DNA of 64,000 bases from assembly GCF_019649055.1 (NCBI RefSeq), contig NW_026570232.1:930001-994000 (forward strand), read 5' to 3'. This stretch comes from Paramacrobiotus metropolitanus. Its lineage: Eukaryota; Tardigrada; Eutardigrada; Parachela; Macrobiotidae. The position numbers and the translations under genes were made by a program. Positions 1 through 64,000 of the stretch are shown piece after piece (the first letter of the stretch is position 1; the number at the start of each line of letters is the position of its first letter). The notes below the pieces were generated by a model. The model was not told the origin of the DNA and did no database searches. It saw nothing but the letters and a program-made list of their open reading frames with translations.

Positions 1-2246
<2,246 letters not shown>

Positions 2247-2507
2247 CCTGCAATCGAAACCATCTGGTCGTCATATCAGCACTCTTCTGTCAGAGTCTGT
2301 CTTATGTAATGATATTTTTCTTGAATTCTTTCCGGTTTTTCGTCATCTGCCCAAACCTGGGCACTGTATATTTTGATGTATGTTTCTCTTTGCTGTTGAA
2401 TTGTTTCGTATCGCACTTCCGATTTTGTAATCCTTTTTATACTGTTGATATTCTATTGTTCTGTCGGTAATCGCGGCACAACGTAACAAACGCACGTTAA
2501 TGCAAAG

Positions 2508-2517
2508 AATAAATAAA
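2508..2517 (+). terminator. Overlapping polyadenylation signals of the kinase gene
   Basis: Two overlapping AATAAA hexamers (2508-2513 and 2512-2517) lie about 260 bp after the kinase stop codon. This is a plausible 3' UTR length. Confidence 0.55.
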
Positions 2518-2997
2518 GGTCACATCTGCAAAATGATGTCATTGTTCTACAGTTTTCTTTCAGCTTTTCTTTCTTCAGGGGCTTTCTTTTACGTATCACA
2601 TACAAAAAAATATCTTTCTGTACAAGGATACTATAAGTAATACAAAAAGATCCCAGAGTATGGCGTTAGTATCGTTAAATCTAATGATAAATTTAATAAC
2701 ATTCTAACAACTAAAAAAGTGTAATTGATGCAGTTAATGCAAACATACTTACTCAAAAACATGCAAATGCTAACTCCTCAGTATCTTCTTCTTTAAGTAT
2801 TCATAGGTTACTTTGGGGCTTTAGCGACAACGCTTAAAGAATTAAATGCGCTGATGACCACCACAGTTTCGCATCATGGGATCGTAGTATTATGCATCCA
2901 ATAGCCAACAAATAAATCAACAATTTAAGGTCAACAAAAATACAATATTGCACAGTTTTTACACAAATCACATTTAATCGTGGCAAACTGCAAAAAT

Positions 2998-5302
2998 TTA
3001 ATCGGAAACAACTTCTGATTTGTTTTTTGTTGAACAATCTGCATCCTCGCTAGTCTCGTCCAGCTGAAACCCCGCATTTACCGCACCGTCTTCCCTGATC
3101 GAATCTCCAAGGGGTGCAGTATCTGGTTGGACATGCAGTACAGACTCATAAAGAGGAGCAGACGCTATCGTATTATTCTCTCCCGTTTCTTCGTCACCAC
3201 CGCTGTCGAACCCAGAAAGAATTACAATGCTCTCATTCTGCATGGCTTCCGCGTACGTCGGTGGCGCGCCATACAGAGGGGGCGGATCTTCCGTCACAGC
3301 CATTCCCCCATTGGTCCAACCGGTCTGACTGTGCTCACTGATCGCCGGCGCTGTCATCGCCGTACGACTCTGCTCCAATCGGACACGGTATGTCACGATG
3401 GCAAATATCACGACGACGATGAACAGCACGCCTGCAGTCACGCCCAAAACAATGGAGACACTGGAATCGGTGTTAGATGGATTGGAAGGCGGTCGTGGTG
3501 GCCATATAGAGGGTGGTGTCGTGCGAGTGGGTTTCACTGTTTCTCTGGTCGGGACAGGCGGTGATGTGGGCGACAAGGGGCAGCATGGATCCGGACGGAG
3601 TGTGACGTTTTGACACCGGAAATCGTACGGGCCGCTGGGATCCGGTTCACTACTGTTTGCGTGCCAGAGCTTCGGACAACTGATGATGGTGCGGTCTTGC
3701 AGGGATTCACCGTGAAGAAATGCGCCAAGCATGGGGCAGTGGCAGGTATAGCCTGAACAATCATAAAGGAATATTAATTTTGTAGCATTCTGGATAAATG
3801 ACAATTAGTATTAACTGTTAAGTAATATTGTATCTTTTGAGATGTTCCGAGAATTTCAAAAGAATTGTTTTGAATTGCTAAATAATTCCACGGATGTTTT
3901 ATGGTACCGGGGAGTTTGTTCTTGGAGGCCAAGGAATAGTCAATCACAAAAGCATTTCTCGTTGTATTTAGTCCATGGTCACAGAAAAATGACGGCGTGG
4001 TGTGATGCAGCGATATTTCAAAAGGCAGTTCCGTTACAACTATTTGACCGAATGAATCTGTCCAGTCTTCGAGGAGAATGGAAGTTGTTTTCGCTGTGAA
4101 ATACTTGGTTTTCGGAACCTGTTTCTTGCGTGAACCGGAAGTCACGGTAAGTGTGTCATTGCCCGCCAAGTTCAGTTCTCTGCAAAATATACAACAAAAC
4201 ATGGAACTTACATACTTAACTAAATAACAAGAAATCCGTATGCACTATGCACTTTTACACCTAACTTACAGTACACTATCCAGATTCACTGGGTGGGTAT
4301 TGGACATGGGGAAAGTACGTGACGGTATTACTGCCTTATAATCATGCGGCTAGTTTCGGCCTGTAAAACTGCCCAGTCGTTTAGCTTTACGATTATTTTG
4401 CAGGTAATTTTTATGTATGTGTTCGGAGTGTGTACAAAAACATGAAATCAGTTTACACATTTAACTGTGCAAGAAATTACCAAAGTTTTTTCTAACAAAC
4501 CTGAGAAATATAAACTAGGCAACAGTATTCATGCCATTCATTCGAGTTCTACTAATACTCACCGAATATTTAGGTAGACTTCCAGCCCGAGCAGTGAACT
4601 CGATAGCAAGCAGTTTGGGGAAAGATCCACGCTGATTTTCAGCAATGTTGGAGGTCTATCGCATTCTTGTGTCGATAACCTCAGTTTGCCGATATGGCCT
4701 CCTTTTGACTGCGGACAGAGATCCAGTTTGCCGGTTTCGTTAACCTTTATAATTTCATCGAGGTCGTGTGCCGCGGATAGTGATTCATAATCTGTAACGG
4801 TAACATTAAAGAATATAACAGCGCCCGCATTAATCGCAATATTTGGTAGTAGCTTTTATTGCTCAGCAATTTATCAATTTTTAAAACTGCAGTGCATTAT
4901 GGGCCCATGGCTATAAGGCCCATGGCTATAAGCGCAGACAAAAATTACAAGTTTGTGAGCGATTTTCAAATTACTGTATATGAGTTTAACGAGATTGTGG
5001 TCCGGAAGATTCTGGATGAAGCTCAATAACGACGCTACAGATGACGTAGTATAGTGTACATTATACTATCTGACATCGCATTTTGGTCTTTGATAGGAGA
5101 GCAATAAGCAATTATTAGTTTTGCAACCTGTTGGTACAAAGTCGTTGGACTCCTCAAGCTCGTCGACGAATTCAAATACTGTATTAATATCACCTCCGGA
5201 GCCATCATCCCATATTTGTGATTGAAGTGATTTGGTCAAAACAACATTATTCCCTGGTAATATTCCAAATGTACAAAAGTAAATCCAGAAAAATGAAACC
5301 AT
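2998..5302 (-). CDS. Family member B: single-pass membrane protein with PPxY cytoplasmic tail
   Basis: Proposed exons on the minus strand: 5302-5128, 4791-4563, 4179-3803 and 3752-2998. All join in phase and give about 511 residues. Exon 1 begins MVSFFWIYFCTFGILP, a signal-peptide-like start. Exons 2 and 3 form an ectodomain with N-glycosylation sequons. Exon 4 starts with a Cys-rich segment (YTCHCP...SCP...CC), then a Pro/Thr stalk, one hydrophobic helix (VSIVLGVTAGVLFIVVVIFA) and a tail of about 140 residues with overlapping PPLY and PPTY motifs. PPxY is the ligand of NEDD4-family WW domains, so ubiquitin-dependent trafficking is an inference. The donor at 3802 is weak (T|GTCATT) but is the only GT that keeps frame, and it gives a 50 bp intron. 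I recognise no named family. Intron phases match members C, D and E. Confidence 0.75.
4903..4932. repeat. 15-bp perfect tandem duplication
   Basis: The 15-mer at 4903-4917 is repeated exactly at 4918-4932, inside the first intron of member B. Confidence 0.95.
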
Positions 5303-6227
5303 TTCTGCATGAAAAACTGCATCAAATGCGAAAACGTTAACTACAGAATCAGAACTTAATGAAAGAAATACACAACACATAGCGCTTCGGAAAAGTTCGG
5401 CAAATTGTAAATCGATAACATATTTTACTTGTTTATCGCCGATAAGTATCGTAAACACTTGCAACGCAATTTACGCACTAGCAGATGTGTACTGTACGCA
5501 ACCGCTGGCGGAACAACTGGATAAAGAGTGTACGGCAGTTGATCTCATTGTCGACACGGAATGCATATGTGCATTCGATTGGCAATATCTTATCGTTCTT
5601 GTTTGTCTACCTTGCAAATCTCACTTGTTGCTGTGTACAGGTGAACACTGTGGTGGAACTGTATGAAAGGAGCAAATGTTGCGAATAAGCAGAAAGCGGA
5701 AGTGCCAAGGGTTAATGGTTTGATTTCCATTTAACGAATCATTTTCCATACAAATACAACGCTGCCAGAGTAAATGCACTCTTGTGCACCTTGTGCACTA
5801 CATCTTGTCGATACGAAGATGTTTGTACAGTAAATGTCCCATCGGGAAATCAGAATTAACAATTGCAGACTTGCAGTGTCCTCTAATAACACCTTAAATG
5901 CTAGTCAAACCCTGATTATGTGTAGCAGTTTACTATAGTAGGCAAAATAAAATAAATGTACGGCGATTCTGCTTCTTTTTCGGCGAACACTTTCGTCCGG
6001 TAATTAATGATATGGATAATGTGCACGGTTACACTAGCATTGTCTTGCGGAAACTGTTCGGAATCCTGCCATATTCGGATATAGCGTGTTATGTGAACGC
6101 ATATTCCTTACGATTAGTGTTGTCTGAGATTAATGCTGGCGAAACCGGCTAGTACTATTAAACTACGTAAAAAAACTCGCATACGGCTGTTGTACCAAGT
6201 GTTACCGGCAAAACCATGACCGTAAAG
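5303..6227. other. Intergenic stretch between member B and the chemoreceptor-like gene
   Basis: It should contain the 5' UTR and promoter of member B. The short open frames here show no signal sequence, domain or splice context. No RNA gene or repeat was seen. Confidence 0.5.
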
Positions 6228-7484
6228 TTAAAACACTGGATCCACAACAATAACGACATCCTTGGGAATTTTTGTTGACAATGCATTCTTTCTCTCTTTC
6301 TGCAGCTTTTCACGAGCGATATCAATGGCTGTCCGGTATTCCGCCCACGCCCACAGATACGGCATCCCCAGCCACCTGGTCAAGCGGATTCGCGTCTCTG
6401 TATCCAGTTTCGCCTCGAATTCCAGATCCACGCTCATATCAAAGTTTGCTGGTGGCGTAGTGGTACGCCTTTCGTCTTTTAAAGCTTGTATCATGGTTGT
6501 ATAGTCGTAATTCGCACACTCCGAATGTGCTGAAGGAATATCTGTAGATTTGTCGCGTACATACCGGCAAAACCACGACTTCAAGACTGTCGTTTCTACT
6601 GTCCGGCAGGCACGTTGACAATAATTACACGCCAAAACTTGCGACAATTCCACAAGAACGATAAGAGGCAAAAACTGCAGGCAAGACATCAGAATAGTCG
6701 ATCCCGGTAACAACAAAAAGTAAGCAAACACCATCCAGAAAAGTACACCAAGCATCTGGAATAAAGGATTGTAGTGCTCACGAATCAGATCCCTTCCTAC
6801 ACACTGGTAAAACGTCACCGTCGATGCAGCTGATTTAGTTGCGCACGCGAGAGATTCTGTTAATTCGTTTTGGAATGTTTTTTGCAGGAGATAACCCTCT
6901 ACCGCAGTTATCAGCAAATTGCTCGTCGCAATCAGGAAAAGAAATCCGTGAGGCATAATTATGCCCGGCAGCTTCACACCCAGGCGCAAAAACCATCTGG
7001 CTGCTCCAGTCTTAAAACAACAAAATTAATGTAATTCACCAGGGTGGTGAAATTAACGATAAAAGAAACCATAATAATGGAACCGTATAGTTGGTTCAAA
7101 GAAAGATGTTCATACCGTGCGAAGTAAACTTAATGGTTGAATATTAAATTCCTGGCTTGGTAACAAGATGTACCACATCAGCAAGCATCTTACAAGGGCT
7201 AAAATAACATAAACAGATCTGAGGCAAGTGAATACAGCGAAACAGTTGCGCTCTTTCCAAAGAACAGACGGTTTTCTCTTGATATTCTGACAAATTTTGA
7301 ATAAATATATCTACTTTCCTTTGGTTTGCTTGCTACGGCGGGTTTCATCGTACCGTCCAAGCGTCTGTCCACACTCAACAGCAATTGGTTAAAATATTCT
7401 TCACGCTTTCGGAAGACGATCAAAGGAAACAAAATATACTTGAATAGATGCAGATCAGAAGTTCGATTTGATGTACTATTAGCT
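6228..7484 (-). CDS. Divergent multi-pass membrane protein, chemoreceptor-like, 5' incomplete
   Basis: Three minus-strand exons join in phase: 7484-7337, 7286-7116 and 7010-6228. The introns are 50 and 105 bp with GT-AG ends. The first contains a helix followed by FRKREEYFNQLLLSVDRRLD, a pattern like the second intracellular loop of insect gustatory receptors. The second adds another long hydrophobic stretch. The third has several hydrophobic segments (for example VFAYFLLLPG and FLPLIVLVELSQVLA), then a charged, probably cytoplasmic C-terminus ending VVIVVDPVF. The plus-strand gene at 17545 has a similar loop, so both may belong to one 7TM chemoreceptor-like group. The C-terminal tail is unlike typical gustatory receptors. 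The acceptor at 7485 implies at least one further 5' exon, which I could not locate. Confidence 0.55.
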
Positions 7485-8792
7485 CTGCAGAAGGGATGGT
7501 ACAAACAATCCCGTTAAAAGGCAACAGACATTTTTCATGAATCGAATTTATCCAATCGATACATGGGAATGAGGGACGAAGCGGAAAATGGACCGCATGG
7601 AAACTTCAAGCATGCTTTATGCAGTAACGCCACATGGTAGCATGCGGCCACAGTCCTTGCATTGTACATAGCGGCGCTTCATACTAGTTAGATACTTCTA
7701 TTGTTATGGTTGTGCGTGTTTCTGCGTTGCTTGCTTCCGCCGCTTTTGCTTTTGGTTCTGTAGAAGTATTAAATTTGTCGAGACTTTTATTATACCCCTA
7801 ATCGTTCATCGCACTGATATCCAGTTTACCAGTTTCTCCATTACATTCGGATAGATTCTATACTAAGAAAGAATTACCATAATGTAGAAGAGAAATAGAA
7901 AAAATCATTGATCACAGAATATTTTCATACAATGGTATGAGAAATCTCCGCTTAACCAATAATGATATTATTGGCCATTGGGTCGTTTAATCGGGTACTT
8001 ATTCTTAGTATGCCTCTGTGACCTTTGCGGAACCTTTCGCACAGAGACGAAGCGCAAGAAGACTCATCATACGTAAGCTTATCTAAACGGCCATGACGGT
8101 GCCCACTGTCATGGCCGCGCTTAAGTGAAGCCAGGTCTCGAAAATTCTGTTACAGGTTAAAAGTGCTTACTTTAGTGAACTGTAACGTCCGTCATTCAGA
8201 TGAAATTACAGATGCAAATTACAAGGCTTTCATAACATGAATTTTGATAACCGTAGTTTTGTAGTCAGTTCTTATGCAACCAAAAGTTTATGGATATTGT
8301 AGCAGTAGTCTATCTGGCTGCTGTTCTAGTGGGTTGGCGTGTTGGCCGTACCACGATGTCTGTTGGGATGAGAGGTGGCACGGTAGGCAACGATGCTGAC
8401 CGAGGACGCTCTTACTGATGTAACACAATTACTGAGCGTATCAACGTAAGGTCACGGCATGTTTAATGACAAGAACAATGCAAGACGCTGATGCAATGAT
8501 GCAAGCTGTAGCAAGCCGAGTACAAGACTGAATTCTAGAAATTCATGAAAAGGAGAACTAGCCGGTAAAATGAGAAGAATTCATAACGTGATGAAATGAT
8601 GGATCATAACTGGGTGGTTTTGTGGGTTGTACAACTTCTACCGCTACAATATGTACGTATCGGAGTGTCTCGAACTAATGCGAAACCATAATTCATTAGC
8701 CGGATAAATTTACGCTCGTATAGTATATTGTCCAATCAGACAAAATAAGTTATCGGTTTGAAAAAGCTTTCAATCCTTATATCATTTCAGTA
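7485..8792. other. Stretch without a recognised gene
   Basis: It should hold the missing 5' exon(s) of the gene at 6228-7484 and the 3' UTR of member C. No coding exon, RNA gene or repeat could be supported. Confidence 0.45.
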
Positions 8793-10437
8793 TCAATGGC
8801 GACGGTACCACATCATGCACAAAACCACAAGCGGCCCAACCACAAAGACCAAAATTGCCCCAATTAGTATCCCAATGATCGAGGCCGTCCCCAATTTCCA
8901 GCTGGGAGTTGTCGGAGTATGTGCAGGCTGAAGCTGTATGTCACCTAAATGAAATTGAAAACACAACTGGTCAGTAATCTTTTTGTTATGGTACGCACTA
9001 CGAGGCAGTCGGCATATTAGATTAAGCGTTTTTCCATAATGGTGGCAAAAAAAATAAAGAAATATATGTTAATTCGAAATTAAAAGCACGTCATCGTACT
9101 TACCGCATATTACTGAATTGCGATCCGAACCGCATGATCCGTACCAATATTCGTCTTTTGTAAATGTGTCGGCGGCATTAGGAAAAACTGAGCAGTTCCT
9201 GGGGCACATCAAGGCTCCAAATCTCGTATCCAGACAATACGCTTTTTTTGGCAGTGTCCCGCGTAGTGTACGGCAATATGTCAGACTGCTGGTTTCAGCT
9301 TCCGCTGAAAAAGAAACATAAATGAGTAAATTAAGGTTACCAAAGTGTGTGGTACGGATTCTCGGGCAAACTGGAAATGGTTGGGGCATTTCATTATATA
9401 GAGTAGCTGCTTATTAGAAATTATGCGGCTGTTACTTGGAATATATCAGCTCACACATAAAAGCACTCGAGTAGGATAAATTACGAGCATTTGCTCATTT
9501 CGGTAACTCTGCTCGATATTAACAGTATTAAAGGCTTACACGAAATCAAGGCAAAATCGATGACCACCGATTCGTTAACGGAATCAAACACTTGTTTATG
9601 CAGTTCCAATTTAATCTCCAGTTCATCCAAGTTCGGATACAAATGAGTTGCAAATCTGGCATCCGACCGTGGGAAAAACGTGTGGTTTTTATGAACAAAT
9701 TCCGGAACTGCCGACAAGTTTAGCGGTATTATAGTGCCCTCATTGTTATTAGCCAGTTCTGCGACGAAAACGGGGTGAGTCTTATTGACCGAGAGTTCCA
9801 TAAATAATGCCCTGCAATAGCAATGGCAAGAAACTGATTTAATAAAACAATTTTGTCAGCATAAACTGGATGACAACGCAGCTCAGTAACTGTAATAAGG
9901 TCACAATTCAACAACAAAAAAATACATAAAATATCGTAACTTGAAATAAATGAAAGATAAGTAAATTTCCGCTCCTCTTCCTACAACCTGCTCGGGCAGG
10001 GTAGTGATGTTAAAGCACGTAAAATACCTAAGTACATACGTAATCCGTATCCCTTGAATACATCATTATCATGTTTATTTCAGGCAAAAAAATCATAACG
10101 CTTTATCCGCAAAATGCGTGAAAATTTAGGGGAGTTAAGCGCATTGTAATATCCGAATTTTAATTCTATTTTTCTTTCATTGTGGGGGAATACCTGAAAT
10201 TCAAATAGTATCCAAATTGTACATTTTTGTACAATGAGACGGTTTCGTTGTCGTAGCATTCTGTGTCGGTTCGCTCGGCAAGTTTGAGCACAACGGTGAT
10301 TGTGGCGTTGTTCTGGTTAACACTAAGGACTGTGTTCTCTCTTGTGGTAAATATTGTTCCCGCTCGGGAGGCAAGGTTTTTTGGACAGATCGAAATGGTA
10401 AGTTTACGATCAGTGCTTTGTGCGTCGCTCAGGTAAA
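8793..10437 (-). CDS. Family member C: single-pass membrane protein with a very short tail, 5' incomplete
   Basis: Minus-strand exons 10437-10194, 9811-9540, 9304-9104 and 8944-8793 join in phase and encode 288 residues up to TGA at 8795-8793. The first two are ectodomain exons with Asn-x-Thr sequons, at the same places and phases as in B, D and E. The third holds the juxtamembrane Cys motif (TYCRTLRGTLPKKAYC...MCPRNC). The last encodes a Pro/Thr stalk, one hydrophobic helix (IIGILIGAILVFVVGPLVV) and only about eight cytoplasmic residues (MMWYRRH). Unlike B and E it therefore lacks PPxY. A first exon ending in phase 1 with a signal peptide is expected between 10438 and about 12000 but was not identified. 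Function unknown. Confidence 0.7.
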
Positions 10438-12144
10438 CTGCAAGAACATTCAATTTACAGTACACTTAGTCAAAGCGAATCATAGATTTTAGTTACTTAC
10501 TGTAAGCTGTGAGTAACTACTATTTATGTGTAACTACTATTTTGACTATTTTCCATGTTTACCAAAGTCGACGCTTTTCTATAAAATTGTACTGGTGAGC
10601 TTATTGAACGGATAGAATAATAAGCACATTTGCAATTATTACGGATCCTTACATGTGTTCCAGTCTTGTGCCAAGGCAAAACCAAAAATTGATATTGATA
10701 TCGTACTGAAGAAAAACATATAGTCCGATTTCATTTTTGACGTGCAAGTAAATATCAAAGATTAATATGCGGAATAGCATGCAAAAAACTAATTACTGCA
10801 GTTTTTGCACAGGTTTTTTAGATGACAGCAGATGCTTACAAGTTTCCACCTCTGAAACAGACGCACATTGAGAGTGCCCTTTATCGGAAACTGTAGCATG
10901 CCTGTTTATAGTTATCGTAAGAACCTCCTGCCATTTGCACAATCTCTTTCGCTACCGTATGTGGCACGCAGCACCGTTTTCAAGCAGAATCTCTCATAAA
11001 ATATCAGTTGCTTTTATGGCAGGTGTTTATTGTCAGCTAAATGCAATACGATAACTGATAAGATAGCACTATAGTGTTACAAAATGAAATCGCGTACCAA
11101 GACTGCACAACAGCTTGTTATCGTTTTATAAATTTAAATACCATGCGTCCGTGTACTGTAATAACGACACATACCGATATCCATCTATGTTCCATACAAC
11201 GCGTTTTAAGTCTTTCAAATGCGAATGGCTTTCTTTTAATCGTTCCATGCGGAAGCTACGCTTGAAATAATTGTGCGCCAGTTCACGCATTTTAATTACA
11301 GTGGTGGCTGAAAGCTCAAAACATTAATTTATTGTAACTTCATTGCACGAGCGCGTTACCGCTTTACACCATTGTGAATTTATGTATTCTTTTCCCTGAT
11401 CACAAGTAATACTGTAGGTAGTAAGATGCGCACTTAAACTGACTACGCTGATGACTGAATGTGTATTTCCGAGAACGTCAATCCAATATCCATACAACTT
11501 AGATGACTGACCGTGGGACAACGATAAATTATTGTTCCAGAACGTAAAGCAGAAATCGTTTTCTAGACAGACATACTAGAGATTGCCGAATTGTGGAGAG
11601 GCAGGGTTCACTACAAGTGCATTAGTTTCAGTGCTCTAAAGTCTGAACGTGTGAGAAACCAGGGTAAAACGGCTAGCGCGCGTTTAATTAACCAGTCCAT
11701 TATTTTAGGCATTTATATTATAGTGCTGTACTTGAGAGTTGCGACTCATCAGAGTGCCCTCTTACGGTGGATATGGCTCATTTTGGAGTTATCTACAAGC
11801 AGCGACGAAGAAAACCCGCAACTCAAAACTCTGACCTGTTGTTGATTCATCTGCAATCGTAATGCGTGATTTCAAACACAAAAGCCGGTTGCCTGATAAG
11901 ATAAACTGAAGTATCTGTACACTTACGATGTCAAACGTTTTGTTGTGCGATTTGATCATAGGAACGTAATCAAAAATTACTGAATCAAAGACGATCGACA
12001 AGTCGCTAAGCTTATAAGAACCATAGAAGCCTCGCTGGGTGGCCGACGGTCAGTTAGTAATATTAAAGTTGTTTGTGAACCCAGCTGACGACTACAGTTC
12101 GTTGAATTCGTTTCTCTGAGCGCCGCGCGCAAATTACAACGGCA
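10438..12144. promoter_or_regulatory. Head-to-head intergenic region between members C and D
   Basis: C is read on the minus strand and D on the plus strand, so this region should carry the 5' exon of C and divergent promoters. No convincing exon, TATA box or repeat was found. The open frames here lack splice-site support. Confidence 0.4.
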
Positions 12145-14220
12145 ATGAAACACCTCTCTTTCGGCAGAATGTTTCGATATTTCTGCATACTTATTTTGCA
12201 ATGGCATATTTACGGCGCACAGGATGCTAATTCTACCAGTCCTGTGGCCAACAACACTTCAACCGCTTTGCTGTCCAATACATCGACAGCTGCCATTTCT
12301 ATTCCAACAACTGCCATACCACCGGTGCCCATTCCACTTCTTATTAGTAAGTACGCCTGTTCGATAACCAAATTGATATGCCAAGTTTTAGCAAAATATT
12401 TGTACCAAATGTGATGATTTTCGGTTAGAAGAAAGTAGTATTACAAAGTTGGCATTAGCACAAACGTTTTTGCTTAGCACGGACTTCAGTCAACAAATTT
12501 CCATTTTCCTAACTGTTTTTTCAGAGAGAGAACTACCATTCATTCGATTCGTAGTTCTTATGGCCACAACTGGGATTTGTTAATTTAAATGTATTGCATG
12601 TATTTATGAACCCTACAGTGCAATTACGAGATGCTAACAAAAGTCACAGCAAAGCTGCAAAGCAAAGCTGAAAAACAACATTGTGCACTAATCATTCCCA
12701 ATCAGCCAACTTAAAAGCTAACAACGCGTCCTCATTGTCCCTCATATCATTAAATGTTCCGAGAACAGACACTACATTTCCGCGTTGTTGTCTCAGTACT
12801 GGTATTTTAAATTTTACGTATAACTGTTTAGGTCTTCCAAATGTTACCAATGGATTCCTGAGTATTCCTTGTGGAAAAGCAGTTGGTACTATCGCCGAGG
12901 GCCGAGCAGGGCGTATCCGTTTCACGCGTCGCGATTTGTTAGACAATCCTACCTTCTACGTCAGGCATCTGGCATGGGCCTCATCAGAGTGCTCTGTAGC
13001 GCAGCTGAAACCTCAAATTAATTTAGAGGCAGCTGTAAATTATGTGGAGGTTTTGCTTATTACGGCCAGGTTTGTCTCATGATACCATACTCATTCGTGT
13101 TTCACAGCAGTATGTTAATTTCATAATACACCTTATTGTCCGCATTAAATTTTAGAACCGTTAATGCGACAACACCCAGTGACGAGACCATTACAATGAT
13201 AAACAGTTGCCCTACCTGTCCCGCATTTAATGGTTCCACTGCGTCGTTTTATCCAGCGGGAGAACCGGTACCATTGACCCGCGATCCCATATCCTGGACG
13301 TCGTCCAATGGCGACGACGAAGAAGACATAACTTTCATTCAAAGAGTCGTACGATTTCAATACACTTCGAACACCAACATGACCGACGAAGCTTTAGACG
13401 AAGTGGTTTTCCAGCTGGATTATGTTGCAGCTATCCGTAAGTTTTCATGCGGTGACCTTTATCTCAAACGTTTCCGTACGCTGTTGTATTACAAAATTCT
13501 TAAGAGCTCGGAGCTGCACCCTTTATTTGACAAAATATGATTCTTTTAGGATCTTGGATGAGTACTGACGATGTAATGATGCTTTACGCCATCTACGAAT
13601 CGCGAGATGCGGCTTACGGTTACTGCGACACGACAAAGCAGTTCCTTCATTATAAATATTGCACTGCCATTCCACTGCGTCCACCTAGTGACACGACAGT
13701 CACGTGTCCGTCTACGCCTCTTTCAATGAATATGTCGTCCCCGACGCTAAATGCCACCAATAAGCGATGCTTAAGAGCAGGCGAAGCATTGTTGCAAATG
13801 GGGATTAACCCCAGCAGGCAGCCTCCTGCGACGACGCCACGGATAACCACCCCAAAGTCACTGCCACCCGTAACCATTTATAATGGCGGGAACGGCGTGA
13901 CCCCTGACACCTACTGGAACACAACGAGAATTTTGGCGGTAGTGATGGCCGTCATTGGGATAATTTGTGCGACCTGTACGCTGATTGGTCTGACTATACG
14001 GTGCGTGGAGAAGCGCAATGCACGGAAGGCGGTCCTGCGCAATGCGGCCATTGCCGAGCAAGAAGAGATCAACGGTACTCCGTATATTCCCGCTCAACCG
14101 CGATTGTTCGGAGCCATGCCATCGTCGGACAGTGTGCCGATGACGGCAGACACCAGCTATCAAAACTCGCCGTGTTTAGATGGACGGAAGAACTCCGATC
14201 AGTATTCACGATTTACGTAG
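12145..14220 (+). CDS. Family member D: single-pass membrane protein with Thr/Ser-rich N-terminus
   Basis: Exons 12145-12346, 12832-13069, 13156-13436 and 13550-14220 join in phase (exon-end phases 1, 2, 1) and give 463 residues. Exon 1 starts MKHLSFGRMFRYFCILILQW, a signal peptide, then an Asn/Thr/Ser-rich stretch with many N-glycosylation sequons. Exons 2 and 3 form the ectodomain (LSIPCGKAVGTIAEGRAGRI; an acidic DDEED patch). Exon 4 holds the juxtamembrane Cys motif (YGYCDTTKQFLHYKYC...TCP), a Pro-rich stalk, one hydrophobic helix (ILAVVMAVIGIICATCTLIG) and a cytoplasmic tail of about 75 residues without a PPxY motif. Member E follows 0.6 kb downstream on the same strand. The exon 2 domain could be a divergent CUB-like beta sandwich, but that is a guess. 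Confidence 0.8.
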
Positions 14221-14829
14221 TGAAAATGGATTGAATGTTTTGTTTGAGCTAACGTACCTGCAAATGATTTACAAGTTGGATTAATCATTATTGCTTCGTT
14301 TGGATGGATATCGAATTTTAATCTAATACGTGATAGTATAATAGATATTAATACAATTTTTAAAAAAATTCATTGAAAATTATAGTGGGTGGCTAACTTT
14401 TTATGTATAGAGTGAATCACGGGACAAACATGATTAAAGCCACGAGTCACCTATAACCTTGAAGCCACGAGTCACCTTGAACTGTACACAATGTTATCAA
14501 ATATTTTAGATGATAAAATATTTGTCAGTTGTCGGAACAATACATAGCCGATATCCGTGAGAACTGTGAGATTATTTCAAAATGGATTAATTACTAAATC
14601 GTTCAACTGGCCCCGAATGATACTGCTCGTACGTACGTAAATTTCTTGATAAATTTTACAAATGGGTCATACCCCGGAACAAGCGACGTATGCTCCGAAC
14701 ATACCATATTCCGATTAATCGTACCGCATGTTTTCCTCATTATTTGTGTTACATCTACACCATCGATAACGGGACCTTTACCAACGGCCCCCGAGTGCGC
14801 CAACGGAATAATTGGGAATTGGGTTCACC
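14221..14829. other. Spacer between members D and E
   Basis: It contains the 3' UTR of D and the promoter or 5' UTR of E. A short phrase (aagccacgagtcacct) occurs twice, near 14440 and 14461. Nothing else could be supported. Confidence 0.5.
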
Positions 14830-17009
14830 ATGCATACCGTCACCCAAATTTATTCCTTCTGCGTTATTCTTACTGCAACAACCCCTATATACGCTACAAC
14901 CACTACCGCGCCAGCTGTGCTGTTACAGACATCTGTTCCTTTAAACGGAAGCACAAACGGGAACACTGAAAATGCAACCAATACAGGCAATACTTGGGAA
15001 CTTGCATCCACAATGGCTATTGCCAACACGACGCCAAACGTATCAGTAGCCAGTACTGCTTCAACAGCAAGAGCGACATCAACACCAAACAGCATTTCAC
15101 TGCCCTACGATGTTTTGAAAAGTACGATATTTGAGTCGGTATTTGGTTCTTTATTGCAAAAATCAATCATCAAGTGAGTTTTCTTGAAACTGATATAGGT
15201 AACTGAACAGCAAAATTACATTTTATTTAAATGAGCTGTCCGCGCTCTAAAAATTAATGTAATACTTCATATATAATAAGTATTAATGATTAAAAATTAA
15301 ACGGTATGAACATTACCTGTCACAAATCCGATTGGTTTATTACGAACTGTCAAACCACAAACTTGAAGTTACACAACTTTTGGGACACTGCACGTTACTG
15401 ATACTGATTTCCAATTTCTACGTTTTCCAGTTCTTCCAAACCCAGACTCAAACGTGACAACTTTACCATGTTGGCATAAATCGGCATCACGATCTGGACG
15501 TATTACTTTGAAAAGAAAGGATTTCTTGCGGAGTTCTTCCAATAGATTGTTATTTCGAGTTCCGTCCTGCCAGGGCGAAAGCTATTTCGCTGGCGCAACA
15601 GATGTTTCTGACTTCTCCGAAGACCTGTACATCGACATCAGGCGAGCATTGACATATACTATTACCATTAATTTTATAATCACAAAGTACTTCGTAATAT
15701 TGATTTTACGAGTAGTTTCAACGTGCCGTATTCCATTTTTAGATTGGGTGAACTGGATCCGTTGTTGGTTGCTTATCGTCAGGAATACATAGACGTGCTG
15801 TACAAACGAAAAATAAATTTCTCCTATGATTCGGAATTTGATTTGCCTGTTAATTACATGATTCAATCATCTAATCGACACGATCACGTTGTGTTAACGG
15901 GTGGGAAAACGGGCATCTGGTCGACTGGACCGCAGTTTGAAGTTTCGCTTTACCGGTTTCCGTTGTACTTTTTCAATGCCTCCAATAACTTCACTCTACT
16001 GGATGTCTTTCATAACACATCGGTATCTGGAATGAATATCACAAAGAATACTACATTTGCAGACCTGAACGATCCATGTTTAATGGAAAAGGAGCTGATG
16101 ACCATCGACTATACTGTCGTACTAAGTATGTGTAACGCTGTGACCTTTTGACTAGTTAGTGCACCTGCATTAAATATTTACGGCTAATATTCATTTTGTA
16201 CAACCATTGCGAGTACATTCACCATATTAGGATACTCGTACGGAATGACCTGATCCCGGATTTACTATAACTATTTAATAGGGCCCCGTGGACCGAGAAA
16301 TATCTTCAATGCTGCACAATACTTCCTACGAAATCGCGTAAATGACATGCATTACTGTGCCTCCTATAAGGGGTTTGTTCCGAAGCAAATGTGTTCCAAC
16401 ATAATGGGAAATTCTCTCAACATAACGGCCTGTCCGCGGGATATTTCCGTTTCCGCACCCAGCCTCCCGCCAAATATACAGTCCGAAACTGCTTCTTGTT
16501 TGGATCTCATAGACACAATTGCTCAGATAAGCCCTGTGGTAGTTTCACGAACGACATCGTCACCCTGGATTATGACAACCTGGAGATATAACAATAACGA
16601 CGATTACTACGACTACCGTATGATCGGGGTCGGTGTGGCACTAGCGCTGACCTTTCTGAGTTTAAGCTGTGCCGTACTGAAATACTGCTGTAAGCATTAT
16701 GCTGCACGTCGTCATATGGAAGCGGCGGTGAACCATGCCCATACTCGCGACTTCAGTCGGCGCAATTCCGATGAGGGACCACGCGTGTACGGTGTCGCCA
16801 CCAGCGGGGTGCATACGACACGCGGATTGGATGCGCCGCCGTCGTACGAGGAAGTGATTCGTTCTGGGTTTTCGTCACCCATTACCAGCAGTAAAGGATC
16901 GTCGAATGATTTGTGCCAACACGAAGAAACTTCAGCGCAGCCTACTATACTAGTTGTGGGTGTCCCTTCTCGAACGGTTATGATTGATAATTGTGATGGG
17001 CATTCGTAA
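14830..17009 (+). CDS. Family member E: single-pass membrane protein with PPSY tail motif
   Basis: Exons 14830-15121, 15431-15641, 15743-16125 and 16282-17009 join in phase and give 537 residues. The start MHTVTQIYSFCVILTATTPIYA is signal-peptide-like and leads into a mucin-like Thr/Asn/Ser region. The ectodomain exons carry many sequons. The exon 2 to exon 3 junction needs a GC-AG intron (AG|GCGAGC) to keep the phase used by B, C and D. Exon 4 has the YCASYKGFVPKQMC...ACP juxtamembrane motif, one helix (MIGVGVALALTFLSLSCAVL) and a tail of about 110 residues containing DAPPSYEEVI, a typical NEDD4-type WW-domain ligand. I infer a membrane receptor or adaptor regulated by ubiquitin. Family not recognised. 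Confidence 0.8.
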
Positions 17010-17544
17010 AGTACATATGTCGTTATTTCACTAAATGCAGGAATTCACGGCACTGTATACAATGTGGATACGTCAGATGAAGTATTTATGTATAATCGAG
17101 CTGTCAAAGTGACAAACAGTTATTAAATACAGATGTATTGGATTTCGTACATGCCAATGCATGTAGCAGTAGGAGAACTTCCAGGAAAGATAGCACATCG
17201 TTCACTTACCGGAAGTACCCTGACCCAGCAAAGCGGAAATTGTGGCAACTAGCTAAATTGTTATTGCGAATCATGTTTATGTTGTTCCCGATGCGATGAT
17301 AAAATTTATTTGCCGTTAGGTTCCATGATTTTTTGATTGCCATGATTTTTTTGTTGATTGAGGGACGTTCGTAATCAAGAAAGACTGCAGGTGCATACTG
17401 TGCATTGCACAAGAGCCTGTTGGTTAATAAATATTGGGGCGATATAAATACTAGGCCTTTATCATTGCCATTTTTGGACAGTAAATTTGTATAAGCCGTT
17501 TTTATAATAACCTCAACCTACCGTATGAGTGTAGCGAAATTAAT
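17010..17544. other. Spacer between member E and the chemoreceptor-like gene
   Basis: Presumed 3' UTR of E followed by the upstream region of the next gene. No exon or repeat recognised. Confidence 0.5.
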
Positions 17545-18693
17545 ATGCCAGTCACCGCTTCAGTTGACCGAAACTTGACCGTGTCGAAACTTGTCGATTA
17601 CGGAGAAGAGCCAGAAGATCCAACCTATATTTCATTTGGCCCGCACGAGACGGTTTTGTCCACTTTTGGTTTTACTTTAACACGGTCTTTGAGAAAGAAT
17701 AATAATTCCTGCCAATGGACTGTCGGAATTTTTAAAACAACCCTTGCCGGCTGCATATTACTGGGGTCTTTCTTTTCATGCATTTTATGGGGTATACTGA
17801 CTTTTGTTCGACTGTTTACTGATCGAGATGCAAACAGCGTTAAACTGAGCTTGCTCGCTGAGGCGCTTGTGGATATTCCTTATGAACTATACAATATTCG
17901 TGCGTTTCTCGTTCTCATCATATTTTTTTGCCGTCAGAAATCGCTGAAAATCATTTATCGGTTCTCGGTTCAGATCATCACTGATACTTTTACGCATACA
18001 AATGCGCAAGAAAAAGTTTTAAACAGTGTGAAGAGGATCGCCTCTTGCTTGACCATATTAACCTTTGCGTTAACATGTGTCTGGGAATGGCTTGACTGGA
18101 CATCGTACTTTTTCCAAAACCCAGAAAAAGCGGATGCGAGCTATACTAAAGCATTATATCCGTTAGCGATCCCGTTTACAACTCTGCAAAATATTTTAAC
18201 GTGGACATTTTTCACTTCTTTACCGTTCTGCTTGTCGCAGATGGTTTTTGTGACCCTCATCACATTTGCCATAATTTTGCGGTATTGCACTGAGGAACTC
18301 AACAAAAACATTTTGTTAACAGTAGAGCGATACCAAAGGAATGGAAAGCAGCTTCATGATACTGCCGCTTGTAAAACTTTGGCGAATTCCGTTAGTAATT
18401 TACGCCGATCATATTTGAATCTCACCAGATTTTGTGCAGAAGTAAACAGTGTTTACAACTGCATACTTTTTGTCATTTTTGTACTGGATACAGCAGCAGC
18501 CTGTGGATGTATTGCGGGTATTACGACCAGTACTGATAGGTTTTCGGTGGTTACCTTGCCGAATTTTGGAGGTGTAGCAATTTTTAGCTTTTATGCTTTG
18601 GGACTCACATTTCCAATGGTGCAGCTTTATGAAAGGGTACATAAACGTTACGTGTATATATTATTCCTGTCGTTAAAAGCAATGTATAAATAA
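17545..18693 (+). CDS. Gustatory-receptor-like seven-transmembrane protein
   Basis: A single uninterrupted reading frame of 382 residues, from ATG to TAA. The hydropathy read by eye gives about seven hydrophobic segments. Among them are TTLAGCILLGSFFSCILWGI, YNIRAFLVLIIFFC, ILTFALTCVWEWLDW, MVFVTLITFAIILRY, YNCILFVIFVLDTAAACGCI and GGVAIFSFYALGLTFPM. The long loop after the fifth segment (LRRSYLNLTRFCAEVNSVYN) resembles the region before TM6 in insect gustatory and odorant receptors. The N-terminus has no signal peptide, as expected for that inverted-topology superfamily. The TYxxxxxQF signature of insect gustatory receptors is absent, so the assignment rests on topology and loop pattern. The frame ends shortly after the last helix. 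A GT after QLYE (AAGG|GTACAT) could instead splice to a further exon that I did not find. Confidence 0.65.
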   Translation: MPVTASVDRNLTVSKLVDYGEEPEDPTYISFGPHETVLSTFGFTLTRSLRKNNNSCQWTVGIFKTTLAGCILLGSFFSCILWGILTFVRLFTDRDANSVKLSLLAEALVDIPYELYNIRAFLVLIIFFCRQKSLKIIYRFSVQIITDTFTHTNAQEKVLNSVKRIASCLTILTFALTCVWEWLDWTSYFFQNPEKADASYTKALYPLAIPFTTLQNILTWTFFTSLPFCLSQMVFVTLITFAIILRYCTEELNKNILLTVERYQRNGKQLHDTAACKTLANSVSNLRRSYLNLTRFCAEVNSVYNCILFVIFVLDTAAACGCIAGITTSTDRFSVVTLPNFGGVAIFSFYALGLTFPMVQLYERVHKRYVYILFLSLKAMYK

Positions 18694-20586
18694 GTTAACA
18701 CGGAACTTCGTATAAAGGATTGTACCTCTAGCTAGTAAAACTGTGTCAGCGCAACTGCATGAGCGGTTCGAGCGCATATATGCGGCAAGCGACGATGATT
18801 TTACTGTACTTACCGTTTTTTCTTTTATATGTAATTTTTAGAGTTTGGAAACGTCTGTAGCTTTACACCAAATGGCGCATTCGATACAACCATTTATGCT
18901 TTTACAAGAGGTTGGTCATATCTATACACTGTGCAGCTCGTACGCTGAGATGCAATTAAATTTTACATGCGTTTACCTGTACGTCTGCATGTAGCGCATA
19001 GCTGAAAAAGTTAATTTAGTGCTGCAACTACTTTAAAATATTGAGGCAGTTGATGTTAGCAATACATAATAATTTCTCAGCCACGTTTTAATTCTAGCAA
19101 CCTTTGCATTACCTTTGTAACGGGTTTATAAGCTACGTCCTGCAATGTTTCAGGGTTGTTACTTGAAAACAACAATGGATATCTTTTGCGCAGCAGCGCA
19201 AGTGCACAGCATGGTATTTACAGGAGCGGAAATATTTTCCATACGTCGGAATCTGTTAGCCGGGGTACAAAAATAATCGACACTTTTGTGGCAGAATGCT
19301 TTGTGATCTCATACAATAACGATGCAGACTACGTTATGTAATTCGTGCTTGATATGAGTATATGATCATGGTAGAATGCAAAATGTAATGTTATGGCCTG
19401 CGGCTGGATTTTTTTGCAGACTTGCACGTTCATCGTGTCAGCCGCTATTGTAGCGCACGAAGTTCTAATCCCCCAGCTGGAAGCACAGTGTGTACAATCG
19501 GCTGGGATGAATGCATCTGCCGACGCTGCTAATGGATCTGTTTCCAAAATGCTGCTCATTACGTAGCATATTATTTGACTGCTCAACATCGCTTGTTTGA
19601 ATCGCAACTGTGTTTTGCGCGACATTAGGATATTATTATTATTATTACTGCAGCCAAAGGTTGTGCCTGTACGGTACTAATGGTACCTACCTACAGCACA
19701 GTTTTCCGGATGATTTTAAAGTGTATAAATCAGCGGCAGGCTGCATAATATGACTGCTGAATACAAAAACATGTCGTTAAAGACCAGCGGGAATAAAATG
19801 TTTTGCAGTGTAGTTATATTGCCGAAGCGAAATCATCATCTTTCTGCATTACATAAATATGCATGTACGCAAGGTTTAGAGAATAAAACAGCTTCGGATA
19901 AGCAGCCATTAATACGAACATCTACAACTGAAAATTTTGTCAATATCCATTGTACCTTTACAATAACTGTAGATAAATGCACTGCGCTCACGCAAAATAA
20001 AACAACTAGCAACAGATGCTCGAACATACACATATATTTGGTGCTGCTGCCAAATAAACATGCAATCAACAATAAAGTATCATATACCGCAACGAGCATG
20101 CTCTTAATAAAATTGATTAAATGTTCTTAATAAAATTTATTAAATGAACAACGACCACATCAAACTAACAATAATATTGCTTGTACATTTTCTAGGGCTG
20201 CTTATTTACCGTATTGCTTAAATACTAATGCTTTTTTCTGTTGTTTCATGCTTGTTATAGCATGCAAAATGTAAATTCAAAAAAATTTGGAGCGATATTA
20301 ACACAGCTTAATTCAGATAAGGTATATGATGAGTGCGATATAAATATTTTAATTAAAGCATAAATCGCATGTAAATATATACAAACACTTCGCCATAAAC
20401 TTTCTAACGACAACTTATGCACACAATATTGCGTAATTATGATGCGCGGTTCAACTGCAAAGCAGGGGGAAATATGTATGTGATGTATGTCCTAGTCTTG
20501 CACAAGTTTTGATCGACTTTCCGCTTTGATACACACTGGAATCGCCCACTAGCACTTCCCTTCCACTCTGTCCCGGGACGTACTTA
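18694..20586. other. Gene-poor stretch
   Basis: Contains a short (TTA/ATT)n run near 19632-19648 and AT-rich sequence. Open frames at 19329-19625 (-) and 19750-20130 (+) have no recognisable domain or splice context and are not called as genes. Confidence 0.45.
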
Positions 20587-21962
20587 GGCGCTGACTGCCA
20601 GCTTAACCGTCCTATATTCCACTCGACGGCCAGATGCGGGATATCGAGCCGGCGCATGGTGTTGTCGACCAACTGATTCCGGATCGCTGCAAAACTGGAA
20701 GAATGCCATGTATGAATGTAAAGGCGGATCCTGGCCCTGGCACATAGTGTTATAAATACATTTTATATCAGTTAGCTTTAGCGCATAATGTAACGGCTAA
20801 GTTACTGACAGCCGGCATGCGACGCAGCAGCAACAATGTATACACTTCAGTCTAAATGTATGTACAATTGCGCTCCATGGACTGGATATGCATATGACAG
20901 TATGCATGGTGGATGTGCGAATGTGTTGTATGTACAATATATGTATGCCGCTGCTGCAACTCTTCGATCTCCTTTCAATTCAATCCGGTCGTCTCGCATG
21001 GCGGCTTTGTCAGTGTGCTCAAGCTACATTTTAAATTGACTCATTTTTCATTCGTCTTCATCTAATTAGGCAGGATCCTTGTGTATATGCGCCGGTCTGT
21101 GTAGGGTGATGTTGCATCGTACTCACACAGTACATCGTCGAGATTCCAATTGCACACTATTTTGCCATACCCAGCCCAAATAATCAAATAGCCCCACATA
21201 TACAGTCTATACACAGACACGCATTCAGGAAATGCCAGTCAAGCGATCGGAGATTTTTTGATCCTACGCCTTAAATACAACCGTTTTATCGAACTACTGC
21301 ATATCGCTCAATCCGCCCGGGCGCCGTCTTTTGTACTGGTTCCGGGGAAGAAATCGCGGGATTTAAATACAGCATTATTCCCGAATTATTTAACGCGCGT
21401 CGGTACGTCAAGTCATCCGTATATACTGCCGCCGCAATCGCGGGTCGAGAGTTTTCGGGAAAGTCAGAATTGATGAGATATGTTGTGTATCTGCGGTTGA
21501 GACATTTTTAATGTTTACGGCAAGAGATTGACATTCGCCAACATGACATTCAACACCGTGCAGCGTCGGCATTACATCACTGCTCCACTTGGCATGCTCA
21601 ACATTATATTGTGCATAATTGTATTTGATTAAGGCAACGCGGCGTTGTCCATCACGTTTTCGTGTACCGGCTACATCCAGCATTTTCCCGTAATTATATA
21701 TAATTATCTCACAGGAAGGTGAGGGTTGTTGTGCTGGGAAAATTATCATTCCAGAGTCAACATTTGTGCATCTATACCCATGCAACCCAGTCGATGGTTC
21801 AAGAAAAGTTCGGAGGTGAGTGTTGACGCGGAGCTGGGAGCACTTTTTGCGCGTGTGACGTTCGATCTGCATGTTGGATACACACATCCTGAAAACACAT
21901 CCACACCGGTACCATGATGTGAAAATGTGCTGGCGTTTGAAAATTTGTGTGCTGTTTGGCAC
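20587..21962 (-). CDS. Hypothetical two-exon gene
   Basis: A minus-strand frame from 21962 stays open for 184 codons and its first part could be 5' UTR or an earlier intron. The best-looking protein is the stretch starting near FLEPSTGLHGYRC, which contains several Cys and one N-glycosylation sequon. A donor at 21427/21426 (GGCA|GTATAT) matches in phase an acceptor at 20687 (tttgcag), and the joined frame ends near 20587. The alternative is that the 21408 stop is used without splicing. No family recognised and no transmembrane helix seen. Start codon uncertain. Confidence 0.3.
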
Positions 21963-21984
21963 AGCTATAAAAAAATGCTGGCAT

Positions 21985-24900
21985 AAAATGCTATGATCTA
22001 TTAAGAAAGTGCCGGGGTTTTGATTGCGGGTTCTATTCTTATTACAAAATGCCGGCGAATGCAGACTAAAACTATTGGATTAAAACTTTTGCATTGCTAG
22101 TATCGAAATTCGACTTGAGAACTGAGAGCGCATTTTTTGGGTATCTCGGAATTATCATTAATTTTTACCATTTAAATATTGAGGTATATAAAGCATCTCT
22201 CTGTTACTTACTAGCATACAAGTACGTTTTAAAATCCTTTTCATTTTGTCTGAATATACATACATATTTGTTACTGTATTATGTACACCAAACACTTCGA
22301 CAGAATTTAATTGTATGCGGTCCATTTCAGTTTTAACCCTACTGTAGTTTGGTTTTACAGCGTAGTTCCATAGACAACTGTATACATATACACTACAGTA
22401 GTGTTGCAAATGCACAATTATTATCTGTACAATAATAGAAAAAGCACTGAAAACAGCTAATATCGATTCGTTTGCCCTGGATCACGCTTTTCTTTCTTTC
22501 ACCTCGCAGTCCATCTCCTGTGCAGGATATCCAGAGCGGAATTTTTCATTACATTTCTTATAATCCTGGCGCTCAATTCCTGCCGTATCACTATGACGGT
22601 GCGACTGAATACCATCTAATTAGCTTTCTATGGTGATGAAAAACTCTACCGATCTTTAGTCGGCATACGTTACGTATACGTCATATCGGTAATTTCGACC
22701 CATGGATAACGAGATGCGTAATTGTCGAAACTATTGTGCACCGGTTTCACTATCCCGAATCGGCTTTTTTTTCATTTTCTTATGGATATGGATAACACGA
22801 TACGTTGTTTTCTCGACGAAGCCTCGTTTACGACGCAATAATCGTAATGGTCTGTTCAAGTTTGGGAATTTTATGAGCAAGCATCGACTGCATATGTATA
22901 CGGAATATATTGTTGTACAGCTATCTTGCTGCATAGACAGATTTACGAGAGTCTGACATTGATTTTATTGACGCAGTATAGACTGTCGAGCATTAAAATA
23001 CTTGCGTTATATAATATGCCAGTTATCCCAATATGCATACAATAATAAGAAATATATTACGAACGCACATGCCCCGCGTAATGTGATGATAGATTTAAGA
23101 AATTTGGACTGCACGAGAAATTGAAATTTACTGTACACTTTATGTGCAGATGCAGCTGTTTGACCTTATAATGTACGTAGTGTCATCCTCTCCGACGACT
23201 TTAACTTAACATTTTTGCAATTTTCCCATTTGCTTTTTGTGCATCTTTGGTGTAATACAATAAACCCCATTTTTTCATTTAATTTATTCTCATGTTTTGC
23301 ATAAATTTGTTTATATTGCGGATAATCAAGTGGGCTGGATGTTTGTGCTTCGCTTTGATATCGATCTCACGGTTAGGTTTAATTATAAATTTCAAACAGT
23401 TTATGATAACATTAATTCTGCTTTAATAATTACTGCTTAAACACTTATTTATTACTACTTAAACGCTTAAGAGTCACACAAATCCGTATTTCTGTGGTGG
23501 CTCGTGGCTTACTGCAGTTGTGTGTGAATTTGTGATAAATTCATGCCCAAAAGAAAGATGTTTTCAGGTTTTGGATTAGGCTCAATTTCACGGAACTATT
23601 TACAATACACAATAATTATTATGTTAAACGAGTAGCTCTCGAACGACTCACTGTGAATGTTTGTAATGTATTTAATTGTACAGAATGACTGACAGATGTA
23701 TAATCACGGTACTATCATGACATAATGGTACTGCAACGCGCGATACGTACGAAGACAATAAAGATTATAATGCTTACGGATAAGCCGGTAAAGTAGACAA
23801 TGGTCTCATGAAAATTGTACAGAATCTGATAAACACAATTTTTTTACAGAATCTTATAGTTACTTCTTGTATACACTGATAAAGAACAGCACCTACATGA
23901 TGCATTGGGCTAGATTATTTAATTTGCAAAGTGTAATGTCAAAACAATCATTGAAAAAATTAAGAAGATAGTTAACATAGTTTTAACGGATCAAAACGTT
24001 CTTTTCATTTTACCATTTTTTCCACTCCTTCAATTGGTGCACATCGGCAAATCCACAATTCAAATCCTATTGTGCAGTAAGTGAATCACATGCATTCATA
24101 CTGTACTTTTCGGATCTGCGTATGCGAGCGAAAGACCTTCGTGTAATGCGCGACGCAAACGAAAGCCCTGTAATGAAGCCCTGTTTAAAATAATCCGATC
24201 TGGAATGTTCCACATCCAATCCAATTATGAAACTTTACGCGATTTTAATGATTCTAATCTTGTTCGTGTGACAGATGGGGTGGTAGAATTCAGCAGCGGA
24301 TTCGACAACTGCCTATTAAACCGGAAAAACCTTTTCCTGCGCGAGATTACACTTGCCAACAAAGCGGTCCCTATCAAAAAGCACAGGAATAAAATTGTTT
24401 TCTATGCAGCTCTAACGCTCCAACCTTAATAAATCATATCTTTATTTTATAGCGCTGTCTAGCGATAATGAAGGGAAACGCTGCCGCAGTTTTAGGCACT
24501 TTGCCGGGCAGAAATAAATTTGTGGAAGGGAATGATTTTGGTTGTTTTTGGAACTTGTAACCGTAGTGTGTAATCATCGTTGCTGAACACGAAGGAAACC
24601 AATAAATAAATTACTTATTATTTATTTTATACATATTATCTCCCTAAGTCAAGAGAAAAATAATTTTTAACTGTGTCACGAATGAAAACATTTAGGGCAA
24701 ATTCAGCGTCGACGAAAAAACTTTAATATCGTCCTGCAAAATGAAGATGAACTATTATGTTATACTTCGACACTTGTGGAAATACACAGAACTGCAGATT
24801 TAGACAAACAGCGACAAAACTCGGATGTGTGCAATCCTTTTATCAAACGATAGTTCTATAAGTTCTATTGAACCAAGAGAGCAGCCCGGCTTTCCAGATC

Positions 24901-25380
24901 GCAAATGGCAAACAGTAAACAATAAAATGATTATAGAAATTACTATTTAACTTTTAATCGTTATTATTATTTCACTTAGTTTTTTTGAAACTGACACTGC
25001 TCGTTTGAAAGTATCAATAGAAATCTCCAGTCAGTTATAAAACGCAAATGGTAATTTTTAATGTATAGATATACAGTCTGTAAAGTGCAGCATTGGTATT
25101 GAAATTCAGTGTGGCAGTGCTACTGCTGCGTGTATGTTAGCGACAGTCAAATACCACCGAGAACTTGAAGGATTGTTGTGTTTTATGAATTTGTAATTTG
25201 AGAGAAATTGTTTTTTGAAATTGTTTATGAGATTGTCTTAATTTTATATAAATTAGAAATAATTCTCCGGTGCTGCATTGCTCGAGTACTACGGTTTTAT
25301 TGTGCTAGCATTGCAAATTTCGGAATACAGATTCGTACTTTGACGGTGCGAGCTGGTACAGTAGTCTACTAGTCTACACT
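21985..25380. other. Long region without a confident gene
   Basis: AT-rich. One exon-like segment near 22508-22636 (+) follows a good acceptor (tcacctcgcag) and stays open to a TGA (see findings). An open frame at 24205-24429 (+) has no recognisable domain. No RNA gene, array or transposon termini recognised. Confidence 0.4.
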
Positions 25381-25882
25381 CTACAGTGTTGCATCCGCTA
25401 TGTCCGTGTCCGATATTTGTATACAAAGTGATTCACCACCACGAAACCAGTCCACCGACTGCAGTCGACATCCATGAGACGCGAAAAAGTGTTCATAGCA
25501 GTTGCTAAATGCACAGTTGAACATCTTCTGTAATAGCTATCTATTTCTTTATCGATTTATGTCGCTCACAAAGAATCTTCCTGTCAGTATAAATTGAAAA
25601 ATATCTAGCGATTTGGCGCTGCATGTTCTTTCACGGAATGTTTGTGGCAAAGTGGACTAGATCAGGATCCGTCTAATGGTCGTCAACAGACCGTTCCCTG
25701 TACGCGACTTTAGCATGCTCCATGCAGGCAGCAACATGCTAATGCAGTGCAGTTTATCAGTTTATGCTGCTCCTTTATGCTGTTATTCACCCCTAGATGA
25801 TGGAATGGGGATGTATTTTTTCCTAGAACGACATTTTCTGTCGTTTCACTAGGAGAAAATAAAGATTTTCTTTTCTCTGTAG

Positions 25883-28800
25883 GACAAAAGCCAAGTGCCG
25901 TCGGGCGCCTCACCGCTGAGCACGCGTGATCCCAACACAGCGGAGAACCAACGCTCTCCGACGACCAACACGCTGCAGATGGCTCCCGCGCTGTCCAACA
26001 GCAGCAACAATACCAACACCAACAATGCATCCGGTACAATCAATATTCCCGTGACGCATACGTCCACGGCGGGTCTGTCCAAGTCGCCCAATAATGGCCC
26101 ACCGCCGCCACTGCAGCCCAAACCCAACAGCAAAGGGACTGCTGCTGCTGCCACAGGGCCGCACAACAATGAGAAGGAGAATGGGTTTAAAGTGATAATT
26201 AACCACACGAACGTAACGAATCCCTCCGAGCGACATTTGGAGATGCTGCCCAAGTTGAAGGGTAAGTCGGCGTAATTTTGTTCGGCCACTGCAACCTTGG
26301 CATTTAATCGGAAAACAGTTCAAAACGGAAAAGCTGTTCGAGTGTTAGTTTTTGTGTCTGTTGAAAAAATGTGAAACTTTTCTGTGTTTCTCACTATATA
26401 CATTTCGCACTTAGCTTTAGTTTTTTATCATGGAAAGATGAAAAAAAAAATTAAAAATTAGTTGAAAAAATAAAAAAGCGTTATTATAGTTACTATGGAA
26501 AATTATTATCGAAAAATAAGTGATGAAATTTTTTATTAAGTAAACAGTAAACGCCTTTGCTTTTCGCAATTTCTGTTGCAAGTATTTTGACCGCTGCAAG
26601 TCTGCCATATCTGACATTCATAGTTTCTCGGCACTGCAATTTTCAAAATGTATTTCCGGTTGTTTATTTCGTAAGTGTTATTGTTGGATACGGGTTTTTC
26701 CTAACCTTGATATTGTTTTGCGCGTGCCGTATTGGCGTGGATATGCGAGCGATTCTGACAACTTGCGAATTTTCTGCTAATGCAAAATGACTTCCGGTCC
26801 GCATGTTTTGACTCACGAATGATTGGCGTACATTTCCCATTACGCAACCACGGCGTTCCGGTAGTGCTTTCATTTATTTTTAAATAGTATGTAAGGGGTG
26901 GGGAGAAATTATTTTTGTCGTGAAAGTATGTTTGGAAACAGTTGTCGTTGTGGGATCCGATCCGTGGTAATCCGATCGTGTGATCGCGGTTTTTTCGGCT
27001 TTTTGGAACAGCGCAACGTCGATACAGGAGCGATGCAGCCGGCGAATAGCGTGATTTCTTTGAGAAAAACGACGTTTCCTTATCTTCCTGAATGGTTCAC
27101 TGACTCCGTAAAGGTTATTTCGTGCGGTAGCTATCAGTGTATTTTTCTAGGTCGACGCTTGATGTGCTTGATTGCGGTGTGCACGTCAGCAGTATTAAGT
27201 GGACGTCTGAGCCGGTGAAGTTTTTTTTTGCTGACGTTTGTTTTGGCTGTAGGACAGTAGTCGGATGGTGTAATAGCTGTAATGCGAGACGAGCTTGTAA
27301 AAATGTCGAAAATTGTCGTTTTTATTGTTTTGACGCCGCTTTTGTTTGAAATGGTTGCGTAATCCAATACGCTGTCTGTTTTTTCTGTCGCTCTGGCTTG
27401 TTACTAAAAATAGAACACTAATCTAAAATGCCGCTATAATCGCGAGTTTTTTCGAATAATAGGCTAATTGCTTCCATTAGGTTAATGTTAATCTAGGATA
27501 AGTGGTTTCGTGACGGCTGTTTTCCAGATCGGTTTATCCTCTCAAGAAAAACTTTTAAAGAATTTTTCATGGTTCTGATCTAGAATTCAGACTGGTGTAC
27601 AACATTTCATTGTAGGAAAGGTGTTCTAAATCGCCCACTGCTCGGCATTTCATGGGTTGCTTTGCTCGTTTTTATTTGCTGCTGGTGTGCCTTTCTATTT
27701 GATTTACCATACGAACTATTTGAACATGAAACGCTTACGTTGCGGAGGATATAAATCATTCCAGGCATTCTCAAATATAGTGTCGTGATAGACTAAGCGA
27801 CCTTGATTGGTTTGCAACTTTTCTATATTTTGTCCCTTTTGGCGGTGGGCTTTATGTTCGGGAGTTAATGGCTGATCTTTTGCATTTGATCGCGATTGTT
27901 TGTCCTTGCTGGCAGGCGAGACAGTAAGCAGATAAAACTCCGCATACTGGGCTTAATCCCGGAAACCTCAGAAGGCCGGGGAATAGACTGTGCCATTGAA
28001 TAAATGTATTAAATTGTGGGCCTTTGGATGACAAACGTTGTTTATCTCAAAGTTACCAAACGAAATGGATCGATGAGCATCCAATATAAAACGGTCAGAG
28101 TACAAAGAAATACCGCAGTGGGACGCTTTTCGCCGTGGCGGAATGAGTTTTGTCAGCAGCCGGTACTGAATCAATTAGTGGAATTAAGGCTGAGTTGTGT
28201 GCTGAGGTAAAGGTTACATCGCCCATGGTCCCATTCAGGAATGGGCCTGATGGGATACTTGTTCGGCATGGAGGAAATTGCACAAATGTTCTACTTTACA
28301 TAGATGGTAGGATGGCGCGCTGTGTAATCTGAATATCGTCACGAACCTGACATTCTGCACAATAAGTATGTAGAGAAACGCTTTCAAGTGGGCACGTGTT
28401 GGCGTTAACAACCTTGAACGGTGAGAAAATACCTGATACAATAATGTAGCTCACACCTTTATATGGTACTACATAATTCGAAAATATTTTTGTGTGACGC
28501 CAGATTAATGGCAGCGATGATTAATGGAAGAATAATTTGGTTTTGTATGCAGTCGTTTTTTCCCAGTACTGTCCCGGTTACGCTTAAGGGCATTGTTATT
28601 GATACGAATATTTAGTGGTGAATCTGGTTAATGATTTATTTGATATGCTGGTTCTTCTGGAGTTCTTTCTTGTGATCCAGATTTGAAAAAAATCTTCGTA
28701 AACAAAATGCACAGAGACGGTTAAATCTCTATTATTATTATTATTATCTTCCTGGAGCAGACAACCCATTCATGGGACTAACAATGACATCGCAGGTGTT

Positions 28801-31800
28801 AAAATGACATTGCTTTGTCTGGTCAGACGGTCGCTATCTGGTCGCTATATATTTCAATAAAATTTAATCATCTTCGTGCACGTGGAAAAAATCAAATTAA
28901 TAATATATGAATTGTTATAATTTAGAACAACAATTAATATCCTAATAATTTACCTGCAAGAAAGTAAGGCTACAATGAAATTTTACGGTGAGAAGACGAA
29001 ATGTATGGTTTTGTTTATTATTAATTTGTGTATGACTCGGAATCGACGGGAGTTAGGATTTAACAAAATGGTAAGCAAAATCATGGAATCGAAGTAGCTG
29101 CTAAGTGCTAACCAGCAGGTCGATCTTATGGATTGCCGGAACAGTCGTAATGAAATATAGTGGGAGTATTACCTAAATATACATGATGTTGCTGTGCCTG
29201 AGGGAAAATGTTGACAGTGAAGCGACAGGAGCGGGAAGTGGGAGAAATAGGAAATCTGCATGGGATGACAGAAAGGAATTGAGATTAGGGCTTGATTTAT
29301 TTGTCTAGGGAAAAGAGGTAGGGCCGTGATGCTATCCGGTTGGGACTCAATGGACTGACGGGTACTGCATCCCTATGTTGTTAGTTGGGCTGTTTCCGCT
29401 TGACTGCGAGCATTTAGGCAACGTAAAGAAATCACTACGCATGCCTCATTGACTGCTGCTGATCTTTTCGTTTCCAGAATTGTGTTAGAAAACATTTTGC
29501 AACCATATTATTTTATACCATATTTACAGTGAGAGCGAAATGAACAGGTGAACTTTTAGAATACTTGGGAAAAGGAGCATTTATGCCAGACAGCATTAAT
29601 AATAGCTACCCTATTATTGTAGTAATTTTAAGACAAAACATTACGTTAACGTTAATTCGATCATTTTGCAGCCTGTGTGCAGCGGCTCACTGAGAATGTG
29701 AAGTTCGGGTTGTGGAAATGTCTGGCTGCCGTGCAGTAGTGAAATTACTAAACATTCCCAGTTTACAAATAAATGTTTTTATGAAATTTCAAAACTCAGA
29801 TCGCGAATGTTGGTTTCGCTACGGCACCGTGTAGACCGTTAAACTTTTCCATCGCTGTTGGAGTATTCGATGCCACGCCCGAATGGCCTCACTTGACCCC
29901 TTTTAGTTTTTTTCCATTTTGACCATGATGAATTTCCGATTTGATGAAATATAAATGGTAGTGACAGGCTGCGTGTAGGTCCAGTGCGAAAGCTGGTGGC
30001 GCATGATGTTTTATTGCACAAATTGCATGTATTCTGTGGTAGAGTACTCCGATCCTCCGTTTACGAAACAGTCGAATAACGTATTCGGTTTTGTCTGCTC
30101 CGGAAAATTACTTCCAATGTTCCAGTTTTTTCTGGTGAAATTTGCATGTAAAAAGTGCAAGAATGCGTTAAGGGCAACTTGAGGCATTGCGTTTCCAGTT
30201 AATAAGTAAAGTTGGAATTTCGATTGAATATTTTTATTAACGGTTTATACTGCACTGCTTACTGTTTAGTATTAGTGTCATAACGGTATTAAGTGCTTAA
30301 AGCAGTGAGTTTAAGGTATCTGTTTTCTTGAAATAGCGATTGTTCTCGTTTCATTTCTGAAGCAGGCTTGAAAGTAAGTACTGTTATCAGACTTATCACT
30401 GTTGTACAATACACGGAATTTGAATGTTTTACAGAAATGTTCCCGGCTCAACCGATATTGCTTTTTTCGTTCTGGAATAAGACACAGTAGTAAATCGCAG
30501 TACGAGCACTATGGACCATCTATCTATGTATACTTATACGAGTATTGCATGTATTGTATTAACAATAAGCTGCTCTATGTGGTTGCGAACTAACGATTCT
30601 GCATGGTGGCCGGCTAATACTCACTTCCGCTTACGGTTCATGGAGCATATCGATTTTTCGCGAACGCATTGGTTCGTTAGTTCCGTGTACCAACTGCCAT
30701 TTGAGGCGCTTTGATTACAGTTTCTCTTGTGTGAGAGAGTTCTGTCGCACGAAATAGGGAAATGGTTTATAAAGTAGCAAAAGATTCAGTCCCAGATTGT
30801 AAAAGACCAGTGAGGTGCGCGCACAGTACAATTATGCTGAGACATTATTAACCGGATGGCAGAGTGCGTGTTGGTTCCACACTTCCACTACGTACCTAGT
30901 ACCTACTCGTAGCACCTATCGTAGACTCTTCTGAAGAAACCGGCTAAATTGTATTGCGTCTAACTTCGCCTTTATGTAGTGCCCTTACTTCTAGAGGATT
31001 TTGTAGTAATTCGAAGTTATAACTAATTTTAAATTGTTCTCAGGTGATCTGTGACATACAGATAGAGTGTCCGGATAAAGTGCTACAAAAAACGATAATG
31101 AACATATCGCATATGACTGATTCAAAAAAGATTGATTTTCGTGTTTCCCGAGAAATCTGCCGTCGAAATGAACTTATTATTTTGCAGGTGTGCTGTGTAT
31201 TCGATTTCGGGTACTAGTTATACACTAAGCAAATCAATTACTTGTAGTTGTCGCTGCCCTTGCATCTTACAATCAGCAACGGTGATTTTACTGGTTCTGA
31301 AATTTAAATCGACGTTTCTGCTTCTTTTTATGAAAGTTACAATGGTGTAACGAGGCAGACTTATTGTTCAGGAAATTTAATTAGCATGGAGATCTTTTGT
31401 ATGACTCTTAGAAAATAACCGCATTTCCGGAAGAGGCCAAGAAGAGTGCTTATAGAACAAGGTTTTATAATTTTTTAAGCATATTTTTATTCGCAGCGGT
31501 TCGATATTGACTTTGGTTGGTTAAGTGTTAGGATGATTTCCGGTTGTACATTATCTCGTAGGAATTTACTCTATGGCGGAGTCCAGTACATTTGCGTGTA
31601 CATACGGAAGTTGTTTACCTTGGGTAAATTGGTGTTTGAGTAGTACTTGTGCGATATATTCATCGACGTTTTTTCCTTGGCTTGATTTTGTGGTTACTGC
31701 ACCATCTTTTATTTGCTTTCGAACGCTAAGAAGCTTATCACGTAACATCTTCCATAGTTGAGCATAGGATCACTGTGAGATGCCTCTACGGCATCGTTAT

Positions 31801-34800
31801 GATAAACTGATGCTGACAGTTGGTTAGGTTCTTCTACTCGGAATTTTGAAATATTCTGGGATCGGGGTGTTCATTTCTGCTTATTTCCTTGGAATTTCTT
31901 TCCCTTTTTCTGATTTACAACATTTCCATAGAAGTAGCTTATAAAAATAACGTTATAGGAATCAATATTTTTTACGTTAGATTAACGAATGTTGTAGAAA
32001 TGACTTCAGATGTTAGCGTGGAGCAGCCCTAAATGCGAATACGTAGAGGTGCGTCAGGACTGCATTCCCAGACCGCCCAGCATTTCTGTCCCACATGGCA
32101 TTCAAGATGTATATCCTAGAAATTAACACTAAAATTCTAGTTTGTCGAAATAGTTAATTGGTATCATTTTCGTGGATGTAGTAACTACCGATAAGTACTT
32201 AAGCCTCATTCACCCTCGCAAAACAAGGAATGCTGACGTGAGCCACTTAGTCTTCGGATGCTAACGTATTTGCAATACCTGGGATAGTTGTGCATTGTGT
32301 GAGTGTCGAAATAGCCTTCATGTAATTGGTACTCTGTGTACAGCACGAATTTGAGAAGGCGAATGGCATTTATCTTTGGGACTAGGGTTAGGATAAAGGT
32401 TAATAAATGAGTGGCATGCTGGGCTTGTTAAATTACATCCGATCATCATGGTGAAAGAAGGAAATGGGTAAAAACGCCTGCATGTCCGTTTGACGCAATC
32501 TGGCTGCGCCGGCATTCCCTTGTAATGGCAGGGATTTAATTTGTTTTTATTATCCCACGAATCCTTTTTTACTGACAATTGACTTACAGGGGGGTATTAT
32601 TATTTTGGCCCAGTGTGTGTTGCTTGCGATTAGAGGACAAGAAATGATATATTTTCTTCCCCGGTTAGTGTAATACCGGCTGGAGAATTTTTGCTCTATG
32701 TGCGAGTGTTTCTCGCTGGATGCTGTATTTATGTGGATAGATTCAGTGATTTACGGGGCTGTTAAAGTCACACGGATGTGTGTTCTCGCTCTTGCGCACT
32801 TGCCTCTTGTGGGCCTACCGATCGAGGGTCTTACACTGGCGTTGCCGAACGGATTAGCTGGGTATCGTGCTGCGTGTGCCAGTAGCCCACGTATCCGCCC
32901 TGGCGTTTTTATCATTTACTCTTTGTACTTGTACTTTGCCTTGGATTGATAATGCATTATCTGTGTGCAGTGTGGTGTTGCAAATTGTAGTCGATTTTGT
33001 AGTTATTTCACTTCTGTTTTACTCATAAATTCCAAAAAATGGCGTGGCTTCTGCTATCCCGTTGCTTTTTTGCTTAGGCCTTGGAAGCTATTTCGGTTTA
33101 CGTTTACATAAATTTATGGGTGTGCAGTTTTGGTGGGGACTGGGGAGGATTACTTACAGTACTTTGTTTCCTTTGCTGCTTGCGAGGATTGCGCTGCCGA
33201 TTTATTGATCAATGTTTTTCTTATTTTCATGAGCATCCGCCAGATTTCTGGTTCGGCAGGCGAACGATTTGTTTTTTTCTTAATAAAAATTGTGCTCGAC
33301 AGTCGGCACTGGACTGGCAACAACTGGTATCATCCAGTCACTGGACGTCAGGCTTACTCAATAAAAATCACATATTGTTTTGTATGGTGGTGCGGTGTGG
33401 GAGCCGTTCTGCCGGCTTCCGTTGTATAAACTTCGGGATCGTTTTTCATTGTGATCGTAATTATGGCTGCTGCCTCATTTTGATAACGTTTGCGGCAGGT
33501 TGTTCACTTGATTTGTTGGGAACAATTTGATTTTGCGTGGGTAACATAATCCCATTGGTATTCGTAATGGAATATGATACACCGGCCGAGATGCAGGGTG
33601 ATGCAGTGATTGTATTATCGGGTGATAAGAGCGAGGATAGTGAGAATGATGGGACTGGACTGTGTTCCTCTCTTATAGACACGGCTGATCCACTGGAAAA
33701 GGAGCAGCTTTTCATTCAAAAACTCCGCCAGTGCTGCGTTATCTTCGATTTCACCGATCCACTCAGTGATATCCAGTACAAGGATATCAAAAGGAACGCC
33801 CTGCAAGAAATGATTGATTACACATCCACGAACCGCAACGTCCTCACGGAAGCCATCTATCCCGAAATGTTCAACATGGTAAGCCGTAAGCTAGATGTTA
33901 TAGTAGCCGCAGTGCAAACTGTTAAAAGACGGTGCCTCTATATATCACGTAACTTGGAGAAATATGTGAGTGAGAATGCGCGAAATTTTTTATGGATGCA
34001 TGAAGCAAAAAACCTGACACCTTACAGAAAAACCTGTACATGTAAAAAAAGTTAAAATTGAAGCAGTGAAATTATTTGTTTTACATTGAACGTTCAACAT
34101 GTTTTCATATCTTCTTGATTCCGAATAATCCGGGAATGGTATCGAAAATGATAATCGGCATCTCGTATTTGAAAAATCTTGTACGGAGATTTTGGCTATT
34201 TATTTATGTTATACAAATCACATTTGGTTGAACGTTAAAGCGCAGTGTATCGTAAAAATTAGCTTAGCATAAGTAATTTATTAAATGGCTACTCGTAGCT
34301 TATCACACTGTATGAAACTTTCTCTTCAGTAGTTTCAAAAACGAAATTACGTTATAGCAGTTTTTTGTAGTGTTGTTATATTTGAATGTTGCTGATGATT
34401 TTGTTGCCTTCTCGTTTCCATGAGCTGGTGGATTTCGTTATAACATTCGCGTACATTTTTGCTGGTCATAAAAATTGTTGCTTACGCAATTGTGTGTTAG
34501 GAAAATCGCGGAAATGTGCATGTGGGCAGGAGCAAATGTGGATATAAATGACGATGTCAAGTCGAGCTAATGATTATTGATTCGTTGCGCCAGCAGCCAC
34601 TGACAGGAAGAGGCATTGGCGTTCGAGATTGAACCATTAATATGTTCCAAATAAAAAAGTAGAAATCCTTAGGAAAAGTGGTATATATTGGTTTTAGCCA
34701 TCAGAGAAACAGAAAATAGCGATGCAGAATAAAAAGCAGGAACGCTGTTAATGGGGAAATGGCTTTTTTCTTGTAGATAAGTGTTAATCTGTTCCGGACT

Positions 34801-37800
34801 TTACCGCCATCTGCCAATCCCATCGGTGCTGAATTCGACCCGGAAGAAGACGAGCCGACACTGGAAGCGTCGTGGCCGCATCTGCAGCTAGTCTATCAAG
34901 TGTTCCTCCGCTTTCTGGAATCTCAGGACTTTCAGGCCAATCTGGCCAAGAAGTACTTGGACCATGCCTTCATCATCAGTCTCCTCGATCTCTTTGACAG
35001 TGAAGATCCACGGGAGCGCGATCTCCTCAAGACCATTCTCCATCGTATCTACGGCAAATTTCTCATGCTCCGTGCTTTCATACGCAAACAGATTAATAAT
35101 GCATTTTATCGGTGAGTCGCAATTAACGCCCGTTTTTCACGTTCAGTAAAATAGAGGAATACGTTTTTAATGACATGCAATAATAGGAGGATGTGTGCCC
35201 TAGTGGGTTGGGTTCGAATGGGTCTCTGGAGAAAATTTAATCGTTATGGAATGTTCCTGATAATTTTGTTTTTACAACTTGTCATTTTTCAACCTGATGA
35301 CTTGCGTGAAGTTTTCTCTCGAATTATTATTAACGGGATAGATTTGATTAGATGTAGCATAAAGGCCGTTTACTGTTTTCGCAGGTAATTTATGTACTCT
35401 GTTTAATATTCTAAATTTGGGAGTTAGATCAGTAATGAGGCAACATATCAGGTTTGGGTCACTAAGATAATGAAATGTCTGCAGCGTATGTATATTCATA
35501 GTTATTAACAATTAGTATCTGAGATGTCCGTAGCGTTAGGAAACTGCAACAGCTAAATTTATGATACGATTTGCTCTAAAATAAGAGCGTGAGACTAAAG
35601 TGTGTTAAGTGTGGGGATGGTAAATATACGGTGATGGCTAATTTTAGTGTTGGTTTTATTTGCAGATTTATCTATGAAACGGGTCGGTATAATGGTGTTG
35701 GCGAGTTATTGGAGATACTTGGCAGCATTATTAATGGCTTTGCGTTACCGCTCAAAGAAGAACATAAGATTTTTCTGGTTAAAGTCCTCTTGCCTCTTCA
35801 TAAAGTCCAGTCACTGGGAGTCTTTCATCCTTGTCTCGCCTACTGTGTAGTGCAGTTCCTGGAAAAAGATGCCAGTTTAACGCAACAGGTACACTGCTTA
35901 CTTAATTTCCCTAGATTAATGTTCAAGTTGTGTTGCCTAGTTTTCAAGTTGCTGTAACGAAATAGACGTATATCTTTACAGTTATGCAGTTTGCAAACTT
36001 CTGATTCGCTGTTTGCCTAGTATTATATAATTTTAAATCGTTAGTGCTGTTTGGAAAATGTCTTCTACCCGTATTGAAAAGAAAACGTTCCTAAAAATCT
36101 GTACCTGCTCGAATTAACGTGCCTACGTGCTCGTATTAACAATATTAACTTTGAACTACAATTGTAGCTAGCTAACTAGCTAACTCTTGAGGTATAACCT
36201 TTGACGCATTGGTTGTTCAACAAAATCAAAGACGTTGTGATTGAAGTTTTGTTTCATTGCAGGTGGTTAGGGGATTATTAAAGTTTTGGCCGCGCACGGA
36301 TAGTCCCAAGGAGGTTATGTTTCTCAATGAGATGGAGGAGATTTTAGATGTGATAGAACCGAGTGAGTTCCAAAAGATCATGATTCCTTTATTCCAACAG
36401 CTGGCGCGGTGCATTGGCAGCTCCCATTTTCAGGTAAAGGTGGCATTAATTATGAGATTGACGGTGCATGTGACGCTTTAATCATCGCTTATGGATTTTC
36501 CAGATAATAATGTAATTACTTTGGTGTAGGTGGCCGAACGGGCGTTGTATTACTGGAATAATGATTATATTTTAAATCTTATGCGGGATAATGCTCAGGT
36601 CTTGTTGCCGCTAGTGTTCCCTGCACTGTACCGAAACAGCAAAACGCACTGGAATAAGTGAGTATTGAGTTATTGAGTATTTATGAAAATTTTGGAAATT
36701 ATTCTTTTACTTATTTTACATTCCGGCTCGTACAAAACCCTGTAATTGATGTACAATAACCCGTAATTGTAATAGAAAATACAAAACCCGTAATTTCGGT
36801 TATTGTGTATGTACAATAAAACCAAGTTTTCGATGTGTGTGATGTGATCTCCACTAAAATAAATATATTCATGGTTTATTAACATTAAATGGTTGTTTTC
36901 CAGAACGATTCACGGTTTGATATACAACGCCCTGAAATTATTCATGGAGATGAATCAAAAGCTGTTCGATGATTGTTTCAAGCAATACAAAATTGCAAAA
37001 GCTATGTAAGAGAAAACCATTAATTTATGTTGTTTTTGGAAGACGCCATTAAATCTGTAAAAATTTAATTTTCGAACATTAGGGAAAGAGAACGAATGCG
37101 TGAGCGAAAAGTCGCATGGACGAAAATTCATCGAAAAGCATCTTGCAATCCCGCTGTAAGTGACGTTTCTGGCAATCCCGTTGTAACTTCCTGCAGCATA
37201 GTCACAATAAAATTACAGTTCTTGTTAGCAACAAGTTACAAAAACAACCAGCATATTTGTAGTTTTCCTTTTAAAACTGTGAAAGTTCCAATTTCTAACG
37301 CTATTTGTGCCGAAAGAAAGTTTTATGATAAAGAAAATTTATTATTCATGGGTATTCTAATGTGCGTTTGCTGTGCGAGCGATGTCATGCTTTCAGCACG
37401 CTTGTTTGTTAAGCATGTTTACAAGGCTGACTTGTGAGCACTCTGGTGAACGGCAGTTTGTCGGTTTATATTTGTCAGAAGGCGTTTTAGACGATGATTG
37501 TGCATGGTACGAGTATTTATAGTTTGCACAACTGGCTAAAGATTTCAATCTGGATTTGGACTTCTTGGATGAAGCGTATTTCGGAAGTGATACTGACGCT
37601 ACCGGTGTGGAAGATGAACGTTTTGAAATGTCGGAGCAGCCCAAGAAGGAGAATCCGGCTGTACTGTCCGTATCGGAAGCCATTAAACAGTCACTTCGAA
37701 TCGAGGAGGTAACTACATCTCGTGTTAGATGACTTGATTGCGGCGGTGCACCGAAAATGCACTGAACGGGGCACTAAGAAGAAAGCACAATACCTCTTAC

Positions 37801-38790
37801 CTCTTGAAATATTGAATATTTTGAACAATCTGGGAAAGCTGCATTTTTGGACTCCTAGTTTCTTATCATAAATTCTTAAACTGTAACAAATTAGTGCACA
37901 TTCTATTCTTGCTAACAAAATTCTGGTTTCGGTTGGCCGAGTGGGTTTCGTTGCGTTACGTTGCTAGTGTTTTCTTAGTGAACCGATGTGGCTATTTTAG
38001 AAAAAAGACAACACTCGGCGCACTGATCGGCCACTTATCCGGCGGAAATCAGAGTTACCCCATGACGAAACAACCGCACGCATGATTGAAGATCATAAAA
38101 AGAATGAAATTATCCGTAAGTATTTTCCTCCTTTTCGGTAAATCTCGTTTTGGCTGTTTTGAATTGAGAATCTTGAGTAATCGTTTCCAAAAGATTCTAA
38201 AGGCTATACACTCGCTCGCAGTAAAATTCATTGCAGCTTTGACATACTGACCCGTACTGTCAGCATATTCCTTTAAGTAATTGCTTTCGGTTTTCAAGAT
38301 TGTCAAAGCGCTGATTTCAACATTTCATGATGAGAGGTGTTTCTTTCCATACTTGAACATTGTTACCTCCTAAAAAAGCTCAGATAAGAAAGTTTGGCTC
38401 TACCGTATTTATCGCGAGTGTTTTCTGACCTTGTTGTGATTTGGCCGAAAGTAGCGTGTAAAATGTGGAATTAATGTAAAATTGTCGCTATGTAGACCGT
38501 AAGAATGTCCCCTCTGCTAATTGTAAGTCAACGGCTGTGCCAATTGGAATTTGTTGCGCCAATTTGGCTGTGAATGTTGAATGTGTTGTTTGTCATCCCT
38601 AGCTGCCCCCGCCATTGCTGCCCATGCCATACCGGCTGCCCCCGCTCCCATCCCCGTGGCTACCGATGCTCTAACCACCCTGAGCGCCCCCGAGCCGGTT
38701 GCTAACACCACCCGCGACCAACCCGCCCGCCCCACTTCCAAATCCACAGTCCCACCGGTGGCCGCTAGTGCTGGTAAAAAGAAACGCTAA
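25883..38790 (+). CDS. PPP2R5: PP2A regulatory subunit B56 (B' family)
   Basis: Eleven exons join in phase: 25883-26261, 33679-33878, 34777-35111, 35666-35888, 36263-36433, 36530-36657, 36904-37005, 37083-37155, 37523-37708, 38001-38115 and 38603-38790. Diagnostic segments include [111 protein letters not shown] and the C-terminal RRKSELP. The protein is the HEAT-like targeting subunit that selects substrates (LxxIxE motifs) for the PP2A core enzyme, in cytosol and nucleus. The first in-frame ATG of exon 1 is at 25979, giving 667 residues, since a TAG immediately precedes the acceptor. Upstream bases of that exon may be 5' UTR or continue an unseen coding exon. The N-terminal region is Asn/Ser/Thr/Pro-rich and the C-terminus Ala/Pro-rich, ending GKKKR. 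Confidence 0.95.
26262..33678 (+). other. 7.4 kb first intron of the B56 gene
   Basis: The donor is GGTAAGTCGG and the acceptor ctcttatag. The intron is much longer than the rest of the gene together. It is T-rich on the coding strand. It contains an (ATT)n run near 28731-28746 and scattered open frames that look like chance. An alternative first exon probably lies at its 3' end. Confidence 0.8.
33567..33878 (+). CDS. PPP2R5: Probable alternative first exon of the B56 gene
   Basis: The reading frame of exon 33679-33878 stays open upstream through the splice acceptor to ATG codons at 33537 and 33567. The upstream residues ([20 protein letters not shown], then an acidic EDSENDG stretch) look protein-like and replace the Asn/Ser/Pro-rich N-terminus. 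This would be an isoform started from an internal promoter in intron 1, as is common among B56 genes. Only transcript data can confirm it. Confidence 0.5.
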
Positions 38791-39889
38791 GCTAACCACC
38801 CGATTCAGCGCAACACACATTTTTCACTGCTCTTTGTTGGCAATGGCATTGTACTCTCTCCCCATATTATAGCGGTTCATGTCATAATCTCCGATGCGTT
38901 ATATTTCCGGGTCATGATAGCTGATGTTAGTAATAATGTGGTAAAGAATTGGCCGTATTAGGTGTATGGATGACTGTTTTAATTTAATTTCCACTGGCTG
39001 TCGCGAGAAAGTTCCAGTTTAGGATTAAATGAAAGTGCAGCGCTAGTGAGTAATCTGGGTGCGATGGAGAAAATATCAGATTTGAATAATTCAGGACGAA
39101 GCACATGACTTGGCCTTATTTAGAATTTTTTTAACATGAACCTGTTCTGTTTGGTTTGGTAAAGCAGAGTTTCATTTTTTGTGCAGCATATCCAGCGCTA
39201 CTGTTTCACTGTTCGTTTTTATTTTGGTTTTGCTTCATTTCGGTTTTGTTTTATCATTTCAGATCGGAAATTCTGACAAAGCGGAGCCTGGTGTATTTTT
39301 TGTACATATTCGGTTGCGATGGTTTATGGGCTGCGCTGACTTGATACCGGAAAACTGAAAGGCTAATTTTACCCTGTTTTATTTACAGATTTTAGTTGTC
39401 CGCTGCGCAGTTCTGATTCGGTTGTTAATGGTAAAAATGTTTTGTCTTGAATCAAGATGGTATTTTGGTTGTATTCAATGGGACTATTTTTGAAGTATTT
39501 TTGGAAGTTTTTTTGACATGTTTGTCTGGCTCCTGAGTTTTGGTTGTGTATAAAACAGTCAATCCGCTCTATTTATCGCTTAGCAAAAGCTGATTTCCAT
39601 GATCGATCTGCCTCATTTTTGGTTGACAAAGGCGTAACAACAGCGCTATGTACAAACAGCTATTACTTATTCACAGCTTTCTTTTCTGCGTTTCCATGAC
39701 TAGAAGGAATTATCAGTTTAAACAAATCAAGGAAATGAAATTGTATTTAAAATTAAGACAATTAATCTGCGCTTATTATACAGATACAGCATGCTCTTTG
39801 GTTAAGGAGACAAGGTGCGAAAGCCTAAAATACTTCCAGAATCCACATCGTTTTAGTTTTCGCCGGGCAGTACCCAGTTAATACGCAAT
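38791..39889. other. Convergent spacer between B56 (+) and the TMEM179-like gene (-)
   Basis: Holds both 3' UTRs. T-rich on the plus strand. No exon, RNA gene or repeat recognised. Confidence 0.5.
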
Positions 39890-42813
39890 TTACAATTCCG
39901 TTACTGGCTTATACTGTGTACTCTTTCCGAATGGGAACACACGCTCCCACTCCCGCTTCAAGCCGACAAAAATGGATTCCTTTCGGTGTAAGAAATAAAG
40001 TCGGCTTCCTGTCATTGCGGAACTGCACATCCACACACCAAACAGTAGCCACGCTCCAAACTGCAAAAATGCCGGCTCAAGACAACTATAGCACAACGTT
40101 GAATCTGTCAGTTGAATCAACGACAAATTTAACTGCACAGCCACTCACTCCTATCTGTACAACATCATTTCTTAAAAAACATTAATGTGATAAACGTATC
40201 ATTTTTCAAACAAAATGTACAGAAATAAGTTTTAATTCGCCAAGAGAGATTTACATAAATTCAGGGATACGGTTTCAGGGTGATGTACTGTATCCGCTCG
40301 CACATCTTGAACCACAGAGTTTGTGTACGGGAAAAACACACATTCAATATACACACTCTAACCGGGCAAAATGCACGACTACGAAATATTGCTCATTTGG
40401 TTTCAAGATAAACGGTTCTTCTTGTGAATTTGTCCAATGAACCAAGACTATTCATTTAAATGGCAGTTCACTCTGGAAAAAAAGGTTCCACAGCTGAAAG
40501 CTCGAATTGTTCTGTGGTTCATCGCCATCAAGAATGTTGACGCTGAACGTACCCATCCCCCTCCAGGGGTACCCCAAAAACCACAACAAATCAGTTTGTA
40601 ACTCGTGCATACGGCAAAGCTGTATGTTAATGGCTGCTATCGAGCATAAACATGATTAAAATTGTTAGAGCTCTAATTTTTTTTTAATATTCAAGAAGTT
40701 CTCCAGACCAGATGTTGCAAAGACATCCGAAATTTATCAAATCGCGAATCGCGCGTTTGGCCCGGTTAGAGTGTGTATATTGAATGTGTGTTTTTCCCGT
40801 ACACAAACTCTGTGGTTCAAGATGTGCGAGCGGATACAGTATTCAAATCGAAGTGCTTTTTTGAGAATTGAGATTATCTATTAAGTATTTGCTTTAATTA
40901 CCGTGCCTGAACCAAAAACTAAATAAATCGTCAATTGTGACTAGTAATTTCTGACACTAATAGTACTGTACTTCAGCTAAGCACCAACAACTGAAATATA
41001 GATATGTTGCGAAGTATGACCTGAAATAATGGCATAATCGCTTGACTACGATATCACCCCAACCACATGAATAATATTAAAGGAATAATGTAAGTGCTCC
41101 AATGCTACCCTGCAGTGAAGCGGAAAACGCAATTTCTCCTGCTGCTGTTACTTAGTTATTATAGTCGCATATAAACTTACACGCTGCATTAAACCGGTAG
41201 TCTTACCTTAGCGATAGAGAGATCAATATAAAATGAAGACCCGTTGTCAATGACACCGGGAATGGTGAAACCATAGCTTATCACGCGACATCTGCAACGG
41301 TACGCATACATTAGACAGCTTTTGTCTACACAGTACACATTACGTGAATATGTAGAAATGGGTAAGAATAGGACTTTACTCGAGCATCATCAGCATCACA
41401 GTCACAACTTACTTGTCCTGAAACTTCGAGGCATTCTCCAGACTTGAGCACCAGGCTACGAAGCCGGAAGTCAGCGATGCTGCACCGGCCAGGCTGAGGA
41501 TGGTAAACAGCATGCTGACGAGCGTGTTAGCAATTGTTGACAAGAGTGTACTGCAACCAATATGTAGTCTGAGTCAGTAGAAGTATATCTATATAAAAGT
41601 ACAAACCAAGGTGGTAATGCGTTAACGTTAGATGTAGACAAGCCCTGATGATACATCAAGTACGATTACAAATCTAGAAACTTCATAAAAAGCGTTTGAT
41701 TCCATAAGTAAATGGTCGTTACCAAAAGAATGAACGCGCCATATAAAACTGCACTTCACGTACATGCAGTGATAATCTTATAATGCTCATTAAACGTAAC
41801 TAAAAAAATTGCAGTAATTTTTCTGATATGCAATGTGAAAGCACACCCTGAACAGTGTAAAAGATCACGGATGCGTTTCTTGGTAAGGGAAACAAGCAAA
41901 ACCAGCAGCCTCCCAGTTCTCACCTTTCCACGCCCTGGTACAGCCGAACCGACAAGGCAACAACACTCATGACGGAAACGGACAGTGCCATAATGCCCAA
42001 AACGATTGCGAAATCGCAGGCCGAGCCGTTCGACCAGCTGACGCTGGTTGGATACGGAGTTTTGGAGCTGTTGGAGAACGCCTCGGAATACAGCGCACAA
42101 TGCCCGTTGAATGCATTGAAATGCATCCAGACGGGAACAATCAGGAGAAAGGACAAAATAGCCACCAGTAAACTGGCAACAATCTGCGCAGCAAGATTAT
42201 TACTAGTAGTATAGAAATTAAAACGCAAAGCAGCTAATACTTTGATTAGGCATTATACGAAAAAATGCGACAGCGGCCCGCGGGTAAAGAATCAAAGATT
42301 TAATGAGCGAATTACGATTTACGATTTACAATTCCAATCATCATAACTACTCGTACAGATCTGTACTGGTATATTGCGATAACACTGTGTAACAACCTAT
42401 TATCTGCAATTTCGCGGCTGAGAACCGAAACGTATCTAGTTCTATTTTTTTTAAAATTTTGTAAATAAAAATAGAGTTAGAATGCAGCAGTCATTTGTGA
42501 TATCACTGACACAATAAAAAGCTTTGGTCAAATACTGTGCAGCGAAAATGCAGTCACGACTCACGACGGCAATTTTCTAAATAGGTATTTGTACAGAATT
42601 TTTATAGAAGTACGCAACTTTATTCCGTTCGCTGTCAATTCCAAAAGATAAATGACGTCGAATAGTAAAAACAACAGTTAAAGATGCAATCGGGTTTTTA
42701 AAGTTGTTTTATAATAGCAGATAATGCGCTACTTGACTTTTCCTGGTTAGTAATGGAAGAGTTTGCTTGTTACTTACCTGAGCCAAGAGGAATGCCGTCG
42801 CCGAGGCCTGCAT
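39890..42813 (-). CDS. TMEM179: TMEM179-family four-helix membrane protein
   Basis: Five minus-strand exons join in phase: 42813-42778, 42183-41924, 41550-41413, 41291-41207 and 40060-39890. The product is 229 residues, close to the vertebrate protein (about 233). The start MQASATAFLLAQ, a first helix ending IVPVW, then FNGHCALYSEAF and the segment SGFVAWCSSL before the second luminal loop all match the family layout. The fourth helix begins FGAWLLFGVWMC and is followed by a basic cytoplasmic tail. TMEM179 is a poorly studied membrane protein with no established biochemical role. Intron 4 (40061-41206) carries a MITE. An in-frame run of codons continues upstream of exon 2, but the acceptor ctgcgcag at 42184 gives the better protein. 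Confidence 0.85.
40286..40841. mobile_element. Tc1/mariner-type MITE with 80-bp perfect terminal inverted repeats
   Basis: The arms at 40288-40367 and 40760-40839 are exact reverse complements over 80 bp, and similarity continues inward with mismatches. The ends read CTGTATCCGC...GCGGATACAG and are flanked by TA on both sides (40286-40287 and 40840-40841), the expected TA target duplication. The element is 552 bp and has no long reading frame, so it is non-autonomous. It lies in intron 4 of the TMEM179-like gene. Identical arms suggest recent insertion or gene conversion. Confidence 0.92.
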
Positions 42814-45752
42814 GGCGCAGGCTGTTAAGAGCAAACAGAAATCAATAAGTCAACGAAATCTCAGGAACTGGGATCCACAATCGGAAAGGGATCAAGGCGA
42901 GCAAATAACTGGCGGTGCCAAAACCGGGTCGTGTTCCTGTGGATGCTCCGCTGCTTGTTTGTACAGAACAGTACTTACAGAGCGCAGGATATCCTTCGGA
43001 TGTTTTATTGATTTTCCTATCAGCAATTCATTAAACCTGCACGCACAGACAACTGGCTGCCGTTCCCCGGTAAGCGTCGCTTTGTAAGTTATAAAGAATC
43101 TAATCCGTAACTTACCATTAGGAGAGTACTGTAAACAAACATGCGCTGCGTTCTGCGAAGTGACGCCAGTGTATGTGGTATTATTATGGCGACGCTAACG
43201 AACAACCAGATGCAAATTTGCCCAAATAAACATTAAACATTAAACAGTGAGTACGTAAGTGAGTGTCGGTGTGCATGAACGTTCCAATGAAGGTTCGGTA
43301 GTCGGCGAGTCGCATCGCAGATAAAATAATTTTATAGACACAAAGGGCTAATTATTAAGAATTTATTATGTATGTACTACTTTAATACAACAATATACTC
43401 AATCATTATATTTACTATTTAAATGGCTCAGTACAGTCAGTAGTGACTACGAAGTACAGTACCGTACGTATAGTACGAGGTACGTTTGTTTCTTTTCAGG
43501 GAGACTGAGTCATCAAAGCGATTTGAAAAAATAAATCGGTTTCTGAATGAATCATATTTTCAAAAAAGTTGAACCGATTTCTCCATCATCGTGCTTCATA
43601 TGCACTTCACAAGTCCATTGTACAGATTTGTTGTAGACAGACTGTTATTACGAGTACAGGAAATACTTTTTACTGTTTTGTCAAATGAATAATAATATCT
43701 ATATGGAGAATAACAATAATGAAGAATAATGAAGTCACATTCATGTTGGTTGCAGTTGCATGAAGATGCATCATGCAAGCCAACAAAAATTAACCGTGTT
43801 GCGATGACTCTCAAACTGTCGCATATCACCGATGCTTATCATCGCAAGTGCTATAAAAATGGCAAGCGGTCGGAATCAGACCCGTTCTTGTGTGATAACC
43901 GTTCGCTGCTTAGCTCTGCATCCCTGCCCGATTCGCCTTTTTGAACCGATAGGTCCTGATCACCTGGTCACCTCTCTACTTCCTATCAAAAGACACAGGA
44001 GAGGGCAGAGTTGGTCAGACTGGTCAAAATGCATATGGTCTAAGTTGCCACATGAATGGGACAGTCTACTTTCCTTTCTTTTACTACGTTTTCTGTATGT
44101 GATGGTGCTGTTATATGTGATTTCGTTTCGCAAGGATCTGGTAAAAAGAAGGCCAGAGATGCTTTCTCATATCACGCGGCAGCGGTTGCGATGTAACGGT
44201 CGTTCTGTGATATGTAACTTTTAAAGATCGCCGCAACACAGTTATTATGCCGGACAGGGTGAACGGTGGACACTGACCACTCCGTTTACAAACTTTAATT
44301 ATTCACAAGCTTTCACTCGGTCCACAACCTTCTTCACTACTCTGTACCTTTCATTCCGTGTGCTACCTTTAGCGCGCACAACCTTATGTCCATTCACTCC
44401 GTTCACACCCTTTTCGCCGCGCTTTTCCGCTTTTCACGTTCTACCATGAACACATTGAACAGCAGCATGGAAGGAAGAGAACTTCGCGATCAATTTTCCC
44501 GCACCATAGTTTCGCAAAGTGACGCAAAGTGCAAATGGATTACATAAGGTAGTGGCCACCCAAAGGTTAATGATGATTGTGAAATTAAAGGCTGCAAAAC
44601 GAGTGGTCAGTGGTCACCATTAATGAAAGCGACCTACCTATGTGGAGTTTGGGCGGTTTTGCTCAACAAAATGAAGAATTAAATTTTGGTAAGATTGTGA
44701 TTACGACGCAGATATCCGTGAGGAATTTGTAGGCTAAACATACATACGCGGTTCCAATTGAAACGAAACCCCAGTTGGTTCGGAATGCCGGGTTAATCCT
44801 TATTTAATTCATGTTAACTGTTAACCCACACTGCAACTTCAACACCTGCCCCTTCAGAAAAAAACAAGGAAAGCGAGTAATTGATTTATTCCTTGACACT
44901 GACAAGCAGAATCTCTTGAAGCGAAAGGGGAAACAGAACATTATACCGTATGTATTTCCCTATTACTGTGGACAATGTGCACATACATTAGTTATGTGAC
45001 ATAAAATTCACATTTTCAAAAGCATTCAGCAAAAATAAAGGTGCTAGGGCACACCTCGGAAATAAAGTGATACAATACTTTGAAACATACTTTGAAACGA
45101 ACTTAGCAATACTTTCAAAGTGCTGTAATACATTGAAAGTACTGGTGTATCAAAGTGACCTTCCCGAACATCCCCGGCTAAATCGTAAAATATCTCGCTT
45201 ATTTGGAAGCTTTTCACTTGTGAAGTTTTCATTTTAATTCGTAGGCTTGTTTCTGCATTTCTAAGTAATCGTAAGTACTGTACTTGGACTCGTAGTAGAA
45301 GACAAACGGAATGGATAAAACCGAGCGCTTTCGCGAAACATGAAGCCTGCAGGGGTTGCCCATTCCACAACACGTCTCGAGTCTGGACCACCAGTCCGGC
45401 CGGCAGTGAGTTGCAGAAGCATGACATCATGCGTCGATGGCAGATTTCTCACCTCACTTTTGAACTTTTCGTTGTAAGTTTGTAAGTTAAAATAATTCAT
45501 GTTATATTATTGTTGCTGCAGAATTCAGACTTCGTTTCCTTTCTCGAATGTCCATGATAATATTCACATATGCGACACGTATGTACAAGTAATTGTTATT
45601 TACTAGTGTGAGCAGTATCCCGTAAACAGAGTTGGCCATTGGGAATGCGTACGTAAATTTCTCTGCGGCGCTGCCCGTGATCCTTCTCTTCCCCATCGTT
45701 AATCTCTGGGGCACTTGCATATTCTTTACTGGAATACGATCGAGCTGGAAAG
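42814..45752. other. Divergent intergenic region between TMEM179-like (-) and NXF1 (+)
   Basis: Should hold both promoters. Open frames such as 43832-44224 (+) and 45044-45430 (-) show no domain, signal or splice support. Short CGTACG/GTAC-rich runs occur near 43440-43490. No RNA gene recognised. Confidence 0.45.
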
Positions 45753-48700
45753 ATGGAGGGGTATTACGATCGCGATGCACCTCACGAACGTCATTCAGGT
45801 GCTCTGCGAACGGGGGTGCGAGTGCACCGTAAACACGGTACGAACACGCTCTTTTTTGTTTTGCATTGTTTCTACTAGATGTATTCTGGAATAAAATCCT
45901 GAGTTATTTACAATGCGATAGGCGCTGCTCCGTACGCCCGCGTGGTACACACGGACAGAGAAGGAGATGCGCAGATGGGCGAAGGATCCGCCAGCAGCGC
46001 TACCAGTCAAAGGTACGTCCGCATTAAGCCAGTTTGTGGTAGCATCTGCGACTGCAGATGAAAAACGATATTTCCATCCTGTTGCAGAGTGGCCGCGTTT
46101 CATCCCCGTGGTGGCCAACAGGCGCATCGGAGCCGCAGTCTCTCGGTCGCGCTTCCCGCTGAAAGGAGTAAGTAGAGCTTTCCACAGCTCTGCTTGATGG
46201 TCTTCTCACACTTTGTATTGTTGCACTTGACAGACGTCTTTTCCCGGTTGGGTCCGAGAAATCTCCGAATATCTCGCGAATCCTTCGGCACGCGCAATCG
46301 CGGGCGCGCCCGAGTGGTGTTTACATCGCGACCGCCGCTGACGGCTTGGTTTAAAGTTCGGGTATGCCGAAAATCGTAATCTTTTCGATTTGCTGGTATT
46401 TCTGTGGTTTTGCGTTTTTATAATATACGTCTTAGCATAAGCTGTTTTCGCAGCTGGTTGGTGCGGCCACCGTGGACAGAACATGGGTCATGAATGCCAT
46501 TGGAGAACGACTTTCCGCGGAAAACATTACGTTCCAGCCGATTCAAGTGCGTGAACAAAGCAGATCTGTTTTTTACTGGACGATTTCTATTAAATGGAAC
46601 GTTTGCATTTAGGTTGCCGTCGATGGAAATTCCTTAACATTCTATGTCAAGGACCAAGCTGCTGCAAATAGACTGAGGATGCTGAATAAAGCGATTCAGT
46701 TCTCTCATGGGCCAAAGGTACCGTTCAGTGCGTTATTGGTTTTGGCTTTTCATTCCGATATTTAATAGTATCATGTCTTTATGCAGCTAAAATTAACATT
46801 GTCTGTTTATACAATTAAATTCTTTTATGAAACTAATGTGATTCTTGGTCGTCTGGGACAGATGCCTATTGCCGTAAATCCTTCTCAAGCTCCCGTTGTA
46901 CATTTGGATGAATCCGTAAAGGCCGCGATAAAGACCGCTATGGGCAAACGTTATGACGCAGCAACCCACTCTCTGACTTTGAGCTTGTTTAACGAAGCTC
47001 CTGGTGAGTGAGGGAACCGTTTTTGTTGGCTGCACAACTGCTAAATTCGGCATTTACTAAATTGTATAATGCCTTAATGGCCGAGCCGACCTATTGGTGA
47101 AATCGGTAATTCAGTTTTATTTATAGCATTGTGGTTGTGGAGTAGCAGTTGATATTTAAATAGATAAAATTCATAATTAATCATTATTCTGTTACTTTAG
47201 AATTTAAAACTGCCAGCCTGAATATTCAGCTGTCCAGAGCCAGTCATATGAAAGCGGTTTTGGAACTGATTGAAGCCAATATCAAAGAGCTGCAGTCTCT
47301 GGACCTCAGTAAAAATCGTCTATCGCAGTTGATGGACTTTTCTCGTTTGGCTGACAAAGTGCAATTGCGCCAGCTAAACCTCAGCGATAATGCGATTCGG
47401 CATATACGCGATGTGGAGTTGTTACGCTCTTTTATCCACCTTGTGGATCTGGATTTAAGTCGGAATCCCATTCGGGATGCGTACCGTGATACGCCTGCAT
47501 ACATTGAGGATATACGGAAGAAGCTACCGAATCTGCTGCGGTTAGACGGTGTAGATCTGCCCAAAAAGATAGGATTTGATGCACCGGCGCGTATCCAACT
47601 CCCAGTACCCACTCCGTTCTATACGCCATTTGATGCACAGGCCAACCAGCGACTTGAATCTTTCTTGCTACGGTACTATGAGTATTTCGATGGCAGACGG
47701 TCAGAATTGTTGGGTGCTTATTCGGAAGATGCGCAGTTCTCCCTCTTCATCCCGAAATTATATGACAAGTACGTTCAGTAAAATAAGTACTGCTACTGAT
47801 ATTAATTTTCATATGCTTGATTCTGTAACAGATTGTACGTTATGTAGGAGCTCGGGTTTCTATTCCCACAGCCGAAATCTGAACAATGTCACCGAAAGTG
47901 TCGTTCAAAACGCGAAATTGTTGCTTGGAAGGACGTCCATTGTTGATTTCTTTGGTAAATTACCTGCCACTGCTCATGCCCCGAAATCGTTTACAGTGGA
48001 TGTGTTTTTCAACGAGGTTTGTTGAATCTCTTTAATTAGTTGGTCATATTCGGGCTGACTAGTAAATGCATTGGAATTCTGTCATTATTAATTAGGGAAA
48101 GCTAGTGCACAGGCCGATTCGCTTGCACAGGTTTACAGTAACTGAAAATGATTAAATGCCAAACATTGAAAATTGAAATTTTAAACATTTAAATTAGTAC
48201 CAGGCCAATCCCTTTGCAATCCATTAAAACACGCATTTGACTTTAAATTGGTTGATACTTGAACTCTCAAAAATGTCGGAAGGTGGTTTGCTGAGAGGTT
48301 CTGTTAAACTACGCGGTGTACACCAATGGCCCAACTGCCCCAAGACTGTACTTTGTTAAGAAGCATCATTATGGAAGAATTTGTTGTCACTGCAGAATGC
48401 CTTGTTGGGACTCATGGTAACAGGTGTTTTTCGAGAAGGTGAGATTCTCACTCGAATTGATATCTACAGTGCGCTCAAAGTTTGTGTTTATCCTTTTAGA
48501 TCAACACAAGCGCCAGCAATTCCGTTCATTTTCACGAAATTTCGTCATTGTGATATCAGAGGAAGGGTGAGTCCACAAAGAAATACCGAATGTTTTGGCC
48601 AGAATTAATTTCTGTCAATAATTCATTACCTTTTCATCAGGTGGCGGATAATATCCGATACCTTGACCGTCACCGCGCCTTCCGTGGAGCAAGTCAATCA

Positions 48701-49026
48701 GTTCAGGCAGAACACGGCGCCGGAGAATCCTTCCAACAGTGTTGCTACACCTGCACCTACTGTATCCACTGCCAGCGCTCTTGATGAACCGATGAAATTG
48801 GCCATGATAGTTAATTTTGCCAATGAGAGTGGAATGAATGAGCAGTATAGTCGATTGTAAGTTTTCCGGCAGTCTAAGTCCTGAAAATGATGGAACTGTG
48901 GAATACTGCGTGTTTTGTTGTTGTAGAGCGCTGGAGGACAACTACTGGGATTATGCGAAAGCTGGTGCTGCTTTTTTGCAACTGAAAAGTGAAAATAAAC
49001 TTCCCCCGGAAGCCTTCGTAAAATAG
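45753..49026 (+). CDS. NXF1: Nuclear RNA export factor 1 (NXF1/TAP)
   Basis: Thirteen exons join in phase: 45753-45837, 45922-46012, 46088-46167, 46234-46361, 46454-46546, 46613-46717, 46862-47003, 47201-47768, 47848-48016, 48396-48438, 48500-48566, 48641-48856 and 48927-49026. They give 628 residues, near the human length (619). Order of domains: basic Arg/His-rich N-terminus, RNP-type RNA-binding domain (AWFKVR...FYVKDQAAANRL), leucine-rich repeats (LQSLDLSKNRLSQL, LRQLNLSDNAIRHI, LVDLDLSRNPI), NTF2-like domain (RLESFLLRYYEYFDGRR ... RSFSRNFVIVISEEGWRI) and a C-terminal UBA-like TAP-C domain ending LKSENKLPPEAFVK. With NXT1/p15 it carries mRNPs through nuclear pores. A decayed copy of the 3' end lies at 60199-60770. 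Confidence 0.95.
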
Positions 49027-49822
49027 CAGCACTGTGTTTCAGTTTTGTTATGGTTCTGTTTGGAGACTACACAAGCTGTTGCTTCGGCTTAGCCTTTCTT
49101 CGATGTTGATGATAGCCTGAATTTTATTTCGTTGAACTGTCAGTTACTGAGTGACAGTGGTTTTGTTGTGACGGACCTCGGGGAAAAATACGTTAAAATA
49201 CACAGTAGTGTCAGTACGAGACACGATAGTAAACAGCTGTAAGTATGTACAAGTACTTCAGCTTCTGGAAACAAATCTAGAAAAAGCGTTTGTGCACTAA
49301 CTTTAATGTAGTAATCGCTGAACCATTGCAGACATCGGAATAAAAAAATCCCCAACGACTTGAAAATATTGCAGAACCGGTCAAATCTTGACGTTCACTT
49401 CACAAGTACTATACTTTGACGCAACGCACTGGGAGTAAAATCATCCAATAAAATGTAGAAATGTAAACGACTTCAGTGCTTTTGATTTGGGACTTTGGAA
49501 TGGGCTCGTCGAGCATAAACACAGGATAGTAGAAGGTTTTCGATAGCCCACAACAAGAAAGACGCTGAATATACGTAGTAACAGTGATTTTATTTATTCT
49601 TTGACGAACAAACCTAAGTTACCTAACAGTAATAATTTATAAAACGACATCGCTATCCATTCCTCTCATATGAAAAGCCAGTTATAAAAAAAATTTGAAT
49701 TAATTTCTTGATGGTGCATTAACTTCATTTCATAGTAACGCACACTTTCAAACTGGTCAGTGAAAATAATAAGCTCATTTCCGTACTAACAGTAAAAAGA
49801 GATCAAAAACCAACTCAAAACA
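49027..49822. other. Convergent spacer between NXF1 (+) and CSN4 (-)
   Basis: Contains both 3' UTRs. AATAAA-type signals occur near 49342 and 49447 for the plus strand, and reverse-complement TTTATT near 49590 for the minus strand. No exon recognised. Confidence 0.5.
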
Positions 49823-51465
49823 TCACTTCTGATCGGCCGAGACACTTGCGTACCATTCCGGATGGCGCGCCGCAATCATTTCCGTGGCCTTGTTGACCTG
49901 CATGCAGATGGCCTCCAGCTTCTTATCCCATCCGTTCAGGGGATGCTCTTGCTCGAACGTCACCGCCCCTTTAGTGTGATCAATCTTGACGTGCAGTCGT
50001 CCCTCCGACACCATGTTGACCATGATCTTCTCCAGCTTGGCCACCGGGATATCCAGCAGACGCGACAATCCCTGGAACGTCGCCACACGAAAGTACTTGC
50101 GAGTGGACAAAATGTTGTGCTCCAGGAAGGTCTGTTCCAGCAGCAGGGAGCCATCGGGAGTCAGGGCGTCGCGTTGGTGCGGCTGCAGATTGGCGGCGAA
50201 TTGGTCAATTTCCTGGCGCTTAATGGTCTTACCGTCAAAGACTTTGCAGAGAAAGGCGTAGGTGGGCAGCTCCAGACTGCGCTCGTCCTTAATCAGCACG
50301 GCCATGACGCGAGAGCGCTGCGAGGAGACCGGCGCCAGGAGGATGCAGTTGACGGCGTTGGATAAGGCCATTTTACGCTCGCTTTCCGCCACGGTCGGCC
50401 GACGAGACAAATCATAATAACGCTGAAAAACGAAGTAACTATTTTAAAACTGTTATAAAAAATATCTTCACATTTACCATTGCTAATATTATAAACACGA
50501 TTGACCATTATGATTATCTGGCGTCGATGCGCGTACAGCAAAATATACTATTTACAAAACTTCACCAGGCAGCAAGACCCCGTAGAACTTTCTGCTGATT
50601 TTAATTTATAAACAAAAAGGAAGGCTTTATACCAACCTACTGCATATCCGTTGGAGCACATTTACGCAGTTTTTTTTTATTTTAACCCTGAAACTTTTTC
50701 GAATATAATCTATTCTATTTTCTTTCACTTCTATTTTCGAATCTTTTCCAGCGCAGCTGAACAGCCTTGAAAACTGAAAACAGACCGAGGCCTAAAAACA
50801 GCCAGAAGGAGCAAACAGCCCTGCAACGTGCGCCTTACCTGAGATGCTTCAATGTACTTGCGCTTAAAGTCTTGGATACGGGCAAAAGCCGCCGAGTGCG
50901 AAATGCGGATCTCTTCGGAAGCGGCGCTATCAATCAGCAGGCCCAAACGGTGGATGTAGTTCTCCGCTTCCGTGAACTCCTCAGCCTCCAGGAACAGGCG
51001 CCCAATTTGTAAATACAATTCCATCTTGTTCTCCTTGGTATACTGTTTCTGTCCGCTCTCCAGCGGGATCTGTGACAGCACACGGGCCGCCTGCAGCCAG
51101 TTCTGTTCGCGCTCCAACTCGGCGGCCAAGCGCAGTCGCAGCGGATACATCTGCTCCTCGAAAGAGATGGAGCGCGACTGCATTTTGTCCAAGGCATAAC
51201 TGATGACCATCTTTTGCATCTCCGCGTCGAGATCATTCACTCCCGTTACAAATTCGTTCAGGTACTGCCGTGCCGAGACGATGTTGAAGGATTCGCGCAG
51301 AATCACGTCCAGGAAGGATTTCAGGCATTCACCTTTAACATCGCTGCTCGGCAGCTGGCGGACTACATCCATCAATGTACGGCCCTGTTCGCCGGACTCA
51401 CGAAACGTTCCCTGGCCGCTTCCTATCTGGTTCAGAATTTCCTTGAAAACCTGCACTTGCTCCAT
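49823..51465 (-). CDS. COPS4: COP9 signalosome subunit 4
   Basis: Two minus-strand exons, 51465-50839 and 50422-49823, are joined across a 416 bp GT-AG intron and give 408 residues, the usual CSN4 length. The N-terminal helical repeats include LDVILRE and LRLAAELEREQNW. The conserved middle includes MELYLQIGRLFLEAEEFTEA, IQDFKRKYIEASQ|RYYDLS and APVSSQRSRVMAVLIKDER. The C-terminal PCI domain has DQFAANLQPHQRD, LEHNILSTRKYFR, LSRLLDIPVAKLEKIM and WDKKLEAICMQVNKATEMI. CSN4 is a PCI scaffold subunit of the complex that removes NEDD8 from cullins. The short 5' flank is shared with the reading frame at 51605. Confidence 0.96.
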
Positions 51466-51604
51466 GACGGCTCAGGAGACAAATGTCATAAATCGAATAA
51501 GAAGCAAACACAATTTTCAGTGCCGATTTTATAATCTACGTCAAACCGCGAATCATAGGCTAATCTTTTACACCAGAAACTAAACTAATAATTATTAATA
51601 AAAG

Positions 51605-51928
51605 GTGCAAAGATTGCAGGAACTCAGAAATGAAGTCAACAAACTTTCGGAACTTTCAGTTGCATGGTTTTTCAGAGTCGGTTCGGTTGGCTTTGACGGA
51701 AAAGTGAACAGATGTGAGTATCTAGTGAACAACACTGTCACGGCTCGGTCTCCCAATGGAGCGGCAGTCACAAAGCAAATGGCCAGGAATGCGGTGTGTA
51801 TTGCACGCGGACCAGCAGATTCGGTCTGGCTGTATGTGGAAAGTATGCGGTACCGCGGACTGATCGACCAGCCAGACTGGTCTGATGCTCACTATGCTGC
51901 GATTTTTGGCACTTGTCAATGGGAATAA
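51605..51928 (+). CDS. Hypothetical protein or terminal exon upstream of WDR20
   Basis: An open frame of 107 codons has protein-like composition (for example GLIDQPDWSDAHYAAIFGTC) and ends at TAA, overlapped by an AATAAA (51925). Its first codon is GTG and it has no early in-frame ATG. An acceptor-like attgcag near 51619 suggests it may be a last exon whose start lies toward the CSN4 promoter. No domain recognised. It lies between CSN4 (opposite strand) and WDR20. Confidence 0.35.
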   Translation: MQRLQELRNEVNKLSELSVAWFFRVGSVGFDGKVNRCEYLVNNTVTARSPNGAAVTKQMARNAVCIARGPADSVWLYVESMRYRGLIDQPDWSDAHYAAIFGTCQWE

Positions 51929-52269
51929 AATGCCAAATCCAAGCATCAATGAATGAGTTTACAAAAAATCATTAAAATGGGACGGTCTCTGTTGATTTAC
52001 ACCGTCGTACGTTTCCGAATCCAGGATTCTTGTTTTTGTTGAAATTTTGGACATCTTTTTGGACATTTCGCCATGTCGTTTTGATTATTGGCAATTCTGT
52101 GTATTTGTTTTGAACGGAAACCCTATGCAGGCTGCAGCCCAGAGCTTCGCTTCGACTGTGTTGTTGATTTCGCTGCATTTCTGATGGATGCCATATCTGC
52201 TGGGATTTTTGGGTTATTGTTGATGGAACATCAGTGAATGTGGCGCGAAAGTGGATCAGAGAAGTGAAC

Positions 52270-55200
52270 ATGTCCGCTCCCGCGGATGGGTCCTTGGCGG
52301 GTAGTCAGGACATTAAGCAGCATTTTGTGACGCGGGAAGGAGCGTACCGCAATCTGGTGACACACGAGTATTCGCGTCCCCGTCTCCAGAATTCGGCCTT
52401 GAGCGGTGCGCAACAAGCCAATGTGCCCGTTAGAATGAGTCTGGTGCAGGTCGCTGATGATCAGGAGACGGGCTATCCGGATAGATTGCTCTTTAATATT
52501 GGACGGGAGATCTTTCTGTATGCCTTCAAAAGTATTTGGGAGGTGAGCAGTGCTTCGTGCAGTCAGCGGATGACTGATTGTGCCAGCTGTCTTAGAAAAT
52601 TCTGATACGGATTATCCATGGAATTAATAATTATTCTATCTATTTGTTAATTTGTAGGCTGTATTTCTTTCCAATAAAAATAATATTATGTTATGCCAGA
52701 AATTAAAAGAGTGCAGCTTTTTTAATTTTCACCGTTTATCGGTTTATGTGTATTTTATTCTGTTTTTTAGAATGTACTGTACAAGTTAAATTAAACGGTA
52801 TTCTGGCAGCTGGCTGTACAGTTATTGACGGATGTATTATGTGTATAGGTTCCCGACTTGGCTCATCCGCTGGATCGTCAGATCCATAAAGCTCTTCCAA
52901 CATGCCACGATATAAACAGGGTTAGCTGTTCCACTCAAGGCTGCACTGTCCTAATTGGATTTACGACCGGTTCTTTCCACGTGACGGATCCCCGAAAGGA
53001 TCCGCACATTTATAACGAAGATGTAAGTCTTTACGCTGCGGAGTATGTGAGGATCGTTTTCTGCCGATAGACAGGGGGAACTGTGGAAATATAATGACGA
53101 GAAAGTGTTGTTTGGCTAATTTGGCCTAATTATCGTGAGCACGCATCCAGGCTTAATTATTGCTCCTTGGGGCTTATCGCAGGCTGCAGCATCCATCCTA
53201 CTGGCTGCATTATTATTTAACTCGGAAAAGAAATTATGAACAGCTGAATACGCTTTGAACCGCTTTCGATTGATTTGCAGTTAACCCTCGTTTCACCGGA
53301 ATATGGATACTTTATAAATTGATAGAGCTTTAGACAAGAAAACTGGTTTTATTTTTTTTCACTTTTTGAACTAGTTTAATTTAGTCCAGCAGTGCTGGTA
53401 TAACATGGTGTTATACGATAACTGCAAACCGGAGTGTAGAAATAAAACGACCGTGTTGTATTCGTCAGGCCGAGGGTTGCCAGTTGTAGATCGTAAAAAA
53501 ATGATTTTTAGTGGCCTTGCAAGGACTAGGAATGGGTAAAATAACTGGGTAGAGTTGTTTCACATTTTAGTGTGTGGATTTTATTTGGGAATCTTATTTG
53601 TATGTATGCCTTACTCTTCGTATTTTCAGCGGATGCTGGACAAAACCAAAGTGACCTGCGTTAAGTGGATACCGGGCTCGCTCCAGCAGTTCCTGATCAG
53701 CTTCTCCAGCGGTCAGCTATTCCACTGTGATGACTCCCTGTCGTGGATAACGGCCCCACCTTCCTACAGTCTCCACAAGCACGGCGAGGGCTATGCGGTC
53801 TACACGACGAAATCCCGGTCGAATCGGAATCCGCTGTATCGGTGGATGATTGGCGAAGGATCTCTGAATGCGTTTGCATTTTCGCCTTGTAACCGTTATT
53901 TGGCCACCGCCGGGCACGATGGCTATCTCCGCGTCTTTGTCTTCGATACCATGGACCTGTTGGGAATAGCCAGGAGCTATTTTGGCGGTTTATTATGCCT
54001 GTGCTGGTCACCGGATTCTAAATTTGTGTGCTGTGCCGGGGAGGATGATTTAGTGCATATATGGAGCGTGGAGTACCGGCGGATTGTGGCCCGGGGCCGC
54101 GGACATCGAAGCTGGGTGACGGCGGTCAGTTTTGATCCGCTGACGAGCTGCTTGACGCAGGATGTGATTGCGGGACTTGCGGATGCGGGGAAGAATACCG
54201 GTGGCGGGGGAAACAGACCTGCTGGGTAAGTTACCGAGTTGTAAAAGAATTAACTTTATGTATAGTTTGTCGTTCGTTTCTCTCGAGCGCTATGTTGTGT
54301 GTACTATCTTGGTTACGTTTTAGGGCAGAAATCAGTTGTAACTGTTGTGTGAAATGTCGGTGAGGCTGTTGCTGTAATATGAATGTGTATGTGTGTAAAT
54401 TGTGTACTTCATGAGTGTAACTAGTGAACATTGATAACTATAAAAAAGTAATTTTCTCGTGAAAACTATTGTTTGGGATCAGTATGAACATACTGTGACA
54501 TAAGACCGGTAGATAAAATGGTGCGTTACTGGCTTCCTTGTTTCCATTTTTCTCATCTGCTATGGTGACACTTGGTTGTAAGAACTTTCAGATTTTCAGC
54601 ATCCTTGTAGATTGTGCGCAGTTCGGGTATTTTATTTATGCATTGGTAGTAAATCAGTAATTAGGTTTGTTATTTATCGGTTACTTTGAGGGTTTATCAA
54701 CAAAAGGGAATCATAATATCTTTATTTGGTATATATGTTAGTTCGTGTTTTCATTGCAGAGACGCTGTGAGCCAGCGGATAACAACGTACAGGTTCGCCA
54801 GCGTGGGTCAAGATACGCAAATCTGTCTGTGGGAACTGACTGACGACATTGTGAAGCAATCGGTCGTATCCCGATTACGCACCGGCTCCGCCGTTCTTCC
54901 CATGGCCCCCGTCCTCAATCCGCCATTCCCCCTTGTGCCCGAGAAACCCGCCAAAGAGCACAACCACCGTCGCAACATTCCCCTGTTGGGCGGTCGCTTC
55001 GGCGACAAATCGTCCTCCAGTTCGCATGCGCACAACAAGCACAGCGCCAGTGCGCCCTCCTCCGTGGCGGCGCCCTCGCGGAGTGAGTCGCGTGATGAAG
55101 GCGCCGGGGGCGGGAAGATGCTGGGCAGCTGGCAGTGTCCCAAGTTGGACGATGTACCGCTGCTGGAGCCGCTGGTGTGTAAGCGGATCGCCCAGGAGCG

Positions 55201-55330
55201 GCTGAATGATATTGTCTTTCATGATGACTGCATTCTCATCTCCACGCAGGAGGGCCTCATTATGACGTGGGCCCGCCCCGGCCGGACCCCGGCCAATCAC
55301 TCTAGTCGGCAGAATTCGTGTTCCAATTGA
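52270..55330 (+). CDS. WDR20: WDR20-type WD-repeat protein
   Basis: Four exons join in phase: 52270-52542, 52849-53022, 53630-54225 and 54760-55330, giving 537 residues. ATG 52270 is chosen over 52234 because MSAPADGSL... places KQHFVTREGAYR at the usual distance from the start. Matching segments are THEYSRP, DRLLFNIGREIFLY, PTCHDINRV, TKVTCVKWIPGS, NPLYRWMIGEGSLNAFAFSP, SYFGGLLCLCWSPDSKF, GEDDLVHIWSVEYRRIVARG, FASVGQDTQICLWEL and CILISTQEGLIMTWARPG. These make the WD-repeat propeller. In vertebrates WDR20 binds and activates the USP12/USP46-UAF1 deubiquitinases. A Ser/His/Pro-rich insert (about residues 400-460) separates the last blades, as in orthologues. Confidence 0.93.
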
Positions 55331-55656
55331 TATGGATGGGTGTGGATCGATTTTTTCAGTTTGTTGTTGCGTTTCTTGTTGTCGTTTGGTTGTTTGTGCG
55401 TGTGTGGAGGTTTTGATTGTTTTTAGCGGATTCTATTCGAAATTTGAGCACCCCCGGTCTTTTCAAGTATTTTGATTCTTTACGGTTTGGGAAAAATCTT
55501 AAGTATTTCATTAATTTTATCTTGGCGTGAAGTTGTGAATTTTTTGGTTGTTGCGTTTCTTTTAAGTGAATGTGCTGTTTTTTTTCTAGCGCAACGCACA
55601 TGGTAATTTGTTCTGACTTGGAAATGGAAACTTAGAAATGCACAACATCATAAAAA

Positions 55657-57125
55657 TTATCGAATTGACGTGATTGCATATGCAAACAGCAAAAGCATCA
55701 ATGTCGGAAACGGATGCTGAGTACAACACATTCTGCGCGCAGAATTTTGAAGGCTACGCCGTACATCCGATAAAACAGCGTTGGCAGCGTCAGCACCGGC
55801 GGCGGCGGCTCGCATACCGGCCTGTCCGAAATTGGATTCCAGCAGCATAGTGTTCTGGGGCGCATTGCAGTTGTCGGTGAGGCAGATGCATAGTTGACCT
55901 TTGAGGGTCAGATTGTACTGCTGCCAGTCGGGCAGGACGACGCTTACCGGGCCACTCGGTTCAGCAATGGGATTGTCGCTGAATTCGTAGCATTTCTCAC
56001 TGGTACCGAATTCCGGGTCCAGTTGGGAGAACACCGAATTGAGGGCAGTGGATGCGGTCAGACAGCCGGTATTACGCGCTGTGAAGTCGTTATTTATTTA
56101 TCACTATTACTTATTACTTACTTCTGATGAAAATTTAAGATTAATATTAGAACAGAATTTGCTTGAATGCTAAACTTTGAGCTGTTGCGTTAATTTCGCA
56201 TTTTTGTTTGTCTGACAAAATATTTCGGACTTCGGAGTACAATATGTATGCACAGCAAATTTGTTAACAACATATTGACCGTGAAATGCTTTTAACCTGA
56301 CAAGTGAAAGTAACTGTGAGACGACCTTACAACAAACATACTGTGGTTTTGTTAAAAAAACGAATGCCGACCTTTTGGTTGCAAGTGCATAATTACCATA
56401 CTGCGAAATCGTATTCGCTACTTATACGTACTCGTATACACTGTACTTGTTCATAGTACCCAGTCAGCTTTGTAACAGATTTCTAGCTTACGTTTACGAA
56501 AGTTCGTGTATGAAATGAACGTTCTAATATTCTATTTTTCTAGCAGTGACTGTTTCTGTTTCTAACAAGTAAGTAAAATAAATTCTCCTACTGGCAAATG
56601 ATCTAACAGCCGTTGAATTGGCTTTCGGGACGGCTGTCCAAAGTAAATCCGTCGAAATGCAGGATACACCGTCTTGTGAACATTCTCCCAGAAGGAAGGT
56701 TGTGGGGTCTGTACAGTATTCTGCTACATCCAGCGTTAAATTAGGTGACCTTGGACAATAAGCGCACTGTAATGCTCTCCCTGTAAACGTCGACAAAATA
56801 TTAAAATAATTAGTCGAATATCTCCCGAATGTAACAACAATAGATAGTATCTGTATAGTTTTTACAGTAAGTGTACATACATACTCGTTTGTGCACTGTC
56901 GGCGGTGCGATTACCACAATAGGCATTAATTGATTAATAGCTATTAGCGAAGCACAGCACAATATTGTTTTGCGACTTATGAACACAGACCTTATTGCTT
57001 AGCTTGTAAACAGAGCTCGAGAGATAGAAAGTGATTTGTGCGATAATAAAATTGATTTTATACATACCAACATCCACAATCCAAGCAGCAAGAAAGCAGA
57101 TTAACGAAGATTTATAATTGAACAT
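55657..57125 (-). CDS. Ly6/three-finger-like GPI-anchored surface protein
   Basis: Minus-strand exons 57125-57068, 56780-56592 and 56078-55657 join in phase and give 222 residues. Exon 1 is a signal peptide (MFNYKSSLICFLAAWIVDVG). The mature protein starts LQCAYCP, the Cys-x-x-Cys opening of Ly6/uPAR domains. It has about ten Cys and ends the domain with CICLTDNCN, the usual C-x-C...D-N-C-N close. After an Ala-rich linker the C-terminus is hydrophobic (FPTLMLLLFAYAITSI) with no cytoplasmic tail, fitting a GPI signal. Exon 2 ends at A|GTAGGAG, chosen because it keeps phase into RNTGCLTAS. The gene is convergent with WDR20. Confidence 0.75.
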
Positions 57126-58093
57126 GGCGAAAAACCCGAATTTGTTTCACTGTATCAGTACGGTTTGTTTGTACTGTACAGTGGCCGATACTTGCATCTA
57201 CGGTGTGGAAGATGAACAATGATTACAAAGCTCTTTCGATCGCCACAAAATTCGTAAGATAAACTGGAAATTGATGTTTCACTGATAAAAAGCAGTTTTC
57301 AGTTCCATGTGCCGTATTAATTGATATGCAAGTAACAGAAATCAAAACTTTTTACTGATGAATCTGGAACAGGCCGGATGCTAGCACTCTAGTGTCAGCT
57401 TACAAGACCAATGCAGGGAGTACGTAATGAAATGCAAAACAAATGTCAGCATTAGTTTTACTTCCAGAATAGCGCCTTATGTTGATTGTGAGTTCGGAGT
57501 ACGAAGTACGAAGATGATTGTCCATAAGGTCTTAAAATTAATACTGCCCTTTATTATTTATGTGTAGTTCTTATACTCATACTTTCGAAAGGTGTTCGTA
57601 TTACGTATAACACGCTTTACCATCATCTGCTTTTTACTATTAAATTAAATGTTTATTTGCATAGCTTACTTTTCAACCAAATTTTGTTTTGGTTAGCAAC
57701 TAAATCCCGCAAATAACCCATGGTGCTGCGGTGCAACACTGCAAATGCAATTGCAATGGAACAAGCCCAATAACAGTTGTAATACCAACGTGCTTAGCAA
57801 GTCGGTACCGCAAACAGCTCGAGATTTCAGTTCTCTGTGTACAAACTACGGATGCTGTTATCTGTATTTATGAACTGGATTGTAGAGATGTACTTACTAT
57901 ATGGCAATAAATATGACGGGACAGAATCAGAACTGATTAGCGCTGTGAGCAAAATTTATGAATGTTCATAATATGTTTATTACGTAACTTCTATCAAAAT
58001 TCGCTCATTTTAAATTAAGTCTTAGTATTTCGCTAGTCAGTCTGTCAACACGATTAATGATAGCAAAAAAAATGCTAAAACTGTGAGAAATCA
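57126..58093. other. Spacer upstream of the Ly6-like gene and downstream of member F
   Basis: Presumed promoter of the Ly6-like gene and 3' UTR of F. No exon or repeat recognised. Confidence 0.5.
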
Positions 58094-58762
58094 TCAAGTG
58101 AGTATAAACCCAGCATTTATTCGCCCTCCTCCAGCAGGTTCACTTTCCGGAGACAATCCGCTAGTAACCGGAAGTAGGTTGTCGTTGGAGGCCACGCGTT
58201 TGGGTGGCTGCGTGCAGTGTTCCGCTTTGGATATAACGACGTCTTCGTACGACGGCGGCAATATATCCGGTTCCCCTTCGCTGACCACATTATTGTAATT
58301 CGGTGGAGCATCCAGGTATTCTGTCGGTCGGTCGGGGCGACGGTTCCGTGAGTCCCGCTGGCGCTGGATGGAATTGCTGAGCGCTGCTTCGTTAAATACG
58401 CGGGTTTTGCAATAGCGGCACAGGGCGAAGAAGAGAATGCCCAAGCAGAATACCACTATCAGCAGCGCCAAGGCCATCAAGCCGTAATTGCCCATGCTGC
58501 TCTGCGACTGCTCCATCGGGCCCAGTGTCGGGAAACTGGAAGTGTTGTGCAAGGTGTTGGTGAAATTGAAAATGCCAGACAAGCGCCATGCCGGTCTAGC
58601 ATTTGTACGCAGTAGAGAGATGTTCAATCGTGGCATTATTGCTGACCATGTAAAGGGCAAAGAGAACCTTTCCGTGTGTTCCAGCTCGCTCGTCGAGTTG
58701 TTCTGGATCTCCGATATGAGTTCGGGATTCGAGATGAGTGCAGAATCCACAGGTATATACAT
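58094..58762 (-). CDS. Member F: single-pass membrane protein with two PPxY motifs, 5' end unresolved
   Basis: One minus-strand frame encodes about 220 residues from ATG 58762. It has an N-glycosylated segment (NNST, NISL, NFTN, HNTS), one helix (GLMALALLIVVFCLGILFFA), a basic stop-transfer and a tail with DAPPNYNNVV and LPPSYEDVV. The tail ends GGRINAGFILT, recalling VNAGFQL near the end of member B. The frame stays open slightly upstream (to 58792) but is then stopped, without an obvious acceptor or signal peptide. It may be a last exon, or the protein may use its helix as a signal anchor. It lacks the juxtamembrane Cys motif of B to E, so family membership rests on the tail and topology. 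A decayed copy lies at 60836-61235. Confidence 0.6.
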   Translation of the reverse strand: MYIPVDSALISNPELISEIQNNSTSELEHTERFSLPFTWSAIMPRLNISLLRTNARPAWRLSGIFNFTNTLHNTSSFPTLGPMEQSQSSMGNYGLMALALLIVVFCLGILFFALCRYCKTRVFNEAALSNSIQRQRDSRNRRPDRPTEYLDAPPNYNNVVSEGEPDILPPSYEDVVISKAEHCTQPPKRVASNDNLLPVTSGLSPESEPAGGGRINAGFILT

Positions 58763-58792
58763 TATAATTTGGGAATAGTTGTCGTTGGGCAC

Positions 58793-60109
58793 CCCGGAAG
58801 ATCACAGCACGTACAGGATTTTTGCGGCGTACGTTATATACGTTATATATACGAGCATATGAGTCAGTAATCAAAACCGGCATCACAAACTCCTAGTATA
58901 ATTCATCTTGGACTTCCATGATCGGCTGCGCCTTTGTACATTAGTAAAATCCAAGGGTGGAGATACAGAGAGTCAAAACCAGTTTTAATTCAAACAGTAT
59001 AATACGTCATACCATAATTGTGGTTCTAGATCTTGCTCACAGGAGAACAGGAAAGATCCAGAATGAAAATGCTTCCTATAATACCAGCAAGATTACTAAA
59101 AATTCATGGACTGCACATCCTTCGTAAACAGTTTATTTATGTCTGGGCAAAGCTATCCGCACTAAAATCTTTTTAAAATACTCCAGCTTCAAGGTTGTGA
59201 TTATTAGCGGTTGGATAGAGGCTTCTATTTTGTAGATGTTCGGCAATGAGAGTAGAAGGAAGAAGTGCTTACACGGCGCATGAAATCAGAATGTTTACTT
59301 CGAAACTATCTTATTAGTATGCTAATGTTATCTCGAAGATATATCGGCCCATTGTGTCGGGCATGATTAAAACCTCAGCCTAGTCATGTTATGATAAAAG
59401 GGCGCAATATATACCGGTAGTTATCAATAATAAAGTGTAACGTGTTCACGTAGTTTTGGATGGCTCACAGCGTAACTTATCGGATCGTAGAGCATTTTCA
59501 GCTATGTATGTCCACATACAGTAAATACCATATTTGGCTGCATGCACAGTTCTACGTAATTCTGCTGTGTTGCATAACGTTTTGTTGTTAAAACCAAATG
59601 ATCCAGAAAAGGGTGGTCGCAATGGAGGCTTGGTTGCCCCACCGGTGGATTGGATAAGATTTTGCCGGTGTACCGCCGCGAATCCCACGGAGACGTTCTG
59701 TCGAAAGTTATTAATATACCGTTCGCCAACGCGTTTATTTCAATTATGTGCTTGAGGTCGACAATTGTTTCTCACTACGACTCTACGAGTACTTCAAGTA
59801 CTTCTATGGATAATGGCAAAGACGCAAGACTGTTGAGCTCATGCAAAAAGCTTCAAGCAGCCCATCCGGAAGATCTTAACAGTACCCCGCATGATAGTAG
59901 TGCACCCACCCTTCGGGCGACAGCTCAATATGCCCGTTTGATTCCGCACTTGAAATTTTTGAGTGCTGCAAAAAGCAAAATACCATTAATTTTTACGGCT
60001 GGCAACTTGCATCCTTACTGGAGATTTGCTCCCAGTAAATAATATTTATGTATCAGTTTTATTGAATCAGTGCCAGATTTCCTGTTTTTTGGTGTTAAGT
60101 ATACATTAT
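58793..60109. other. Region without a confident gene
   Basis: Overlapping open frames on both strands near 59446-60042 look partly protein-like. The plus frame ending at 60042 includes ARLIPHLKFLSAAKSKIPL, but I recognise no family and cannot choose a strand. Upstream exons of member F may lie here. Confidence 0.4.
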
Positions 60110-60770
60110 ATGGAACCGCACGAGCAACTAGACGCCCGTGGTGGCCATACGCAGACACGCGCACCCTTGTCCGAGGACATCGTGAAGAAAGTTGAAGAGT
60201 GAGTACCTTTAAACCGTCAGTTCGTGTAGAAATACTGGATGTTTTGGCTGGAATTAATCTCCTTGATTAACTGATTATAATTCAATACGTTTTTGCTAGA
60301 CTGCGGATAATGTCCGACACCATGAACGTCAACGCGCCTTCCGTCGAACAAGTTAATCAGTTAAAAATCCTTGCACCAGTATTGTTGCACCTTCTCCTTC
60401 TGTATCGACTCTCACTCCCTGTCCTCTTGATGAACAGATGAAATCGGCCATCGTAACTATTTTTGCCGATCAGAGTGGAATGAATGCACATTACAGTCGA
60501 CTGTGAGTTTTCCGTAGGTTGTGTGCTGCAAACATGCCACTGTCACGTGACTCACGTTGAACTGTGGAAAAGTGGGGTTTTTGTTGTTGTAGAGCGCTGA
60601 TGAGCTGGGACTGGGATTTTGAAGAAGCGGGTGCGGCTTTCTTGAAACTCAAAAGTGAAAATAAAATTCCCCCGGAAGCCTTCGTCAAATAGCAGCGCGA
60701 TTATGTTTGGTTTTTGTTTGGAGAATTTACCAGGTATTTGCTTGGCTTTTTGTTATCCTTCGCTCGATGT
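60110..60770 (+). pseudogene. Decayed copy of the NXF1 3' end (TAP-C exons), with an extra 5' exon-like piece
   Basis: 60300-60508 matches NXF1 exon 48641-48856 (shared APSVEQVNQ coding) and 60593-60692 matches the last exon (GAAFLKLKSENK, PPEAFVK). The intervening intron and about 80 bp of 3' flank also match. Relative to NXF1, about 19 bp is lost after the VNQL codons, which shifts the frame and ends it at TGA 60439-60441. The downstream TAP-C frame (DEQMKSAIVTIFADQSG) is intact but out of register. Upstream, ATG 60110 opens a 29-codon piece (MEPHEQLDARGG...) ending at a donor of the same phase as the NXF1 exon it replaces. That piece has no match in NXF1. Confidence 0.8.
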
Positions 60771-60835
60771 TCATACTTTATAGTACTGTAAGCGTGCAAT
60801 GTTCCGCTGTGAATTAACGATGTTTTCGTAGAAGA

Positions 60836-61235
60836 GGCGGCAGTACAGAATATCCGCTTCGCCTTTGTTTACCACACTATAATATCGTCCGGTGGAGCAT
60901 CCAGGTATTCTGTCGGGACGACCGTTACGTGCGTCTCGCTGCGGATCATGGATGGAAGGCCTTACTTGTTAGCGCTGCGTCGTGAAATAAGTACTTGAGT
61001 ACTCGGATTGTGCAATAGCGCTGACAATATCTTGTTTCTACTTAGCTTTTTCTATGTCCAAAAGTAATATTACAGCTAAATGTCTCGGCATTTGTATTTA
61101 CATCATTGTTGACAGTATAAAGGCAATGAGCTCTCTGTGTTTCAGCTTGCTTGTCGAGTTTTTCTGTGTCTTTTGTGACTGAATCGGGAATGAGTGTAGA
61201 GTTCACCGGAGTGAATGTTTTGGAATACTTTACTT
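60836..61235 (-). pseudogene. Decayed copy of member F
   Basis: The sequence aligns by eye with 58235-58790. The stretch gtggagcatccaggtattct is shared exactly with F, and the following Arg-rich, TM-region and ectodomain segments match with many substitutions and indels. No continuous frame remains. It lies about 65 bp beyond the NXF1 copy, on the opposite strand. Confidence 0.75.
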
Positions 61236-64000
61236 TGTAGTTTCGCTACAATGTACACACACTGTTACAGTATATGAATTCATTAAAATATGAATATGTT
61301 GGACATGGGTGGCGTCCTTGACCCTTGTGCATAATTAAAATCCGAGATACTCCAGGGTTTGTGCAAGGCAAAACTGGCATCGTTTCTAGTGTAATGCTGT
61401 TAGTTCTTCCGATTCTGGATCTTGCACACAGAGATATTTTGCTTAATGTAGTCACAGTTAATTTATACGTAATAGCTTACCTTACAATATTTTTATCGCT
61501 TACAACAAAATTACCGTAATATAACGTGTTGCAGAATGCGAAATCGGATATGGGGCGAGACAAAGATCGAGATGCATGTACAAAAAATTAATGTATGTGC
61601 AAAAAAGCGATAACACCATTCCTAAAAGCACTGCTTTCATAATTATGCTTTTCTGTTAATGTTAATCTATCGGGAACTGACAATTGCTTATAACACTTAC
61701 ATGCAGAAAGATACGATTGGTACTGTATATATGCAGACATCGATATGCCGCGAGTGGCGGCAAGGATCTTACTGCATTAAGCTCTATCTGTTTTTAATTG
61801 GATTAACGGTCAAGTCAATTCGGTATAATCAAGCGATCTGTGGCAAAAAGCTAACATTTGACGGAATTCGTAATGACTCTCAAACACATCCCGGCTGCCG
61901 GTGTGTAAACTGCAGTCAGTTCATTCTTCGGCTTTGAATTAACTTACGGGGTGTGGAAGCCGGTAAGCGTTTCATTAAAGGGACAGTTAATATTTATATC
62001 GCCGAAAGAGATAAACTGAATGACTGTATCATCTGCACTAAACGCTCCTTTGATCGTCACCGCAGACACCCGGCAAATACTTACCGTACGATCGCAAGGA
62101 TACCTACGTCCGTCACCTTCGCGTCAGGCGCACTTTTATTGTGTTTGTTCATTAAAAGGATATTTCAGGTTAATTTGACCATACGTTTATTTGATTTATA
62201 TTGGACGCAAGTGGAATAGTGGTCAAGGTGAATGACCAGATCCGTCGCATGTATAATAAATGTTACTAAACGAAAGACTATATCTATATTTTGGAAAGAG
62301 CGGTTTCAAGCAGCATATGTATTAATGTATGCAATACTTTTACACGATGTACAAGTACTAGCGATACTGCTGGCACAATGTAGCTGAATATTGACGTATT
62401 TGAATATTTGTCATATTTGAATGTACCTGAGTATTTCTTCGATAGTTTGCAAAAGCGGCCTTAACAGAAGATTTCACAATAACAGAAGATTTTACAATCG
62501 GCATTTTAGTTAAAACAGACCTATTAATATTGTAAATAAATGCAAGGTAAATAAACGCACGGTACTGTGCTTATTTTAAATATTTTGCTTATAAAATATT
62601 ATACATGGAAGTATTAATTTAAAGCAGGGTCGGGCTCGTGGTCACGGGCATCTTCCGCTTTACGCAGCAAACTGATCCGAGCACAACGGGATAGCAGGCA
62701 ATTTCTGACTACAAGAATTAAGTGGGTAACATTCGAGCTGCACCAGAAATTGCGCATCCTGCTGCACGGTGTGCGCCTGTAGGAAGTAGTCGATGTCTAC
62801 AGTATGGTTGGGCAAGATCTTCAACCATGACGCGTGCCGTCCGCCGCGTGTTTGGGCGAGATGACGGGCTTTACATGTCGGAGCGTGGTGTTACCTCCGG
62901 CCGGAAGCAGAAGCGAAAAGAAGGTCACAGAATGTACGGTCATGCGACTGATGGACATCTTGAGCGCATACAGAAAGTTGAAATGCTGATACTCACAAGT
63001 CACAGGTTGATGGTGCGAGGTTTTTTCAAATTCGCTCAACGGTGGATCTGTCTTAATGCTAGAATTTCCGTTAATTATGGTACATACCGACCAAATACGA
63101 AAGCGTTAATCGGGTTGTCTGCTCTTGATGTATCTGTATTAACAATAATAATAAGATAATAACAAGAAAATTACAATTAGTTTAAATACAGTATAGTAAA
63201 ATTAAAAATTAAAAGCAGTATCCATTGTCAGCAGCATTCTGGTAAAGTTGAAGAGTAAAAAGTGCATGAACTGATACCGCTGGCCATGCAATGAGCACCG
63301 TATCCCGCTTCCGCTCTAACGTAAGCGTCCAGAAGTACTGGCATTGCAACTAACCGTTTTAATACGCTATGGCTCATTTGAGACGAACGGTCCACTCCAG
63401 GCGATCACACTACGTACTAGAGTAGTGCTAGCTGCACCGATTTGGTCCGGTCAATCTGTTCTCGTATGTATGCAATATCACCACAAATATGTACGTATCC
63501 ATGATGCAAAGTATTGTACTGCTCTAATAAAAATGCTGGTGTTATAAAAGGGTTTCGTATCAAGTACTTATTACACCGACCTATAGTTCAGCGATCGATG
63601 TACGTACTTACGGTTAACTTCCTCTTGCAGTTTACCGCGCACTGCAGTGGGAACGTGCCGAGATGCTGGGTTATCGGTTTTAAGTTCTAACAATGATCTA
63701 AGAAGTCTACTGTAATTCACATTCTGAGAATTCAGCGCATCTACACTAGATACGGCTTAAATGATTATTTCATTTTAGTCACAATTTAAATTTGGTCTTT
63801 CTGGCACAGTTTGAGAAGACGCATTTTACCGCTTACGGCTACATCTTGCAAAGGGAAGGAGCCATCGAGACTGTCGTTTGTCGACTCTGTTAAACAGGAC
63901 AGTAAGTTACGGCTTTGTGGAGTCATCTTCCGGTCGGTTTTCAGTTTGTGCCGTTCCCGTGGATGCGGCCGTTTGACAGTCTTCGGCACATCGATATCTT
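61236..64000. other. Region without a confident gene, right edge of window
   Basis: A minus-strand frame near 62660-62905 and another running off the window edge (63786-64000, minus, about 70 codons, Lys/Arg-rich, ending KLCQKDQI) could be exons of unseen genes. Other open frames (61659-61937, 61953-62219, 62722-63159, all +) have no recognisable features. An imperfect duplication (aacagaagatttcacaat / aacagaagattttacaat) occurs near 62464-62500. Confidence 0.4.

What the first reader, a model, noticed from the sequence alone, without database searches (positions are those of the whole stretch)
2998..17009. Cluster of a highly diverged, unrecognised membrane protein family with conserved exon phases
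B, C, D and E share the same order: two ectodomain exons, then a Cys-rich juxtamembrane segment and one TM helix. Junctions fall in the same phases (1, 2, 1), and where the first exon is resolved (B, D, E) it encodes a signal peptide. They retain little sequence identity outside a YC...C...CP motif. Conserved structure with fast-changing, heavily glycosylated ectodomains is what lineage-specific receptors under diversifying selection look like. That role is inference.
Basis: partly seen in the sequence, partly recalled or inferred. Interest (0 to 1): 0.8.

Follow-up and report, generated by a model that had tools for sequence, protein, structure and literature searches.

The report
Diverged tardigrade CUB-type membrane protein family
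Four neighbouring genes in what is very probably a water bear genome code for one-pass membrane proteins that look like strongly altered members of a large, unlabelled family of surface proteins built around a CUB-type binding domain; what they bind is unknown.

Summary
B, C, D and E share one layout: signal exon, two ectodomain exons, Cys-rich segment, one TM helix, tail; modelled intron phases are 1,2,1 in all four. I also found C's signal exon. They are not an isolated cluster: B led to a large family in the same genome, at least 64 exon-2 and 65 exon-4 sites on 18 contigs, with the same phases and the YC..C..CP motif. No scanned member passes a Pfam cut-off. An AlphaFold2 model of one relative (pLDDT 83) matches CUB domains (Z 11.8, rmsd 2.3 A). 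Profiles built without window genes fit all four genes better than shuffles (combined p 6e-5 to 1e-6); by hhalign only B is clear, E fails. The folds of B-E themselves were not computed. Diversifying selection is not supported: 0 of 38 close paralogue pairs have dN/dS above 1. Likely role, inferred: ligand-binding surface receptors, with PPxY tails in B, E and at least seven relatives recruiting NEDD4-type ubiquitin ligases. By assembly numbers the genome is Paramacrobiotus metropolitanus.

The parts
5194..5302 (-). B exon 1: signal peptide, ends in phase 1 (donor not unique)
   Evidence: hydrophobic N-terminus; donor GTGATA
4563..4791 (-). B exon 2: first half of CUB-type ectodomain, phase 1 to 2
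   Evidence: family exon-2 HMM 19.1 bits, E 1.6e-4, best of 2119 window ORFs; whole ectodomain, hhalign probability 93.7
3908..4179 (-). B exon 3: second half of ectodomain, phase 2 to 1
   Evidence: exon alone weak (p 0.057)
2998..3752 (-). B exon 4: Cys-rich segment, TM helix, tail with PPPLY and PPTY
   Evidence: p 0.0165 for the Cys-rich part; own-genome search finds similar tails on C91 and C79
10653..10734 (-). C exon 1: signal peptide, phase-1 donor GTAAGG (newly found)
10194..10437 (-). C exon 2: first half of CUB-type ectodomain
   Evidence: p 0.002
9540..9811 (-). C exon 3: second half of ectodomain
   Evidence: p 0.002
9104..9304 (-). C exon 4: Cys-rich segment YC..YC..CP
   Evidence: p 0.0015
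8793..8944 (-). C exon 5: TM helix and very short tail, no PPxY
12145..12346 (+). D exon 1: signal peptide and Ser/Thr-rich stalk, phase 1
12832..13069 (+). D exon 2: first half of CUB-type ectodomain
   Evidence: p 0.0005
13156..13436 (+). D exon 3: second half of ectodomain
   Evidence: p 0.0085
13550..14220 (+). D exon 4: Cys-rich segment, TM helix, tail without PPxY
   Evidence: p 0.0225
14830..15121 (+). E exon 1: signal peptide and Ser/Thr-rich stalk (donor not unique)
15431..15686 (+). E exon 2: first half of CUB-type ectodomain
   Evidence: BLASTP D-E 5e-5, match includes the stalk; p 0.0015
15743..16125 (+). E exon 3: second half of ectodomain, longer than in the others
   Evidence: p 0.0065
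16282..17009 (+). E exon 4: Cys-rich segment, TM helix, tail with PPSYEEV
   Evidence: p 0.0065

Best explanation
B-E are strongly diverged members of a large family, in this probable tardigrade genome, of type I membrane proteins: signal peptide, one CUB-type beta-sandwich split over two exons, a short four-Cys segment (YC..C..CP..C), one TM helix, and a tail that in part of the members carries PPxY. Shown: gene structure, family size, shared splice positions, and the CUB fold of one modelled relative. Inferred from homology: that the ectodomains of B-E have the same fold. Inferred mechanism: the CUB domain binds a ligand outside the cell; in B, E and at least seven relatives the PPxY motif recruits WW domains of NEDD4-type HECT ubiquitin ligases, which set the endocytosis and turnover of the receptor or its cargo. 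C, with almost no tail, and D, without PPxY, would be non-signalling binders or co-receptors. I put the identity at about 0.85 and the PPxY/ligase mechanism at about 0.4.
For: Own-genome search with a B relative gives 152 exon matches at E up to 10; of the 150 rows I took from its list, 144 have E up to 0.01. Union with a second query, E up to 0.01: at least 64 exon-2 and 65 exon-4 sites on 18 contigs. Exon profiles trained without window genes: the exon-2 HMM ranks the four exon-2s first of 17 window-gene exons, the exon-4 HMM the four exon-4s. Combined p by 2000 shuffles per exon: B 5.7e-5, C 1.2e-6, D 1.4e-5, E 9.8e-6; with the first, narrower profile and 1000 shuffles B 2.7e-4, C 3.5e-6, D 1.2e-4, E 1.9e-3. 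hhalign family against B: probability 93.7, E 1.9e-7, 0 of 60 shuffles as good. Same splice phases at equivalent places. Fold of relative L033: AF2 pLDDT 83.1, pTM 0.80; Foldseek best hit is a spermadhesin CUB, E 7.8e-5; VIA Z 11.8, rmsd 2.3 over 110 of 112 residues. hhalign family against 15 canonical CUBs of this genome: score 26.6, best of 60 column shuffles 20.7. Tails: PPSY in the TM frame in 6 of 18 exon-4 sites examined, 13 of which had a TM candidate; a tail match adds L032. HECT exons are present in the genome (35 matches). Precedent: mammalian LRP10 combines CUB, TM and PPxY (PMC11315911, passages read).
Against: No scanned member has a Pfam match over cut-off; best CUB E is 0.094. 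The hhalign probability of family against canonical CUBs is only 29% (16% the other way round) in spite of E 6e-4. The model is of a C91 relative, includes about 20 translated intron residues, and is not of B-E. hhalign with single sequences is at noise for C and D (1 of 60 shuffles as good each) and fails for E (40 of 60). B exon 3 alone is not significant (p 0.057), and in a scan of all window ORFs an unrelated ORF tops the exon-4 list (E 0.014) and unrelated ORFs top or interleave the exon-3 and exon-2 lists. From the first to the broader profile single exon scores moved both ways (C exon 2 from 10.3 to 8.6 bits), and part of the fall in p is the larger number of shuffles. The Cys pattern differs from canonical CUB: the conserved Cys lie in the first half. 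Three sampled canonical CUB introns of this genome are phase 0 at other places. The Cys-rich exon did not fold (pLDDT 60). PPxY is absent in C and D. Foldseek hits after rank 1 include many non-CUB beta proteins. WW domains were not searched, and HECT matches are not shown to be NEDD4-type.
Confidence: 0.7

Rival explanations
1. Immune or self/non-self recognition receptors: the family is a clustered, expanded repertoire whose CUB domains bind microbial or foreign ligands, as C. elegans CUB-like proteins respond to infection.
For: Large arrays on C91 and C79, high divergence, sequon excess in B-E. CUB-like genes appear in C. elegans infection-response tables (PMC2895663, passages read).
Against: No dN/dS above 1 in 38 close pairs. 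Nematode CUB_2 (PF02408) has no match over its cut-off in this genome. No expression data.
Confidence: 0.3
2. Developmental or housekeeping co-receptors of the LRP10/Neto kind that control trafficking of other membrane proteins through PPxY and ubiquitin ligases.
For: CUB plus TM plus PPxY occurs in LRP10, and PPxY motifs bind NEDD4-like ligases; for LRP10 itself the paper leaves this open (PMC11315911, passages read). Purifying average selection. Neto2 is among the fold matches (Z 7.8).
Against: Such co-receptors are few per genome (recalled); here there are at least 64 sites. No LDLa match in the members scanned.
Confidence: 0.3
3. Reproductive surface proteins (gamete or seminal recognition), given that the closest solved fold is a spermadhesin.
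For: Best structural match is spermadhesin 1spp_B. P. metropolitanus has many male-biased genes in scaffold regions (PMC11191345, section 16 read).
Against: The fold match reflects a single CUB domain, not function. Whether genes on C91, C79 or C12 are male-biased could not be looked up.
Confidence: 0.15
4. Four unrelated membrane genes whose common phases and motif are chance.
For: Very low identity; E fails in single-sequence hhalign and C and D are at its edge; some junctions were chosen to fit.
Against: Exon-specific profile matches for all four genes and the same splice phases in a family examined separately.
Confidence: 0.05

Closest known systems
CUB domain (Pfam PF00431; spermadhesins, C1r/C1s, neuropilin, cubilin)
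   Same: Beta-sandwich fold of the modelled relative; best VIA match 1spp_B, Z 11.8; the 50 rows shown are CUB-containing proteins by title or by recalled knowledge of the protein. One relative matches the Pfam CUB model, E 0.094, second half aligned to second half.
   Different: Below the Pfam cut-off; conserved Cys in the first half and none conserved in exon 3; intron phase and place differ from three sampled canonical CUB introns of this genome.
LRP10 (mammalian CUB and LDL-domain receptor with PPxY tail)
   Same: Type I TM protein with CUB in the ectodomain and a PPxY motif in the tail (PMC11315911, passages read).
   Different: LRP10 has CUB domains interspersed with LDL ligand-binding domains; here one CUB and a four-Cys segment without an LDLa match.
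Nematode CUB-like proteins (Pfam PF02408, CUB_2)
   Same: CUB-like proteins with signal peptide, several listed among C. elegans infection responses (PMC2895663, passages read).
   Different: No match over cut-off in this genome; a TM helix and PPxY tail are not mentioned in the passages read.
Neto1/Neto2
   Same: CUB domains and one TM helix; Neto2 among the fold matches (Z 7.8).
   Different: Two CUBs and an LDLa domain (recalled) against one CUB here.

Membership tests
Large G000 family on C91, C79, C13 and other contigs | Exon order and phases 1,2,1 | tested here: met
   B-E; family
Large G000 family on C91, C79, C13 and other contigs | Exon-wise profile similarity above shuffles | tested here: met
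   all four genes when exons are combined; strongest for B; B exon 3 alone misses (p 0.057); single-sequence hhalign fails for E
Large G000 family on C91, C79, C13 and other contigs | YC..C..CP segment before one TM helix | tested here: met
   exon-4 profile p 0.0015 to 0.0225; B has YTCHC at the start of the motif
Large G000 family on C91, C79, C13 and other contigs | PPxY in tail | tested here: inconclusive
   B and E yes, C and D no; relatives 6 of 18 sites examined by script plus L032, so not a strict feature
CUB domain | CUB fold in the family | tested here: met
   for relative L033 only
CUB domain | CUB fold of B-E themselves | not testable with these tools
   folding accepts contiguous translations only; the introns between exons 2 and 3 are not multiples of three
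CUB domain | Pfam PF00431 gathering score | tested here: not met
   hence called CUB-type fold, not a Pfam CUB member
CUB domain | Canonical Cys pairs spread over both halves | tested here: not met
   family alignments; the canonical pattern is recalled, and known CUBs vary in it
LRP10/LRP12-type receptors | LDLa domains | tested here: not met
   no PF00057 match in the members scanned
Nematode CUB-like PF02408 | Pfam CUB_2 score | tested here: not met
   one match below cut-off elsewhere in the genome

The most novel reading that the evidence does not exclude
A tardigrade has built a repertoire of dozens of single-CUB surface receptors, many with PPxY tails and missed by Pfam, that serves as a main recognition system (immune or self/non-self), with ubiquitin-ligase-driven receptor turnover as output; B-E are among its most diverged members.
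Probability: 0.25. Interest if true: 0.8.

Novelty: new variant of a known kind. Interest (0 to 1): 0.6.

Why it matters
A family with at least 64 sites in one genome, which Pfam would leave as unknown membrane proteins, turns out to have a CUB-type domain, a fold used mostly for binding (recalled). This gives a testable handle on surface recognition in a tardigrade. A full-text search of the held PMC library for papers with both 'tardigrade' and 'CUB domain' found none. It also shows how far a CUB-type domain can drift while gene structure stays fixed.

Tried and rejected
Pfam on exons and spliced proteins: no family over cut-off. Single-protein own-genome searches with D and E find only themselves at convincing scores; C likewise. 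The weak E hits on C247 (kinase-like ORFs) and C85, and the B hit on C17 (zinc-finger-like ORF), look unrelated by eye. F-tail hits on C44 look like four-TM proteins with a similar PPxY tail and were not counted as family members. PDB sequence searches gave nothing usable. LDLa identity of the Cys-rich exon: considered from its Cys/Asp pattern, not supported; its AF2 model is poor (pLDDT 60.1) and was not searched against structures. Alignment A2 placed exon-2 fragments wrongly and was dropped. The first dN/dS run had misregistered exon-4 codons and was replaced (redone). A tree of 46 family genes plus B-E left B-E unresolved, except that D and E are nearest to each other. A shared intron place with canonical CUBs was looked for by eye in three and not found. 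Paper searches. A PPSY tail first credited to L028 is identical to that of its neighbour L027 and was dropped from the count.
Full report
Where we are. The window is G000:C12:930001-994000 of a 169.8 Mb genome in 533 contigs. Size and the longest contig seen (C1, 4,484,719 bases) fit the published Paramacrobiotus sp. TYO assembly (170,483,395 bases in 684 scaffolds, longest 4,484,941; PMC8277472, passages read). A later paper treats the 170 Mbp genome as that of P. metropolitanus (PMC11191345, passages read), a tardigrade. The match is by numbers only and they are close, not identical.

The four genes. All have phases 1,2,1. Tails: B has PPPLY and PPTY, E has PPSYEEV, D has none, C has almost no tail. 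Identity is low (22-23% to B). BLASTP finds D-E at 5e-5, a match that includes the Ser/Thr-rich stalk, and C-E at 0.02-0.03. Pfam finds nothing over cut-off.

The hidden family. D, E and C find no convincing relatives on their own, but B finds tails on C91 and C79 (E 3e-4, 0.5 and 0.14). Reading those loci showed the same exons. A query from C79 gave 152 exon matches at E up to 10, list cut; 144 of the 150 rows I took have E up to 0.01. A second query from C13 added contigs. The union at E up to 0.01 is at least 64 exon-2 and 65 exon-4 sites on 18 contigs, 32 of each on C91. These counts are of sites and include fragments and decayed copies; grouping the 150 rows gives 72 gene-like groups, of which 25 have exons 2, 3 and 4 in order and 46 at least two.

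Do B-E belong to it. Exon profiles were built only from relatives outside the window. With the first set the combined shuffle p was B 2.7e-4, C 3.5e-6, D 1.2e-4, E 1.9e-3 (1000 shuffles). With 17 further loci it became 5.7e-5, 1.2e-6, 1.4e-5 and 9.8e-6 (2000 shuffles); single exon scores moved both ways. The exon-2 profile puts the four exon-2s first among 17 exons and the exon-4 profile the four exon-4s; the exon-3 profile puts three exon-3s first and B's seventh. Against this: in a plain scan of 2119 window ORFs only B exon 2 among the genes' exons is significant (E about 2e-4), and an unrelated ORF tops the exon-4 list (E 0.014). Single-sequence hhalign supports B alone (E 1.9e-7); C and D are at the edge (1 of 60 shuffles as good) and E is not supported (40 of 60). 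The splice evidence does not depend on residue scores: family phases are 1 at the exon-2 acceptor (46 of 50), 2 at the exon-2 donor (51 of 54), 1 at the exon-4 acceptor (52 of 55) and 1 at the exon-3 donor (41 of 43), at the same places as in B-E (after NI/R and at the end of the last strand). Signal-like exons with a phase-1 donor were found upstream of exon 2 in 9 of 13 tested.

The fold. L033 on C91 has exons 2 and 3 in one frame, so it could be folded as a contiguous translation with 37 other rows. AF2 gave pLDDT 83.1 and pTM 0.80, nearly all beta, the intron part low. Foldseek's best hit is spermadhesin 1spp_B, E 7.8e-5, followed by mixed beta proteins, among them further CUB chains. In the VIA-align list the 50 rows shown are CUB-containing proteins by title or recalled knowledge: 1spp_B Z 11.8, rmsd 2.3, 110 aligned; then C1s, cubilin, neuropilin, Kremen, MASP, PCPE. 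hhalign of 29 relatives against 15 canonical CUBs from this genome scores 26.6, E 6e-4, with a probability of only 29%; the best of 60 column shuffles scores 20.7 and reversed CUB 16.9. So the relatives very probably carry a CUB-type fold below Pfam's sensitivity. The Cys-rich exon stays unassigned.

Selection. In 37 genes, 38 pairs with dS below 1 have median dN/dS 0.34, maximum 0.54, none above 1; per exon, exon 4 exceeds 1 in 2 of 36 pairs.

Mechanism. CUB domains are mostly binding modules (recalled). PPxY motifs bind WW domains of NEDD4-like HECT ligases, and LRP10 is a CUB protein with such a tail, although for LRP10 itself the paper leaves the ligase step open (PMC11315911, passages read). 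The genome has HECT exons (35 matches at E up to 1e-10); WW domains were not searched. At least seven relatives have PPSY tails (six by script; L032). Hence, as inference: ligand binding outside, ubiquitin-controlled endocytosis inside, for members with PPxY. Ligand, tissue and role (immune, reproductive, developmental) are open. A search of the held papers found none with both 'tardigrade' and 'CUB domain'.

Noticed in passing
window 58097-58801 (-): Gene F: TM exon with tail LDAPPNYNNVV and PPSYEDVV, resembling the tail of E (tblastn E 0.017); its ectodomain piece aligns weakly with E exon 3 (E 1.1). Possibly a further shortened family member.
   Followed up: partly
window 60792-60989 (-): Degenerate tandem copy of the F tail, 72% identical at DNA level, with the PPxY region broken.
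   Followed up: partly
G000:C44 891567-921682 (L016-L018): Cluster of proteins that look four-TM by eye, whose tails (PPAYHEVVSRNEPDVPPSYAQV in one) resemble that of F despite a different topology.
   Followed up: no
window 55657-56910 (-): Two ORFs with a Ly6/three-finger-like Cys pattern by eye.
   Followed up: no
window 17485-18693 (+): Intronless multi-TM ORF resembling gustatory receptors by eye; no Pfam hit.
   Followed up: no
window 60228-60718 and 48579-49049: Dispersed repeat, about 70% identical.
   Followed up: no
L021, L026, L019 exon-2 ends: Three of 38 exon-2 donors are GC instead of GT at the same phase-2 place.
   Followed up: no
L061, L071, L072 (C91): Family copies with exons split over frames or lost motif residues: probably decayed members inside the array.
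   Followed up: no
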